64,000 nt of DNA, from assembly GCA_947496235.1 (NCBI GenBank), contig CANMCE010000001.1:496001-560000 (forward strand), in the 5' to 3' direction. The first letter of the stretch is position 1, and each line of letters opens with the position of its first letter. The position numbers and the translations under genes are program-made. Under the pieces are notes generated by a model. The model saw only the letters and a program-made list of their open reading frames with translations. It did not search any database and was not told the DNA's origin. Shown here one piece after another: positions 1 to 64,000 of this stretch. This DNA is from an uncultured Glaciecola sp. GTDB lineage: Bacteria; Pseudomonadota; Gammaproteobacteria; Enterobacterales; Alteromonadaceae.

Positions 1-177
1 ATTTTTGGATTCGCCATTGGTGTGTGGATAATTATTATTCGTACATGGGGAAATTATCCTGATGCTGTGGCCTTTTCAGTGGTGTTGATGAATATGGCGG
101 TGCCTTTAATTGACTATTACACCAAACCTCGCACCTATGGACATAAGTTGAAAGCCAAATCGATGTCGGAGAAATAA
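1..177 (+). CDS. rnfD: RnfD, C-terminal 58 residues (gene cut by window start)
   Basis: The window opens inside this gene. The readable end contains a hydrophobic helix, then [14 protein letters not shown] and the motif [15 protein letters not shown], which is the conserved C terminus of RnfD/RsxD. RnfD is an integral membrane subunit of the Rnf ion-translocating ferredoxin:NAD+ oxidoreductase, and in the family it carries a covalent FMN; that site lies outside the window. The stop codon is at 175-177, six bases before rnfG, so the genes are one operon (rnfABCDGE order). Confidence 0.93.
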
Positions 178-183
178 CAGCTG

Positions 184-846
184 ATGTTAAAGTTTATTAG
201 CAAAAATGCGGGAATTTTAGGACTCTTTGCCATTATCACTACCGGCTTGATTGCGCTTACTTATTGGCAAACTAAAGACCGTATTTATCAAGCCCAGCAA
301 ACGCAATTACTCAGCATTTTAAATCAACTGGTACCTGAGGAAAGTCATGATAATGCGCTACACACTGACTGCATTATTATTCCAGCAAATCCTTTACTTG
401 GTGATCGAACCCAACGCGCTTACCGGGCACGGCTAGAACAACAAAACCAAGCGATAATTATTGAAACCACTGCACCAGATGGTTACAGCGGTGATATTCA
501 AATAGTAGTAGCCGTCGATACTCAAGAAACCGTGCTTGGTGCGCGAGTATTAAAGCACAAAGAAACGCCTGGGCTTGGCGATAAAATTGATACGCGAGTA
601 AGCGATTGGATTTACGGATTTGCAGAGGTAGTCTATAACGAAGAAGTCAGTAACCGCTGGAAAGTTAAAAAAGATGGCGGTCAGTTTGATCAATTTACTG
701 GTGCTACTATTACTCCAAGAGCTGTAGTCAGAGCCATCGCTAATGCAGCCGCTTACGTAAATCAACATCAAGATCAGTTGTATACTGTACCCGCTAATTG
801 CGAAGCTCCTGTAGAAAATGCGGAGGCCACCGATGAACGAATTTAA
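184..846 (+). CDS. rnfG: RnfG, FMN-carrying subunit of the Rnf electron transport complex
   Basis: This is a 220-residue protein with one N-terminal membrane helix (about residues 8-28) and a periplasmic FMN-binding domain. The flavinylation motif FTGATIT lies at residues 171-177, so Thr175 is the predicted phosphoester-linked FMN site. The upstream GLGDKIDTR stretch (residues 130-138) is also typical of RnfG/RsxG. It works with RnfD and RnfE in passing electrons through the Rnf/Rsx complex, which in enteric bacteria also helps re-reduce SoxR. The gene follows rnfD by six bases, and its end overlaps the rnfE start by 14 bp, so the two are probably translationally coupled. Confidence 0.95.
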
Positions 847-1528
847 AAACCTATTTGTTCAAGGCATTTGGAAAAACAACCCCGCCATTGTTCAGCTATT
901 AGGTTTGTGTCCACTGTTAGCTGTCACCGGCACTGTGATAAATGGTTTAGGCCTTGGCTTAGCCACCACTATGGTATTACTGGGATCAAATATAACTGTA
1001 TCTCTTGTTCGAAATTGGGTTCCCAATGAAATTCGAATCCCTATTTTTGTTATGGTCATTGCCTGTTTTGTGACCGTGATCGAATTATTGATGAATGCTT
1101 ATACCTACGAGCTTTATCTAACCCTAGGCATTTTCATCCCTTTAATTGTTACTAACTGCGCCATTATTGGAAGAGCTGAGGCTTATGCATCAAAGAATCC
1201 AATCAAGTTTGCCGCGTTTGACGGATTAATGATGGGTTTCGGCTTTACTATTATCTTGGTCATTCTTGGCGGCATGCGAGAAGTCTTAGGCCAAGGTACC
1301 TTGTTCTCTGGCGCTGAATTACTCTTTGGAGCTTGGGCAGAAAATCTAACCCTGACCTTATATACCTCTGATGCCAAATTCCTTTTGGCTATTTTACCTC
1401 CGGGTGCTTTTTTAGGTATGGGACTTTTAATAGCCGCGAAAAATGCCATTGATACTGCCATTGCTGCACGCCAACAACAAACAGAAAAAGTAGTAGCTCG
1501 CGCCAGAGTGACTGGAACAGATTTATGA
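833..1528 (+). CDS. rnfE: RnfE, integral membrane subunit of the Rnf complex
   Basis: The 231-residue multi-helix membrane protein begins [16 protein letters not shown] and contains [11 protein letters not shown] and the GRAEAYA and LPPGAF motifs conserved in RnfE/RsxE of the NqrDE/RnfAE family. I chose ATG 833 over an in-frame ATG at 818 because the protein then starts where RsxE homologues do and the ATG overlaps the end of rnfG. The stop TGA (1526-1528) overlaps the ATG of nth at 1525, the usual rnf-nth arrangement of gammaproteobacteria. Confidence 0.95.
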
Positions 1529-2157
1529 ATAAACAAAAACGCCTAGAAATTCTTACTAGGCTAAGAGATAACAATCCAAACCCGACCACAGAATTAAACT
1601 TTTCCTCTCCGTTCGAATTATTGATTGCCGTGATCTTATCGGCACAAGCAACTGATGTGGGCGTAAACAAAGCCACAGATAAGTTGTTTCCTGTGGCGAA
1701 TACCCCTGAAGCTATTTACGCTTTGGGTTTAGAAGGTTTAAAAGACTATATCAAAACCATAGGTTTGTTTAATTCTAAAGCCAAAAACGTACTTGAGACC
1801 TGTCGTATTTTAATGACCCAATATAACTCCCAAGTACCCGAGGATCGTGCTGCACTTGAAGCCCTTCCCGGCGTTGGCAGAAAAACCGCAAACGTGGTAC
1901 TCAATACCGCTTTTGGCTGGCCAACAATTGCGGTAGACACCCATATATTTCGGGTTAGCAATCGCACTAAATTCGCCATGGGTAAAAACGTTGATCAGGT
2001 AGAACAGAAACTACTAAAAGTAGTGCCAGCTGAATTTAAAGTAGATGTTCATCACTGGCTTATCCTGCATGGCCGGTATACTTGTGTCGCGCGCAAACCT
2101 CGCTGTGGTTCTTGTATTATTGAAGATTTGTGTGAGTTTAAGGATAAGACTGATTAA
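1525..2157 (+). CDS. nth: Endonuclease III, DNA glycosylase/AP lyase
   Basis: The 210-residue protein removes oxidised pyrimidines and nicks abasic sites in base excision repair. It has the helix-hairpin-helix LPGVGRKTA with catalytic Lys120 and the GPD-type Asp138 in [11 protein letters not shown]. The C-terminal 4Fe-4S cluster ligands are Cys187, Cys194, Cys197 and Cys203 (C-X6-C-X2-C-X5-C). Length and residue positions match E. coli Nth. It is the last gene of the rnf operon, with an ATGA overlap with rnfE. A diverged copy of its 3' end is visible about 2.4 kb downstream (see 4480-4538). Confidence 0.97.
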
Positions 2158-2249
2158 ATCGATGCAATCCAGTGAGCTTTTCGATATTCGTTTGGTGAGC
2201 ACTTATTTTGCTTTTTTAGGCGTCAATTATTTTACGCGCCCTATCGAAA

Positions 2250-4376
2250 TTAGCGTTGCTCAAAAATTAACTTAGAATTTGATTGTTTAAACACGCTATC
2301 CATGAATTTTTGAATCGTTGACTCAAATTCAGGGTGGTTTCTCACGCCGTTGTATACCGGTGAATTGGGTAACAAAGGATATATCCCGCTATCATCAACG
2401 GATAAATAATTAAGGTGTTTAGTAAAGCTTTCAAAGCGTTGTTCAGCACTCTGTTGTTCGGTTAAATACCAGAACGTTTGACAATCAAAACTCATTTTGG
2501 CGATTAAATTAGTACTGCATTTAAGGCCATACAGTTGAATAACATTTGGTAGTAAGCCATTGACAAGATCACTTTTATTTCCTTGTTGTTTAAGTATGCT
2601 TAAATACAGGATGGAACTATTAGGATCAACAAGCATCGCTTTTTCGACTGATTCAACTGTCGGATGCGTTATCTCATACTTTTCAATAAATAACTGCGAG
2701 TTACCATTGAGCAATGCGAGGTAAATAATCAAATCTGTTCGCTGATTATCTTCAAGTACTTGTTGCAGTTTGTTTTCTTGCGCCTGTGTCAATCGGCCAT
2801 AATCCCTCAATTGCAATAACAATAATGCGTTGGTACGTTCAAAATCCCACTGTGTTGCATTATTGCTTAGGTTTTTCTGCATTAAGGTCAGCGCGTCATT
2901 AATTCGATCTAAGTAGATCATCAATGTCGTTTCAAGCGCTCGCAAATCTCCGTCGAGTTCCCCTTTGTAGTTAACTAACAAGCGCAAACTTTTCTCAAAA
3001 TCATGCTCGGCAGTAAAATAAACATTAAGTTGAGCGACTAGCAAAGATTTTGTACCTTGGAATTCCACTTCCATATCGTTGAGTATAGCTTTAGCCTCAG
3101 CTAAACGCCCTTGTACTACTAGCAGGTCAATTAGGTTTAGATAGTTAATTACACTTTGAGGGTTGGTTCGAAGCACGGCATAGCGTTGTTCTATGGACTG
3201 TTCGATATCATCAATTATTAGTAGGTAAAAATTTTGGATTAACGGGTCATTTGGAGCTAATTCATAGGCACGTTTACTTAATGTAAAATAAGCTTTAGGT
3301 TGGTACTTTGTAGCGGAGAAGACTGCCAGCGCGAGATATTTCAGCGCAAACTCAGGTGCCGTCTGTAGCTCCCAAAATAGTCTTTCATATTCTGAATCAA
3401 TTGTATTGTAATCAATTCCACCGTATTTTGCAGCCAACGTATAGGTTAGAAATAACTGGGCCTTAGCAAGATAAAACTGCTCATCCACCTCAATGGCCTG
3501 TTTGAGCAGCTCGACAGATCGTTGTAATGACTTCGATGTGCGCTGATAGGACAACTCCCTCCCCTCGATAAACAATTCATAGGCCTTGGGGTTCATAGTC
3601 ATGCCAGCTTCGTATTCTATTTGTTCGGGTAATAGGTTCAGCTTGAGAGCTTGAGTAATAGCAAAGGTCAATTCATCCTGTAGCGTGAAAATACTGTCTA
3701 GCTTACGGTCATACGTCTGTGACCAGACATGCGCACCACTTGCCACTTCAATCAACTGCGCAGAAATACGCACCTTTTCTTTATCTTTTCGCACGCTGCC
3801 TTCAAGTACATAGTTTACATTCAGTGTACGACCTATTTCCCGAATGTCGGTGTTGCTGTTTCTAAAATTAAACGATGAGGTGCGAGAAATCACGACTAAC
3901 TGCTCTAAACGGGCTAATGAATTAAGAATTTCTTCGGCAATGCCATCGCCAAAATAGCCTTGCGACTTATCCGGGCTCATATCCTCAAACGGCAATACGG
4001 CAATGGAGCGTTCCAAACTATCATCGACATTTGGGAGGAAAAGCTTTTCATAGGCAATAAAACCTAAAGCTAATACCAAGGCTGCAATCAATATATAGTT
4101 AATTTTACTGCCATTCTGCTCGCGAATAGACTCGTTGACTTCCACCTCATGGGTGCGTTTGAGCCCGTCAGGAGTGAGTTCATATGCCCATGCAAAAATA
4201 CATACAAATGGAAAAGCAATCGCCAGAATAACTGTAGTAATAGTGCTAAATAGAATAGGTAGGTGTAACGACGGAGTCACTACTGCAATAATTTGCAAAA
4301 TAATCCAGCAGGTTACTAAATAGACACTAGCAACTTTAAACACGTTGCGTCTTTTTAACTCAGTAAAAAATGTCAT
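2250..4376 (-). CDS. Membrane protein with TolB/FlgO-like domain and TPR-rich C terminus
   Basis: This is a 708-residue protein. The N terminus (MTFFTELKRRNVFKVA) leads into two membrane helices (about residues 13-62) and a third at about 92-110. A TolB/FlgO-type domain follows, with RSIAVLPFEDMSPD, GDGIAEEILNSLARL and VLEGSVRKDKEKVRISAQLIE (the last split between two conserved blocks). From about residue 265 the protein is helical and TPR-like. This architecture is common in marine gammaproteobacteria and is often labelled adenylate-cyclase-like, but no cyclase catalytic domain and no CadC DNA-binding domain are visible. Its function is unknown; a membrane-anchored scaffold or sensor is inference. 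It converges on nth and appears to be a later insertion, because an nth 3'-end relic lies upstream of its start. Confidence 0.7.
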   Translation of the reverse strand: MTFFTELKRRNVFKVASVYLVTCWIILQIIAVVTPSLHLPILFSTITTVILAIAFPFVCIFAWAYELTPDGLKRTHEVEVNESIREQNGSKINYILIAALVLALGFIAYEKLFLPNVDDSLERSIAVLPFEDMSPDKSQGYFGDGIAEEILNSLARLEQLVVISRTSSFNFRNSNTDIREIGRTLNVNYVLEGSVRKDKEKVRISAQLIEVASGAHVWSQTYDRKLDSIFTLQDELTFAITQALKLNLLPEQIEYEAGMTMNPKAYELFIEGRELSYQRTSKSLQRSVELLKQAIEVDEQFYLAKAQLFLTYTLAAKYGGIDYNTIDSEYERLFWELQTAPEFALKYLALAVFSATKYQPKAYFTLSKRAYELAPNDPLIQNFYLLIIDDIEQSIEQRYAVLRTNPQSVINYLNLIDLLVVQGRLAEAKAILNDMEVEFQGTKSLLVAQLNVYFTAEHDFEKSLRLLVNYKGELDGDLRALETTLMIYLDRINDALTLMQKNLSNNATQWDFERTNALLLLQLRDYGRLTQAQENKLQQVLEDNQRTDLIIYLALLNGNSQLFIEKYEITHPTVESVEKAMLVDPNSSILYLSILKQQGNKSDLVNGLLPNVIQLYGLKCSTNLIAKMSFDCQTFWYLTEQQSAEQRFESFTKHLNYLSVDDSGIYPLLPNSPVYNGVRNHPEFESTIQKFMDSVFKQSNSKLIFEQR

Positions 4377-4479
4377 GCGTCCTGCTCATTATTTTTAAAA
4401 CATTAACCATACTGGAATAACCCGAGCCGTTCAAATTTTATACCGATTGGGTTACCAATTATAAAGTGTGTTCAGTGGG

Positions 4480-4538
4480 CCTGCTGCGGCTCATGCATAA
4501 TTGAGGACTTGTGTGAGTTTAAAGAGAAGACCGATTAA
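4480..4538 (+). pseudogene. Relic copy of the nth 3' end
   Basis: Bases 4480-4538 align nearly base for base with the last codons of nth (about 2099-2157). Shared blocks include TTGTGTGAGTTTAA and GAAGA.CGATTAA at the same spacing. Most differences look like third-position changes plus one small indel and frame loss. The copy lies on the same strand as nth, on the far side of the TolB/TPR gene. It is probably the scar of an allelic recombination that brought in the intervening gene. Confidence 0.7.
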
Positions 4539-4542
4539 TCAT

Positions 4543-5682
4543 TTACCGTTTAAAATAAGCATCCACGGTTTTTCTAACTAAATCGCTAACGTCTAAACTG
4601 GTATCGTTGCACATCAAAGCTACTGCGAACTTATGTTGCGGATATCTAGCATAAAAAGTTGAAGTTCCCAACCAACCTCCAGAGTGACTAAAGGATGTGA
4701 CCCCATCCTTTTGCTGAATAAACTGACCATTAGCATATAAGCTATCGCCGGCCTTATGAAGGCTATTCGGTTGATTTATCAATGTCATCAATTCATTAGG
4801 TTCAATACCCACCTTAGGATGATAAAAGTTGCTATCCCACTTCCTCAAATCATCAAGATTAGTATGCAATCCACCGTCTCCCACCCAAAACAAATTGGTC
4901 ATATCGTTTACGTAACGACCTGATTTATCTTTTGTGTAACCGCTCGCCCTATTCTTTACAATTTCCACCGGATCATCACTAAAAAAGGTATTAGTCATAT
5001 CTAATGGTTCAAAAATCTTTTCTTGAGCATACATGCGAAGACTTTTACCTGACACTTCCTCTACAAGCATTGACAGTAAAAAATAGGCGAGATTGCTGTA
5101 TTCGAACTTTTGATTCGGACTATGTCTTAAAGGAACGTTTTTTACGACATTATAAAATTCATCAATGGTCAAATAATCTTCATTGCCTAAACGAAACTCG
5201 CCTCCAGCAGCAGACTTTAATTCAATACGATCGTTAGATTTATCGCCTTCATATGGTCCAGCTATAAGATCATAATCACCCATGCCGCTATAGTGCCCAA
5301 GCATTGAACGAATGGTGACTGTACCTGAATATTCTCTAAGGTCTGTTAAGTAGGATCGAATATCATTGTCTAAATCTATTTTTCCTTCTTCTGCTAATAA
5401 AAGCACAGCTAAAGCGGTAAACTGTTTAGATACAGATGCCATTCTATGAACTTGCTTTCCATCTAATGGCACATTTAACTCTAAATTAGCCAAGCCATAG
5501 CCTTTCTTATGTATAAAGCGACCATCTTCGATGAGTCCAACTGAGCAACCAGGAGAATTATTAGGATCAATGGCGCTAAAAATGTTATCGATATCGGTAC
5601 TTAGGGACTGCGCATGCACTTGAGGCACTAGAAACACAAATACTAAAAGGAAGAATCTATAAATAGTCATGTTGTTGTCCAT
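4543..5682 (-). CDS. Secreted serine hydrolase, beta-lactamase class C family
   Basis: The 379-residue protein has an N-terminal signal peptide (hydrophobic residues 7-24, cleavage near VHAQS). The SxxK motif is S83-V-S-K86, the YxN motif is Y195-S-N197, and a C-terminal HSGGW block (SHSGGWLGT) replaces the KTG box, as in the D-aminopeptidase/esterase side of this family. The substrate cannot be read from sequence; peptidase, esterase or PBP-like activity are all possible, and true beta-lactamase activity is unlikely to be its main role. A second in-frame ATG at codon 5 could be the real start. Confidence 0.8.
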   Translation of the reverse strand: MDNNMTIYRFFLLVFVFLVPQVHAQSLSTDIDNIFSAIDPNNSPGCSVGLIEDGRFIHKKGYGLANLELNVPLDGKQVHRMASVSKQFTALAVLLLAEEGKIDLDNDIRSYLTDLREYSGTVTIRSMLGHYSGMGDYDLIAGPYEGDKSNDRIELKSAAGGEFRLGNEDYLTIDEFYNVVKNVPLRHSPNQKFEYSNLAYFLLSMLVEEVSGKSLRMYAQEKIFEPLDMTNTFFSDDPVEIVKNRASGYTKDKSGRYVNDMTNLFWVGDGGLHTNLDDLRKWDSNFYHPKVGIEPNELMTLINQPNSLHKAGDSLYANGQFIQQKDGVTSFSHSGGWLGTSTFYARYPQHKFAVALMCNDTSLDVSDLVRKTVDAYFKR

Positions 5683-5806
5683 CGTTTAATAATAAGATTA
5701 CAACGCTAACACAAAATAATTTTGCTTATTACTTGTAATAATTTCACAAAACTCAACACTTTGTATATTCTACTGAAAATTTTTAAATGCCAATGCGAAC
5801 ATTCAT

Positions 5807-7729
5807 ATGTTGCCAGTCCTTCGAATTTTATTAATCGAACAAGAACCTACTGTACTGCAAGCACTCTCTTCAAATCTTGCAAAAACAATTCCCAACTTTG
5901 AAAGGGAAGACGTTCAAATAGATATTATTGATTGCCTAGAGCTGCCGCAAGCACTGGAGCATGTCACTGAGGATGGAGATATTCAAGCAGTTGTGCTCAG
6001 TTGGGATGTGCACAATAAAAGTGGAGAGCGAATCTACAGCAATTTCATCTCGCAGTTAAAACAGATTCGTCATGAATTACCTGTGTACGTTATCGGTGAT
6101 GACACCAAAGGACTAGAAATCGTTAACGAGTCTGAAGAGATCGAATCCTTTTTCTTTAAAGACGATGTTATCTCTGATCCAGAAGCTATTTTAGGTTATT
6201 TATTTAACGACTTTGATGACAGAGCTGAAACTCCATTTTGGACCGCGTATCGAAGTTATGTGGGAGAAGCCAACGATTCATGGCATACACCTGGCCATAG
6301 CGGCGGCTCTAGTTTTAGAAACTCACCTTATATTAAAGATTTTTATCAATTTTATGGCCGCAATGTATTTGTCGGGGACCTATCAGTATCAGTGGATTCC
6401 TTAGGCTCCCTATCTGACAGCACAAATACTATCGGTCGAGCTCAAGAATCCGCGGCGGCCACCTTTGAGGTTAAGCGCACCTACTTTGTAACCAACGGGT
6501 CTTCTACCTCCAATAAAATCATTTTACAAACCTTACTTCGTAAGGGTGATAAGGTAATAGTAGACCGTAATTGCCATAAATCTGTGCACTATGGAATTTT
6601 GCAGTCAGCCAGCTTTCCCATTTATCTATCGAGTATTTTAAATCCGAAATATGGCATATTTGCGCCGCCTTCGTTGGCCGATATCAAGGTTTCCATTGAA
6701 CAAAATACTGATGCGAAATTACTGGTGCTTACAGGTTGTACTTACGATGGTCTGCTCAGCGATTTAAAACAGGTGGTCGATATCGCGCACCAACATGGCA
6801 TAAAAGTATTTATCGACGAAGCATGGTTTGCTTATTCGCTGTTTCACCCTAGTTTACGCTATTATTCTGCCATTCATGCTGGTGCTGACTATGTAACGCA
6901 TTCAGCGCATAAGGTAGTGTCCGCATTTTCCCAAGCATCTTATATTCATATCAACGATCCGGATTTTGATGCGGATTTTTTCCGAGAAATTTACAGCATC
7001 TACGCCAGCACATCGCCTAAGTATCAGCTAATCGCATCATTGGATGTGTGCCAGAAACAATTGGAAATGGAAGGCTACAAGCTGCTCAATGCCTTGTTGA
7101 ATCATGTGCAGGAATTTAAGCAACAGATGGCCTCACTCAGGCATATCAAAGTACTGGATAAGCAAGATTTTATGAGTATATTCCCGCATTTTAGCGGTGA
7201 TAATATGGGTCATGACCCATTAAAAATTCTCATCGACATCAGTGAACTCCCCTACTCACTTAAAGATATTCATAAATTTTTGTTAGACGAAATTGGATTA
7301 GAAATTGAAAAGTATACCCACAGCACCATCTTGGTATTGTTGACCTTAGGGGGTACGCGCTCAAAGATTATTCGTTTATATAATGCTTTGAAAAAGCTTG
7401 ATAGCGGCAAAGTTAAATTATCTAAATCAACGCGTAAAGCACGTTTGCCTGAGAATTTACCGGCTATTGATTTGGCATGCATTCCAAGCGATGCTTTTTA
7501 TGGCGAGCGGGAATCAGTGCCGATCAGCAATAGCAATAATCGCATTTGTGCAGGATTAGTTACGCCATATCCGCCTGGCATTCCGCTCTTGGTGCCTGGG
7601 CAGCATATTACTCAAGATCATATCGACTATCTCAAAGAACTGGCTGGTCAAGGGTTAACCATTCAAGGCAGTTTCGATGGTGAGATTTATGTGCTTAAAG
7701 ATAATCAGGAATCACTGACGCCTCAGTGA
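5807..7729 (+). CDS. PLP-dependent ornithine/lysine/arginine decarboxylase
   Basis: The 640-residue protein has the three-part layout of class I (prokaryotic fold III-unrelated) basic amino acid decarboxylases: a receiver-like N-terminal wing domain (about residues 1-130), a PLP-binding core with TPGHSGG and HSAHKVVSAFSQ, where Lys369 is the predicted Schiff-base lysine, and a C-terminal domain with VTPYPPGIPLLVPG. It decarboxylates Orn, Lys or Arg to a polyamine or its precursor, but the substrate cannot be assigned by eye. It is shorter than E. coli LdcC/CadA (about 710-715). It is not next to an antiporter gene, which argues against an acid-resistance system. The convergent GNAT looks like a polyamine acetyltransferase. 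Confidence 0.88.
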   Translation: MLPVLRILLIEQEPTVLQALSSNLAKTIPNFEREDVQIDIIDCLELPQALEHVTEDGDIQAVVLSWDVHNKSGERIYSNFISQLKQIRHELPVYVIGDDTKGLEIVNESEEIESFFFKDDVISDPEAILGYLFNDFDDRAETPFWTAYRSYVGEANDSWHTPGHSGGSSFRNSPYIKDFYQFYGRNVFVGDLSVSVDSLGSLSDSTNTIGRAQESAAATFEVKRTYFVTNGSSTSNKIILQTLLRKGDKVIVDRNCHKSVHYGILQSASFPIYLSSILNPKYGIFAPPSLADIKVSIEQNTDAKLLVLTGCTYDGLLSDLKQVVDIAHQHGIKVFIDEAWFAYSLFHPSLRYYSAIHAGADYVTHSAHKVVSAFSQASYIHINDPDFDADFFREIYSIYASTSPKYQLIASLDVCQKQLEMEGYKLLNALLNHVQEFKQQMASLRHIKVLDKQDFMSIFPHFSGDNMGHDPLKILIDISELPYSLKDIHKFLLDEIGLEIEKYTHSTILVLLTLGGTRSKIIRLYNALKKLDSGKVKLSKSTRKARLPENLPAIDLACIPSDAFYGERESVPISNSNNRICAGLVTPYPPGIPLLVPGQHITQDHIDYLKELAGQGLTIQGSFDGEIYVLKDNQESLTPQ

Positions 7730-7732
7730 TTC
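7709..7732 (+). terminator. Hairpin at the decarboxylase stop codon
   Basis: A perfect 10-bp stem (GAATCACTGA paired with TCAGTGATTC) with a 4-base loop overlaps the stop codon at 7727-7729. The downstream T-run is weak (TCTGTTT), so termination is likely but not certain. Confidence 0.5.
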
Positions 7733-7763
7733 TGTTTCAAGTACTGATGATAAACGTTTATTG

Positions 7764-8246
7764 TTAGCCTTTAGCAAAGCTAGTTAAGGCATCCCCTGCG
7801 AGCTGATAGCCAATCCATTCACTTTTAGGCACAGCGCCTATGCTTTCATAAAAATCAATTGCTGGGGTATTCCAATCTAGTACTGACCACTCAAAACGCC
7901 CACAGCCTTTCTCTACCGCAATTTTAGCCAGCTGCTTAAGCAATGCTTTACCAGCCCCTGAGCCTCTATACTCTGGGGAAACATAAAGATCTTCTAAATA
8001 AAGGCCATGTTTACCTTGCCAAGTCGAGTAATTGTGAAAATAAATTGCAAAACCAACAGGTGTTGAGCCTGATTCACAAATTAACGCAAAAACCGTGGAA
8101 TTTTCACTGAATACAGCTTCTTGAATCATATCTTCAGTAGCTTCCACTTGGTCTTCTGCTTTTTCAAAAATCGCCAACTCTTTTATAAAATGTAAAATGG
8201 TCCCAGTGTCATCGATGACGGCATCTCTTATGGTGATGTTTTCCAT
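7764..8246 (-). CDS. GNAT N-acetyltransferase, spermidine/spermine acetyltransferase-like
   Basis: This is a 160-residue single-domain GNAT protein. The acetyl-CoA pyrophosphate-binding loop is RGSGAGKAL, preceded by YLEDLYVSPEYR and followed by the WNTPAIDFYESIGA helix typical of the SSAT-like (diamine acetyltransferase) branch. It transfers acetyl from acetyl-CoA to an amine, probably a polyamine or small amine. The gene converges on the amino-acid decarboxylase, which fits a shared polyamine role, though that link is inference. Confidence 0.82.
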   Translation of the reverse strand: MENITIRDAVIDDTGTILHFIKELAIFEKAEDQVEATEDMIQEAVFSENSTVFALICESGSTPVGFAIYFHNYSTWQGKHGLYLEDLYVSPEYRGSGAGKALLKQLAKIAVEKGCGRFEWSVLDWNTPAIDFYESIGAVPKSEWIGYQLAGDALTSFAKG

Positions 8247-8436
8247 GCAATAATCCTGTTTTAAATGCTATGCAAATGGCGCTTTTTTTATAGAGATGGG
8301 CACTTTACGCTAACCTTTTGCTTTTGTCAGCTGTTTGCAAGTTAACTGAACAAAAAGTAAATCTTTTCAGTCATATTAGAGTAATAAAAGGTTACTATTG
8401 TGAGTTCTACATTAAATGTTTTAGCAAGGAAACTAA

Positions 8437-9429
8437 ATGCGTTTTACCTTTTTCTTATCTCTGTTTTTTCTGCATTTTTCGTCTCAAGCGTTTGACATTA
8501 TCGCCCACAGAGGAGCCTCTGGATTTTTGCCTGAACACACTAGAGAGGCTGCGGTTCTAGCCTATATGCAAGGAGCTGATTATATTGAACAAGATATAGT
8601 CGCCACCAAAGACAAAAAGCTAATTGTATTACACGATATCCATTTAGAGCGGGTTACCAATGTAGAAACCATGTATCCGACACGACATAGAGAGGATGGT
8701 CGCTATTACGCGGCTGATTTTACTCTTGATGAGCTGAAAACCTTATTGGTACATGAACGAGAAGATGAAAATGGCGAACAAGTTTTCAGTAATCGTTATA
8801 AAGGTAAAAGTGCTTTTCGCATTGCTACCTTTGAAGAACATATAGAGATGATTTTTGAACTAAATCGGCTATTCAACAAAAATGTAGGGCTATATCCAGA
8901 AATAAAATCACCTGAGTTTCACTTGGCAGAAGGTATTGATATTACGGCGCTAGTCATGCAAACGCTGAACAAATTTGAGCTCAATAGTAGTTCAGACAAC
9001 ATCTATGTTCAGTGCTTTTATCCTCCGACACTTGATCGAATTCGTACCGAATTTAAAAGCCAAATAAAATTAGTACAATTGATTGCTGAAAACTCATGGG
9101 CTGAATCATCAACTGATTATGATGCGTTAAAATCATCTCAAGGCTTAAAAAAGGTAGCTGAATATGCTGACGCCATTGGTCCTTGGATCCCGCAAATTCT
9201 TACCCCAGAGTTTGCGGCAACTGAATTATTAGTAGAAGCAAAAACACTGGGATTAAAAATTCATCCTTACACCTTTAGAGAAGATGCTCCCGCTTACCCA
9301 ATTGAGCCTTCGGTATTATTCAAGACTCTTTTATCAGTAGGCATAGATGGCATTTTTACCGATCAAGTTTTGCCCTATATGCTTGAACTAAAAGAGGCCT
9401 TAGAAAGTTCCGCAGAAGTGAATCATTAA
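8437..9429 (+). CDS. glpQ: Glycerophosphodiester phosphodiesterase, periplasmic GlpQ type
   Basis: The 330-residue protein has a signal peptide (residues 1-18) and starts its mature domain with FDIIAHRGASGFLPEHT, whose HRG and the following Glu are the catalytic signature of the GDPD family. GADYIEQDIVATKD and LIVLHDIHLERVT supply the metal-binding Glu/Asp and His. It hydrolyses glycerophosphodiesters to glycerol 3-phosphate and an alcohol. The length and the inserted block near residues 110-130 match GlpQ rather than the shorter cytosolic UgpQ. It has no glpT neighbour. ATG 8437 was chosen because it follows AAGGAAAC and begins the signal peptide. Confidence 0.9.
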   Translation: MRFTFFLSLFFLHFSSQAFDIIAHRGASGFLPEHTREAAVLAYMQGADYIEQDIVATKDKKLIVLHDIHLERVTNVETMYPTRHREDGRYYAADFTLDELKTLLVHEREDENGEQVFSNRYKGKSAFRIATFEEHIEMIFELNRLFNKNVGLYPEIKSPEFHLAEGIDITALVMQTLNKFELNSSSDNIYVQCFYPPTLDRIRTEFKSQIKLVQLIAENSWAESSTDYDALKSSQGLKKVAEYADAIGPWIPQILTPEFAATELLVEAKTLGLKIHPYTFREDAPAYPIEPSVLFKTLLSVGIDGIFTDQVLPYMLELKEALESSAEVNH

Positions 9430-10325
9430 GATTTACTCATCCTAATGACAACTCTTCTATTTTTAGAACGATCTAATTGGTTGTCATTAGGTGCAACATG
9501 GCGTTTTTCACCATAACCACTGACTTCTATTCGATCTGTATCTACTCCTAGCGCGGAAAAATAATCACGGATCTCATTAGCGCGTCGAATAGACAGTTGT
9601 TCATTTGCCCAAGAACCACCATAACTATCCGTATAGCCTGCAACCAGCACTAATTCTAACTCTAGGTCTTCTTTCAAGTATTCCCCGATCATGTCCAAGC
9701 GCTTTTGTGAATACTTGGTTAGCTCAGCGCTATTTTTTTGATACGACAACACGGTATAAGCAATATCATCAAAATTGTATGGAAGTAAATTACTTATACA
9801 TTGAGAAAATTCGAGATATGCATTTTCAAAATTACTGGCATTTAAGCTAACCGCAACTTGGTCAGTTGGATTCAACCAATCTTGATAAAAAATGGTTGGA
9901 TAAAAACCTTTTTCTAGTTCAGTTAACATTTGCCAAGCAGCATCATTGGGCAAATCACCATCGTATTGTTTACGCAGTTGCATTTGAGCAATTTTGCGCG
10001 ACGCCACACCAGGCATCCATTGAGGTGGTTTAGAATACAAGGTTGCAGAATCATAACGCCCCGGTAATCTCAACATATCCAAAGTAAACTCTAAATTCAG
10101 TTGTTTGGCCGCCTCTGAAATAAAGAGAGCGTTGCCATATTTGGGAATATCATGGCTTAATTCACACACTAGCCTTGTTTGTTTTGATACTTGCCAATTA
10201 GAGCTTTCTACATTGACTTGATACTGACGTAAGTTGGCAAATGATGCATGCACGGGTAACAAAATGAAGATCAAACTCACAATGATGCATCGGCTTTTGA
10301 AGAATTTTGCTTGTTTATCTGACAT
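9426..10325 (-). CDS. motY: MotY, sodium-driven flagellar motor T-ring protein
   Basis: From ATG 10325 the protein has 299 residues with a signal peptide ending near HASFA, then LRQYQVNVESSNWQV. The N-terminal MotY-specific domain contains LLPYNFDDIAYTVLSY. The C-terminal OmpA-like peptidoglycan-binding domain has VAGYTDSYGG, RRANEIRDYF and DRSKNRRVVIRM. In Vibrio, MotY forms the T ring around the polar sodium-type motor and helps PomA/PomB assemble. The start was moved in from an in-frame upstream ATG (10400) because the upstream residues precede the signal peptide without looking like one. Head-to-head placement with rnt is the Vibrio/Alteromonas arrangement and supports the call. Confidence 0.92.
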   Translation of the reverse strand: MSDKQAKFFKSRCIIVSLIFILLPVHASFANLRQYQVNVESSNWQVSKQTRLVCELSHDIPKYGNALFISEAAKQLNLEFTLDMLRLPGRYDSATLYSKPPQWMPGVASRKIAQMQLRKQYDGDLPNDAAWQMLTELEKGFYPTIFYQDWLNPTDQVAVSLNASNFENAYLEFSQCISNLLPYNFDDIAYTVLSYQKNSAELTKYSQKRLDMIGEYLKEDLELELVLVAGYTDSYGGSWANEQLSIRRANEIRDYFSALGVDTDRIEVSGYGEKRHVAPNDNQLDRSKNRRVVIRMSKS

Positions 10326-10462
10326 AATATTCTTAAGACTATATTTTAGTGACAGGCGACAATATAAATTATTAGTAATGTTATCGGCGGGAATCAGCAT
10401 TTACTTTATTTTGTCAGACGTTTTTCTTAACACCGCCAAGCCTTAGAGTTTCGTCATTTTTA

Positions 10463-11092
10463 ATGGAAAATCCCCAAACAGTTTTACAGCAAAGATTTAG
10501 AGGCTACTTTCCCGTCATTATTGACGTTGAAACTGCCGGTTTTAATGCCAACACAGATGCCATTCTGGAAATAGCGGCTATTACGTTAAAATTCGAAAAC
10601 GACACCTTAATGCCAGATCAAACCTTCCATGAGCATATTGCGCCTTTTGAAGGTGCTAACATAGAGCAGTCTGCGATTGAGTTTAATGGTATAGATCCCT
10701 TTTGTGCGCTTCGAGGCGCAAAAGATGAAGGGGAAGTTTTTAGAGAGTTATGCAAGTTTGTGCGAAAAGCGCAGAAAAATGCGGATTGCCAACGCAGTGT
10801 CATAGTGGCTCACAATGCCACCTTTGATCAGAGCTTTGTCAATGCTGCAATTGCCCGTAACAATATCAAACGCATTCCTTTTCATCCTTTCGTTTCTTTC
10901 GATACCACGAGTTTATCAGCGCTTATTCTGGGACAAACAGTGTTGGTTAAAGCCTGCCAAGCAGCGAATATTGCCTTTGATAACAAAGAAGCACATTCTG
11001 CACTTTACGACACTCAAAAAACTGCTGAACTTTTTTGCTACATGGTTAATCGTTATTCCGAACTCGGGGGCTGGCCGCTAAGCGCAAAATAA
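10463..11092 (+). CDS. rnt: Ribonuclease T
   Basis: This is a 209-residue DEDD-superfamily 3'-5' exoribonuclease that trims the 3' ends of tRNA (CCA turnover) and other stable RNAs. The four acidic residues and the general-base His are visible: Asp21 and Glu23 in IDVETAG, Asp122 in HNATFDQSF, His178 and Asp183 in HSALYDTQK. Length matches E. coli RNase T (215). It is divergent from motY. Confidence 0.95.
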
Positions 11093-11129
11093 TTGTAAAT
11101 AAGAACTATTTTCACTTGCACTTTATCTA

Positions 11130-11150
11130 AATAACAATTATTATCATTCC
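11130..11150 (+). promoter_or_regulatory. Probable Fur box upstream of bfd
   Basis: The stretch AAATAACAATTATTATCATTC matches the Fur consensus (GATAATGATAATCATTATC) at most positions and lies 26-46 bases before bfd. Iron repression of bfd is known in other proteobacteria; here it is inferred from the site. Confidence 0.6.
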
Positions 11151-11175
11151 CATTGTAATAAAGTGCAGGTTCTCT

Positions 11176-11370
11176 ATGTTTGTATGTATGTGTTATGGCG
11201 TCACTGATAAGAAGATCGAACAAGTAGTTCGAGACGGTGGTGTGGGTAACATGCGAGAGTTAAAGCATAAATTGGGTGTAGGTTCTCAATGTGGTGCTTG
11301 TATACAAATGGCACAAGCGATTATAGATAAAACCATAGTAGATGAGTCTTTATTTAAAGACGTTGGTTGA
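11176..11370 (+). CDS. bfd: Bacterioferritin-associated ferredoxin
   Basis: This 64-residue 2Fe-2S protein passes electrons to bacterioferritin so that stored iron can be released. The four cluster cysteines are Cys4, Cys6, Cys39 and Cys42 (C-X-C ... C-X2-C), as in E. coli Bfd. The start is the first codon of MFVCMCYGVT, after AGGTTCTCT. A Fur-like site lies upstream and a strong bidirectional terminator downstream. No bfr gene is adjacent. Confidence 0.93.
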   Translation: MFVCMCYGVTDKKIEQVVRDGGVGNMRELKHKLGVGSQCGACIQMAQAIIDKTIVDESLFKDVG

Positions 11371-11390
11371 ATCGCTTAAATAAAACAAAT

Positions 11391-11419
11391 AAAAAAAGTG
11401 GCCGCGAGCCACTTTTTTT
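11391..11419. terminator. Bidirectional terminator between bfd and grxD
   Basis: A perfect 12-bp stem (AAAAAAAGTGGC with GCCACTTTTTTT) encloses the loop CGCGA. It gives a T-run on both strands and serves the two convergent genes. Confidence 0.9.
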
Positions 11420-11441
11420 GTACTTAATTTTTTTCAAGAAA

Positions 11442-11768
11442 CTACTCATCACCCTCAGGTGCAGCTTCTTTCAACAAAGGCTGTAGCTCACCTTGCTGGT
11501 ACATTTCTAAAATAATGTCACAACCGCCGACAAGTTCACCGTTTACCCACAATTGAGGGAATGTTGGCCAATCTGCATATTTAGGCAATTCTGCACGAAT
11601 ATCAGGGTTTAATAGGATATCTACATAAGCAAATTGATGACCACAGGCCATGATCGCTTGAGAAGCTTGCGCTGAAAAGCCACAGCTAGGAAGTTTAGGA
11701 GACCCCTTCATATATAGTAAAATAGGGTTTTCACTGATTTGTTGCTTAATTTTTTCTACTGTTTCCAT
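11442..11768 (-). CDS. grxD: Monothiol glutaredoxin, Grx4 type
   Basis: From ATG 11768 the protein has 108 residues and begins METVEKIKQQISENP. The active-site CGFS motif is at residues 29-32, with WPTFPQLWVNGELVGGCDI downstream. CGFS glutaredoxins bind a 2Fe-2S cluster with glutathione and deliver Fe-S clusters in partnership with BolA-type proteins. An in-frame ATG seven codons upstream was rejected because Grx4 homologues start at this Met. Confidence 0.95.
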   Translation of the reverse strand: METVEKIKQQISENPILLYMKGSPKLPSCGFSAQASQAIMACGHQFAYVDILLNPDIRAELPKYADWPTFPQLWVNGELVGGCDIILEMYQQGELQPLLKEAAPEGDE

Positions 11769-11968
11769 GGGTATTCCGTTTATTAGCATTGGCTAAAACA
11801 TAAGGACGAAGTGACATTATATCAAGGTTTAAAAATAAATAATGCCCTTGGTGATCTTTGTATACGAAAAAACAGAAATAAGATACATAAAATAATTTTT
11901 AAAATAGGGTTTAAATTTTAACGAGTTACCCTTATTTTACAGTAAATAGATAAAAACGGAGAAAATAC

Positions 11969-12553
11969 ATGGCTTTTGAATTACCAGCTCTACCTTATGA
12001 AAAGAACGCACTTGAACCACATATATCTGCAGAAACCCTAGAGTTTCACTATGGTAAGCACCATGCAACTTATGTGACTAAGCTAAACGGCTTAGTTGAA
12101 GGCACTGATTATGCTGATAAATCACTAGAAGAAATCATTAAATCTAGTGACGGCGGCGTATTTAACAATGCAGCTCAAATCTGGAATCACACTTTTTATT
12201 GGCACAGCTTAAGCCCTAATGGCGGCGGCGAACCTACAGGTGCATTAGCGGAAGCTATCAACGCTAAGTGGGGCTCATTTGCTGAATTCAAAGCAGCATT
12301 CAATGACAAGGCAGTAAACAACTTTGGTTCAAGCTGGACTTGGTTAGTGAAAACAGTTGACGGCGGACTTGATATCGTTAACACAAGTAATGCAGGCACT
12401 CCTATTACGGAAGAAGGTGTTACTCCTCTAGTAACAGTGGACCTTTGGGAACACGCTTACTACATTGACTACAGAAACGTGCGTCCTGATTACCTAAAAG
12501 GTTTTTGGGCACTAGTAAACTGGGATTTTGCAGCAGAAAATTTTGCTAGTTAA
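11969..12553 (+). CDS. sodB: Iron superoxide dismutase
   Basis: The 194-residue cytoplasmic enzyme dismutates superoxide to peroxide and oxygen. Metal ligands are His27 (FHYGKHH), His74 (WNHTFYW), Asp158 and His162 ([11 protein letters not shown]). The residue pattern around Q70 ([11 protein letters not shown]) fits the iron form. RBS ACGGAGAA precedes ATG 11969. It lies near bfd and grxD, so this short stretch groups iron and oxidative-stress genes. Confidence 0.96.
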
Positions 12554-12570
12554 ACCAAGTGAAGAATAAG

Positions 12571-12601
12571 AAAAAACGGTAGCATTTAGTTACCGTTTTT
12601 T
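12571..12601. terminator. Terminator between sodB and the beta-propeller gene
   Basis: The stem AAAAAACGGTA pairs with TACCGTTTTTT around a nine-base loop, with A and T runs on both sides, so it can serve both convergent genes. Confidence 0.88.
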
Positions 12602-13494
12602 TATGGGCGATTACAAACTAACGCAATCTGTTCTTCATAGGGTGAAATCGCTATTCTGGAAACACCCGACTGACAATATTCAGATTTAATGACTACAGGC
12701 TTAAACGCCGTAAATACGATTTCTTCCCGATCAACTATAAATGGCATTGAGACTAGCTGGCCATTATCTGTGGTAAACAGCTCACTCGTTGGGCCCCACG
12801 CGTAGTAGTTAGCACCTTTGGGTAATTGACCAATTCGTTTTTGTGTTTGAGTGCTAGGGCTATACCACCAAAGCTCAGGCGCTTTGTCTTCCTCATGCAC
12901 TGAATAGGTATATCCAAATGTATTTGGCATAGCAAAAAGTGAAGCGCCTATTGATGAAGCTATACTTACCCCTTCATCTGTTTCAATGAAAGGATCTGCT
13001 AGTTTTAGTTTATGAGGCTCACCTAAAACAAACAACAATACTTTATCTTGCATAGTCCATACATGGTATCCCACAGGCTCAATGGCAGGTGAAAGATGCT
13101 TCATAGGTAGACCATTGAAGCCAATTTGCCATAACTCTTGCTTACCTTCGGCATTCACTTTGATAACACTAAAACCTTCTCCATCAGGCGTCGGTGTAGG
13201 CGAATATTCGCTTTCTGAAGATTGGGTAATATTTTTGACAGATTTATCTTGAATGCTATAGCGCATAGTATCCATTTGCCCATCAATTTCTTGGGTAAAA
13301 TACAATGTCTTTTCGCTAAAGAAGTAAGGTTGATTTGAGTACTCTGGGTTGTCGGTAACCTTAGTCAGTCCGTTAATCGTTAAGCCATTTTCTCCTCTTT
13401 CAATAGCCCCAATATAAATGTCCGAGCCAGGAGGCGTTTGCGCTTGCCCTAAAAGTGAAAAAGTAGATAAGAATATAGCACCCAAAAATCGCAT
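12601..13494 (-). CDS. Exported TolB-like beta-propeller protein of unknown function
   Basis: From ATG 13494 the protein has 297 residues with a signal peptide (MRFLGAIFLSTFSLLGQAQT). The rest has repeated WD40/PD40-type blades, for example ESEYSPTPTPDGEGFSVI and AISPYEEQIALVC. It is probably periplasmic. An upstream in-frame ATG at 13572 was rejected because it would bury the signal peptide. I do not recognise a specific function; neighbours (sodB, MFS carrier) give no strong hint. Confidence 0.7.
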   Translation of the reverse strand: MRFLGAIFLSTFSLLGQAQTPPGSDIYIGAIERGENGLTINGLTKVTDNPEYSNQPYFFSEKTLYFTQEIDGQMDTMRYSIQDKSVKNITQSSESEYSPTPTPDGEGFSVIKVNAEGKQELWQIGFNGLPMKHLSPAIEPVGYHVWTMQDKVLLFVLGEPHKLKLADPFIETDEGVSIASSIGASLFAMPNTFGYTYSVHEEDKAPELWWYSPSTQTQKRIGQLPKGANYYAWGPTSELFTTDNGQLVSMPFIVDREEIVFTAFKPVVIKSEYCQSGVSRIAISPYEEQIALVCNRP

Positions 13495-13589
13495 ATTGAC
13501 GTTCGCCTCTTTTAAAAATATCAGTTGCATGGGTTGACTATAGTAGTGACAAACTCGACGCTTGGCTAGCAACAGCTTTTAATTCTATA

Positions 13590-14768
13590 TTAGGCTGGCG
13601 TATTCTCTTTAGATTGCATAAATAGCACTGACAAGAACGCTAGTCCAGCTAAGATAGCACTGTAAACAAACGTCATCACCGGATTAGCGCCATTTTGCCA
13701 CCATATTCCAGCAAAGTAACTTCCTGTTGCACCTCCAACGCCGAACGCCACGCTGGCATAGACTGCTTGAGCTCTGCTTTGAAATTCTGAGGAAAAATTT
13801 TGATGTAAATAATGAATAGAAGCTGAATGGGTTAAGCCAAAACTAAAGGCATGCAATACTTGGCTCAACAAAATTAACCACCAATGATGGGCAAGAAATG
13901 CCAACATTAACCATCGCAGTGTGGTTAACGATAAACTTAGCATTAACAGTCGTTTGACGGTAAACCCTTTTAAAAGTCGAACGGCATAAATAAAAATGAA
14001 TATTTCGGCAAACACCCCTGTAGCCATAAATATGCCGGTTTGCCATCCTAGATAACCCAGTTGCTGGGTATAAAGGCTAAAAAAGCTATAAAAACTGCCA
14101 AAACTAATCTGAAGTAATGTATTAGCCAACAAAAATGCAATAAAGCTCTTATTCAATAAAAGTGGTAAGACAGACTTTTTAGTTTCATGCTGATGACTTA
14201 CTTTGTTAGGCGTGCTTATGGTTAATGTACTTAAAAATAAGCCGAACAAGGAAACACAGGCACCAATCACAATAATAATGGATGAATAAACATCAAGCAG
14301 AAACCCCACAATAACTGAGGCAACGATAAATCCTATACTTCCCCACAAACGAACTGCGCCGTATCCTTTTCGCGTATCTTTACATGCATATACAGTGCTT
14401 ACTTCTAACTGAGGAAGTATTGCTGTCCAAAACATCATCATAGCGGCGAAGACAAAGACGTAAGCGACAAATTGCTCAACATAGAAAACCGGTAGAAAGA
14501 TGATCAACGCCAATAAACTTCCGCCGCTTAATATCAGCCCAAGTTTTCCTGTTTTATCTGCTAATCCGGCCCATAAATTTGGTCCTAAAATACGTGCCAA
14601 AGAAACAGTGGCAATTAAAATACCAATCTGTTCTGAGCTAAAGCCCTTATCATCCAGAAATATGCCCACGTAAGAGACAAAAACTCCCATCAGGCTAAAA
14701 TAGAAAAAATATGTTAAGGAGAGAAGTCCGCGGTTTAGCGGACTTACTACTTCATGTTTGAAGATCAC
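13590..14768 (-). CDS. MFS transporter, phenylpropionate permease (HcaT)-like
   Basis: This 392-residue protein has about twelve membrane helices. It opens with a helix containing [18 protein letters not shown] and has the loop [10 protein letters not shown] between helices 2 and 3, typical of the MFS_1-like/HcaT branch. The substrate is unknown; HcaT-like proteins are linked to phenylpropionate or nucleoside uptake, but no such pathway is nearby. Its ATG overlaps the aroC stop by four bases, so it is cotranscribed with prmB-aroC. Confidence 0.82.
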
Positions 14769-15868
14769 TTAGTTCTTTGGCTTGGTATAACGGGTGTGGG
14801 AGAAGACACCAGATAATTTTGCGCTTTATGGCGCAATAAATGGTCCATTAACACTAGTGCAAGCATGGCTTCAGCAATAGGCACAGCTCGAATACCTACA
14901 CAGGGATCGTGTCGCCCTTTAGTGATTAAGTCAGTAGATTCACCTTTAACATCTATCGTTTCACCAGAGATACTGATACTAGAAGTAGGTTTTAATGCCA
15001 TATGCACTAGAATTTCTTGTCCTGTAGAAATACCGCCAAGCACACCGCCAGAGTGATTGGTATGAAAACCTTCAGGGGACATTTCATCTCTGTGTTCAGT
15101 GCCTTTTTGGGTTACCACATCAAAGCCGTCACCAACTTCAACGCCTTTAACAGCATTAATGCCCATCATAGCGTGTGCGATATCTGCATCAAGACGATCA
15201 AACACAGGTTCTCCCAAACCTACTGGGACGTTAGTCGCTGATACACTGACTTTAGCCCCAATAGAATTACCTTCTTTTTTTAACTCCCGCATATAGGCGT
15301 CTAGGGCTTCTAATTTCGATTCATCTGGACAAAAGAAAGCATTGGTATTAGTGATTTCATGATCAACTTTATCAATCGCAATGGGACCTAATTGACTCAA
15401 GTAGCCACGAATCTCAATACCGTATTGTTGTTTTAGAAACTTTTTAGCAATGCCTCCTGCGGCAACACGAATGGCAGTTTCTCTTGCTGACGAACGACCT
15501 CCGCCTCTATAGTCTCTAAAACCATATTTTTGTTGATAGGTGTAATCTGCATGCCCCGGGCGAAAACTGTCTTTAATTTTAGAATAGTCTTGGCTTCGCT
15601 GGTCGGTATTCTTAATCAATAAACCTATGCTGGTGCCCGTGGTTTTACCTTCAAATACACCTGATAAAATTTGCACTTCGTCGCCTTCACGACGAGCAGT
15701 TGTGTATCGCGAAGTGCCGGGCTTTCTTCTATCTAAATCGGGCTGTAGATCATCTTCAGACAACTCCAATCCCGGAGGACAACCATCTACAACTCCACCT
15801 ATAGCGATACCGTGACTTTCACCAAAAGTAGTCACGCTGAATAATTTACCGAAGGTATTCCCCGACAT
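14765..15868 (-). CDS. aroC: Chorismate synthase
   Basis: The 367-residue enzyme makes chorismate from EPSP with reduced FMN, the last common step to aromatic amino acids, folates and quinones. Signatures are [19 protein letters not shown] (start region), [15 protein letters not shown] and the C-terminal [15 protein letters not shown]. It sits between prmB and an MFS gene; prmB-aroC is a conserved pair. Confidence 0.97.
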
Positions 15869-15876
15869 AAAACAGA

Positions 15877-16833
15877 TTACTCCAATTCGTCTAAAATATC
15901 TTGCTGAGCCAATAACTCAGCCTTACTGATAGCAAATATACCACTGCCACCTTGATTCAACTCAACCCAATCAACCTTTAATCCATTCATTCGGTTATCG
16001 AAATTGACTTCACTATTTCCAACTTCAACAAATAACCAGCCATCATCCCGTAAGTATTGCGCAGCATTGGTCAAAATAGTCACTGTAAGATCCAATCCAT
16101 CAAACCCAGATGCGAGCGCTAATTCCGGCTCATGATGATATTCTGTTGGTAGATCCGCCATATCCTCTGCATCAACATAAGGAGGATTTGCGATAATGAG
16201 GTCGTATTGTTGACCGGATAAACTATCAAACACATCTGATTGTAAAGGATAGACACGCTCTTCTAATTGATATTGTGCGATGTTAATTGAAGCCACATCT
16301 AGTGCATCTGGATCTATATCCACAGCATCGACCATGGCTTCTGGATACTTCATCGCCAAGGCTATGGCTATGCAGGCGCTACCTGTGCACATATCAAGGA
16401 TGTGCAACGGATTTGCTGAAGCAGATACATAGGGACTGAATCCTCGAGCGATGAGTTCTGCAAAAGGTGAACGCGGGATCAACACTCGTTCATCCACATA
16501 AAACGGCATCTGACCAAACCACGCTGTGTTGGTAATGTAGGGTAACGGAAGCTGTTCTTGGGTTCGTCGCATTACCCATTCAGATAATTTTAATTTTTCT
16601 TGCTCGGTAATTTTTGCCGCTAGAAGATGGTCTTTTTGCGCACTATTAAGTTGCAAAGGCAAATGTAAACATTGATACACCAAATGCTCAGCTTCATCCC
16701 AAACATTATCAGTGCCATGACCAAAATATACGTTTTCTTGTTGCAATTGAGAAATTGTAAACCGGATCCAATCGACCACAGTGTTCAATTCTGTATAATC
16801 AAATTGTGCAGTTTGACTGATTTCGTTCGACAT
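15877..16833 (-). CDS. prmB: Ribosomal protein uL3 glutamine methyltransferase
   Basis: This 318-residue SAM-dependent methyltransferase has the N-terminal helical substrate domain and a Rossmann core with [16 protein letters not shown] (SAM binding) and the catalytic NPPY motif in [14 protein letters not shown]. It methylates a Gln in ribosomal protein uL3. NPPY together with [10 protein letters not shown] and the location before aroC separate it from the release-factor methylase PrmC. Confidence 0.94.
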
Positions 16834-16917
16834 AGCGGCAGGATAATAGTAGTTGCCAGAAAATTGCCGTTATAATAAAGGTTATTGTAAATAATTTCGC
16901 TGTTTTAGGGTGTAAAA

Positions 16918-17469
16918 GTGAAAAAAAATTCGAAAAATTCGGAACAAACAGAATTTGCTTCACTTTTCGGTGATGTTACCCCACTACAACATGACAAATA
17001 TGTGCCGCCACAAAAAGATCCCGCTGAAAAACGTCTAAAACTGGCGAAAAATAAAGCAAGGTTAGCAGTAAAGCGAAGAGCCTCTGATTTTCAATTTTCA
17101 GATCAGTATCAAGCTCACTTCGATCCCAACAAAGCCCTCGCCTTTATTCGAGACCCTAAATACAAATTTAAAGTAAAAGCACTTAGACGCGGCGAATTGG
17201 TCCCAGAAATTAGACTCGATTTACACGGATTAACTCGCCATCAAGCAAAACATGAAATTGCCGCTGTGATAGAAGAAGCCTACGAGCATCACCATGAATG
17301 TATCAATATCATTCATGGCGTTAGTGGCGGCGTTTTAAAACAACAGGTTCCAAGCTGGTTAGTCCAACACCCTAGAGTCATTGGATTTCACCAAGCCCCA
17401 CTTGAATGGGGCGGTCAAGGCGCCCTTTTGGTGCTCATCAAATCACGCCAAAATGACAAAGCGCTGTAA
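16918..17469 (+). CDS. smrB: SmrB, ribosome rescue endonuclease of the Smr family
   Basis: The 183-residue protein has a charged N-terminal extension and a C-terminal Smr domain with LDLHGLTRHQA and INIIHGVSGGVLKQ, then WGGQGALLVLIK. E. coli SmrB cleaves mRNA between collided ribosomes. The start codon is GTG at 16918. It is divergent from prmB, as in E. coli. Confidence 0.92.
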   Translation: MKKNSKNSEQTEFASLFGDVTPLQHDKYVPPQKDPAEKRLKLAKNKARLAVKRRASDFQFSDQYQAHFDPNKALAFIRDPKYKFKVKALRRGELVPEIRLDLHGLTRHQAKHEIAAVIEEAYEHHHECINIIHGVSGGVLKQQVPSWLVQHPRVIGFHQAPLEWGGQGALLVLIKSRQNDKAL

Positions 17470-17471
17470 AC

Positions 17472-17594
17472 TTAGGCGTTTTCGTTTACGTTTTTCAAAA
17501 ATAACCAAACGTAGTATGCGCATATAGCGATTACAACAAAGATTCCGAAAACTGAACCCCAAGCGACTGGATCTGATAATAGAAGATCTAACAT
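17472..17594 (-). CDS. Small membrane protein, DUF3149-like
   Basis: The 40-residue protein starts MLDLLLSDPVAWGSVFG and consists of a short N-terminal stretch, one membrane helix (about residues 15-34) and a basic/Asn tail (LKNVNENA). This matches the small DUF3149 family found in gammaproteobacteria. ATG 17594 is preceded by GAGGCAAT, a good RBS; a longer frame starting at 17669 lacks one. Function is unknown. Confidence 0.7.
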   Translation of the reverse strand: MLDLLLSDPVAWGSVFGIFVVIAICAYYVWLFLKNVNENA

Positions 17595-17773
17595 TTTTAT
17601 TGCCTCAATGTATTTCTTTGATGCTTCTATTTTAGTGATGCCTATGAGTAAAATAATGATACAGATCAATACTCAAATCAGGGCTAAATGGGAATAAAAT
17701 AAAACCTTAATTTAGATCAATAAACCTAAGCTTTCGCAACTAGTTAGGCATGGATTAAGCATTGACGATCTAA

Positions 17774-18394
17774 CTACGAAAACAACTTCATAAACCAACT
17801 CTTTTGTAGTTCTTCTTCACATTTTTTCAATTGCCCAGCATAGCGTTTAGAGCGTTGGTCAACCTTATTGGCTACTTTTATCAACCAAGGTTTCTTGCGG
17901 TGAGATTGACGTTTATATCCGCCCCAACCTTCATGATAATTCAGGTATTGAGTGCCAGCATCCCATTTGGAAATTCGGTTGATTTTATGGGTTTTGTAAA
18001 TGAACCATCCCATGAAGTCGATAGCATCTTCAAAATCATCACGATCGGCGAAGGAATTCCCGGTTTCTCTGACATAATCATCCCAGGTCATCGTTTTAGC
18101 CTGTGCATATCCATAAGCAGAACTTACCCTACCCCAAGGAATTAAACCAAAAAACACATAATCTCTGGGAGGTAAGGCATCGTGACGAAAAGAACTTTCT
18201 TGGTACATCATTGCCATTGGCACATGAATGGGCACCCCCCATTTTTCACGCATTTCTTCGGCGGCATCGTACCAATCATCTTTTTCTTCAAAAATCTTAC
18301 ACAGGTCTTCGCGTTCTCGTGGAGGCGTAGTCGTACAACCTACAGCGGAGACTAAAAATGTAACAAGTAAAATAAATAAAATATTTTTTTTCAT
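17774..18394 (-). CDS. Lipoprotein with lysozyme-like transglycosylase fold
   Basis: This 206-residue protein has a lipoprotein signal with lipobox VSAVGC (Cys20). The core has MMYQESSFRHDA, whose Glu is in the position of the SLT catalytic Glu, SSAYGYAQA and a late YLNYHEGWGGY. It probably acts on or binds peptidoglycan from a membrane anchor. It differs from classic Slt or MltC in length, so the exact activity is uncertain. Confidence 0.75.
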   Translation of the reverse strand: MKKNILFILLVTFLVSAVGCTTTPPREREDLCKIFEEKDDWYDAAEEMREKWGVPIHVPMAMMYQESSFRHDALPPRDYVFFGLIPWGRVSSAYGYAQAKTMTWDDYVRETGNSFADRDDFEDAIDFMGWFIYKTHKINRISKWDAGTQYLNYHEGWGGYKRQSHRKKPWLIKVANKVDQRSKRYAGQLKKCEEELQKSWFMKLFS

Positions 18395-18466
18395 TTTTTG
18401 GGAACTAAATATCCAATTGTTTGTTCTTATACAACAGATGAAGTTTGTGTTTCCCTAAGTGTGTTT

Positions 18467-18497
18467 GACCCGCTCCCCTTTTTGAGCGGGTTTTTTT
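18467..18497 (+). terminator. Terminator-like hairpin downstream of gshA
   Basis: ACCCGCTC pairs with GAGCGGGT around CCCTTTTT. The T-run follows only on the + strand, so it fits a + strand transcript better than gshA, which ends here on the - strand. Confidence 0.55.
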
Positions 18498-20097
18498 ATG
18501 CATTTTCAGTCTGTTTATCAGCAAAATAATTAGTTACAAAGGTATCAAAATCTTCTGAATCTTGTTTTTCTAATTCTACCTGCCGTAGCACAGACGCTGA
18601 TGTCTCTTCTTCAAACTCAGCTTTTTGAATATATCGATAATCTGCTTGCATAAAAAACGATTTATATTCTTTTGATAATGACAACCCAAAACCGCTATTG
18701 TCGATATCGTGCGCTTTTAATACAGATAGTAGGCGTCCAGAATATGTTTGTTCTGGCTCGTCCACCTTTAATTTTTCAACTTTAACTGCGTCTGAGTAGG
18801 CATTAGTGTTATTAACTTTATCTAAGTATTCAGCAGCTTTTGCAATGTAATCAAACAATGTACTAGCAACACTAGATAAAGCCTCTGGTCCAGACTGGGT
18901 TTCTAATTCCAAACCAGGCTTTCTACCTTCTAACACAACGCGGTTCATGTTCAGTTTACTGCGTTCATGATCATCATCGCTATAACCCGGTGATGGCATG
19001 ACTAAACATGCGAGTAAAAATGCGTCCATAAATTTAATTTGATGGGCATCTATACCAACTTGAGAATAAGGGTTTACATCTAAACCACGAATTTCGATAT
19101 AGCTCACACCACGATTTGCCAATGCATCCGTAGGCTTTTCTAGATAATTAGCCACCTGTTTAGGTCTCACTGGCGCATAAAGTTCGTTTTCTATTTGAAG
19201 GATATTGTCATTAAGTTGATGCCACTTTCCATCTTGCCCCGTCGGAATGTCTTTGTATTCAGGCGCTGGTAAACTAATCGCCTTTCTAAGGGTTTTCACA
19301 TAGTTATCTAAGCTATCGTAACAAATACGTAAGCCTGATTGGGCTGAACTTGTATATCCTAGGTCACTCATTCTTAATGAAGTCGCATAAGGCAAATAAA
19401 GTGTGCCTTTACCAAGTTTTTCAAATGGGTGCTGAGTATCTCTGTGGGCGATAAACGAGCTACAAAGTGCAGGAGAAGCGCCAAAAAGATAGGGAACTAA
19501 CCAGGCATTACGTCGGAAGTTACGAATAATTGCAAAATACTCTGAAGAAATACTGTCTTTATCCGCCTTTTTACCTTGCTGTTCTAACCAAGGCTGCCAA
19601 AACTCATCTGGCATTGAAAAATTAAGGTGCACCCCAGAAATCACTTGCATCACACTGCCGTATCTATGATGCAAACCATTGCGATAAGTCTCTTTCATTT
19701 TGGCGATATTGGATTTCCCATAGCGTGCAATAGGGATATTAGTACTGGCATTAACGAAACATGGCATACTTAATGGCCAAAGCAGCTCTTCGCCAATTTG
19801 ATGACAAACAAATTTATGAATATCGACTAGCTGACCAATTGTCTTGTCTATATCGGTTTCTGGGGGAGTTATAAATTCTAATAAAGATTCTGAAAAATCC
19901 GTGGTTATCCACTCGTGTTTTAGTGCACTGCCTAAACCTGCTGGATGCGAAGTCGTTGCTATAGTGCCATTATCATTTACCCGCAAAGTTTCTCGTTCAA
20001 CGCCGTGACGTATGTTTGGTAGGCACTTGAGAATCAATTCGTTGTCTAACAAAGATAAACGATGAGAAAAATCACTCATCAATAATTCTGATGTCAT
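18496..20097 (-). CDS. gshA: Glutamate-cysteine ligase
   Basis: The 533-residue enzyme joins glutamate and cysteine, the first step of glutathione synthesis. It begins near GVERETLRV and includes SGVHLNFSMP, RNAWLVPYLFGASPA, LRMSDLGYTSSAQ and YIEIRGLDVNP, all hallmarks of the gammaproteobacterial GshA type. ATG 20097 has a weak GGATAA upstream; an internal ATG at 20079 is possible and would give 527 residues, nearer the E. coli 518. Glutathione supply fits the glutaredoxin and electrophile-defence genes elsewhere in the window. Confidence 0.95.
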   Translation of the reverse strand: MTSELLMSDFSHRLSLLDNELILKCLPNIRHGVERETLRVNDNGTIATTSHPAGLGSALKHEWITTDFSESLLEFITPPETDIDKTIGQLVDIHKFVCHQIGEELLWPLSMPCFVNASTNIPIARYGKSNIAKMKETYRNGLHHRYGSVMQVISGVHLNFSMPDEFWQPWLEQQGKKADKDSISSEYFAIIRNFRRNAWLVPYLFGASPALCSSFIAHRDTQHPFEKLGKGTLYLPYATSLRMSDLGYTSSAQSGLRICYDSLDNYVKTLRKAISLPAPEYKDIPTGQDGKWHQLNDNILQIENELYAPVRPKQVANYLEKPTDALANRGVSYIEIRGLDVNPYSQVGIDAHQIKFMDAFLLACLVMPSPGYSDDDHERSKLNMNRVVLEGRKPGLELETQSGPEALSSVASTLFDYIAKAAEYLDKVNNTNAYSDAVKVEKLKVDEPEQTYSGRLLSVLKAHDIDNSGFGLSLSKEYKSFFMQADYRYIQKAEFEEETSASVLRQVELEKQDSEDFDTFVTNYFADKQTENA

Positions 20098-20273
20098 TTA
20101 GTTATCCATTAGTTATTTGCGTTTTTGGTCTAATAAGACGCTATTCGCTTTTGGGTAAATCCCCGTAGGTGCAATATTCGCAAAAAAGTGCGCCAGTTGA
20201 AAGAACAATGCTTTGTGATAACGAAAAAATTATATTAAGCTTTAGTTGTAATTATTCTCTATAAGGCTAAACG

Positions 20274-20825
20274 GTGTTTGATAGTGAACCTTTGATAGAT
20301 AAAACGTTTGGGTTGTACCAGTTAGGAGGTAATCAAAGTTTATTCAATCGTATGATTGGTAAATTTAGGCACGAATTTCATCAATTTCCGGATTTGGTAA
20401 AAGAACTTCTTGCGCAAAACGACTACGAAGCTGCAAAATTAAAAGTTCACACCACAAAAGGAATTACTGGAAACCTTGGATTAAAAGCTTTGTTTGAGTG
20501 CAGTAAATTTCTAGATCACCAAATCAAAGAAAAAAATGTCTCGCCTGATATCATACTAGCGTTTGAGCAAATAATGGCCGCGACCTGTGTCGCTATCGAT
20601 CAAAGCTTAGATGGCAATGAAGCGCCACCTTCTCAACAGCGCTCTAAGTGTGAAAATGCTAATCAAATTCTGCTACAAAAACTCAAAGGGCATGAATTTA
20701 TTGACGATTCAGAATTACGTGATTTAGTGGAAGGCCTAGACATTAATCCTCAAGACAAACAATCTATAATTGATGCTGTTGAAGAGCTCGATTACGAAAC
20801 TGCAATTGAAATCGTTCAGCGCTAA
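20274..20825 (+). CDS. Orphan histidine phosphotransfer (HPt) protein
   Basis: The 183-residue protein starts at GTG. Residues 1-115 form an HPt domain with the phospho-acceptor motif VHTTKGITGNLG, where the His is at about residue 58. The C-terminal 65 residues are acidic and helical without a recognised domain. HPt proteins carry phosphate between hybrid kinases and response regulators. No kinase or regulator is adjacent; it is coupled by a 1-bp overlap to a pseudouridine synthase, so its partners must be encoded elsewhere. Confidence 0.75.
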   Translation: MFDSEPLIDKTFGLYQLGGNQSLFNRMIGKFRHEFHQFPDLVKELLAQNDYEAAKLKVHTTKGITGNLGLKALFECSKFLDHQIKEKNVSPDIILAFEQIMAATCVAIDQSLDGNEAPPSQQRSKCENANQILLQKLKGHEFIDDSELRDLVEGLDINPQDKQSIIDAVEELDYETAIEIVQR

Positions 20826-21514
20826 TGTTGCCTATCTGTCTATATGAAGACCAAGATTTTTTGGCGGTATACAAACCCGTAGGTATTCAAATGCATGATC
20901 CAGTGGATGGTATAATTCCATCTGTGGTGCGGGCATTAGAATTAACTACGGCTCCATTATTAATTCATCGTTTAGATCAGGCTACCAGTGGTGTTTTGTT
21001 GCTTGGTAAAAACCCAACTTCCACGGCTGAAATAGCAGCTCTTTTTGCTCAAAAAGCCATTCATAAACACTACATCGCCTTGTCGGACAAAAAGCCTAAA
21101 AAGAAGCAAGGACAGATAATTGGTGATATGCAAAAAGCCCGCAACGGGAGTTATAAATTACAAAGATCGAAAGACAACCCCGCTGTTACTGAGTTTACTT
21201 CTAGCTCTGTAGCGCCTGGCGTTCGAATCTATCACCTTCACCCTAAGACAGGCAAAACCCATCAATTGAGAGTTGCATTAAAGTCCTTAGGATCTCCTAT
21301 TTTAGGCGATAAGCGATACTCTGGTACTCTTAGCGACCGCATGTATTTGCATGCTTTGAGCATAAACTTTGTTTATAAGAATAAAAGTCACAACATTTTA
21401 GCGCCGCTTTGTGAAGGCGAACATTGGGAAAACTCAACCATTCAAACCGAGCTTATGCCTTTTTTCGAGAAGGCAAGCAACTCAGACGTCATCAAGGTGT
21501 TTTGCCATGATTAA
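20825..21514 (+). CDS. RluA-family pseudouridine synthase
   Basis: The 229-residue protein has the catalytic motif HRLDQATSGVLLL (the Asp is the catalytic residue), opens with LAVYKPVGIQMH and ends with a KTGKTHQLRVALKSLGSPILGDKRY block. There is no S4 domain, so it resembles TruC or small RluA-type enzymes. The RNA target cannot be read from the sequence. It overlaps the HPt gene by one base and panE by eight bases, so the three genes form an operon. Confidence 0.88.
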   Translation: MLPICLYEDQDFLAVYKPVGIQMHDPVDGIIPSVVRALELTTAPLLIHRLDQATSGVLLLGKNPTSTAEIAALFAQKAIHKHYIALSDKKPKKKQGQIIGDMQKARNGSYKLQRSKDNPAVTEFTSSSVAPGVRIYHLHPKTGKTHQLRVALKSLGSPILGDKRYSGTLSDRMYLHALSINFVYKNKSHNILAPLCEGEHWENSTIQTELMPFFEKASNSDVIKVFCHD

Positions 21515-22391
21515 GATAGGTGTTATTGGCAAAGGCTGTATAGGCAGCTATATCACTTATTTATTGCAAGACCAGAATACTAGCGTTTTTGTGAGAAACC
21601 CTTCGCAAACTAACCCGCAAATTGTGATTTCGGACAAGCAACATAAAATCTTGGGAACGCAATTAGCGTTAACACAAGACAATTTGCATCAAATTGACCT
21701 ATTAATTATTCCGATTAAAAGTTATCAAAATGATACTTTGATTCAACAGTTGCTACCAATTTTACACCCTAGCACTGAGCTACTTATTTTACAAAATGGC
21801 ATTCATTGGCTAACGCAATACGCAAACGCTTTTCCACACAATCCCATTTTAGGGGGCATAGTTACCGATGGTCTGTTTAAGCAATCAAAGGATACTATTG
21901 TCTTAGCGGGCCAAGGCGAACTGATTTTAGGCGCTTTGAAAGGTGCTAATCAAAAGTCCTTAGCACCTTTGATTCATGCCCATCAGAATGCTCAATGGGT
22001 GGAAGATTTACAACCCTTTATCTATAAAAAATTGCTTATCAATATTGTCATCAATAGTCTCACATTTCTTTATCAATGTAAGAACGGGGAATTAAAAGAC
22101 TACCCGGAGCAAGTAGCAGCGTTAAAAAAAGAAGTGTTACAAACATACCTTGCGTTAGGAATTATTGACTCTACTGCACAGTTGGCCAGCGTAGTGGAAA
22201 ATGTTATTGAATCTACCCAGCACAATAGGTCTTCAATGTTACAAGATCGTTTAGCAAAGGCTCCCTCTGAAGTCGATGCCATTTTAGGTTGCTTGTTAGA
22301 AAAAGCAAAAGCGGCGAAGATACCAACGCCGCTTATGTCTTGTTATTTAGATAAAATTAAAACCATTGAAAGGCAGTATGTAACTGCCTAA
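21507..22391 (+). CDS. panE: 2-dehydropantoate 2-reductase
   Basis: From ATG 21507 the protein has 294 residues. It starts MIKIGVIGKGCIGSYI, the NADPH-binding Rossmann motif, and has IPIKSYQ and LQNGI in the order expected for ketopantoate reductase. The C-terminal domain ends with RSSMLQDRLAKAPSEVDAI. It makes pantoate for pantothenate/CoA synthesis. The longer in-frame start at 21411 lies within the upstream gene and was rejected. Some PanE-like proteins act on other keto acids, so the substrate is likely but not certain. Confidence 0.85.
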   Translation: MIKIGVIGKGCIGSYITYLLQDQNTSVFVRNPSQTNPQIVISDKQHKILGTQLALTQDNLHQIDLLIIPIKSYQNDTLIQQLLPILHPSTELLILQNGIHWLTQYANAFPHNPILGGIVTDGLFKQSKDTIVLAGQGELILGALKGANQKSLAPLIHAHQNAQWVEDLQPFIYKKLLINIVINSLTFLYQCKNGELKDYPEQVAALKKEVLQTYLALGIIDSTAQLASVVENVIESTQHNRSSMLQDRLAKAPSEVDAILGCLLEKAKAAKIPTPLMSCYLDKIKTIERQYVTA

Positions 22392-22404
22392 TGTATTTCT
22401 AATG

Positions 22405-23958
22405 CTATTTTTCTTCTGGCTCAGAAACCAAAGGTCGCATGTGTGGGAACAAAATAACGTCTTTTATGGTTGGACTATCTGAGAACAGCATCACCAAACG
22501 ATCTATACCGATACCCTCTCCCGCTGTTGGAGGCAACCCATATTCCAACGCAGTGATATAATCATCATCAAAATGCATAGCTTCATCATCGCCAGCTTCT
22601 TTTTCTTCAACCTGCTTTTTGAATCTTGCAGCTTGGTCTTCTGAGTCATTTAACTCTGAGAATCCATTGGCTAACTCTCGTCCGCCAACAAAAAACTCAA
22701 ATCTATCTGTTACAAAAGGATTGCTATCATTTCGACGCGCTAATGGTGATACTTCCCAAGGATATTCAGTAATAAACGTGGGTTGATCCAGTTGTTCTTC
22801 AGCAGTGGCTTCAAATATTTCACACAGATATTTACCAGCGCCCCAAATACCATCCACTTCGGGTTCTTTTATGTGTAATTTCTTTGCCATCACTTTTAAT
22901 TCAGCCAAGTGATTTTCAGGGTCCTTTATTGCCTCAACATCGGCGTCGGGCCAATATTTTAAGATGGCATCACCCATAGACAAGCGTTGGAAAGGTTTTC
23001 CAAAGTCATACTCAGTGGTTTCCACCACTTCGCCTTCTGAATTCTTAACCGTGTTTACCACTGTGGTTGTGCCCAACACATCTTTGGCAAGTTCCCGTAA
23101 CATGTCTTCAGTTAGGTTCATCAAGTCGTTGTAATCTGCATATGCTTGATAAAACTCCAACATTGTAAATTCTGGATTATGACGGGTCGATAAACCTTCG
23201 TTTCTAAAGTTTCTGTTTATTTCAAACACTCGTTCAAATCCACCGACAACTAAACGCTTTAAGTATAATTCTGGGGCGATTCGTAGATACATATCAATAT
23301 CTAAAGCGTTGTGATGAGTAACAAATGGCTTGGCAGTGGCACCACCAGGAATAACTTGCAACATAGGCGTCTCAACTTCCATAAAGCGACGCTCAGTTAA
23401 ATATTTACGGATTCCATTTACCACTTTACTTCGAATTTCGAAAGTCTTACGAGTCTCTGGACTCACAATTAAGTCCACATAACGCTGACGATATTTGGTT
23501 TCTTGATCGGCTAAACCGTGGAACTTTTCAGGCAATGGACGCAACGCTTTGGTAAGTAATTCGTAGTTTTCCATGTTCACGTAAAGATCACCTTTACCTG
23601 ATTTGAAAAGTTGACCTGACACACCAATGATGTCGCCAATATCTAAACTGCCGTACGCTGCTTTAATAGCTTTTTGAACACCTTTATCCGCATAAGCTTG
23701 AATGCGCCCCGTCATATCTTGGAGCAATAAAAAAGGGCCGCGTTTAGCCATTACCCTGCCCGCTACACAAATAATATTGCTTTGCTCCGCTAAGGTATCT
23801 TTATCAAAATCAGCAAATTGATCTTGCACATCTTGCGCATAATGTTCACGACGAAATTTATTTGGATAGCCATTGGCATCACAGTCTTGTCGAATAGCAT
23901 CTAATTTTGCTCTTCTTTCCGCTATTAATTTATTCTCATCTTGCGCTTGATTTGTCAT
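22405..23958 (-). CDS. lysS: Lysyl-tRNA synthetase, class II
   Basis: From ATG 23958 (RBS AGGAAATAG) the protein has 517 residues. The N-terminal OB-fold anticodon domain is followed by the class II core: motif 1 around [10 protein letters not shown], motif 2 in [20 protein letters not shown] and motif 3 in [13 protein letters not shown]. It charges tRNA-Lys. It is the second gene of the conserved prfB-lysS pair. Eight further codons upstream in frame were rejected for lack of an RBS. Confidence 0.97.
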
Positions 23959-23995
23959 TCTATTTCCTGATGTATAAAACAAGAATCTAAAGTTA

Positions 23996-25094
23996 CTATA
24001 ACCCTGATTTTAAACTTGCTACGATAAACTTATTTAAATCGCCATCTAAAACGGCTTGTGTATTTCGTGTTTCTACGCCTGTTCTTAGGTCTTTTATTCG
24101 CGAGTCATCTAACACGTAAGAGCGAATCTGGCTACCCCAGCCAATATCTGACTTGCTATCTTCCATTGCCTGTTTTTCGGCATTTTGTTTCTGCAATTCC
24201 AACTCATATAACTTGGCTTTAAGTTGTTTCATTGCCTGATCTTTATTCTTATGCTGTGAACGATCATTTTGACATTGAACCACAGTATTGGTCGGTACGT
24301 GAGTGATTCGAACAGCTGAATCAGTTCGGTTAACGTGCTGACCACCGGCGCCAGACGCCCGATAAGTATCTATTCTAAGATCTGCTGGATTAATATCAAT
24401 GTCAATATCTTCATTTACTTCAGGATAGGCGAAAGCTGAGGCAAAAGACGTATGACGACGGTTTCCCGAATCAAAAGGTGATTTACGTACTAAACGATGT
24501 ACTCCAGTTTCCGTGCGTAACCAACCAAAAGCATATTCGCCTTCAAAGCGAATAGTGGCACTTTTAATTCCAGCAACATCCCCATCAGAGACTTCAATTA
24601 ACTCGGTTTTAAAACCTTGTTCTTCGCCCCAACGCAAATACATACGTAACAACATATTTGCCCAGTCTTGAGCTTCGGTACCACCAGAACCTGACTGTAT
24701 GTCTAAATAGGCATCGTTGACATCGTTAGGACCCGAGAACATGCGTCTAAATTCTAGTTGCTCCAATGCTTTTGTGAGCTCAGCAAGTTCTTTTTCTGCT
24801 TCCTCAAAAGTATCTTGATCTTCTGCTTCTACGGCAAGCTCTACCAAACCCTCGACATCTTCTGTGCCTTGGTCTAATTGAGTAATGGTATTAACAATTT
24901 TTTCTAAATCGACTTTTTCTTTGCCTAGCGCCTGAGCGCGTTCAGGATCATTCCAAACTTCGTTAGATTCCAGTTCGCGAGATACTTCTTCTAATCTTTC
25001 GTTTTTGACATCAAAGTCAAAGATACCCCCTAAGCGACTGAGTACGCTGGCGTATATCTTCTATTGCATTGTGAATTGGATTTACTTCAAACAT
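23996..25094 (-). CDS. prfB: Peptide chain release factor 2, with programmed +1 frameshift
   Basis: RF2 reads UAA and UGA stops. The gene is in two frames. ATG 25094 opens [19 protein letters not shown], which runs to an in-frame TGA at 25017-25019; the rest continues in the +1 frame ([16 protein letters not shown]) to 23996. The site reads TAT CTT TGA C preceded by AGGGGG, the standard RF2 autoregulatory slip site with an internal Shine-Dalgarno. The SPF codon-recognition tripeptide (RKSPFDSG) and the catalytic GGQ (GAGGQHVN) are present. The break is therefore regulation, not damage. Confidence 0.96.
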
Positions 25095-25264
25095 TGATTT
25101 ATTGGGTTTTAATTTTGTGCGCGAAGTTTACATCAAAACTACGCTGTGTTTAAGTAATACTGATGGTTTTGTATGAATTTTAACAAGGATTTAATGGATA
25201 TCAGGAATAATGTGATACCCATTAAAGGATACCGTTCTTACCCAAGCTTAGATCTGGCGAAATA

Positions 25265-25825
25265 CTAAAATTGCGCTACCAAATCAGCGGCCAATTTATG
25301 TAATTTCTGAACAGTTGCTTGATCACTTATTTCATGTTGTTCATCTAACAAACCTGATACGTTTGCTATGGATAACTGATTTCCCAACACATTCATGCCA
25401 ATATTGGACAGTAGCAGGCGCACAGGAACTAACACGCGTATACCGCCTAAACCGCCAGGAGAAGCAGCCATTAAAGCAACAGGTTTGCCCATAAAGGCTT
25501 GCAAAGGTGTTTCTCCCTCTTCCTTACGCGATGCCCAATCAATGAGGTTTTTAAATAATGCGCTATAACCACTATTATATTCTGGGTTAGCAATTAAAAA
25601 ACCATCACTGTCCAACATTAACTGTTTAAACTCTTTCGCTTTTGCTGGCATTCCAGACGCTGCTTCCAAGTCTTCAGTGAACACAGGAACGTCGGCATAA
25701 TCCGCCAAATGTATAAGGGTTACGTCAGCTCCAGCCTCTTTTGCCCCTTGAGCTGCACACTTGACCACAGAATAATTATAAGATTGTCGTCGACCTGAAC
25801 CAGCAAAGGCTAATATCTTAGGCAT
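25265..25825 (-). CDS. NADPH-dependent FMN reductase (flavodoxin-fold)
   Basis: The 186-residue protein starts MPKILAFAGSGRRQSYN, whose AGSGRRQSYN loop binds the FMN phosphate, and has NPEYNSGYSALFKNLIDW and a GGLGGIRVL loop, as in the ChrR/YieF-type reductases. It uses NAD(P)H to reduce quinones, chromate or nitro compounds; the physiological substrate is unknown. RBS AAAGGAATT precedes ATG 25825. Confidence 0.88.
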   Translation of the reverse strand: MPKILAFAGSGRRQSYNYSVVKCAAQGAKEAGADVTLIHLADYADVPVFTEDLEAASGMPAKAKEFKQLMLDSDGFLIANPEYNSGYSALFKNLIDWASRKEEGETPLQAFMGKPVALMAASPGGLGGIRVLVPVRLLLSNIGMNVLGNQLSIANVSGLLDEQHEISDQATVQKLHKLAADLVAQF

Positions 25826-25910
25826 TTGAAATTCCTTTTGATTGTATTTTATTGGTTAAATTTTACGCACTTACAATATTAGTAGATCAGAAAGCCTAAA
25901 ACCAAGCAAC

Positions 25911-27638
25911 TTACATCTTGTCTAGTACGTCTATACCCAACATGTCTAAACCAAGTTTTACCGTTTTTGCTGTGATAGCGGCTAAGGTAAGTCTGCTTTG
26001 CTTGTCAGTCTCAGCGACACCATCTTTTAAAATAGGGCTATCTTCGTAGAAACGCATAAACAATGTTGCCAATTCATATAAATAGTTACAAAGCACGTGT
26101 GGCGTAGCATCCTTGGAAACCGTAATTAATGTCTCTTCTAATTGCAGGAGCTTAACCGCTAAGGCTTTTTCACTGGCGTTTTGCAATGAAATTTCAGCGT
26201 TATATGACACCAAATCTTCATTCGCTTTACGAAAGATACTACTAATTCTGGTGTAAGCATATTGTAAGTAAGGCGCCGTATTTCCCTCAAAGGACAGCAT
26301 AGTATCCCAATCGAACACATAATCCGTAGTTCGGTTTTTACTTAGATCTGAGTATTTCACCGCACCAATGCCGACCTTTTTCGCAATGTCTTCGGCATCT
26401 TGCTGAGCTAAATCCCGTTGTGCCATTAATTTAGCTGCGCGATCCACGGCTTCATCTAACAAATCAGACAATTTTACCGTACCGCCAGTACGTGTTTTGA
26501 AAGGTTTGCCATCTTTACCTAACATCATGCCAAATGGGCAATGTTGATATTGGTGTTGTTCAGGCATCAAGTCGGCTTTTCTGGCTACGATTTCAGTTTG
26601 TTTAAAATGTAGCGCTTGTCTAGCATCAGTAAAAATGAGAGTACGATCTGCTTGTAATTCACCGCATCTATACTTAATTGCGGCCAAATCAGTCGTAGAA
26701 TATAAAAATCCGCCGCCGGATTTTTGAATTATATAGACCGCGGGTTTACCTTCTTTGTCTGCCAATTCAGGTAAAAACACCACTTTAGCGCCTTGGTCTT
26801 CCTGCGCAATTTTGCGAGCTATCAAATCATCTACCAAAGGTTTAAGCATGTCATTGTAGGCGCTCTCACCCATGATATCCTTGCGCGATAAAGTAACCTT
26901 GAGTTTCTCATACACTTCTTCGCTGTGAGATACGGAAATATCGATGAACTTTTCCCACAGAGATAAACATTGTGGATCACCGCTTTGAAGCTTCACAACG
27001 TATTCTCTAGCGCGATCAGCAAAACCATCTTCTTCATCAAATCTTACTTTCGCTTCACGATAGAAATCTTCCAAATCAGATAAGGCGGTACTGGCAACTT
27101 CGTTGTTGGCTAATTTGTCGCTTAGGTGCGCAAGTAGCATACCAAACTGGGTGCCCCAATCGCCCATGTGATTTTGGCGAATAACGTTATGCCCTAAGAA
27201 CTCTAAAATTCTCACCACAGCATCGCCGATGATAGTACTTCTAAGGTGACCAACGTGCATTTCTTTGGCCAAATTTGGCGATGAATAATCCACTACTATG
27301 GTTTCAATATTCTGTTTCGCGATCTCCAATCTATTGCTTTGGTTTGCAAGCTGTACCTGCGAAGCCAACCAAGTTGCAGATAGGTGAATATTGATAAAAC
27401 CTGGTCCAGCAATTTCGCATTTTTCAGCAATACCAATAAGATCAACCGCTTCCACGATTTGTTGGGCTATTTCCCGTGGATTCTTTTTAAGTTGTTTGGC
27501 CAGCCCCATAGCACCATTGAATTGGTAATCACCAAATTCTGCTTTTGTGCTTTTACTGATTGGCGTAGGCGCATTTTCCACACCTAGTTTGACCATTGCC
27601 TGCTGAAAACGCTCAACTAATAAGTTATGCAATAACAT
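25911..27638 (-). CDS. argS: Arginyl-tRNA synthetase, class I
   Basis: From ATG 27638 the protein has 575 residues. The HIGH-type motif is [11 protein letters not shown] in [16 protein letters not shown], and as in most bacterial ArgRS a clear KMSK is missing, replaced by [14 protein letters not shown]. It ends with the all-helical anticodon domain and the usual LGIDVLDKM tail. An in-frame ATG 21 codons upstream was rejected because known ArgRS proteins start at the MLLHNLL Met. Confidence 0.96.
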
Positions 27639-27648
27639 GAAATCTCTC

Positions 27649-29235
27649 TTATTGTTCTCTGGTAGCGGTAAAGGTGATATCTGGATATCTTTCCTGAGCA
27701 AGGGATAAATTCACCATGGTAGGTGCAATATAGGTTAGATTATCTGCACCATCTATGGCTAAATTCACTTCTGCTTTACGTCTAAATTCATCCAGTTTTT
27801 TCTCGTCGCCATATACCCAACGAGCCGTACTAACATTAACATGTTCATACAATGCATCTACGTTATACTCAGATTTTAAACGTGCTACCACCACATCAAA
27901 CTGAAGTACACCTACCGCACCTACAATGAGGTCATTATTGATTAATGGCCGAAATACCTGCACTGCACCTTCTTCAGATAATTGAATCAAGCCCTTTAAT
28001 AATTGCTTTTGTTTTAAAGGATCTTTGAGACGAATGCGTTTGAATAATTCAGGCGCGAAGTTTGGAATACCTGTGAAACTATAGCTTTCCCCTTGAGTAA
28101 AGGTATCGCCTATACGCATAGACCCATGATTGTGTAAGCCAATAATATCACCTGCGTAAGCTTCTTCTAGCAGCGCCCGGTCGCCGGCTAAAAATGTCAG
28201 CGCATCTGAAATTCGCACATCCTTGCCTATTCGAGAATGGTGAAGTTTCATGCCCTTTTCATATTTACCTGACACTATGCGGCAAAACGCTATACGGTCA
28301 CGGTGTTTCGGATCCATGTTCGCTTGAATCTTAAACACGAAACCACTGAATTTTTCACTGTTAGCGTCAACCTCTCCCGCATCAGTAGCTCTTCCTTGGG
28401 GCTTGGGTGCCCAAGTGATTAACCCGTCAAGCATGTGGTCTACACCAAAGTTACCTAGTGCAGTACCAAAAAATACTGGGGTTAACTGACCTTCCATGAA
28501 CATTTCTTTGTCAAATTCGTTTGACGCACCTAACACAAGCTCTAGCTCATCTCTAAGCTGGCCCGCTAGGTCGCTACCTACAGCAGAATCTAATTCAGGA
28601 TTATCAAGTCCTTTCACAATGCGCACTTCTTGTATCAGATGCCCTTGGCCCGATTGATACAGGTAGGTTTCGTCACGGTGTAAGTGATAGACCCCTTTAA
28701 ACGATTTGCCGCAACCGATTGGCCAAGTGATTGGCGCACACATGATATCAAGCTCAGTTTCTACTTCGTCTAACAAAGCCAGCGGATCACGAATATCCCT
28801 GTCTAGCTTGTTCATGAAGGTAATTATGGGTGTATCTCTCAAGCGAGTAACTTCCATTAGCTTGCGAGTACGATCCTCAACCCCTTTTGCCGCATCAATG
28901 ACCATTAAACAAGAGTCAACTGCGGTCAAGGTTCTGTAGGTATCTTCGGAGAAGTCTTCGTGCCCAGGAGTATCTAGTAAGTTAACCAAGTGGTCTTTAT
29001 ATGGAAACTGCATGACAGAGGTTGTGACAGAAATTCCCCGTTCCTTCTCCATCTCCATCCAGTCTGATTTGGCATGCTGGCCAGATTTTTTACCTTTAAC
29101 CGTACCAGCTACCTGTAATGCTTGTCCGAATAACAATACTTTTTCGGTAATCGTGGTTTTACCAGCATCCGGGTGCGAGATGATAGCAAAGGTCCTTCGC
29201 TTATTGATTTCATTAAGAAAATCTTGGTTTGCCAT
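27649..29235 (-). CDS. prfC: Peptide chain release factor 3 (ICE insertion target)
   Basis: The 528-residue GTPase recycles RF1/RF2 after peptide release. G1 is [10 protein letters not shown]3 is DTPGHEDF and G4 is NKLD. The protein is full length and starts [20 protein letters not shown]391 ICEs integrate in the 5' end of prfC and supply a replacement 5' end and promoter. Here an SXT-type ICE end begins immediately upstream, so the first codons are probably ICE-derived and the gene a functional hybrid. The exact core site cannot be placed without the other junction. Confidence 0.96.
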
Positions 29236-29491
29236 GTATAAATTCTTTTAGTTTGTACACGGATTTGTACACACTTTTGGAAGTACTCTATTTTCAGTTC
29301 TTCGCTTGTCAAATCCGTCGTGTTAATCGTAATTGGCCGCTATTTTCGCTGATCTTGACTTTATAAACAATCAATGGTTATCTAATCGGTTACCATTTAC
29401 TCTCAGCGTGCGCCAATGCTCAGTTGTAGCTGTTTGCAATCGTTGCTTCTTCAGCTCATGAACAACTGTGGCTAAACCACAAATTCCTTCG
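29236..29491. other. ICE end with predicted att junction between prfC and setR
   Basis: This 256-bp gap holds no gene. It joins prfC to setR exactly as at the setR-side end of SXT/R391-family ICEs; the recombined core should lie at or just inside the prfC start (about 29100-29260). It contains two direct copies of TTTGTACAC (29252-29260 and 29264-29272) and a - strand promoter-like pair. The exact 17-bp-class core cannot be marked because the other ICE end is outside the window. Confidence 0.65.
29285..29312 (-). promoter_or_regulatory. Candidate ICE-borne promoter for prfC
   Basis: On the - strand TTGACA (29307-29312) is followed after 16 bases by TAGAGT (29285-29290), about 50 bases before the prfC ATG. 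The -35 is perfect, the -10 matches 4 of 6. ICEs of this family are known to replace the prfC promoter on insertion. Confidence 0.45.
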
Positions 29492-30139
29492 CTACCAGAA
29501 ATCGATGATAGCTTGTCGTACTACACCGATGATGGTGCAGTTGCCGTTGATCGGTATTGCAGGGTATTGGGGGTTCAAAGGTTTTAGGTACTTCTGTTCA
29601 CCATCAATAACTAACTGCTTAAAGGTTGCTTCTTTCGAATCATCCAAACGCGCAACAACCAATGAACCTGAAGAGTAAGGTAATTCAGGATCAACAACGA
29701 TCACTGCTCCCTCAGGTATGGATTTTTTTCCGCTTGGATTTTCCATACTGTCGCCTTTTACGCGAAGTGCGAAACAACCCTCATGTGCTTTCCCTGTGAC
29801 TTCACGCCACTCCTCAGCATCTTCATGGGCAAATCCCTCCGCTATTTCAGTCCAATCACCGGCCTGAACCCAGTTAATGAGAGGAATTCTTCCCTTAATG
29901 TCAGGCCCAACTTCTACATTACCGACCCCCAAGCCAATCTCGCCATCACCTGTGGCGAGCCAATGAGCATTCACGCGAAGCGCCTCCGCGATCTGCATGG
30001 TGTAACGAGACCTAGCCGATTTACCAGAGCAAATCTGGCTGATCGACTGCTGTTTGATACCAATGCGACGAGCCAACTCAGACTGAGTCACCCCAGTAAG
30101 CTGCAAGGCATGGTTTAGTCGTTCGGATAAAGTTTTCAT
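29492..30139 (-). CDS. setR: SetR, LexA/CI-type repressor of the SXT/R391 ICE
   Basis: The 215-residue protein matches SetR in size. Residues 1-60 form a helix-turn-helix (TQSELARRIGIKQQSISQI) and the C terminus is a peptidase S24 domain. The self-cleavage bond is Ala93-Gly94 (VQAGDW), with catalytic Ser131 (GDSMENP) and Lys174 (EATFKQ), spaced as in lambda CI. RecA-stimulated cleavage after DNA damage relieves repression of setCD and hence ICE transfer. It is divergent from the Cro-like gene across four operators. Confidence 0.93.
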   Translation of the reverse strand: MKTLSERLNHALQLTGVTQSELARRIGIKQQSISQICSGKSARSRYTMQIAEALRVNAHWLATGDGEIGLGVGNVEVGPDIKGRIPLINWVQAGDWTEIAEGFAHEDAEEWREVTGKAHEGCFALRVKGDSMENPSGKKSIPEGAVIVVDPELPYSSGSLVVARLDDSKEATFKQLVIDGEQKYLKPLNPQYPAIPINGNCTIIGVVRQAIIDFW

Positions 30140-30150
30140 AAGCCCGAATT

Positions 30151-30247
30151 CTACAAATAAAACTGTAGCCTTTCAACAATTTTAACTGTTGACTTATCTA
30201 CAGTTTAAACTGTAACACTCAATCTTGTAACAGTTATTATTGTAACA
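30151..30247. promoter_or_regulatory. SetR/Cro operator array, four 16-bp sites
   Basis: Four dyads fit WACARTTNNAACTGTW: 30152-30167 (TACAAATAAAACTGTA), 30175-30190 (AACAATTTTAACTGTT), 30199-30214 (TACAGTTTAAACTGTA, a perfect palindrome) and 30229-30244 (AACAGTTATTATTGTA). Start-to-start distances are 23, 24 and 30 bp. The array lies between setR and the Cro-like gene, as the SetR operators of SXT do, and controls both divergent promoters. Confidence 0.85.
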
Positions 30248-30256
30248 GGAGACGGT

Positions 30257-30508
30257 ATGGAAGTGTTCAACACGACACAAAAACATCTCCGCCGTGCCAT
30301 TGACTTGGTCGGCGGGCAATCAGCATTAGCACGAGCCATCAACTCAAAACAGCAAAACGTCTGGTTTTGGTTGAATAAATCAGGGCGTGTTCCCGCTGAA
30401 TTCGTTTTACCCATCGAACAAGCTACGCAAGGACAAGTAACCCGATCTCAGTTAAGACCGGACATCTACCCCGAATGCCCAAGCGAGCTGAAAGCCAGTA
30501 ACCAGTAG
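30257..30508 (+). CDS. Cro-like repressor of the ICE
   Basis: This 83-residue YdaS/Cro-type protein has the helix-turn-helix GGQSALARAINSKQQNVWFW and the following VLPIEQAT helix. It is the first gene of the rightward operon facing setR, so it probably opposes SetR at the shared operators in a CI/Cro-like switch. RBS AGGAGAC precedes ATG 30257. Confidence 0.85.
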   Translation: MEVFNTTQKHLRRAIDLVGGQSALARAINSKQQNVWFWLNKSGRVPAEFVLPIEQATQGQVTRSQLRPDIYPECPSELKASNQ

Positions 30509-30563
30509 GATTAAGGGCAAGTAATGGTCAGCATTTTACGTAAACACAAAAGCGAGTACCTCC

Positions 30564-31433
30564 ATGCGTGATTATGGCAAGGTCTATACCCGCTTTTGGC
30601 TAAAGCAAAATGTTTTGTCCTGGAGTGACTCAGCGAAGTTGCTAGGACTGTATTTGCTTACATGCCCGCATTGTAATTTGCTTGGCTGCTTTCGATTGCC
30701 GATTGGTTACGTTGCTTCTGACTTGAACTGGGATGAGCAACAGGTTGCCAAGGCTCTAAATGAGTTAGAACAAGATCAGTTCCTCATTCGTTGCGAGGAA
30801 TCCGGTTGGACTTTGATTCGGAGCTTTCTGAAGCACAACCCAATCGAAAACCCAAACCAAGGTAAGGCAGCCTTTCGGTTGCTTAAAGATGTACCTGCCG
30901 ACTTCATTGGTATGGCATCGCTTTTGAAATCACTTGCCGCTTTTCAAGCTCGGCTACCAGAAGAATTTTCATCATTGTTTATGCCTGATGGCAACCCGGC
31001 AAGGGACTCTCAACGGTCGGATGACTCTGAGAGAAGCAATAAACCAACAGTTAAAACTGTTGACCACATACAGTTTGAAGACTTCTGGGATGTACAAATA
31101 CGCAAAGAAAAAAAAGCGAAAGCCAAAGAAGAATGGCTACGCATGGGCCTCAATGAAGACCATGAACTCGCCTTGGAAGTGCTAACACGCTGGAAAGAGC
31201 AACGAGACAACCGATTGCAGTATCAAGATCGGACTAAGACCCCTATGCCACATAACTGGCTTTTAAACCGGCAATGGGAAGACGAGTACGTTCGCATTGA
31301 TGAAGTACAGCAATCATCGACGAGCCTAAAGGGCAGCAATCACCAATTGAATATTGAAGAAAGCAATCGCCGCATTGCTGAAAGCTGGGCCGGACCAGGT
31401 ATTCGGGAGGTTCGTTCAAGTGCAGGAGGTTGA
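30564..31433 (+). CDS. Replication-module protein with winged-helix N terminus, ICE-encoded
   Basis: The 289-residue protein starts MRDYGKVYTRFWLKQNVL. Its first 100 residues (ALNELEQDQFLIRCEESGWTL split across the motif) look like the winged-helix domain seen in phage replication and DnaT-like proteins. The C-terminal half has a conserved FWDVQIRKEKKAKAKEEWLRM helix and ends TPMPHNWLLNRQWEDE, a C-terminal block found in phage-type replication proteins. Its role in the ICE is unknown. It is part of the early cro-setDC operon. Confidence 0.6.
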   Translation: MRDYGKVYTRFWLKQNVLSWSDSAKLLGLYLLTCPHCNLLGCFRLPIGYVASDLNWDEQQVAKALNELEQDQFLIRCEESGWTLIRSFLKHNPIENPNQGKAAFRLLKDVPADFIGMASLLKSLAAFQARLPEEFSSLFMPDGNPARDSQRSDDSERSNKPTVKTVDHIQFEDFWDVQIRKEKKAKAKEEWLRMGLNEDHELALEVLTRWKEQRDNRLQYQDRTKTPMPHNWLLNRQWEDEYVRIDEVQQSSTSLKGSNHQLNIEESNRRIAESWAGPGIREVRSSAGG

Positions 31434-32082
31434 TAAACGCGAGTTTGCTGAAGTTTGGGGAGCAGCTTGGGCCATGTATGGCAAAAGCGTATCACCACAA
31501 TTGCTATCCATCGCATTTGAAGCCCTTCGTGCTTACAGCATTGAAGAAGTGCGAATCGGTCTGACTCGGCATATTCAATCCCCGGATACTGGGCAATTTT
31601 TTCCAAAGCCCGCTGACGTCATCAAGCATATCGATGGCAACTCTGGCTCAAGAGCCATGGTTGCTTGGAACAAAGTTGACAAGGCTGTTCGTCAGGTTGG
31701 CGCTTGGACATCCGTGATGTTTGACGATGCGTTTATTCACCGCGTTATTTCAGACATGGGGGGATGGGTTGAACTCTGCAAGGTTGACGACAGGGAATAC
31801 CCCTTTAAGCAAAAAGAGTTTTTAGCACGCTACCAGACTTACTTGCTCCGGGACGAAGTGGGTGAATACCCAAGGCTATTACAGGGTATTGCAGACCATC
31901 AGAACCAGCAAAAAGGATTTGATATGCAAGCGCCGGTTGCCGTGGGCGACTGGTCAAAAGCGGCACAAGTTTATACGAGAGGCATCGCCGACTTTAGCGC
32001 AGTGCCATTAAAAAGAATAAGCCCGAAAGCCATTCAGGCGCTTCTCGGAAATCAATTAGAGGACAAAAATGAAAACGATTAA
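31420..32082 (+). CDS. ICE protein of unknown function, DUF6475-like
   Basis: I place the start at GTG 31420, which has GGGAGG eight bases upstream; this gives 220 residues beginning VQEVDKREFAEVWGAA (first residue Met in vivo). The frame is open further upstream, to a TTG at 31354. FFPKPADVIKHIDG and VAWNKVDKAVRQVGAW resemble phage replication accessory proteins of the DUF6475 type. It overlaps the preceding gene by 14 bp and the following gene by 14 bp, showing tight coupling. Function is not known. Confidence 0.65.
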   Translation: MQEVDKREFAEVWGAAWAMYGKSVSPQLLSIAFEALRAYSIEEVRIGLTRHIQSPDTGQFFPKPADVIKHIDGNSGSRAMVAWNKVDKAVRQVGAWTSVMFDDAFIHRVISDMGGWVELCKVDDREYPFKQKEFLARYQTYLLRDEVGEYPRLLQGIADHQNQQKGFDMQAPVAVGDWSKAAQVYTRGIADFSAVPLKRISPKAIQALLGNQLEDKNEND

Positions 32083-32617
32083 AGCAAAAACCATTGCCCT
32101 AGTGATAGCCATGTCCGCAAGCACTTCAGTCTATGCGTTTCCGGGCTATCAGTGGGAAAAAGCAGCAAAAAGTGTTGGTATTGATCCAGTCATGCTCTAC
32201 GCCGTTGCCTTGGCTGAGTCGGCCTCACATCGAGGTCTTAACATGACCAGTCCATGGCCATACGCAATTCGCAATGGTTCAAACGCAACCTACGCCAAAT
32301 CTAAGACAGAAGCGGAGCAACTGTTAAACCAAGCACTGCAAGAGACTGAAAAATACCAGCTCGATATTGGCCTTATGCAAATCAATTTGCATTGGCATGG
32401 GCATCGAGTGAGCTCAGCAGCAGAACTGCTAGACCCCATCACCAACCTTACTGTCGGCTCCAGTATTTTGGCCGAAGCAATCAAGTCTTCACCTAACGAT
32501 TTAGAGCTTGGCATAGGCCGCTATCACAGTTGGAACGAAGAGCGTGCGCGCTGGTATAGGCAAAGAGTGCTTTCTATCTATCGCAATATTTTACATGAAC
32601 TGGAGGTCCGTCAATGA
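32069..32617 (+). CDS. Exported lytic transglycosylase-like protein of the ICE
   Basis: The 182-residue protein has a signal peptide (cleavage near VYAFPG) and a lysozyme-like domain with VALAESASHRG (catalytic Glu position), DIGLMQINLHWHG and GIGRYHSWNEERARWY. Such enzymes open peptidoglycan locally for conjugation machinery. Its place in the SetR-controlled early operon, rather than in the tra operons, matches SXT-family ICEs. It overlaps setD by four bases. Confidence 0.8.
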   Translation: MKTIKAKTIALVIAMSASTSVYAFPGYQWEKAAKSVGIDPVMLYAVALAESASHRGLNMTSPWPYAIRNGSNATYAKSKTEAEQLLNQALQETEKYQLDIGLMQINLHWHGHRVSSAAELLDPITNLTVGSSILAEAIKSSPNDLELGIGRYHSWNEERARWYRQRVLSIYRNILHELEVRQ

Positions 32618-32913
32618 CAACCAATCAACAAGACTTCTATCAATTAAATTTGGCGTACCTGCACGCAGCACGCGAATTGGCACGCATTGATCCGCAAGAG
32701 GCTGTCTTGCGCTTTGGACTTACACGCGATGTGGTGGATGCACTGATTAATGCCGGTGTTGACGACCTGCAACGAGTGGCGACCTCATCATTCATGCTGT
32801 TTCAACCAAGGGGTAACCAAAGCCAACTGATTGAGATGGTGAAGAGCAAAGGCACAGGTATCCCAAGAATCGCTTATTTATTATCAACCCTAAACAACAA
32901 GGGGGATGCATGA
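32614..32913 (+). CDS. setD: SetD, FlhD-like activator subunit
   Basis: This 99-residue protein resembles FlhD: helical, with DFYQLNLAYLHAARELARID and AVLRFGLTRDVVDAL. SetD forms a complex with SetC that activates the transfer and integrase genes of SXT/R391 ICEs. It overlaps both neighbours by four bases, so SetD and SetC are made in step. Confidence 0.9.
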   Translation: MTTNQQDFYQLNLAYLHAARELARIDPQEAVLRFGLTRDVVDALINAGVDDLQRVATSSFMLFQPRGNQSQLIEMVKSKGTGIPRIAYLLSTLNNKGDA

Positions 32914-33443
32914 TTGATAACCTGTCCAAAAGTGAGCTGTTTACCCGAGCCTCGCTGCTTATTAAATACGGATTTAGAACAACCATTATCGCGCTAGATA
33001 CAGGTTTGCCAATCCACATTATCAGAAGGCTGCACAAAGAAGTGACTGGCAAGTCACCTTGTCCTGGTCAATTGCCAGAATCTGATGCCATCGTTAAAAG
33101 CAGAAGAGCATTAGTTGAAGGCTCTCTGCTGATGGCGCTTTATGTCAATATTGGTGGTGATAATGTCTACAAGCAATTAAATATCGATGCTTTGATGAAG
33201 GCTTACGATGCGTACTTGGTTGCAAGAGAAGAAGCAGATCTTCCAGCTGAGATCCCCTGGAAAAAACTGACCATCAATGAAGGTTGGGTTCTAGCTCGTG
33301 ATTTAAGATCACAGCTTGCATCCTTACACCGGTGTCGATGCGGCAGTCTGTATTTGACGGTATCTCAACAGCGCATTCAGCTTAAATGTCCTGTGTGCGA
33401 GATTATGGCCGAGCAAACCACTAGAGCACTTTTTGAGAACTAA
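32910..33443 (+). CDS. setC: SetC, FlhC-like master activator of ICE transfer
   Basis: The 177-residue protein has FlhC features: an N-terminal LIKYGFRTTIIALDTGLPIHIIRRLHKE (helix-turn-helix, split across the motif) and a C-terminal zinc site with Cys142, Cys144, Cys160 and Cys163 (RCRCG ... CPVC). With SetD it switches on the ICE transfer operons after SetR is removed. It is the fifth of the overlapping genes begun by the Cro-like gene. Confidence 0.92.
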   Translation: MIDNLSKSELFTRASLLIKYGFRTTIIALDTGLPIHIIRRLHKEVTGKSPCPGQLPESDAIVKSRRALVEGSLLMALYVNIGGDNVYKQLNIDALMKAYDAYLVAREEADLPAEIPWKKLTINEGWVLARDLRSQLASLHRCRCGSLYLTVSQQRIQLKCPVCEIMAEQTTRALFEN

Positions 33444-33500
33444 CATACTGATGCATGATTTGATTGGGCACCGCCCGTGCACTTTGAGAGTACTAAGAAG

Positions 33501-33932
33501 ATGACAAACTTACTTAAATCTTTACCAGCACGCTGCTGGTTTATATCACTGGGGCTTTTTCTGGCGACTTTGGCAGCGGCTCATTTTTTTCCATCAGAAA
33601 TATTTACGGCATCTGCCAAGTTAGCGGCTTTGCCATTTCTGATTTGCACCATCGTTTTTTTCAGCTACTTGGGATTCAAAGCAACTGCTAGTCCTATCGG
33701 CCTTATAACCATCACCACTATGTGTTTAGCAATCGCATATTGGCAAGCGAGTTGGACAATTTTATGTGTCGGTTTAGCTTTCTTAGGCTTAAGCGGACTA
33801 ATCCATTTATTTCAAAGACAACTGAAAGATACCGGTCGAGAACTAAGCCTGAGCGAAAAAAAATATTGGTACTGGGTAAACGAATTTGCAGACGGTCGCT
33901 CATCTATCCTCCCCAAAAGGCCAAAAAAATAG
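33501..33932 (+). CDS. eex: Eex, entry-exclusion membrane protein
   Basis: From ATG 33501 the protein has 143 residues, the length of SXT/R391 Eex. It has three or four hydrophobic helices (about 10-30, 38-60, 65-85 and 88-105) and a basic cytoplasmic tail (RQLKDTGRELSLSEKKYW). Eex in the recipient blocks redundant transfer by recognising TraG from the donor. It lies between setC and traG, pointing toward traG. An in-frame ATG at 33477 is eight codons upstream. Identity rests on position, length and topology. Confidence 0.78.
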   Translation: MTNLLKSLPARCWFISLGLFLATLAAAHFFPSEIFTASAKLAALPFLICTIVFFSYLGFKATASPIGLITITTMCLAIAYWQASWTILCVGLAFLGLSGLIHLFQRQLKDTGRELSLSEKKYWYWVNEFADGRSSILPKRPKK

Positions 33933-33953
33933 CCAGCCCATCACTAGCTGGCT
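33931..33953. terminator. Hairpin between convergent eex and traG
   Basis: AGCCAG (33931-33936) pairs with CTGGCT (33948-33953), overlapping the eex stop codon. The T-run is weak (ACCTTCTGTTTTT). Confidence 0.55.
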
Positions 33954-33964
33954 ACCTTCTGTTT

Positions 33965-36900
33965 TTAGTTCCTTCCTGAAGCCTGGTTATAGGCCCTAAT
34001 ATCGATCAAGTTGTTCTGAGCATAATCTCCAGCAAGGGATGCATTTGAGATCACTGCAATCTGCTTATCCACAAATGCTTTATCTTCTTCGGACACACTG
34101 TCGGGGATGTAAGCACCTCTCTCATCTTTTTGACGATACTCATTTAGCATTTGCTCCCTTAGACCAAGCATTTCAGGCGACCAACTCGATGAGTCTTCAG
34201 AGTTGAAAACGCGCCCCGCCAAACCTTCATTGAAAGCTTGAGCGAACACTTGACTTTGAATCGGGGTCAATCCCATTCTCTGCCCTTCGCTGTATGCTTC
34301 CTGTTTAAAATCATCGGCATACTGTTCTAAGAACTCACCATATCGATTGTTAACTGCCGCACCGAATGCCCCCGCCAACATGGCTTCAGACTTAGTACCC
34401 CAGTTTACTTCGGAGGCATACTGCGAACTCGATCCACTGTATGCATCATTAAACGCCGTCAATGGGTTTTCCAAAGAGGTTCCGGCGTCAACGGCTGCTT
34501 TTAAGCCATCCCAGGTTGATTTACTGGCCACCGTTGCATTGTGCAAGAAACCTCGTGAGCTAGGGTCTTCAAGTGCTTGCTCCTTGTAACTCTCATAGTC
34601 TTCGCCAAAGTGATTCAAGGTATGCAGTGCTGCATCAGTATGCTTGCCACTGAAGTCACCAATAGCACTGGCGCTGTTGAAGAACATTTCAGCACCAGAA
34701 ACTCCGCTATCATCAGCCATAATGCGAGATCGCCACTGAGAGCCAGCTTCACTGTTTAGTCCAGATTGATAGGTACTTGTGTCAGAAACTACGGCCTGTT
34801 GGGCTTGTTGTTGATGCGCATTTAGTTGTCCATCAACACCAGACAAATTAGTTTGGTAAGCTGATTGAGCTGCGTTGAACTGAGTTTGAACAGTTGCAGC
34901 ATCCTCGTATCCGCCCAATACACCCGATTCCACTTGGCTTTGAGTGCCACCAAAAGTAGGTGCAGTTGATGACAAGCCTTCATTAGAGCGTGGCTGAATA
35001 GATCGTAAATCGGCTGCGGTAGCCATGGCCATAACAGTCATTGCTGCTTGATAGTCATTGTCTCGTTCAGCGGGCGTCGAGGAGTTGCTATAGGTTAAAG
35101 ACTCCATAGCTGCGGCTACATACGCCTGATTATCATCAGGTAGCAAGCGCTGATACATTGGAAGGTTTTCACGTAATCGGTTACCTGCTTCAACATGCTG
35201 GTTCATATAGCGACCTAAATAATCCATGACTTCAGGATTATCCGCTGCTAATCGAGTTAACGTCGCACCATCCGTGTTCCTTTGTCCTGATAGACTGTAG
35301 CTGGCCTGATCAAGCTCACTAAAGCGGTTTGATGCCGTGATAACGTCTTGTGCTGAACTCTGAAGTGACTGATAGTCTTGATTAGACAACGACATCTCAA
35401 CGCCAGAGCGTCTTGAATCTGAAAGGTCTTTAACCATTGCATCGCGATACTCAGCACGTCGTGAATCACTTGATGCCAAGCTTTGCATCTCACCAGTGAG
35501 CGTATTTGCGGTCGTTGACCGAGAACTGCCCTCTGATGACTCAACTTGGCCACTAAAGTTACCACCTAAATCCAAGCCTGCTCGTAACCGTGATATTTTT
35601 GGCACTCTTGATGATTCAGGCTTATCCACTCCTGGTAGGTTGCCTTGTGGGGAGTCATTCCCCCCTGAACCAAGTAATCTTCCCAAGAACCCTTTATCTG
35701 CTACTTCTTTATCACCGGTATTTGTAATGGTTCCATCTCCACCGACCCTAAGGCCTCCCGATAACACGCCAGATACCAAGCCACGTACAGCGTCTTTTTT
35801 ATCGTCTCCGAAACCATACCGTGTTTGCAGGTCATCAGTAACCTGATTAACAACGGCGCTAGATGCGGAATTAGAAGAACCGATCTGACGTCCAACCGAA
35901 GAAAGGTTGTCGTAACTTAGCTTTTCACCAAAGGTTCGACTCATGGTATTGCCAACCTGACGGCTAAAGGCTTGAGTTGCCTGAGTCATGGATTCTTTTG
36001 CAGAGCCGACCATTGAACCCACTGCGTTTCCGACAGAGAAACTGCTTAGTAGGTTTGACGCGCCGGTCATAGCAGAACCAGTGAGGGCTGAATTTTGGAA
36101 CATTGACTGTGATTGCATGACCGGAGCATTTTTCGCGACATCTGGACTTGCCATTTTTTCATCAATGGCATCACCGTTTTGAAGACGCCCAGCCAAGTGG
36201 GTTGCAGTTATTGCTGAGCCATACACGAGCATGAGCGAAATCGCCGGAACACTCGACGCCAACATGCCGCCAGTAGCTATCCAGGTTTGCAGCACTGAAT
36301 CCATCTGCCTCATCCCAGCAAAAGATGGCACGTCTGTACCTGCAAAGGCATCAAGAGCCGACATTTTCCCTGCAACGGTTAAATGAATATACAGGTTAAT
36401 GATGGCCATGACAGGCATCCAAAGTTGAATCCAAAGCAGGATTAACAAGTACTTCCCGGCCATTCGCATCCCGATTTGGCCGAGGGCTATCACAAAGGCC
36501 ATCAAAGGGGTGATGGCGTAAATGAAACCCTCAAAAAACGTCATCATCGGACGAACGATACTTTGGAACAGGGTCTGCTCCGCCGCCCATTGCGTATTGC
36601 GCTGCTCAATCGCTTGGTTAACCATAACGGCTGCGGTGAAAGCTTGATCATCCATATATTTGCCCGTCACGCTTTGCTCATAAATAGGCAAAAGCACCGA
36701 CGCGGTCATGTACTCTTGGGTGTTAACCGAAGCCAAACCAAGGTTATTCAGTGCATTTCGGATCACGTCATCAGTGTCCGTTGCTGACGAAGTCCCCAAT
36801 GAGGCCGACAGAACCTGTTTAAGCCTTGGAATGAAGGTTGATTCTGTCATGAGTTTCAGTTGGCTGTAGGCATCAGTGCAGTCCAGATCGCTACTGCTAC

Positions 36901-37534
36901 CATTGAGCATGATGCGTGTGCCATAAATGCGCGAATCAAACCTAATCGCAGTCATTGGGTTAGGATCACTCAGCACCTGATCGAGGTTCTTTTGACCAAT
37001 GTCGATACCAATCAAGGTGCACTCTTTGATGTAGTTAAACCACGATTGCTCGATGTCCGAGCCGCCGACACGATTTGCATCACCCAACCCAGAGCGATCC
37101 ATCACCTGTTTTCTCACTTTAATCAGTGACTGTAAACTGGATGCAAAGCCGTATTCCGTCATGGCGGGAGTTGAGAACGCCGTTTCAAACAATCGCGTGA
37201 TTTGAAAGCCAACAGTCGAAATCGTACTACCTGCGGCAGCAACACCGATGGGCACATTATCAACCACTCGAACTTGCCCCGTGTACGCATCCTCAATGCT
37301 CACTCGGGTACTGGGTCCAAACATGGTTGCAAAGACTAGCCATGAGACTAAAACGTGCTGAAAGTTAATCCCACGGCCACCTTGCATTAAGGCCTGAACA
37401 GAGACCATCAATACCCCAATGAGCAAGCCAATCCGAACCATTGAAGTAAAGTCGCCTGTACCAGTGATCATCGCGACAGCGTTCAAGACCTGCTCTAAAA
37501 ATGCCGAATCCCCGATGGAATAGATCTCCCACAT
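33965..37534 (-). CDS. traG: TraG, mating-pair stabilisation and entry-exclusion target
   Basis: The 1189-residue protein has the length of SXT/R391 TraG. The N-terminal 450 residues carry membrane helices (about 28-75, 335-385 and 415-445); the long C-terminal part is polar, rich in Ser, Gln and Gly, and helical. TraG stabilises mating pairs and is the donor-side target of Eex. The three exclusion-specificity residues, recalled as 606-608, read Thr-Gly-Asp here, unlike PGE in SXT and TDD in R391. It lies three bases downstream of traH and converges on eex. Confidence 0.93.
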   Translation of the reverse strand: MWEIYSIGDSAFLEQVLNAVAMITGTGDFTSMVRIGLLIGVLMVSVQALMQGGRGINFQHVLVSWLVFATMFGPSTRVSIEDAYTGQVRVVDNVPIGVAAAGSTISTVGFQITRLFETAFSTPAMTEYGFASSLQSLIKVRKQVMDRSGLGDANRVGGSDIEQSWFNYIKECTLIGIDIGQKNLDQVLSDPNPMTAIRFDSRIYGTRIMLNGSSSDLDCTDAYSQLKLMTESTFIPRLKQVLSASLGTSSATDTDDVIRNALNNLGLASVNTQEYMTASVLLPIYEQSVTGKYMDDQAFTAAVMVNQAIEQRNTQWAAEQTLFQSIVRPMMTFFEGFIYAITPLMAFVIALGQIGMRMAGKYLLILLWIQLWMPVMAIINLYIHLTVAGKMSALDAFAGTDVPSFAGMRQMDSVLQTWIATGGMLASSVPAISLMLVYGSAITATHLAGRLQNGDAIDEKMASPDVAKNAPVMQSQSMFQNSALTGSAMTGASNLLSSFSVGNAVGSMVGSAKESMTQATQAFSRQVGNTMSRTFGEKLSYDNLSSVGRQIGSSNSASSAVVNQVTDDLQTRYGFGDDKKDAVRGLVSGVLSGGLRVGGDGTITNTGDKEVADKGFLGRLLGSGGNDSPQGNLPGVDKPESSRVPKISRLRAGLDLGGNFSGQVESSEGSSRSTTANTLTGEMQSLASSDSRRAEYRDAMVKDLSDSRRSGVEMSLSNQDYQSLQSSAQDVITASNRFSELDQASYSLSGQRNTDGATLTRLAADNPEVMDYLGRYMNQHVEAGNRLRENLPMYQRLLPDDNQAYVAAAMESLTYSNSSTPAERDNDYQAAMTVMAMATAADLRSIQPRSNEGLSSTAPTFGGTQSQVESGVLGGYEDAATVQTQFNAAQSAYQTNLSGVDGQLNAHQQQAQQAVVSDTSTYQSGLNSEAGSQWRSRIMADDSGVSGAEMFFNSASAIGDFSGKHTDAALHTLNHFGEDYESYKEQALEDPSSRGFLHNATVASKSTWDGLKAAVDAGTSLENPLTAFNDAYSGSSSQYASEVNWGTKSEAMLAGAFGAAVNNRYGEFLEQYADDFKQEAYSEGQRMGLTPIQSQVFAQAFNEGLAGRVFNSEDSSSWSPEMLGLREQMLNEYRQKDERGAYIPDSVSEEDKAFVDKQIAVISNASLAGDYAQNNLIDIRAYNQASGRN

Positions 37535-37537
37535 TAT

Positions 37538-38926
37538 CTATTCCCCCAGCGCCGTAGATTTAACGGTGTAATAACGCTGTTTGCGAATGGTCTGAATCAC
37601 CTGATTAAAATGCGCCAGCAATTCTTGCTCTGAGCCGTATCTTCGCTGCAACGCAGCGTACTCCTCATTGATTTGACGACGTGCACGTTCAAGGTCTTCT
37701 GTTAATAACTTCGCATAGGCATGATCTTCCACACCGGAGGTACTTCTAGCTGCATTGAGCATGTCTTCAACCAATGCTCGGGCCATTTCAACAGCAATAA
37801 ATGGCGCAGCTCTTGAAGCAAACGACCTAGCAGCCCCTTCATTTAATGCAGAAAGTGTTCGAATCATGCCGCCAATGCTTGCAGGAGCCGAGGTCATAAA
37901 AGCCTTTTCGGTGGTGCTAGCAGCCCCTGTATTTCGAGCAAACTTAAAAATAATGCCGTTACTAGAACCTGTACCAAGAAGTAAATTTTCGACCTGAGTT
38001 GATAACCCGGTTAGGGTCACGTTAGTGATTGTCGGATTTAGACAGCCGTCTTGTGTCACTGTGTCACATCGGTACATAGCGACGTTACCGCCATGAATTA
38101 GATGCTCAATAGTCACTTTATTGCCATTCAGTCTGGTCAGTTTTGGGGCTTTACCTTGGCCATCAGCGGCATTCGCTAAATCACCAACGATGATTGAACC
38201 AGTCACCGACATAACTGCTTCAAGAAAACGGTCATCCCCCGATGCAAACCAGCTTGATGCCGAGTGACGTTTCAGTGCTCGCCAGACCAAATTACCTTTA
38301 ATTGTTCTGTTTACATCAGATGCCGCGACACTCGAAGCGTTCTCATATGGGTTCTTACCATTGGATTCACTCCAACTGGTAAAAACGTCACCAGCCCCTT
38401 TAAGTGAGCTCAACATGCTGGCTTCTGTTTGCCCCTTTTTACCAAAAGCAGCCAGGGTATCGTTCACGACTCCCTGAGCCATTTGACAGGAATTGCCGAA
38501 ATACTCGTTCAACTGCTGGATTTTCTTTTGCAAAGTCTCCATGTGCTGAGAGCATTTCTCACACATAGCACTGAGCGCCAATTGGAATGCATATCCCTTG
38601 GCGTTTGCAGCAACAGAGCGAAGTAATTGAACAAACTGATCCGCGTTAACAAATGACAAACTTCCAGCGAACATATCAATGCCGCCACAACCGGCTTGGA
38701 ATGACGGTGGTACCATAGAGACGAGGTTCTCGTTCATGATCCTGTTACGAACAACAACACTTCCGCCAGATATAACGCCACGCCGTTGACTCTCAAATAC
38801 GCCAGGCGCAGTGGTGTTGGTCATTGAACCAAACAACTGGTTCATCTCCTGTTGCAGGCTTGCTTGGCTCATAGACGAAAAACCAATCGCGCAGGCGATT
38901 AGCGATACTCGTAATACTTTTTTCAT
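37538..38926 (-). CDS. traH: TraH, type IV secretion and mating-pair formation protein
   Basis: The 462-residue exported protein has a signal peptide (MKKVLRVSLIACAIGFSSMSQAS is the first 23 residues, split at the cleavage region). It contains GCGGIDMFAGSLSFVNADQFVQLLR, diagnostic of the F-type TraH family, and a Cys cluster (MCEKCSQHM). It sits in the periplasm or outer membrane and serves F-like pilus assembly. It is between traF and traG, spaced by two to three bases. Confidence 0.93.
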   Translation of the reverse strand: MKKVLRVSLIACAIGFSSMSQASLQQEMNQLFGSMTNTTAPGVFESQRRGVISGGSVVVRNRIMNENLVSMVPPSFQAGCGGIDMFAGSLSFVNADQFVQLLRSVAANAKGYAFQLALSAMCEKCSQHMETLQKKIQQLNEYFGNSCQMAQGVVNDTLAAFGKKGQTEASMLSSLKGAGDVFTSWSESNGKNPYENASSVAASDVNRTIKGNLVWRALKRHSASSWFASGDDRFLEAVMSVTGSIIVGDLANAADGQGKAPKLTRLNGNKVTIEHLIHGGNVAMYRCDTVTQDGCLNPTITNVTLTGLSTQVENLLLGTGSSNGIIFKFARNTGAASTTEKAFMTSAPASIGGMIRTLSALNEGAARSFASRAAPFIAVEMARALVEDMLNAARSTSGVEDHAYAKLLTEDLERARRQINEEYAALQRRYGSEQELLAHFNQVIQTIRKQRYYTVKSTALGE

Positions 38927-38928
38927 CG

Positions 38929-39873
38929 TTATAACCCTCCTTGTGCACGCAGATAGCGAACAATAAACTCAGGGTCCTGTAATATTTTTTCGTTAAGCTC
39001 TTGGGCTGACATCGCGAGTGACACGCCGGGTTGAACAGGTCTGGTGGCATAGTAAGTTTGATCGTCAATCCAACCTGCTTGATGGGCTGCGAGAATGATT
39101 CGATTATTGAGTTCATCAAGGCTCATTGCACCTTGGCCAATCGGAGTAATGACGTTAGGCGGGTCAACTAAGAACACGGCAGGGACAGTCGTAACGGACA
39201 ATGATTGAGCTTGTCCTGAATCAACTTTGAAATTGGGAAACTCTCCACCCGGTAAAGGCAAGCCATCGACAGCAATAGCAAACACCTCGAAACCATAGTT
39301 CAAAACCATGGATTCGATGATAGGCGCTTGAGCATGGCAGTAAGGGCAATCCGAACGATAGAAGAAGAACAAGCCAGCCCGTTTTGCTACTTCACCTAAA
39401 GCAATATCTCGTTGAGCGCCAGCTTCTCGGTCCATCCGATTGGCAGCATAAGTCGCCAAGGGTCTGCGACTGATTTCATCCAAAACTGGATCGCCCATGA
39501 CCACCTGCTGACTAACATCAGCAAATAGTGATCCCTTATCCATCATGACGCGCTGAAGATACAGATAGGCTCTGACGTTCTCACTGGTCGGCTCATCAAT
39601 TGCCTTGTCCATGAACGACTGCATGTGCTCACGAAACCAGGCAGCACTGAAGGGCTTTAGCCCGCTCTGACTCGACTCTTCCGCACCATATTCCGGCTTT
39701 GTAAGCTCATCAGGCTGTTTAGGTTCAGGAATGATCTGATACCAAAACCAGCCTTCCTGACCACGCTGATAGAACGGTCCATCACTGGCATGGGCGGGCA
39801 AGATGAATAGAAAGAAAATAATGATTGGGATGGTCACCCATAGGATGAACCAAGGTAACAAAGGGGTTCTCAT
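38929..39873 (-). CDS. traF: TraF, thioredoxin-fold pilus assembly protein
   Basis: The 314-residue protein has an N-terminal signal or anchor (LWVTIPIIIFFLFILPAHAS region) and a thioredoxin-like domain with Cys176-Pro-Tyr-Cys179 (YRSDCPYCHAQAP) and a cis-Pro loop (VTTVPAVFLVDP). F-type TraF helps disulfide folding of pilus proteins. It is the first readable gene of the traFHG operon; DNA upstream of it is the known cargo hotspot of this ICE family. Confidence 0.92.
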   Translation of the reverse strand: MRTPLLPWFILWVTIPIIIFFLFILPAHASDGPFYQRGQEGWFWYQIIPEPKQPDELTKPEYGAEESSQSGLKPFSAAWFREHMQSFMDKAIDEPTSENVRAYLYLQRVMMDKGSLFADVSQQVVMGDPVLDEISRRPLATYAANRMDREAGAQRDIALGEVAKRAGLFFFYRSDCPYCHAQAPIIESMVLNYGFEVFAIAVDGLPLPGGEFPNFKVDSGQAQSLSVTTVPAVFLVDPPNVITPIGQGAMSLDELNNRIILAAHQAGWIDDQTYYATRPVQPGVSLAMSAQELNEKILQDPEFIVRYLRAQGGL

Positions 39874-39903
39874 TGTCAGCTCCAGTAAATTTCATAGAGC
39901 TAA

Positions 39904-40033
39904 CATGCTAAAGATCCCGGTAAGAGTGATTGGCGAGATAGATGAAGGAATCGTATGTGTTTCTGACGGTCGAAAGAAAATCGATAGGGATGATTCAGCC
40001 TATTCGGAGGGCGGTGCGTTACGAAAAACCTAA
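39904..40033 (+). other. Short open frame in the traF upstream gap, doubtful gene
   Basis: An ATG near 39905 opens a 42-residue frame (MLKIPVRVIGEIDEGIVCVS at its start) that ends at 40033, just before an IS relic. It is divergent from traF. I recognise no family; it could be a small ICE gene, or the truncated start of a longer one cut by the insertion. Confidence 0.3.
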
Positions 40034-40054
40034 AATCGTACTAAATAAGTGATC

Positions 40055-40813
40055 CTAATTGTGCTCCACTTTCATGAGGCCATGCCCGCCACCAGGGAAT
40101 GGGGAAGCATGGTTCATAAAGTACTTAACCCGCTCCATCAACTTCCAGATGTTTTTGCACTGATGGTTTCGGGTAACGGTTTCATGTAGTGCGTGCCACA
40201 ACTGCTCTATTTTGTTGACCCAAGGTGAGTAAAACGGCTGAAACAACAAGATAAACTTTGGGTTTTTCTTGAGCCAAGCTTGAGTCTTTTTACTCTTGTG
40301 GATAATGAGCGTAATCGTTTGGACTCGTCTGTACTGTCTTTTGAGCAATTTCAGCATTGAAAGAAATAGCATAGAATCTTTGCTTGAACTGGCGACATAA
40401 CTGACTTCCCCGTTCCTGTGTGTAGCGCACCTGCCAAGTATCGTTTGCTCTTCTGTCCCGGCGTTGTCACTCGTTTTTCATGGCCTTTATGCATCCAATC
40501 TGCGCCGATTTTTGGATTGAGATGGATATCAACTTCATCTTCATAAAATACGGGATGGTTTATATTGCAGCGTTTCAAAGCTGCCTTAATTTCCGCAAGC
40601 TTCTCATCTTTATGAGGATCTTTGATATGCAAGGTGGGAGCGGCTCTACGCCAAACAACGCCAAGTTTAGGCAACCACCGCCGAATCGTTGAGGGATGAA
40701 CCTGCAGCGAAAATAAGCGGTTAACCTCAAGAGCTATTAATTCAGTACTCCAGCGGGAACGATGGTATCCAAGCTCTTGGGGGGACAATTGAAGCAGTAG
40801 TTTGAATACACTA
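40055..40813 (-). pseudogene. IS630-family transposase, truncated and frameshifted
   Basis: Two overlapping - strand frames make one IS630-type transposase. The upstream part has HPSTIRRWLPKLGVVWRR and the DDE core YEDEVDIHLNPKIGADW; the downstream part has FYSPWVNKIEQLWHALHETVTRN. They are separated by a frameshift near 40405-40412 in a short G run. The N terminus is cut at the TA target of the IS5-family insertion at 40812, and its missing part is not found on the far side of that element, so a deletion or rearrangement occurred. Confidence 0.8.
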
Positions 40814-40926
40814 GAGCGTGTTGACTTTGCGGTATAAAAAGTAAACAGCAATTGGGTCGGTTATAATGATTTCGCCAAAAAACAACATAACCGCGAATTT
40901 AACTCCCAAATGCCGAGACTCATGCT

Positions 40927-40936
40927 AACAGATGAT
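40927..40936 (+). repeat. Target site duplication, left copy, of the IS4-family element
   Basis: AACAGATGAT at 40927-40936 is repeated exactly at 42320-42329, flanking the inverted repeats of the inserted element. Ten bases fits the IS4 family. Confidence 0.92.
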
Positions 40937-42319
40937 CATACGTAGGATCTTAAGGAAATTAGGGGTTGAATGCATGTTCTAAATCTGATCAGATGTTTAT
41001 CGCCAAAAAAACCTTCTGAAACAGATTTGAGAACATGCATAAAAATAATACCGAGCTTGCGAAGATAACGAAAGTCCTGAATGAATTTAAAATTAACGAT
41101 ATCGGAAAAAGCAGTGGATTTTGCTGCCGACAACGGGTCGTAAAGCCGTTTGAATTGGTAATGTCGTTACTTACGGCACTCGGCGATAAGTCTGTGGATA
41201 GCATCAGTGACTTGCACCGGTATTTTACAGGATTGACCTTTAGTGATGTACAGTACAAGCCGTTCCACAACCAGCTCAGTAAACCTGAATTTCGTGACAT
41301 GATGAAGCGGTTGGTAGCGATGGCGATGGGAAACTGGCAGCAACAGATATTAGGAACTGACGTTAATCTATCGATGTTTGAGCAAATCGTGGTGCAAGAT
41401 GGGAGTTCGTTTGCGGTGCACGATAGCCTGAGTGACGTGTTCAAAGGGCGCTTTACCACTATCAGCCCAGCCGCGGTAGAGATACATGTGAGCTGGGATA
41501 TGTTAAGCAGCCAACCGCATGCTGTGTCAGTAAGTGCCGATAGTAAAGCGGAATATGATTACCTGCCGCCAGCGGCCTCACTAGGGAATAAGCTGTTTTT
41601 AGCCGATAGAGGCTATTTCAAACTGTCCTACTTACGTGACATTCATGCGTCAGGTGGGTTTTATACCGTGAGGGCAAAGACAACGAGTAATCCACTTGTA
41701 GCAGCGGCTTACACTGCGAAGGGCAAGCGCCTGAAGCGATTTAAAAGCGTTAGCCTTAAAAAGGTAAAGGCCCATATTCGACGTAGTGAAGTGGTCGATA
41801 TGGATGTGGAAAATCCACACGGCTACCGCATGATAGCCAGTTGGCCGAAAGACAAAAACGAACCCACGTACTGGGTGACTAACTTGCCTCGGTCTGAGTA
41901 CCCAGCCAACAGCATCATCAAACTCTACGGTTTACGCTGGCAAATTGAACTGCTATTTAAAGAATGGAAATCCTACTGCAACCTGCGCAAATTCAATACA
42001 CGTAAGGCCAGTATGATGGAAGGTCTGATTTAGGTGAGTCTGTTAGCGCTGCTGGTAAAGCGACGAATAGGCTTTAGTATTCAACAGCTAAAAGGAATAG
42101 CAATATCAAGTTTTATGGTGGCAAAAAACACACAAGGTTGGTTTTACAAATTAATGGAATCGATAATCCACTTCGACCAGTCAACATTAATACAAACATG
42201 GAACTGGGCAGTGGATTATTTGGCAAGATACGCCAAAAGGGCGCATCCCGATAGAGACAGGGAGAGCGGGCGTTTAGCGCCCAGCCTGACACCGATTATT
42301 TCTTAATGTCCAACGTATG
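40937..42319 (+). mobile_element. IS4-family insertion sequence, 1383 bp
   Basis: The terminal inverted repeats are CATACGTAGGATCTTAAGG (left) and CATACGTTGGACATTAAGA (right, reverse complement). A perfect 10-bp target duplication flanks it. It carries one transposase gene with an internal stop. The exact duplication suggests a recent insertion. Confidence 0.92.
41035..42306 (+). pseudogene. IS4-family transposase with internal amber codon
   Basis: One frame runs from 41035 to 42306 but is broken by TAG at 42031-42033. The first part (332 residues) has VVQDGSSFAVHDSL and LFLADRGYFKLSYL (DDE acidic residues), and the Y-(2)-R-(3)-E-(6)-K region LYGLRWQIELLFKEWKS. The second part continues in the same frame with SLLALLVKRRIGFS. 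In homologues the codon after EGLI is usually Trp, so TGG to TAG is the likely change. The element is probably unable to move on its own unless the stop is read through. Confidence 0.85.
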
Positions 42320-42329
42320 AACAGATGAT
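42320..42329 (+). repeat. Target site duplication, right copy, of the IS4-family element
   Basis: AACAGATGAT matches 40927-40936 exactly. One copy is needed to restore the host transposase frame. Confidence 0.92.
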
Positions 42330-43092
42330 AGCTGGAAATTGCTATCGAGAATCATGTATTTAACAGGTCGAATTTATAATAAACCTGAACACCGAATGAC
42401 ACTTGAAGGTATTTTGTACCGGATGCGAACGGGCATTCCGTGGCGGGATTTACCTATAGAGTTTGGCGAGTGGAGCGCGGTATTCAGACGTTTTAATTTA
42501 TGGTCTAAGAAGGGCGTGCTGACTGAGATTTTCCAGTTTTTATCCCGCATTAATGATCCACAATGGTTGTTCATTGATGGCAGTATCGTTAAAGCTCATC
42601 AGGACGGGACGAACATAAGTGCTCAGGCTCAACAAGCCATTGGGAAAAGTCGCGGCGGTAAATCAACAAAAATACATTTAGCCGTTGATAGCGGAGGCTT
42701 ACCTGTCTACTTTGAGTTGTCAGGAGGACAGGCTCATGATGTCAGTCATGGTCAATCTCTGGTTGAATCATCGCCTTATTCAGAAGTAGTCGTTGCCGAC
42801 AAAGGCTATGACAGTCAAGCTCTACGTGAACTAGTGAGCCGCCGCAATGCGAAGCATGTCATCCCAAGAAAAGGGAACAGTAAAACAGGTAATACCGATA
42901 TTGATTGGGCGATGTATCGCTATCGTCATTTGGTCGAAAATGCATTTTTGAAAATCAAAAAGTATCGAGCCGTCGCGACTCGATACGACAAATTAGCCAG
43001 AAACTACGGCAGCGTGGTGGCATTGGCTTTCGCACTTATGTGGTTACCAATGTGGATTGATTAGAAAACATACAGCAAAGATCAACACGCTC

Positions 43093-43260
43093 TAAAGTAA
43101 AACGATTATTTTCATTCACCAGAAATCCAATAACCAGCACATAGAAAATTATGTGGAACTAAAAATCCTAAAATCACTGTTCCAACATAAGCAACTACGA
43201 CAATGATTGCTTCTGTTTCAATCCCTATCGTAATGCCTGCGAGCTAACCGAACACAGCAT
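43093..43260 (-). pseudogene. C-terminal fragment of an unidentified membrane protein
   Basis: The - strand frame ending near 43121 (TGA in TCACCAGAAAT) reads LAGITIGIETEAIIVVVAYV then GTVILGFLVPHNFLCAGYW: hydrophobic, with no start and upstream stops. It is cut at 43092 side by side with the IS5-family end. I do not recognise the family. The rest of the gap to 43446 holds no gene that I can support. Confidence 0.4.
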
Positions 43261-43446
43261 ACAGCGCTATTTACTTTGACCAATTCACAATTTTTAATGA
43301 AGCATCTTGAATCTAATACGCCATTGCTAAAAGAGGTCTCGTTTTTTGATTAGGCAAAACTGTTGTTGCGACACCATAGATTACTAATGATAGAACGATC
43401 TACATATTAGGCACCGTGAATTCAACCCCGAAATACATACTAGCAA

Positions 43447-44568
43447 TCAAGTCATGCTACCGATGGTGCTTTTAAATCTTCTAAGCGCTATAAAATAAAA
43501 CGCACAGCCAATAGCTAAAAGCGCCAACAATTGAGGATAAACAACACTAATGCCCGCTCCTCTATACAACACGCCTTGGGAAGCCTCTACGAAATGGGTA
43601 TTGGGCATTAGCAGCATTGCGCTTTGAATGAACCCAGGCATGCTTTCTCTTGGTGTTACCCCTCCAGATAGCAACTGTAGGGGCAGTAAAACTAATATAA
43701 GTAACAATCCGAACTGTGGCATAGATCGCGCAATGGTAGCCATAAAAATTCCCATACTCGAAACGGCAAATAATTGTAGAGCAACAGCCACCATGAAAAG
43801 CCATATTTCGCCATTAATGGGGACGGAGAGTACCCACTGAATAATAAAATAAACAGAAAACAAAGTAGTAACCCAAACCACTACTCCCGAGGCTAGTATT
43901 TTAGACAGCATAATTTCACTGTCTGAAACTGGCATAGCCAGCAGGTGCTCTATAGTGCCACGCTCTTTTTCTCTAATAAGCGCAGCCCCAGACAAAATTA
44001 TGGCGAGCATTGTTACCGCATTAATGAGCTCCATCACAGAACCAAACCAAAAACTTTCTAGCGCTGGATTAAATCGGGCTCGCATGATCAACTCGACGGG
44101 GTAATCGATGTCGGATTTATAACCCTGTAAATAAGTGTTTACTTCACTGGTGATTATTTCTGTGATGTAACCATTACCAGTAAACGCCTGGCTAATACGT
44201 GTTGCATCAACGTTGACCTGAACATCGGGCTGCAGCCCGGCCATAATATCTTTTTCAAATTCAGGGGGAATGGTCACAACAAAGGTGTACTTACCCGTGT
44301 CTAAATGCGTGTCGGCCTCATTACTTTCAATAATATCTGGTGTTAAAAAATAAGGGGGGTAAAAGGCATCTATTATCCGCTTAGACATCTGCGAATTGTC
44401 GTGATCGACAAAGGCAATGGGCGCGTTGTGCAAAGATTCAGGTACCGCCGTGGCCGCCGTGTAGATGTTCACCGTAAACACATAAACAATAAGAATAAGC
44501 ATGGCTGGGTCGCGCCACAAGCTCCAAAGTTCTTTTACACCTAGCTGGCCTACATTTTTAATATCCAC
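43447..44568 (-). CDS. ABC-2 type permease, YhhJ-like
   Basis: The 373-residue protein has one N-terminal helix, a large extracytoplasmic domain (about residues 45-170, AFVDHDNSQMSKRIIDAF near its start) and five to six C-terminal helices with IREKERGTIEHLLAMPVSDSEIMLSKI, the ABC-2 signature. Length and order match E. coli YhhJ, the last gene of yhiI-rbbA-yhhJ. It is three bases downstream of the ATPase-permease fusion. It probably forms the pump membrane channel with that protein's C-terminal domain; substrates are unknown. Confidence 0.88.
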   Translation of the reverse strand: MDIKNVGQLGVKELWSLWRDPAMLILIVYVFTVNIYTAATAVPESLHNAPIAFVDHDNSQMSKRIIDAFYPPYFLTPDIIESNEADTHLDTGKYTFVVTIPPEFEKDIMAGLQPDVQVNVDATRISQAFTGNGYITEIITSEVNTYLQGYKSDIDYPVELIMRARFNPALESFWFGSVMELINAVTMLAIILSGAALIREKERGTIEHLLAMPVSDSEIMLSKILASGVVVWVTTLFSVYFIIQWVLSVPINGEIWLFMVAVALQLFAVSSMGIFMATIARSMPQFGLLLILVLLPLQLLSGGVTPRESMPGFIQSAMLLMPNTHFVEASQGVLYRGAGISVVYPQLLALLAIGCAFYFIALRRFKSTIGSMT

Positions 44569-44571
44569 GGT

Positions 44572-47304
44572 TCAGCGCTCCTGCTTGCGTAACAAAACAG
44601 TGGCAAGCCACAGTGTAATTGGTATAGAAATAGCTATGGCAAACACAGCAAAATCAAGGGTTTCAAAACCTAAACCTTTGCTAAATATTCCCCTGCTAGC
44701 GGTTAAAAAATAACTAATAGGGTGAAGCTCTCCTATTACGCGCCCCGCCCCTTCTAATGCAGAAACCGGTGTTATCATGCCCGCAAACTGTACGGCAGGT
44801 ACCATAGTGCCAATAGTAGTAAGCAAAATAGCGGCAATTTGACTATTAGTAAAAACCGATGCCAACAAACCAAAGCTAGTGGAAAAAGTAACGAATAACA
44901 ACGTTATAAGGCATAGCACTATCACATCCCCCTTCAGTGGGATGTTGAATAGCCACACCGCCATTGCAACCAACAGCAAGAAGCTAACAAACGAGGTAGC
45001 GATATAAGGAAGTTGCTTACCCAACAAAAACTCTATGCGTGTAACTGGCGTAACATATAAGTTGATTATCGAACCCAACTCTTTCTCGCGCACCACCGCC
45101 AACGACGTTAAAAGCGCAGGTATCATCAACAACAACATGGGCATTACCGCAGGTACAATGGCCACCAAGCTGCGAACATCTGGGTTATACAAATAGCGTG
45201 ACTCAACATTAATACTGCTGGTCGACTGCACTTGGCTAGCTTGTGAGGCTTGCTGCAAAAGCCATTTCAGGTGAATACCTGTTACATAACCCTGTATAGT
45301 TTCGGCCCTTGAGGGCATAGACCCATCAATCCATGCCCCTATTTCCACTTGTTCGCCTTTATGCAGTTTTTGGCTAAATTCGGGGGGAATTTCCACAGCC
45401 AATGAAAGCTCTCCGCTTTTCATTCTCCTGTCCATATCGGCATAGCTGGTAATGACTGGCTGTTCATTGAAATAGCGCGAGCCTGATAAAGCACTGCGAT
45501 AGTTAAGACTAGTGGAAGTTTGATCGCGATCGAATACCGCATAGCTTAAGTCATCAACGTCCATAGTAATGCCATAGCCAATAACTACCATTAACACCAT
45601 GCTGCCTAAGAACGACATGGTTAAGCGAATGGGGTCGCGGATAAGCTCAAGGGTTTCACGCGAGGCATAGCTTAACAATCGCCGTAAGCCTTTTGCACGT
45701 TTATTCGGTGGCGTGGCTTTATCTGCGCTAACACCTTCTGGTGCACTTTGCTCAGTGTTTTGTGTTTGGTTCTCAGGTGTTTGCGCTTCAACTAAATAAT
45801 CGATAAACGCTTGCTCTAACGTATCGGCAGATTTAGACGCTTTTATGGCTTGCGGTGTATCGGTTACCAGCACTTCGCCTGCATGCATTAGGGAAATTCT
45901 ATCGCAGCGTACTGCCTCGTTCATAAAGTGTGTAGAAATAAAAATGGTTACGCCGTCTTTTCGCGCCAGAGAAATAAGCAACTGCCAAAAGTTATCTCGG
46001 GCAACTGGATCGACGCCAGAAGTGGGTTCATCGAGTATTAACACTTCAGGTCTATGCACCATGGCCACGGCCAAAGACAGACGCTGGCGAATACCTAAAG
46101 GAAGGTCGTTAGGCAAGCTGTGCTGGTGATGACTTAATGCAAAGCGGTTAAGCATTTCGTCAACGCGCGAATTTAATACGTTGCTTGCTACTTTGAAGAG
46201 CTTGGCATGAAGCGTAAGGTTTTGCCGAACGGTTAATTCGGTATACAAAGAAAAGCTTTGCGACATATAACCTACGCGGTAGCGGGTGTTAATATCGTTA
46301 GCAACAAGAGGGCTGCCCAGCAACCACGCCTCGCCAGAGGTTTGCGGCAGCAGGCCAGTAAGCATTTTCATGGTGGTAGACTTACCACAGCCATTCGACC
46401 CTAAAAACCCGAAAATCTCTCCTTTACCAATCGTGAAGCTAACGTTATTAACTGCCGTAAAATCGCCAAACTTCATAGTAAGGTTTTTAGCTTCAATCGC
46501 GGTTTGCATATGCTCACTAGCCTTATAAGGCTGCACAACTACGCTGCGATGTTCATGCTTTGCGTCTGCCGGCAAAAGCGCAATAAATGCCGCTTCTAAA
46601 TTGCTGGTTTGTGTTTCACTAAGCAGTGACTTCGGTGAGCCGCTCGCCAGTATCTCACCTGCATTTAACGCTATTAGATGATCGAACTGTTGGGCTTCAT
46701 CCATATAGGCAGTCGCTACCAATACGGTAATATTTGGCTGGGTTTTGCGAATGTCTTTAATAAGCGACCAAAATTGACTTCGGGCAAGGGGGTCTACCCC
46801 TGTAGTGGGTTCGTCTAGAATAAGCAGGCGGGGATCGTGTATTAAGGCACAGCATAACCCCAGTTTTTGCTTCATACCACCCGACAACTTGCCGGCTGGG
46901 CGCGATAAAAATGGATAAAGTCCGGTTCGTTTGGTAAGGATATCTATTCGTGCACGACGCTGAGCACGATTGTGCCCAAAAAGTTTGGCAAAAAACTGTA
47001 AGTTTTCTTCTACAGACAGCGTGGGATATAAGTTTTTGCCTAAGCCTTGTGGCATGTATGCAATATCAGAACATATCGCGGCGCGGTGTTTTTCATCACG
47101 CATATCGCCACCAAGAACCTGCAACTGCCCCTTTTGCATAACTCGCTCACCAGCAATAAGCGACAGCAACGTAGATTTGCCCACGCCATCAGGGCCAATT
47201 ACGCCTACCGTTAGGCCCGCGGGAATAGAAAGCGCAAGATTGTGAATAGCTGTGGTGCTTTTGTAGCGAACCGTTAGCGAATTGCATTCAATAATGTTGC
47301 CCAT
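44572..47304 (-). CDS. RbbA-like tandem ABC ATPase fused to an ABC-2 permease domain
   Basis: The 910-residue protein has two ABC ATPase domains and a C-terminal ABC-2 membrane domain. The first Walker A is GPDGVGKST (residues 37-45), with [10 protein letters not shown] and [13 protein letters not shown]. The second has GSNGCGKST, a degenerate signature ([13 protein letters not shown]) and [13 protein letters not shown]. The permease part (about 545-905) has [28 protein letters not shown]. coli RbbA (911 residues) was described as ribosome-associated, but the fusion and operon suggest export. It abuts the adaptor gene. Confidence 0.9.
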
Positions 47305-48383
47305 TAGTCGACAAGCTCAGGTAGGTCGCTAGGCCATTCAGCGGTATCGTTTAGCTTTACCCATACTTCACCCGGCAACCCTGTTTTCACTTTTTCAATG
47401 TGCTGCTTTAATAAGTTTTCAGGAATTTGCGCTTTAACCCTGAACATAAGTTTTTCTCGCTCACTTTGGGTTTCAACCGACTTAGGAGTAAATTGCGCTA
47501 CGTCGGCAACGTAAGAAATGGTGGCCGGAATAGCGATGTCGGGCGCGGCATCTAGCACAATAAGTGCTTCACCGCCCATAGTAAGCTTGCCCACCTGCGA
47601 AGCAGGCAAAAAGAATGTCATGTATACGTTTGTTAGGTCGACCAAACTAAGTACACGCCCACCTGCACTAACAACTTCGCCAGGCTCCACTACGCGGTAT
47701 TGAATACGCCCATTACGTGGTGCTTTTAACACCATATCGTTAATTTCAGATTGGATTTGCGCAATAGTGGCATTGGCAGCGCTGACCGCTGCTTGTGCCG
47801 AGTAGTATTGCGCGCGCGAAGCTTCAATGGTGGCGTCAGCCGCTGTCAAACGAGCCTTAGCTGCATTTACCGCCGCCTTTGCGCTTTCAACATTGGTAAG
47901 GTTATCTTCTGCCAATTGTTTAGACACGGCGCCTGTTTTTGCCAATTCATTAGTACGGGCAGCATGAGCTTCAGCTGCTTTTAGCTCGGCTTTAGTTTGC
48001 AGCAGCGCGGCTTCAAGCGCTGACTTTTCACTTTGGCGCTGTGCAACAGCCATATTTGCAGCTTCTACCGCACTTTTGGCTTGCTGGTGCTGTGCCTTGG
48101 CCTGCTGAAGCTGGCTATTAATGGTGGTGGTATCAAGTTTGGCGACCACATCGCCCGCCGTTACTCTGTCTCCTTCGCTGACATAAATTTCTTCTACACG
48201 CCCTGCTACTTTTGCAGAAATGCCAATTTCAGTAGCTTCAATGCGGCCATTCCCTGACACCACATCGACATTTTCAGGGCCACTGAAAACAGTACTAAAA
48301 ACCACAATTAAAAACACAACGAACATAATGGATAGAATAAACGGCGTTTTTTTCACAGTGACGCTCCTTGCGTTCCATAACAA
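47304..48383 (-). CDS. HlyD-family membrane fusion protein, YhiI-like
   Basis: The 359-residue protein has one N-terminal membrane helix (about 13-32), a split lipoyl/barrel-sandwich domain ([20 protein letters not shown] and [19 protein letters not shown], split by the hairpin) and a long Ala/Gln-rich coiled coil (about residues 85-210). Such adaptors link an inner membrane ABC pump to an outer membrane channel. It is the first gene of the operon, preceded by a repeat-rich control region. Confidence 0.9.
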
Positions 48384-48409
48384 CAGTAAAGATTTATAGT
48401 GCTAATATT

Positions 48410-48452
48410 GATTAAAATACACTATTGATGATTAGAATACACTGTTCAGTGT
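48410..48452 (-). promoter_or_regulatory. Repeat-rich operator region before the ABC efflux operon
   Basis: GATTARAATACACT occurs twice in direct order (48410-48423 and 48430-48443), 20 bp apart (two helical turns). The second merges into the near-palindrome ACACTGTTCAGTGT (48439-48452). This is what a TetR-type dimer site looks like; no tetR gene is adjacent. Confidence 0.5.
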
Positions 48453-48697
48453 TCTTTTTGTCACATGTTACGAGGAAACATACTCATTTTATATTAGACG
48501 AAATTTAAAGCTGTTAAATTTTTAAATGTATAGTATCCATGTTATTTGGATTGAAGTATCTTGTTTTTTTCGATGGCGAGTCTAAGGGAAATACGCATCC
48601 ATAAAAGCCAGGCTCAAGAATTAACCAATACAATTGCCGTATCGAACGCTCTTAACACAACGAAGCGGCTTCTATTAATCAATCGATGGACAAACCG

Positions 48698-48790
48698 AAA
48701 CCAAGGCGTCAGTTTAAAGACGAAAGACTGATGGGCTAAATTAAACATTCTTGGCTAGAAAGTTGTTGTGTTGTGGGCATAGAAAGCACA
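48698..48790 (+). pseudogene. Small IS3-type transposase scrap, uncertain
   Basis: KPRRQFKDERLMG, stop, IKHSWLES resembles the start of an IS3 orfB catalytic region (a conserved DERLMGQIKHSWLESG-type block). It is surrounded by stops. The stretch 48453-48967 holds nothing else I can support. Confidence 0.35.
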
Positions 48791-48967
48791 GAAGGTATTA
48801 CAGAGGCAAACCATCAATCGTACCGAATAAAGTGGTAAACGGGGAATTTACTGTAGTAACGCCTAATTGTTATTGACAAATAGATATTATCTTCAGTAAA
48901 CCTAGAATCCGGCATTTACTTGGATGTCATAAACAGAGCATTAATCTGTGACATGGGCAACCAAAAT

Positions 48968-49956
48968 TGACCAACCCAGTTAAGCTACTTTTTTAAATTT
49001 TTTCATGTCCACATCATATTGATTTGGACTCCTGTAATCAAGATACGAGTGCAGTCGCTCAGGATTATAAAATGTTGTGATGTAACGCAGTATTTCTCGC
49101 GTACATCATAACGAATTTGGTAATGTTTCCAATGCACCAGATCTTGCTTCAAGCTACCGAAGAAACTCTCAACTACACAATTTTCCCAACAATCAACTTT
49201 ACGACTCATGCTGCCAACAAATTGTTGTCCTCAAAGCACGCGTCGATAGTCTGCACTAGCGTATTGGCTGTCGCAATCCGAATGGACAACCAATCCAGCT
49301 TTTGGATTTCGCCGCCATATCGCCATCGTTAGCGCATCACATACCAGTTTTGCTTTCATCCTTGACCCCATACTCCATCCAACGACTTGTATCGAGTACT
49401 GGTCAATAACAACTGCCAAATATAACCAGCCTTCTTGTGTCCAGATATAGTTTATATCCTGCACATAAGCTAGATTGGGTGTCCAGCACATTTTCTAATA
49501 CAGGCAGTGTGTGATTGCTGTTTGTGATAACTTTGTATTTCTTCTTGTAACGGACCTGCACACCTGCCTCTTTCATCAGTCTGTGTGTAAGACGCCTACC
49601 GATAGGGTAGCCCAAACAATTCAGTGCTTTTTGCATTCGTCGGCTGACGTAGCTATGCTCACAGGCTTTCACTATCCTGTGCACCCATTTCTAGCTATTT
49701 CAACTGCGCTTTAAGCTTTCTGCCTGCTCTGGCGTCAGTTTGCCGTTCCCTCAGAATGCTTGGCCGTCATCATCTTGACCCGACGACCAATATTTTGGTG
49801 ACTCACATCCAACATTCAGGCGGCTTCAGAGCACGTTTGACCTTGATCTAGCACCGGGCTCGCAGCATCCAGTTTAAATTCTTTCGTATATTGCTTTCTT
49901 CCGGCCATTTACATTCTCCAGCTAAGACTTCATTATATCCTTAACTAGCCTGGTCA
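48968..49956 (-). mobile_element. IS3-family insertion sequence, decayed
   Basis: The ends read TGACCAACCCAGTTAAGC (left) and TGACCAGGCTAGTTAAGG (right, reverse complement). Inside, an orfA start (MAGRKQYTKEFKLDAAS, from about 49907) and orfB pieces lie on the - strand: RMQKALNCLGYPIGRRLTHR, then NLAYVQDINYIWTQEGWLYLAVV, then NCVVESFFGSLKQDLVHW. Several stops and frameshifts break it, and at 989 bp it is shorter than a complete IS3 element. No clear target duplication is seen. Confidence 0.78.
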
Positions 49957-50960
49957 ACTCGATTAAACCACCTCACTATATGTTTGAAACCAGAATGGAT
50001 AACATATAGCTTTATCGGTTTTTGAGGTTAATCGTAGAGCGTTGAGTACGCCAACAACTTGGCATCATTTAGACGGATAAAACTTTCTTCTTTGAGTCGT
50101 TGAAAGAGCGGCGTAAACTCCTGCTCTCGCCCGACATCGAAGAGGAGTGAACAACACCCAAGACGCAGGAGCGGACCAAACACCCGTCTAAGTTATAAGA
50201 AACCGCGCCGTAACAACGAAAAATTGAAGGTGCACGTGTCAACGAAGCACTCAAGTAGTTGGTGGATGGGCATACCTGTCTGTGTGCGGGGTTATCAAGA
50301 ACAACATCGCTCATCAAGTGATTTCCGCGCGATGGGCTTACTCAGAAGCCTGAGTACTCAGAACGTTACGCGTGCGCTAGCCGCCTAAACGCTCTAAATG
50401 AGACGTGTTCGCGGCGTGACGACTACGTGCCTAAAGTATGACTTCAGGTGGAGCTGTATTCTCGAGAGACACAGTGCAATGATCTTGGAGCCTTTTTAAG
50501 GTAACCGGGTAGATTGCACAGAAGTTAGCTCAGACATAGCTTTTATGAACCTAATTGAAAAACATATAGAAGGAAACGGCTTTTCACTTCAAAACGTCAT
50601 TTCACCTCGCTGACATACTGATCGGCAGGCTGAAATCTATATGTGCAACATTACCGTAATTTGAGCGTGAAGAATCTCACTATCCTCTGCTAACGGGCCG
50701 CCGAAAGCATGACCGATGTCGATGAACTCGGCCCTGCTTGCAATCTGGCAATCCATCCGAAAATGGAAAATTTCTTTACGAATCTACCGACGCTTACTGG
50801 AGCATTCGTTATTGGTAAATGAGAGTTAGTGCTGACCTAATCCTTGTCAAACTGAGTGAGTACATAATCTTACATCAGAGACTTATTCACACCTTTCTTA
50901 GAGAAAACATGGATAGCCTTCACCTTGAAGACTGTTCTAAGAATTAGAATAAACACACGC
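49957..50960. other. Region without a recognisable gene
   Basis: About 1 kb with stops in all frames at short intervals. The longest frame (50069-50317, - strand, 82 residues) has no family features. No RNA gene or clean repeat is visible; it is probably decayed mobile DNA between the IS3 relic and the detoxification cluster. Confidence 0.5.
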
Positions 50961-52130
50961 TCAGCAATAAGTTGTTTTTCCTGAACTCCTGCTTTCAATC
51001 CTCTGGATTCTCCCATATACCCCCAGAGCCAGAATTGTAAAACCGGCCGCAACCATGCTCAGATACTCGCTGCCAAACGTTTGAGATACATGCTTTCCAA
51101 TAGATGCAGAAAGCGAAACCCCCAGATATATAGCTGAAGTATTCAGCCCCAGAACGATGGATGCGCTAGACGGCGCCGCTTTCACTAACTGATGCTGCAG
51201 TGGCACTAGACAGCTCCACGCAATCCCCCCCCAAACGGCAAGCGGCAAAACCGATATGAACGGAGAATAGGTGAGCACTGGCAATAGTAAGAAGTTGAGG
51301 CTCAAAACCATGAGACCGCCAACAATAATTGGTCTCGCACCCCATCGGTCGGTCAGCCTGCCCGCGGTAAAGGTTCCAATAGTAGCTGCAACGCCCCAAG
51401 CCGCCATTAAAAGGGCCAATGTCTCTCCCCTTCCATTAGTGGCGGGCATAAGAATTACACTGGCATAGGTGTGAACGATGTAGGATCCGATCATTAAAAA
51501 CAGTGTCGTTCCCAGCACGCCCAATACAGCCGGTTTCGCCACAGAGGCCAGCAAATCCCCGACCATCCTCTTTGCATCCGGTTTTGGAATGGGGGCCAAT
51601 AGAGTACCAAGCCCGATAGCCGCTGCACCGGCTAGTGCAGCGACAAGCCACATACCCAGCCGCCAGTCACCAAAACTCGTTGAGAGTGCAATTCCCACCG
51701 GCGCTCCAATTGCGGTTGACGCACTCAAGCCGGCTGTAATGATAGCCAATGAACGCCCCCAATGTTCCTGCGCGACTATCGCGGTCGCCGCTGCTCCGGC
51801 AATTGGCATAAACAGTGCCCCGCCCAAGCCTCCCAGCGCACGACCGGCAATCGCCGCTTCCAGATTTGGCGCCAGCGCTGAAACCACATGGCCTACGGCA
51901 AGAATGCTCATGCCCACCACCAGTATTGGCTTATAAGGCAAGTTCACCAACAGAGTTGCTGCGATCGGTAGCATCAGAGCATAAGCGACGGCGAACGCAG
52001 CGATCATACTCGCCGCGTCACCAACACTGATATTAAAACTGGCTGCCATCTCTGGCAGAAGGCCTGCCATAACGAAACTGGCCGTGCCAATGGAAAACAT
52101 TCCTAAAGCCAGGATGAGTAATCTATTCAT
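50961..52130 (-). CDS. MFS transporter, DHA1 (AraJ/YdhP-like) type
   Basis: The 389-residue protein has twelve predicted helices, begins MNRLLILALGMFSIGTASFV and carries RALGGLGGALFMPIAGAAAT and the GRLTDRWGARPIIVGG loop typical of drug:H+ antiporter-1 proteins. The substrate is unknown. It is the last gene of the leftward electrophile cluster and could export toxic organics, which is inference from context. Confidence 0.82.
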   Translation of the reverse strand: MNRLLILALGMFSIGTASFVMAGLLPEMAASFNISVGDAASMIAAFAVAYALMLPIAATLLVNLPYKPILVVGMSILAVGHVVSALAPNLEAAIAGRALGGLGGALFMPIAGAAATAIVAQEHWGRSLAIITAGLSASTAIGAPVGIALSTSFGDWRLGMWLVAALAGAAAIGLGTLLAPIPKPDAKRMVGDLLASVAKPAVLGVLGTTLFLMIGSYIVHTYASVILMPATNGRGETLALLMAAWGVAATIGTFTAGRLTDRWGARPIIVGGLMVLSLNFLLLPVLTYSPFISVLPLAVWGGIAWSCLVPLQHQLVKAAPSSASIVLGLNTSAIYLGVSLSASIGKHVSQTFGSEYLSMVAAGFTILALGVYGRIQRIESRSSGKTTYC

Positions 52131-52250
52131 TGGTTCTTCAAACGCCTGTTACAAGATATCACTCCGCATTGCAGAGCCATTCGGTTAACGAGAAAGCCCG
52201 TTCAGTCTGCCGCGACCTCTTCATGACGGGTTTTGTTAGGTTTAGGACCA

Positions 52251-53240
52251 TTAAATATTGACGTGCCGCATACCTTCAGACGTATAACGCTCACCGCTTA
52301 CCGCGCCTTTCGGTACAATTTCATCAAGGGCAGAAATCTCTTCCGCTGTCAGCGACAACGATCCTGCACTTATATTTTCGTCGATATAACGCTCAGTACG
52401 TGTACCAGGGATAGGGATCACATGATCGCCCTGTGCCAGAACCCACGCCAAAGCCAACTGTGCTGGTGTACAGCCTTTTGAATCCGCAAATCTGGTCAGT
52501 GCATCAACCACAGACAGATTCTTCTGCAAATTTTCTCCCTGGAACCGTGGTTGAGAGGTACGCCTAAAATCATCGACGACCATGTCGTCAACCGACCGGA
52601 TCTTACCCGTCAAAAAACCCCGACCAAGCGGGCTATATGGAACAAAAGCCACACCCAACTCCTTACAGGTCTGCAACATTCCGTCTTCTGGATCGCGCGT
52701 CCACAGGGAGTATTCCGATTGCACTGCAGCGATAGGATGAATGGCATGCGCTCGGCGCAGGGTCTCAGGGGACACCTCACTCAACCCCAATCCACGAACT
52801 TTGCCTTGCTTGACAAGTTCAGCCATCGCTCCGACCGTTTCTTCGACGGGTACGTCCGGATTTAGACGGTGAGCATAGTAGAGATCGATCGTTTCTATAC
52901 CTAGGCGTTTTAGCGAAGCCTCACAGGCGTTGGCCATGTAAGTCGCGGTATTGTCAATACGACGATCCGCAAGTGGGCCATCGCGTACAATGCCGAACTT
53001 GGTCGCCAGAGTGATCTGCTCTCGGTGTCGGGCAAGAAAGCTACTGAGAAGTTTTTCATTACGGCCAAGACCATAGGTATCTGCTGTATCAAAAAACGTT
53101 ATCCCTTTTTCAAGCGCATACTCCAGCGTTGCAAGCGATTGCGCTTTATCAGCGGGTCCATAGAATTCAGACATTCCCATGCAGCCTAGGCCAATAGCGG
53201 AGACAGAGCCCAGTCCGGCACCTAAATTACGAGATTTCAT
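52251..53240 (-). CDS. Aldo/keto reductase
   Basis: The 329-residue TIM-barrel oxidoreductase has the tetrad regions FFDTADTYGLGRNE (Asp and Tyr), LATKFG (Lys) and DLYYAHRLNPDVP (His), and the NADPH-binding IPIPGTRTERYIDENI near the C terminus. It reduces aldehydes or ketones with NADPH, similar to YakC/AKR13-type enzymes. It belongs to the cluster of carbonyl-detoxifying genes. Confidence 0.9.
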   Translation of the reverse strand: MKSRNLGAGLGSVSAIGLGCMGMSEFYGPADKAQSLATLEYALEKGITFFDTADTYGLGRNEKLLSSFLARHREQITLATKFGIVRDGPLADRRIDNTATYMANACEASLKRLGIETIDLYYAHRLNPDVPVEETVGAMAELVKQGKVRGLGLSEVSPETLRRAHAIHPIAAVQSEYSLWTRDPEDGMLQTCKELGVAFVPYSPLGRGFLTGKIRSVDDMVVDDFRRTSQPRFQGENLQKNLSVVDALTRFADSKGCTPAQLALAWVLAQGDHVIPIPGTRTERYIDENISAGSLSLTAEEISALDEIVPKGAVSGERYTSEGMRHVNI

Positions 53241-53303
53241 AGTCGTTCCCCTCTTTTCTCTTCCAGAAACCTGCCATAAATGGTTTCAACTAGGAGTATT
53301 TAC

Positions 53304-54416
53304 TTACAGGAATGGGTAATCGATATACCCTTCGGCTCCTCCACCATAGGCCGTTTCGACATCAAGCGGATTGAGAGGCGCACCTCGCTCGAGTCGAGTT
53401 ACCAGATCAGGGTTGGCAATATAAGGGCGCCCAAATGCAATCAAATCAGCGGTATTACTACGCCGAGCTAAAAGAGCCAGTTTGCGGTCATAGCCATTGT
53501 TAACCATGTACAGCCCTTTGAAGCGCTGTCGCAAAACATTCAGATCAAATCCGCCTTCAACCGTTCGCGATCCACCTGTCACACCTTCCACAACGTGAAG
53601 ATACGCCAGATCAATATTATTCAGTTGGTCAACAAGCGCTGTGAAAACCGGCTCAGGGTTGCTGTCACTAAGGCCGTTGGCGGTACTGAGCGGAGATATC
53701 CGCAATCCCGTGCGCCCACCATCACAGATCGCAGCAACAGCTCTGGTAACCTCAAGTGTCAGCCGAATACGATTCTCGACCGCCCCACCATAGGCATCAG
53801 TACGCTGATTGGCCCCATCTCGCATAAACTGATCAAGCAGGTAGCCATTTGCAGCGTGAATTTCAACGCCATCAAAACCAGCATCCAGTGCATTGCGGGC
53901 GGCTTGCTCATAATCCGCCACAATCTCCGTCAACTCATCTACCCGCAGCGCTCTAGGCGTCTTTACTGGTTTCTTGCCCTCAGCGGTGAATGCGTCAACA
54001 TTGGGGCGAACTGCAGATGGTGCAACAGGCAACAGGCCACCAAGTTGCAAGTCTGGGTGAGAAACCCTACCAACATGCCATAGCTGAGCGAATATGCGTC
54101 CACCTTTATCATGAACAGCCGAAGTTACAGGACGCCAGCTTTCGATCTGTTCAGTGGTCCAAAGGCCAGGAGTGAAGGCGTAACCCACTGCCTGCGGCGA
54201 AATGTTCAACCCCTCGCTGATGATCAGTCCTGCCGATGCACGCTGCGTGTAATACTCTTGCATCATCGAAGTAGCAATACCTTCAGGCGAGCGCGCCCGC
54301 GTCAGTGGTGCCATAACAATGCGGTTTGTCAGAGCGTAAGGCCCTATTTCAATTGGAGAAAAGAGGTCAGTTTCAGGAACGTTAGTCGTATTGATGTTCG
54401 AGTTAAGAGTTTTCAC
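53304..54416 (-). CDS. Old yellow enzyme (NemA-like alkene reductase), copy 1
   Basis: From GTG 54416 (GGAG at 54424-54427) the protein has 370 residues. It has NRIVMAPLTRARS, YYTQRASAGLIISEG, QLWHVGRVSH and GFDGVEIHAANGYLLDQF, the FMN and substrate-binding signatures of the OYE family. NemA-type enzymes reduce activated alkenes, maleimides and nitro compounds with NADPH. The start overlaps the end of the cytochrome P460-like gene by 14 bp. A longer frame to 54554 overlaps that gene and was rejected. Confidence 0.9.
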   Translation of the reverse strand: MKTLNSNINTTNVPETDLFSPIEIGPYALTNRIVMAPLTRARSPEGIATSMMQEYYTQRASAGLIISEGLNISPQAVGYAFTPGLWTTEQIESWRPVTSAVHDKGGRIFAQLWHVGRVSHPDLQLGGLLPVAPSAVRPNVDAFTAEGKKPVKTPRALRVDELTEIVADYEQAARNALDAGFDGVEIHAANGYLLDQFMRDGANQRTDAYGGAVENRIRLTLEVTRAVAAICDGGRTGLRISPLSTANGLSDSNPEPVFTALVDQLNNIDLAYLHVVEGVTGGSRTVEGGFDLNVLRQRFKGLYMVNNGYDRKLALLARRSNTADLIAFGRPYIANPDLVTRLERGAPLNPLDVETAYGGGAEGYIDYPFL

Positions 54417-54996
54417 GTGTTTTCTCCTTGGGTTGACGCTGCGTACAACGAGGATCTGCAGCCTGAAAAGCAGCGATCTCTTTATCACCAATGGACAATG
54501 GCGCACAGCCGTGATCTTTCTCACAAACGAAATCGTATTTAATGCCAGCAGCATGACAGCTCAGGCACTCACGCCCCTCAAAATTTACCGCGTGATCTCC
54601 TCGGCTCGTGATCGTGGTGCTCTCTTCAGTCACTGTGAGGGCGAGAAACTCCCAGCCATTACTGTCTGGATATTTCTCACTTGATTGTTTGACCATCGCT
54701 TCAAATGGAACGAGTTGCATCACAGTCCCAACAGGATACTCCATATCAGGGACGCGTTCAGAAAAAATATGGATGGCTTCCTTAAGTTTTTCCGGATCAG
54801 AATGGAACAAGAAGGTATTACGTACTTTGGGTAAATCATAAATGCAGCCAAACATTTCCGCGGTAACCTGAACGTTATTGTCGGATCGGGTCGAAGCTCC
54901 TGCTTGAGTTGGAAAGGCAATGAAAGATGCGGCAAACAAGATTATTATTGCAACCAGTATGGGATTATCTTCAGAACTTAGATTGATTATTCTCAT
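54403..54996 (-). CDS. Cytochrome P460-like c-type haem protein
   Basis: The 197-residue protein has an N-terminal membrane or signal helix (ILVAIIILFAASFIAFPTQA), so it is exported. It carries one haem motif CLSCH at about residue 143-147, followed by KYDFVCEKDHGC with two more Cys. The layout and VKQSSEKYPDSNGWEF region recall cytochrome P460/c'-beta proteins, which oxidise hydroxylamine or bind NO. Its place just before an OYE gene is unusual. The function is inference. Confidence 0.65.
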   Translation of the reverse strand: MRIINLSSEDNPILVAIIILFAASFIAFPTQAGASTRSDNNVQVTAEMFGCIYDLPKVRNTFLFHSDPEKLKEAIHIFSERVPDMEYPVGTVMQLVPFEAMVKQSSEKYPDSNGWEFLALTVTEESTTITSRGDHAVNFEGRECLSCHAAGIKYDFVCEKDHGCAPLSIGDKEIAAFQAADPRCTQRQPKEKTRENS

Positions 54997-55108
54997 GCGT
55001 TTTCTACCTATGTGAACGATGTATTAAACCCTTTACTTCTATTCCAACCTAAGCGGAATAGAAGGAGGCTTCATCGTTGTGCTGGATCAATTCGGTCGTC
55101 GTTTTCCG

Positions 55109-55786
55109 TTATTTCAGCAACGCCAGAATCTCGCGCGCGGCGGCAGCGGATGAGGCAGGGTTCTGACCGGTGACGAGCTTGCCGTCCCGCAGAACAAAGC
55201 TGGCCCAATCGGCGCCTTTCTCATAATTGCCACCATTAGCTTTGAGCATATCCTCGACCAGGAAGGGCACTACGTTGGTCAGGCCAACAGCCTCTTCTTC
55301 GGTGTTGGTGAAGCCTGTCACACGTCGCCCTGAGACCAAGGGCTTGCCGTCTGTGCCTTGAGTGTGGCGGAATACAGCGGGTGCGTGGCAGACTGCCCCA
55401 ACAGGCAAGCCAGCAGCCGCAAAGGCTTCGATCAGGCGTTTGCTGTCTGCATCCTCGGCTAGATCCCACAAAGGGCCATGACCACCGGGATAGAAGATTG
55501 CATCGAACCTGTCTTCTGTCATCTCGGATAGTTTCACCGTTGTCGCAAGATGCTTTTGCGTCTCAGCATCGCCCTTGAAACGACGGGTGTCGTCAGTTTG
55601 CGCTTCCAGACTATCGCTGGACGGATCAATGGGTGGTTGCCCCCCCTTTGGCGTGGCCAGAGTAATATCCGCTCCGGCATCCTTAAAGACATAATAGGGC
55701 GCAGCAAACTCCTCCAGCCAAAAGCCTGTTTTTTTACCAGTGTCTCCAAGTTCGTCATGGGACGTGAGTATCATCAGAATTTTCAT
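55109..55786 (-). CDS. DJ-1/PfpI-family protein, type 1 glutamine amidotransferase fold
   Basis: The 225-residue protein has the nucleophile elbow PVGAVCHAPAVF (Cys with following His) and FYPGGHGPLWDLA, a layout like HchA/YajL-type proteins with glyoxalase III or deglycase-like activity. GC content is visibly higher than in the core chromosome. It is nine bases downstream of the MDR oxidoreductase gene and likely in the same operon. Confidence 0.85.
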   Translation of the reverse strand: MKILMILTSHDELGDTGKKTGFWLEEFAAPYYVFKDAGADITLATPKGGQPPIDPSSDSLEAQTDDTRRFKGDAETQKHLATTVKLSEMTEDRFDAIFYPGGHGPLWDLAEDADSKRLIEAFAAAGLPVGAVCHAPAVFRHTQGTDGKPLVSGRRVTGFTNTEEEAVGLTNVVPFLVEDMLKANGGNYEKGADWASFVLRDGKLVTGQNPASSAAAAREILALLK

Positions 55787-55795
55787 GTAATTCTC

Positions 55796-56833
55796 CTATT
55801 TTGTGGTGCTAACGCGGATCACGCGCTTGCCAAAGTTATCGCCGTTGAGAAGGCCGATGAAGGCTTCCGGGGCATTTTCCAAGCCACCAATGACCTCTTC
55901 GCGATACTTGATTTTTCCACTTTCCACCCAAGCACCCATCTGTTTGGCGAATTCCGGATATAGGTGACCGAAACTGTCAAAGATGATAAATCCTTGAACC
56001 TTTACCTTGTTCCGAAGAATCTGCCCCATTAACCAATTCATTCGGTCTGGCCCGCCGGGCAGTTCGGTGGCGTTGTATTGCGAGACCAGTCCACACACCG
56101 GCACACGCGCATGCGGGTTCAAAAGCGGGATCACCGCATCCAGAACCTTGCCGCCCACGTTTTCGAAATAGACATCGATGCCGTCCGGACTGGCCTTGGC
56201 AAGCTGATCCGCAAAGTCTGGTGCCTTGTGGTCGATGCATGCATCGAAACCCAGCTCGTCAACCGCATAGGCGCATTTTTCCGGCCCGCCTGCGATGCCA
56301 ACAACACGGCAGCCCAGCAGTTTGCCAATTTGGCCTACGGTTGCGCCGACCGGACCCGTCGCCGCGGCCACCACAATTGTCTCCCCGGGTTTGGGCTCAC
56401 CGATCTGCGTCAGGCCAGCCCAGGCGGTAAACCCAGGCATGCCTAAGATCCCAAGTGCCCAGGATGGGTGCTCTGGCGAAACGCCAAGATTAGTAACCCC
56501 TTCACCATCGGAAAGAGCGTAATCCTGCCAGCCGTTGAAGCTAAGCACCCAGTCGCCCTCCGCGAAGCCATCAAGCTTCGAAGTAACCACTTTGGCAACC
56601 GTGCCGCCAACCATGACATCGCCGACCTCAACCGGTGCAGCATAAGAAGGCGCATCACTCATTCTGCCGCGCATATACGGGTCGAGTGACAAGTACTCGG
56701 TACGCAAAAGCATCTGATTGTCACCGACAGAAGGAATCGCCTCCTCTTCTAGCCTTAGAGTGTCCAGAGTCGGCTCGCCCGTAGGGCGCTTCGCCAACAC
56801 GAGCTTGCGGTTTGCGGTGTCTGTTTGTTTCAT
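55796..56833 (-). CDS. NADP-dependent MDR oxidoreductase, CurA/leukotriene B4 dehydrogenase type
   Basis: The 345-residue zinc-free MDR protein has RTEYLSLDPYMRGRMSD, the NADP-binding VAAATGPVGATVGQIGKLLG and YFENVGGKVLDAVIPLL. Relatives reduce the double bond of alpha,beta-unsaturated ketones and aldehydes (E. coli CurA). This activity suits an electrophile-defence role beside OYE and DJ-1 proteins. GC-rich. Confidence 0.9.
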   Translation of the reverse strand: MKQTDTANRKLVLAKRPTGEPTLDTLRLEEEAIPSVGDNQMLLRTEYLSLDPYMRGRMSDAPSYAAPVEVGDVMVGGTVAKVVTSKLDGFAEGDWVLSFNGWQDYALSDGEGVTNLGVSPEHPSWALGILGMPGFTAWAGLTQIGEPKPGETIVVAAATGPVGATVGQIGKLLGCRVVGIAGGPEKCAYAVDELGFDACIDHKAPDFADQLAKASPDGIDVYFENVGGKVLDAVIPLLNPHARVPVCGLVSQYNATELPGGPDRMNWLMGQILRNKVKVQGFIIFDSFGHLYPEFAKQMGAWVESGKIKYREEVIGGLENAPEAFIGLLNGDNFGKRVIRVSTTK

Positions 56834-56845
56834 GTTCGACTCCTC

Positions 56846-58003
56846 CTACAAAGCAGCTTCAAGAATGCGACGAGCTTCATCGGGGCCGATAGCGTTATGT
56901 TCCCCAAGTGCAGTCATTCCATGTTCCTTTAAGGCACTAACGATGTGATTGATTCCGTCAGCATCAACGTCATAGTCGCCTAACCGAGTCTTGATACCCA
57001 TCTGCTCGAAGAAACCGCGCGTTGCTTCGATTACCGCGTCAATTCGTTCATCATCGGATCCTTCGCGGATATTCCAGACATTGCTGGCATACTGGAGAAG
57101 CTTTTCACGCTTAGCTTCGCGCTGATCATCGATCAATGATGGCAGCACAACCGCCAGCGTGCGGGCGTGATCGGTATCATTCAGTGCAGTAATTTCGTGC
57201 CCAATCATATGAGTGGCCCAGTCTTGAGGTACACCTGCACCAATAAGCCCATTCAGAGCCATGGTCGCAGTCCACATCAAATTGGCACGAATGTCGTAAT
57301 CTTTGGGAGTCTCAAGTGCCTTGGGGCCAAGCTCGATCAATGTGCGCAGAAGGGTTTCAGCAAAACCGTCCTGAACTGGCGCGGCAACTGGATAGGTCAG
57401 ATACTGCTCGGTCGTATGAACGAAGGCGTCCACTACACCGTTGGCAATCTGGCGAGATGGCAGAGTGTAGGTGACCTCCGGATCCAGAACCGAGAACACC
57501 GGGTAGCAATAAAGGCTACTAAACGGCAGTTTTGCCTCTTTTTCTGGATTGGTAATCACCCCGCCAGAGTTCATCTCGGATCCCGTAGCTGGTAGCGTCA
57601 ACACAGAGCCAAACGGCACCGCTTGGGTAATGACTGATCCACGTGAGGTAAGAATGTCCCAGGCGTCACCGTCATACTTTACCGCCGCCGCAATAAACTT
57701 GGTGGCGTCGATGACCGACCCGCCGCCAACGGCAAGCAAGAAAGTAACGGCATTTTCGCGAATCATCTCAACTGCTTTTAGCGTTGTAGCATAGCGTGGG
57801 TTAGGTTCAATACCTCCAAACTCCAGGATTGCCCGGCCAGCAAGAGCTTCGCGTACTTGGTCCAGCACACCCGTACGTTCGGCACTGCCACCGCCATATA
57901 GAATCAAAACTTTCGCATCAGCGGGAACCTGATCTTTCAGCTCCGCAATACTGCCTTTGCCAAACAAAATTCTGGTAGGGTTGTGAAAGTTGAAATTTTT
58001 CAT
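56846..58003 (-). CDS. Iron-containing alcohol dehydrogenase, YqhD-like
   Basis: From ATG 58003 (RBS AAGGAAAC) the protein has 385 residues and begins MKNFNFHNPTRILFGKGS, with the nucleotide loop GGGS and metal-binding VVDAFVHTTEQYL and GHEITALNDTDHARTL (Asp and three His). YqhD reduces short-chain aldehydes including methylglyoxal-like compounds with NADPH and protects against lipid peroxidation products. An upstream in-frame ATG (58093) overlaps the osmC/ohr gene and was rejected. Confidence 0.92.
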   Translation of the reverse strand: MKNFNFHNPTRILFGKGSIAELKDQVPADAKVLILYGGGSAERTGVLDQVREALAGRAILEFGGIEPNPRYATTLKAVEMIRENAVTFLLAVGGGSVIDATKFIAAAVKYDGDAWDILTSRGSVITQAVPFGSVLTLPATGSEMNSGGVITNPEKEAKLPFSSLYCYPVFSVLDPEVTYTLPSRQIANGVVDAFVHTTEQYLTYPVAAPVQDGFAETLLRTLIELGPKALETPKDYDIRANLMWTATMALNGLIGAGVPQDWATHMIGHEITALNDTDHARTLAVVLPSLIDDQREAKREKLLQYASNVWNIREGSDDERIDAVIEATRGFFEQMGIKTRLGDYDVDADGINHIVSALKEHGMTALGEHNAIGPDEARRILEAAL

Positions 58004-58004
58004 A

Positions 58005-58421
58005 TCAGTTTCCTTCAGTTTCAATATGTAAACGGACATCAATATTCCCGCGGATGGCATTGGAGTAAGGACAAAGTTGATGTGTCGCCTCAACCAGTCG
58101 CTGTGCGTCCTCGCGGGCCATTCCTAGCAAGTGAGCAGTGATGTCGAGGTCAAGCCCGTATCCACCACCGGATCGTTGGCCGATACCCACTTCAATCGAA
58201 GTTTTTGCCCCCTTGGCATTAAGCTTGAGTTGCTTTGCGGTGATCTCCATCGCGCTGTCAAAACAAGCGGCATAACCAAGTGCAAACAATTGTTCAGGGT
58301 TTACACCATCTTCATCGCTATCGGGTCGAACCATTTGGACCGAAAAGCTACCGTCGTTCAGGGTTGAAGTTCCTGAGCGTCCGCCCGTTGCCGTTGCCGC
58401 AGTTTTGTAGAAAATCTTCAT
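58005..58421 (-). CDS. Organic hydroperoxide resistance protein, Ohr/OsmC family
   Basis: The 138-residue protein has the two peroxidatic Cys contexts GYAACFDSA and QLCPYSNAIRGN, spaced as in Ohr. It reduces organic hydroperoxides using lipoylated or thiol reductants. VNPEQLFALGYAAC is the diagnostic Ohr block. It is divided from the upstream aldehyde dehydrogenase by an 80-bp gap that holds a TAGACC-type operator. No ohrR-type MarR gene is seen. Confidence 0.92.
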   Translation of the reverse strand: MKIFYKTAATATGGRSGTSTLNDGSFSVQMVRPDSDEDGVNPEQLFALGYAACFDSAMEITAKQLKLNAKGAKTSIEVGIGQRSGGGYGLDLDITAHLLGMAREDAQRLVEATHQLCPYSNAIRGNIDVRLHIETEGN

Positions 58422-58438
58422 GATCTATCACTCCTTAT

Positions 58439-58453
58439 TAGACCGGTCGACTA
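58439..58453. promoter_or_regulatory. Operator copy 1 (TAGACC type) upstream of ohr
   Basis: TAGACCGGTCGACTA, in the 80-bp gap before the ohr gene on the - strand. It shares TAGACCRGTCNNCTA with 59963-59977 and 60045-60059. Arms TAGAC and CTA resemble the reported NemR box (TAGAC...GTCTA). Confidence 0.65.
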
Positions 58454-58501
58454 TTTGATGATAAAAAAATACCTCGGGGGCATCTTTTGGCGCGTCACCA
58501 T

Positions 58502-59893
58502 CTAAAATGGCGCGTCAATATCAACCACCGAAATGAGCTTGTGGTTGACAAATTCCCTGATTCCGAGCCCGATCAGTTCTCGGCCGTAGCCAGACCGCCC
58601 GATACCACCGAAAGGTAAGTCAGCCTTGGCCATGGTCGGGTGATTTACAAAGACCATCCCAGTAGAAATCTGTTTCGCAACATCAGCACCACGCTTTGGG
58701 TCGGCAGTAAATACAGACCCGCCAAGCCCGAACGGTGAATCATTGGCAATGCGTATTGCATCTACCTCATCCTTCGCACGAAACAGCATCGAGACTGGGC
58801 CGAAGAATTCCCAATATCGAGCCGGGTTATCTTCTGAAAGATTAGTCAGAATGGTCGGTTGTACAAAAGCACCCGAACTGGGAACCTTTGGCCCAACTTC
58901 CGTTGCCGTAGCTCCGTAAAAAACTGCTTGGCGTATCTTGTCTTTAATCTCGTTTGCAGCAGCCTCGGAAGACAGGGGCGCTAACGTCGTGGTAGGATCC
59001 GCCGGATCACCTGCCCGAAGCTTCGCAACGCCGGCGGTGTAACCTTCAAAAAATTGGTCATATACGTCATCAACGACGATCATGCGCTTAGAAGAGACAC
59101 AGACTTGACCGCCATTCCAGTGCCGTCCAAAGACCGCCCAATTAATGGTCTTCTCCATTTCCGCATCGGCCAACACCACAAACGCGTCTGCGCCTCCAAG
59201 TTCGAGCGTGGATTTCTTCAGTGCTTTGCCTGCCTGTGAGGCAACAATCGAGCCCGCACCTTCCGATCCGGTCAGCGCAACGCCATGGACACGTGGATCG
59301 TTAATGATGGTTTCGATTTGAGAACGTGTCGCATAAAGGTTTTTGAACGCCCCTTGGGGCAAACCCGCCTCCAACATTAATTTTTCGAATGCTGCAGCTG
59401 CCTGCGGAACATTCGAGGCATGCTTGAGCAACATGGTATTGCCAGCAGACAATTGTGGCGCTGCAATACGAGCCACTTGGTAAAACGGAAAGTTCCACGG
59501 CTCAATTGCCAACAAGACCCCCAAAGGCTCTGCGGACAGAACAGCATCACCTTCATCGGGATTGGCTACTGGCAGCTTTTCAGGCGCCAGTAAGGCTTCT
59601 GCATTGTTGGCATAATAGTCAAAGATATCCGCTGACAAGGCGATTTCGGCTTTAGCTTCGGAGACAAGCTTGCCCATTTCAACTGTCAACAACTTGGCAA
59701 AAAAATCGACGTCACGACGTAATATGGTTGCGGCGGAGTGCATTACACAGGCACGTTCTGCAAACTCAGTTTCCTTCCACAATAAAAATGCCGCATGAGC
59801 ATTTTCAATAGCTTGATTAACTTCAGTATCGGTCGCGTCCGGGTACGCTTCCAAGAGTTCGCCGGTGTAAGGGTTTCGTGTTTCATAAGCCAT
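58502..59893 (-). CDS. NAD(P)-dependent aldehyde dehydrogenase, succinate-semialdehyde type
   Basis: The 463-residue protein has the catalytic Cys in WNGGQVCVSSKRMIV, the Glu region LELGGADAFVV and the glycine loop GSEGAGSI. It resembles the YneI/Sad branch of succinate-semialdehyde dehydrogenases, though the true substrate may be another aldehyde. It oxidises aldehydes to acids, complementing the reductases of the cluster. Its promoter carries operator copies 2 and 3. Confidence 0.9.
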   Translation of the reverse strand: MAYETRNPYTGELLEAYPDATDTEVNQAIENAHAAFLLWKETEFAERACVMHSAATILRRDVDFFAKLLTVEMGKLVSEAKAEIALSADIFDYYANNAEALLAPEKLPVANPDEGDAVLSAEPLGVLLAIEPWNFPFYQVARIAAPQLSAGNTMLLKHASNVPQAAAAFEKLMLEAGLPQGAFKNLYATRSQIETIINDPRVHGVALTGSEGAGSIVASQAGKALKKSTLELGGADAFVVLADAEMEKTINWAVFGRHWNGGQVCVSSKRMIVVDDVYDQFFEGYTAGVAKLRAGDPADPTTTLAPLSSEAAANEIKDKIRQAVFYGATATEVGPKVPSSGAFVQPTILTNLSEDNPARYWEFFGPVSMLFRAKDEVDAIRIANDSPFGLGGSVFTADPKRGADVAKQISTGMVFVNHPTMAKADLPFGGIGRSGYGRELIGLGIREFVNHKLISVVDIDAPF

Positions 59894-59962
59894 AATTAAA
59901 TCCTTTCGCGTGGGGCGCGTTTGGGTTGTAAATCTCGAGTTTATTCATAACCCGCAAACTAC

Positions 59963-59986
59963 TAGACCGGTCATCTAGATGACCGG
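59963..59986. promoter_or_regulatory. Operator copy 2 with a perfect 20-bp palindrome
   Basis: TAGACCGGTCATCTA at 59963-59977 runs into CCGGTCATCTAGATGACCGG (59967-59986), a perfect 20-bp palindrome about 75-95 bases upstream of the aldehyde dehydrogenase start. Two dimers could bind back to back. Confidence 0.75.
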
Positions 59987-60044
59987 GAAAATAAAAACAT
60001 GAAATCTAATTGCTTATCATGCCAAGTTTCAGCTTAACCTCGAA

Positions 60045-60059
60045 TAGACCAGTCGTCTA
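60045..60059. promoter_or_regulatory. Operator copy 3 (TAGACC type)
   Basis: TAGACCAGTCGTCTA, a perfect inverted repeat TAGAC-N5-GTCTA, in the 342-bp gap between the aldehyde dehydrogenase and OYE copy 2. The remainder of this gap (59894-60235) holds no gene. Confidence 0.75.
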
Positions 60060-60235
60060 TAATTTTTTTGAAATAACTATAATCTTTAAGGGTAACAACC
60101 CCTCAAAAGGTCGTTAGTCCGCCTCATGAATTCTCTCGGATCAGTATTTCAACATGCCACACCTTTCCACCATAAACTGGACAGGCCCGTGCCGACGTTA
60201 TCAACATGTCCCGCATATCCAGAACGATGATAAAT

Positions 60236-61402
60236 TTAGTCCGACACCTTCTCAGGTATTCTGGGCGCCGAGGCAGCCTGCGAATCGTAGGTGGGGTAGT
60301 CGACATATCCCTTGTCAGTTCCACCGTACATTGTTGTGGGATCAACCTCGTTCCAAGGCAGCCCTTGCCGTATTCGATACGGTAAATCCGGGTTTGCAAT
60401 AAACGGCTTCCCAAAAGCGAACAAGTCGCCGTATCCAGCATCAAGCATACGAAGCGCTTTCTCCGGAGTGTATCGGCCTGCATAAATCAGAGCGCCACTA
60501 AAAGCACCTCGGAGCGCACTGCAGAAGCTGTCAGGCAATTCTGGTGCATTGTCCCAGTCGGCTTCAGCGATAGAAATATAGGCAATACCCATGCGCTCTA
60601 ACAATTTTGCCGCTTCTAGGTAGGTTTCGTGAGGGTCTGTTTCAACCAATCCCAGATAAACACGTGCCTCTTCCGTGCTCTCGAATAAGGGAGCAAACCT
60701 CACTCCCAAGCGCTCAGCCCCCACTTCTTCTGAAATTGCGGCCACAATCTCTTCCAGGAAGCGCAGGCGGTTCCGCAAACTTCCGCCGTATTGATCCGTC
60801 CGATGATTAGTATGCTCTGAGATGAACTGGTTAACCAGATAGCCATTCGCGCTGTGGATTTCTACGCCATCAAAGCCGGCTTCCACGGCGTTACGAGCAG
60901 CGCGAGCATATAGCTTCACAAGCTCTTGAATTTCCTCGGTTGAAAGTGCGCGGGGCTCATCCGGATCAGCCAGTGCGCCCTCCCCTGGTGCTGTTTCTAC
61001 GAACACTTTCACACCTTCTGCACGAATGGCTGAGGGTGCTACCGGAGCCTGTCCGTCCGGCTGAAGAGAATTATGAGAAACTCGCCCTACATGCCACAGC
61101 TGACAAAAGATTTTGCCGCCTTCACGATGAACAGCACCGGTTACTTTTTTCCAACCCTCAATTTGTGCCGCTGTAAAAATACCCGGCGTCCAAGCGTACC
61201 CCTGACCTCTGGGCTCTATCTGCGTGCCTTCTGTGACCATGAAGCCAGCAGAAGCCCGCTGCGCATAGTAGTCAGCCATCAGATCGTTCGGAATATTTCC
61301 TGGCTGAGTGCTTCTTGAACGCGTGAGAGGCGGCAGAACAATACGATTTTTCAGTTCAAGCGAACCCAGACGAAAGGGCTCAAAAAGAGGGTTTACATTC
61401 AT
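60236..61402 (-). CDS. Old yellow enzyme (NemA-like alkene reductase), copy 2
   Basis: From ATG 61402 (AAAGGAAATAG upstream) the protein has 388 residues starting MNVNPLFEPFRLGSLELKNR. It has YYAQRASAGFMVTEGTQIEP, QLWHVGRVSHNSLQP and GFDGVEIHSANGYLVNQF. It belongs to the same family as copy 1 but diverges clearly in the second half and has an acidic VETDPHETYLEAAKLLERMG block. NemA-type enzymes are the classic target of NemR. A longer start at 61432 adds ten residues. Confidence 0.9.
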   Translation of the reverse strand: MNVNPLFEPFRLGSLELKNRIVLPPLTRSRSTQPGNIPNDLMADYYAQRASAGFMVTEGTQIEPRGQGYAWTPGIFTAAQIEGWKKVTGAVHREGGKIFCQLWHVGRVSHNSLQPDGQAPVAPSAIRAEGVKVFVETAPGEGALADPDEPRALSTEEIQELVKLYARAARNAVEAGFDGVEIHSANGYLVNQFISEHTNHRTDQYGGSLRNRLRFLEEIVAAISEEVGAERLGVRFAPLFESTEEARVYLGLVETDPHETYLEAAKLLERMGIAYISIAEADWDNAPELPDSFCSALRGAFSGALIYAGRYTPEKALRMLDAGYGDLFAFGKPFIANPDLPYRIRQGLPWNEVDPTTMYGGTDKGYVDYPTYDSQAASAPRIPEKVSD

Positions 61403-61458
61403 AACGCTATTTCCTTTAAATAAAGTTTTCATACCGGAGCAAACAGTGCTCCATTACA

Positions 61459-62724
61459 TTAAAAGAGCCCCAGACCGGACTCATTCAGGCTGATAATAAT
61501 ATTTTTCTTCTCGGTGTAACTATCCAGCACCATTTTGTGAGCCTCCCGACCAATACTGGATTTTGTTGCTGGCATCTACAATAATCGTCGGAGAGATAAA
61601 GCAACTACGGGCCAGACTCGCAACAACCAGTCGCTCCCGCAATAATTATCCTTGCGCCTTCCTGAGTCGCCAGATCGATATAGCCGAGGATCCTTTCCAT
61701 CTGTTGCTGGCTGAACTGCCTTCCCATTTGAGTGTTAAGGTCCAAGGATCTCCAACTTTTATCTCCTCAAAACGCTCCTTAAGCACACCAATAAATTCGT
61801 CAAAGATAGCCCGATGGACAAACAGTCAAGCGCCGGACTCACACACTTTTCCCTAATTGAGGAAAATCGATATGATAATCCCTTCCAAAGCCTTCTCGAT
61901 ATTCGCATCGGGAACACAATGTTGGCCGATTTTCCACCCAGCTCTAGAGTCGCCGGTATTAGCTTTTCAGCCGCGGCTTTAGCTACGCGATATCCAACGG
62001 CTGTCGATCCGGTAAATGCCAACTTGTCGACATCGGGGTGATCAAGTAGCGCTTGTCCAGCCTCAGGACCGTCGCCGGTAACAATGTTGACGGTTCCTTG
62101 AGGTAATACTTCGTTAAGAATCTCTCCCAAAGTGAGCAAAGTAATCGAGGTCATCTCTGATGGTTTGATAACAACCGTGTTGCCAGCCGCTAGGGCCGGA
62201 GCCAACTTCCAGGCCGCCATCAACAGAGGAAAGTTCCACGGAATAATCTGCCCGACGACACCTATAAGCTCACTCAACACCAAACTCAGAGTCTGATTAT
62301 CAAGTTGCGTTGCCTCGTCGCTATGCGAGCGAACAACACCCGCGAAATAACGAAAATGATCAACGGCCAGCGGGATATCGATTTGGCTGGATTCCCGCAA
62401 AGGCTTACCGTTATCCAGAGTTTCTAAGTACGCAAACTCTTGTGCTCGAGCCTCAAGCAAGTCCGCTATCGAGAGCAACGCGCGCTGACGCTCCATCGGA
62501 GATGTGCTGCTCCAACGGGGAAAAGCCTCACGAGCAGCCTTTACAGCCAAATCCACGTCTTCGCTACTGGCCATCTGCAAATGTGAGAATGTTTCTCCTG
62601 TGGCAGGGCTAACCGTTGGGATCATCCGGCGAGACCGGCTGTCTACCCATTGCCCGCCAATTAGCATTCGATAGCTAGGCTTAATATTCTCTAGCGCTTT
62701 CTCTTTAGTGGCACTATGACTCAT
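61459..62724 (-). pseudogene. Aldehyde dehydrogenase, broken by frameshifts and internal loss
   Basis: The frame from 62724 is normal through IPWNFPLLMAAWKLAPALAAG and TLELGGKSANIVF (catalytic Glu region), then shifts near 61900. The catalytic Cys region survives out of frame (EKCVSP.. for the usual GQVC area). Further pieces are readable down to a C terminus GREAHKMVLDSYTEKKNI ending at 61459. The total length is about 80 codons short, so there is also a deletion. It is a remnant of a betaine-aldehyde-type ALDH, probably inactive. Confidence 0.85.
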
Positions 62725-62884
62725 TCTCTGCTCCTACCTTTGCCGAAACATCGTTTCCAAACACAATCCATAGCGAACTAGCACTCAAAATTGCGCGTGC
62801 ACCTGGTACCGAGTCATGACAAGGGCAATGTTACGGTGGTAATATCACAAACAGAAACAGTAATTATTTGTTACAAATACAAAT
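62725..62884. promoter_or_regulatory. Divergent promoter region between the ALDH relic and the LysR gene
   Basis: A 160-bp gap with TTTGTTACAAA (62866-62877 area), a LysR-style inverted repeat containing T-N-A spacing, just before the LysR start. LysR proteins normally bind and control such divergent regions. Confidence 0.5.
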
Positions 62885-63796
62885 ATGAATGATATTAGTC
62901 TGATCGACCTAAAGCAGCTACGGGTCTTTAAAGCACTCTTAAAAGAGCGAAACGTGACACGTGCCGCCGCCCAGATGGGCCTTACTCAGCAGGCTGTAAG
63001 CGCTCAACTGAGCAAGCTAAGGGACACGTTTCAAGATCATCTATTCTTGCGCTCCGCACAGGGCATCATTCCCACGCCACTCGCCGAACAGCTTGAGCCA
63101 AGAGTAAATGCAGTGTTCGAGAGTCTTGCGGCATTAGCACCGCCTGACAGGTTCGATCCTGCCGAGGTGCAAACGACCTTTGCGATATCCGCAACGGATT
63201 ATGCTGTGGCAGTTATATTGCCCAGGTTGATGGCGAAGGTAAGAGCTCAAGCTCCAGGGCTAAAGCTGATTATCAGGGACTTTGAAAGCGATAGACTGTA
63301 TCCGCTCCTGACCTCTGGAGACCTCGATCTGGCTTTAACCTTTCCGGCGTTCGTCCCCAATAATTGTCAAACGAAATGGTTGTTCTCCGAGCACCACATC
63401 TGCGTAACAAGGAGCGACTCTCCATTGCAAAACCGGCAACTCTCCATTGGAGACATTGCCGACTTGCCTCAGATTATCGTCTCCCCGACAAGGGCAAACC
63501 TGATCGGTTCAGCGGATGACTGGTTTGCGAGCAAGGGCTACAGCCGAAATATCGTCATGTCGGTACCGAGCTTCTCAGCTGCACCGGCCTGTATCGCCTC
63601 AACCGACTGCATAGCCTTCCTGCCCTCACGCATTCTGCCGAATCCGCTGGTTCGTCCGATCCTGCTCGATGACTCGCCACCCTGCTTCGATGTCATTGCC
63701 GCATGGCACCCTTGCTCAAGCCGGGACCCGCTGCACAAGTGGATACTGTCACTTCTCCAGCAGGCATTCCCGGCGCAAGAAAGCACTAAACTATAG
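62885..63796 (+). CDS. LysR-family transcription regulator
   Basis: The 303-residue protein has the N-terminal helix-turn-helix ERNVTRAAAQMGLTQQAVSA followed by a periplasmic-binding-protein-like effector domain (ATDYAVAVILPRLMAKVRAQ). It is divergent from the cluster and probably controls its neighbours (the adjacent ALDH, now broken, or the MDR gene after it). The TAGACC operators inside the cluster are of another type, so a second regulator is expected elsewhere. Confidence 0.9.
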   Translation: MNDISLIDLKQLRVFKALLKERNVTRAAAQMGLTQQAVSAQLSKLRDTFQDHLFLRSAQGIIPTPLAEQLEPRVNAVFESLAALAPPDRFDPAEVQTTFAISATDYAVAVILPRLMAKVRAQAPGLKLIIRDFESDRLYPLLTSGDLDLALTFPAFVPNNCQTKWLFSEHHICVTRSDSPLQNRQLSIGDIADLPQIIVSPTRANLIGSADDWFASKGYSRNIVMSVPSFSAAPACIASTDCIAFLPSRILPNPLVRPILLDDSPPCFDVIAAWHPCSSRDPLHKWILSLLQQAFPAQESTKL

Positions 63797-63809
63797 GAGT
63801 GCCCTGCGG

Positions 63810-64000
63810 CTACCACTCAACAACGATTTTGCCAAAGTGGCTACCACTTTCCTGAAGCCGAAAAGCATCCGCTAAACGATCTAGAGGGAAACTGCAGTCG
63901 ATCACTGGGCGAAGATTGTTTTGTTTCAACGCTGCAACGTATTCCTGCTGCTGACGACGGCTGCCAACCACCAACCCTTGCAAGCGAGCCTGTTTGGCCA
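63810..64000 (-). CDS. MDR zinc-type alcohol dehydrogenase, C-terminal end (cut by window)
   Basis: The - strand frame reads AKQARLQGLVVGSRRQQQEY and ends ADAFRLQESGSHFGKIVVEW, the usual C terminus of MDR-family zinc alcohol dehydrogenases or quinone-oxidoreductase-like proteins (nucleotide-binding domain end). It ends 14 bases from the LysR gene and converges on it. The rest of the gene lies past the window end. Confidence 0.8.
   Translation of the reverse strand, partial: AKQARLQGLVVGSRRQQQEYVAALKQNNLRPVIDCSFPLDRLADAFRLQESGSHFGKIVVEW

Follow-up and report, generated by a model that had tools for sequence, protein, structure and literature searches.

Right End of a Probable Non-conjugative SXT/R391 Deletion Derivative in the prfC Gene of an Alteromonadaceae Chromosome

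The stretch of DNA analyzed in this study (64,000 nucleotides, hereafter the window) is from an Alteromonadaceae chromosome. Very probably, it contains the right-hand end of a derivative of the SXT/R391 family of integrative and conjugative elements (ICEs) that sits in the 5′ end of prfC, that a deletion has made non-conjugative, and whose int gene is probably silent. SXT/R391 ICEs are well studied when active, while the route by which they become stranded is less so. The element presents a clean end state of that route: it has a single junction, both att sites and an intact int gene, and its orphan tra genes are undecayed. Two questions find a natural test in it, namely whether a derivative defective in replication and partition can persist owing to the loss of the promoter Ps003, and whether it pays to keep only the repressor and exclusion genes. 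In other respects, the element is ordinary for its well-known family, and its host order is already reported to carry this family (PMC5217437).

Materials and Methods

The window is positions 496001–560000 of contig C1 of a draft assembly of 55 contigs and 4.42 Mb. Extended coordinates carry the scale of the window past 64000 up to the contig end at 91688. The reference element was ICE R997 of Proteus mirabilis (NZ_KY433363), with which the element was compared by tblastn with R997 proteins and by DNA alignment; profiles were used in addition to identify its genes. The 89-aa gene immediately upstream of int in R997, labeled "s003?", corresponds to srpR as described in PMC4489591, and the R997 gene labeled stbA corresponds to srpM. 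Hotspots are named by their flanking genes because hotspot numbering varies between papers. Related loci were searched for with the Int of this element. This search yielded 54 loci, one of which (L079, 34% identity) was dropped as not being of the SXT type; the survey was seeded on int and thus covered only elements that have it. The junction was searched for elsewhere with a 701-bp query that spanned it.

Results

Insertion Site and Ends of the Element

The host gene prfC (27649–29235, minus strand) contains the attR core of 15 bp at 29165–29179. Homology to R997 ended within prfC, which places the element boundary at ~29165–29179 and not at 29236, where the first-pass annotation had put the edge. 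The prfC ORF is of full length, 528 aa, as noted at first pass, but the element supplies its first codons, and the native start, MANANYLKEINK, is found at the other end. There, a second copy of the core is located at 88912–88926 (extended), so that the element measured core to core (29165–88926, extended) is 59,747 bp (59.7 kb). The second prfC start, which runs from 88912 on the far side, shared 82% identity with the first across 71 bp, and the 15-bp core was common to both. The start of the full-length prfC was of the same type as that at the end of R997 and that of G004, a genome of the same genus that itself carries an ICE. The displaced native start at attL reads on into element DNA. The attL with its displaced native prfC 5′ end, Int (99% identical to that of R997) and Xis (100%) were all found beyond the window.

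Thus, an SXT-type integrase and an insertion in the 5′ end of prfC, both characteristic of the family, were found together, and the proposal that prfC is the integration site is borne out by attR within prfC and the displaced prfC start at attL. The contrary results named at first pass were not obtained, as the integrase is of the same family and the 5′ end of prfC is not the same as the native end that was displaced. Synteny upstream of prfC was also tried as evidence for the site and set aside: the joined native flank aligned to the prfC loci of 11 relatives only from about the prfC start. Thus, these relatives are uninformative upstream, and it is the displaced prfC start that carries the argument. 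An ordinary ICE would have arrived here, and its Int would have recombined attP with prfC; the element would then supply new first codons, and presumably a promoter, to prfC, with the native 5′ end left behind attL.

G004 and the record of Ningiella ruwaisensis B66, a member of the Alteromonadaceae, overlap by 13.9 kb and were identical there, in agreement with the Alteromonadales host proposed earlier. SetR at E ≤ 1e-60 was found in 4 of the 147 genomes sampled from the family, the genome of the element included.

Genes of the setR-Side End

Positions 29179–39967 formed one unbroken 10.8-kb alignment to R997 with a DNA identity of 95.4%; thus, the match in gene order is far beyond chance. ORFs, profiles and tblastn placed every gene of the order prfC-SetR-operators-Cro-Eex/traG-traH-traF, including those between Cro and Eex, where the first-pass annotation had it. 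The setR repressor gene (29492–30139, minus strand) encodes a protein that was 100% identical to that of R997 and had Peptidase_S24 and HTH matches, and the adjacent setR-cro operator region (30140–30256) differed from that of R997 at 4 of 117 bp. The Cro-like regulator (30257–30508, plus strand) was 98.8% identical to its R997 counterpart, with a match to PF15943 and a weak one to P22_Cro. The next two genes on the plus strand, at 30564–31433 (98.3%, no Pfam match) and ~31420–32082 (98.2%, DUF6475, PF20081), had been called replication-like; they are instead core genes of unknown function, which we take to be s084 and s083, respectively. Deletion of s082–s084 is reported to have left SXT transfer unchanged (PMC2791158). 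They are followed on the same strand by an SLT lytic transglycosylase gene (32069–32617; 98.9%, SLT match), setD (32614–32913; 100%, FlhD family) and setC (32910–33443; 99.4%, FlhC family). The regulation module of the family, setR, setC and setD, is therefore present, and the assignment of this stretch to the setR-side end of an SXT/R391 element stands.

The eex gene (33501–33932, plus strand) encodes a protein that scored 266 bits with the EexR/EexS profile (cut-off 200). It was 72% identical in amino acids to EexS of R997, and its DNA was 97.7% identical to that of the G004 ICE. The length of 143 residues given at first pass corresponds to the start annotated in R997, but the longest ORF starts at 33477 and has 151 aa. 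On the minus strand, traG (33965–37534; 98.5%) encodes 1189 residues, as first noted, and is followed by traH (37538–38926; 98.9%, TraH Pfam match) and traF (38929–39873; 94.9%, TraF Pfam match). Residues 606–608 of TraG are T-G-D, whereas R997 and the ICE of E. coli ET734 have P-G-E at these positions. The R group is reported to have T-G-D and the S group P-G-E (PMC3850215). Eex is predicted to be of the R exclusion group and may exclude R-group ICEs.

Rest of the Element and Its Cargo

Variable DNA (39968–64000 and on to 66413, extended), in which transposase remnants are followed by cargo, fills the hotspot that has traF on one side and the primase-like gene on the other. Homology to R997 there amounted to just 128 bp, the cargo was identified by Pfam matches, and an Rfam scan of 39900–64000 returned no match at gathering scores. 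The conserved recombination block, from the primase-like gene to ssb (66414–77816, extended), was 97.0% identical to that of R997, with identities of 97.1, 100, and 98.8% for ssb, bet, and exo, respectively. It is followed by more variable DNA (77817–83464, extended), which encodes a HipBA-like pair, a TetR regulator and an MCRA-family protein that is presumably oleate hydratase-like. Finally, traN without its first 151 codons (83465–86703, extended; 96.0%) is joined to a segment with the end of srpR, int, xis and attL (86692–88931, extended; 97.2%).

The Deletion and What It Removed

Compared with R997, the element has a single deletion of ~44.7 kb, by which traN is joined to srpR, immediately upstream of int. 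At this junction, the alignment passes from R997 position 46972 to position 2240, with an overlap of 12 bases, CTTTGGGTTAAT, which occurs twice in R997 (2229 and 46972) and once in the element. The deleted interval measures 44.7 kb in R997, and its counterpart in the G004 ICE measures about 36.8 kb. Repeats of this length are not rare, as R997 has 250 12-mers with direct copies over 20 kb apart. In the G004 ICE, the exact 12-mer was found only at traN.

Tested against 38 R997 proteins, the element contained 23, two of which (those of srpR and traN) were cut. The 15 missing were those of srpM, mobI, traI, traD, traL, traE, traK, traB, traV, traA, dsbC, traC, a signal-peptidase gene, traW, and traU, and the lost block spans srpM and mobI with the DNA between them, traI, traD, traLEKBVA, traC, traWU and the start of traN. 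For DNA processing, mobI, traI and traD are thus missing; the loss of oriT, which we take to lie beside mobI, is judged only from the loss of the mobI-srpM region. For the mating pore, traF, traH and traG are present, traN is cut and the others are absent. The rightward look advised by the first-pass annotation did reveal int and xis as well as a truncated second copy of the prfC 5′ end, but traI and traC were absent from the assembly, and with most transfer genes missing the full ICE that it had implied was not found. Given this gene content, which lacks the relaxase, the coupling protein and most pore genes, self-transfer by conjugation is predicted to be lost, and the usual oriT of the family would be missing from the element.

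Searches of the own genome with srpM-mobI DNA, TraI and TraC gave no match, and a traI-traC DNA query matched one 63-bp stretch at 79% and nothing else; G004, the positive control, matched all four queries. A TraI_2 profile match in the own genome was rejected, as it scored 20.6 bits against a cut-off of 23.9 and covered 27 positions. With 15 of 38 proteins missing and the block absent from the genome, the element was not accepted as a complete ICE. All remaining parts are intact and highly conserved, the draft is in 55 contigs and the junction is taken from this assembly alone, as would be expected if a complete, self-transmissible SXT/R391 ICE had lost its tra block from view through misassembly or a draft gap. 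This is, however, highly improbable. The tra block was on no other contig, whereas it was recovered from G004; the contig that holds the junction (C1 ~582692–582703, ~5 kb from the contig end) is 588 kb long, and no N was found in the element stretch; a 12-bp repeat would be too short to mislead a normal assembler; and the genome is listed as 100% complete and 0% contaminated.

A genuine deletion from an element that was presumably once complete is the preferred reading. One event at the 12-bp direct repeat, with copies in traN and srpR, would have cut out the ~44.7-kb block and with it the relaxase, the coupling protein, most mating-pore genes, mobI with oriT and the partition gene srpM. No stops were found in the orphan traG, traH and traF or in the remaining traN, and their dN/dS values relative to R997 were 0.037, 0.025, 0.099, and 0.033, respectively, by a simple count that averages the whole history of both lines, mostly before the deletion. 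The lack of stops and frameshifts in these genes indicates that decay has hardly begun, and together with the low dN/dS it makes the deletion look recent.

Effect of the Deletion on int

The int gene retains ~150 bp of upstream DNA, which is followed by the cut 5′ end of traN in opposite orientation. Ps003 is reported to lie between mobI and s003 and to drive srpM, srpR and int in a SetCD-dependent manner, while xis is under a separate SetCD-dependent promoter (PMC4344509, PMC4489591). In these reports, Ps003 is the only promoter described for int, and it falls in the lost mobI-srpM region. Loss of traI or oriT strongly raises the loss of R391, which srpMRC helps to retain, and deletion of srpR and srpM in R391 left excision undisturbed (PMC4344509, PMC4489591). 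Thus, these genes are not needed for int, and it is the promoter region that matters. With the Ps003 region lost, int is probably silent or nearly so, although a new promoter could serve it, and the element would be locked in place with its excision blocked. A silent int would also explain the persistence of a derivative without oriT, TraI and SrpM. A promoter scan gave no site at the junction and none in the R997 region expected to hold Ps003, and was thus powerless.

Survey of Relatives and of the Junction

A complete int was present in 45 loci, of which 44 had at least 2.6 kb of upstream DNA, and all 44 kept both srpM and mobI; the remaining one (L057) begins 0.3 kb before int. In the other eight loci int was incomplete or broken: three had it at contig edges (L066, L067, and L077), one had it split over two overlapping reading frames (L076), and in four (L069, L074, L075, and L078) homology broke off inside int within the contig. 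In L074, of Idiomarina loihiensis, the cut int is near traL-traA. Thus, stranded relatives exist, though none of the surveyed loci had a whole int without srpM and mobI.

The junction had no exact match in genome_contigs, a set in which the own genome is possibly not included. The joined junction was found in none of 5426 E. coli genomes (its two halves were apart in 7), none of 72,556 plasmid records (apart in 3) and none of the 12 other genomes of the genus, where the halves were apart in G004 and the other 11 showed nothing. The junction is known from one assembly alone.

These results also bear on whether the element works as a mobilizable island, in which int and xis would be expressed, the element would excise and a helper ICE would move it in trans or, if the two formed a tandem array at prfC, in cis. 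The element does have intact Int, Xis, SetR and SetCD as well as its two att sites, and SXT/R391 ICEs are reported to form tandem arrays at prfC and to mobilize islands with oriT mimics (PMC2786100, PMC4344509, PMC4542580). We consider such an island unlikely, however. A spreading island would be expected to show the joined junction in other genomes, and none of those searched had it; moreover, no helper was found in the own genome by family TraI or TraC. The mobI-srpM region with Ps003 is lost, and so is oriT if, as we presume, it lies beside mobI.

Discussion

The preferred reading remains that of a resident derivative with a probably silent int. As a tentative and rather doubtful extension of it, this one deletion may have made the element a locked resident in one step, by removing both the upkeep of the excised element (oriT/TraI replication and srpMRC partition) and the only known int promoter. 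SetR and the R-type Eex would then guard the site against R-group ICEs, and an S-group ICE arriving in tandem could recombine with the element via bet/exo or move it out of the chromosome. Functions that may still work are repression by SetR, exclusion by the R-type Eex, control of xis and bet/exo by SetCD, the HipBA-like pair and the cargo, and SetR and SetCD should still respond to DNA damage. RecA and bet/exo are reported to form hybrids from SXT/R391 ICEs in tandem, including ICEs that are non-transmissible (PMC2786100); thus, an arriving tandem ICE could acquire the cargo of this element. No tandem ICE was seen at its prfC site. Among titles and abstract openings, with few subscription journals covered, no report of a naturally stranded SXT/R391 derivative stood out, and we do not claim that it is absent from print.

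Similar to ICE R997, the element has the same ends, regulation genes, eex-traG-traH-traF, recombination block, int and xis in the same order, with four blocks at 95–97% DNA identity. Different from the element, R997 keeps the 44.7-kb block and has other cargo and an S-type Eex/TraG. The G004 ICE shares the prfC site, the core and the eex noted above; unlike the element, it has all 38 tested R997 proteins, including those of traI, traD, traC, mobI, and srpM. Outside eex, it is no closer to the element than R997 is (95.7–97.9% across blocks for G004 and 95.0–97.8% for R997), and descent from the G004 ICE is thus unsupported.

Cis-mobilizable elements (CIMEs) generally lack int, and the element differs from them in that it keeps int, xis, regulators and exclusion genes. 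Like the element, which has attL and attR flanks without a conjugation module, the CIMEs of Streptococcus thermophilus are described as bounded by attL and attR, without conjugation genes of their own and in theory mobile by accretion with a related ICE (PMC4542580). The mobilizable genomic islands (MGIs) of SXT/R391 ICEs are likewise non-autonomous and SetCD-controlled, but they are reported to have an unrelated integrase at yicC and an oriT mimic (PMC4344509), whereas the element has no integrase of its own at yicC but the SXT integrase at prfC, and its oriT region is lost. The R997 srpM-mobI query, which found no match in the own genome, would not cover a diverged oriT mimic. SXT/R391 members at prfC have already been reported in Alteromonas (PMC5217437). 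The family, the site and the host group are thus already known, and the deletion derivative is the new point.

Variable cargo of the hotspot

The traF side of the hotspot contained transposase remnants (window 39968–43400 and 48946–49984). Among them were a broken IS630-like remnant, of which 40395–40554 matched an IS630 gene of E. coli, an IS3 remnant that was 84% like Alteromonas plasmids, and two more transposase genes.

The stretch 50961–65000, whose GC content was 51%, carried oxidoreductase-rich cargo, identified by Pfam matches at 52251–62724 and at 4810–7356 of locus L006. The enzymes included an aldo-keto reductase, two old-yellow-enzyme-like proteins, DJ-1/PfpI, OsmC, an aldehyde dehydrogenase, GST and alcohol dehydrogenases of both the zinc and iron types, and the regulators were of the LysR and TetR types. 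The aldehyde dehydrogenase gene (61759–62724) matched only profile positions 1–246 of 461 and is a cut or frameshifted copy. Given that parts of the cargo shared 74–82% DNA identity with replicons of Pseudorhodobacter, Roseovarius and Pseudohalocynthiibacter, an alphaproteobacterial origin of the cargo is suggested.

Related elements in other genomes

The int homology was also interrupted within the gene in four SXT-type elements (L069, L074, L075 and L078), of which that of Idiomarina loihiensis SN11 (L074) had a truncated int near traL-traA. These four are possibly further stranded SXT-type derivatives. SXT-type int, srpM and mobI were also found together on two metagenome-bin contigs, L068 and L063, whose bins are labelled Kordiimonas (Alphaproteobacteria) and SAR324, reflecting either a broader host range or a binning error. 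The prfC of G015, a genome of the same family, likewise began with a 12-residue element-type start (L021). Given this start and a second short prfC fragment on a separate contig, G015 may carry an ICE too.

Position of the HipBA-like pair

Genes for a HipB-like and a HipA-like protein were located between traN and the recombination block (L007 3–1621; extended 78003–79621). In the account of R391 and ICEMprChn1 drawn on here, hipAB is placed between attL and xis (PMC5122569).
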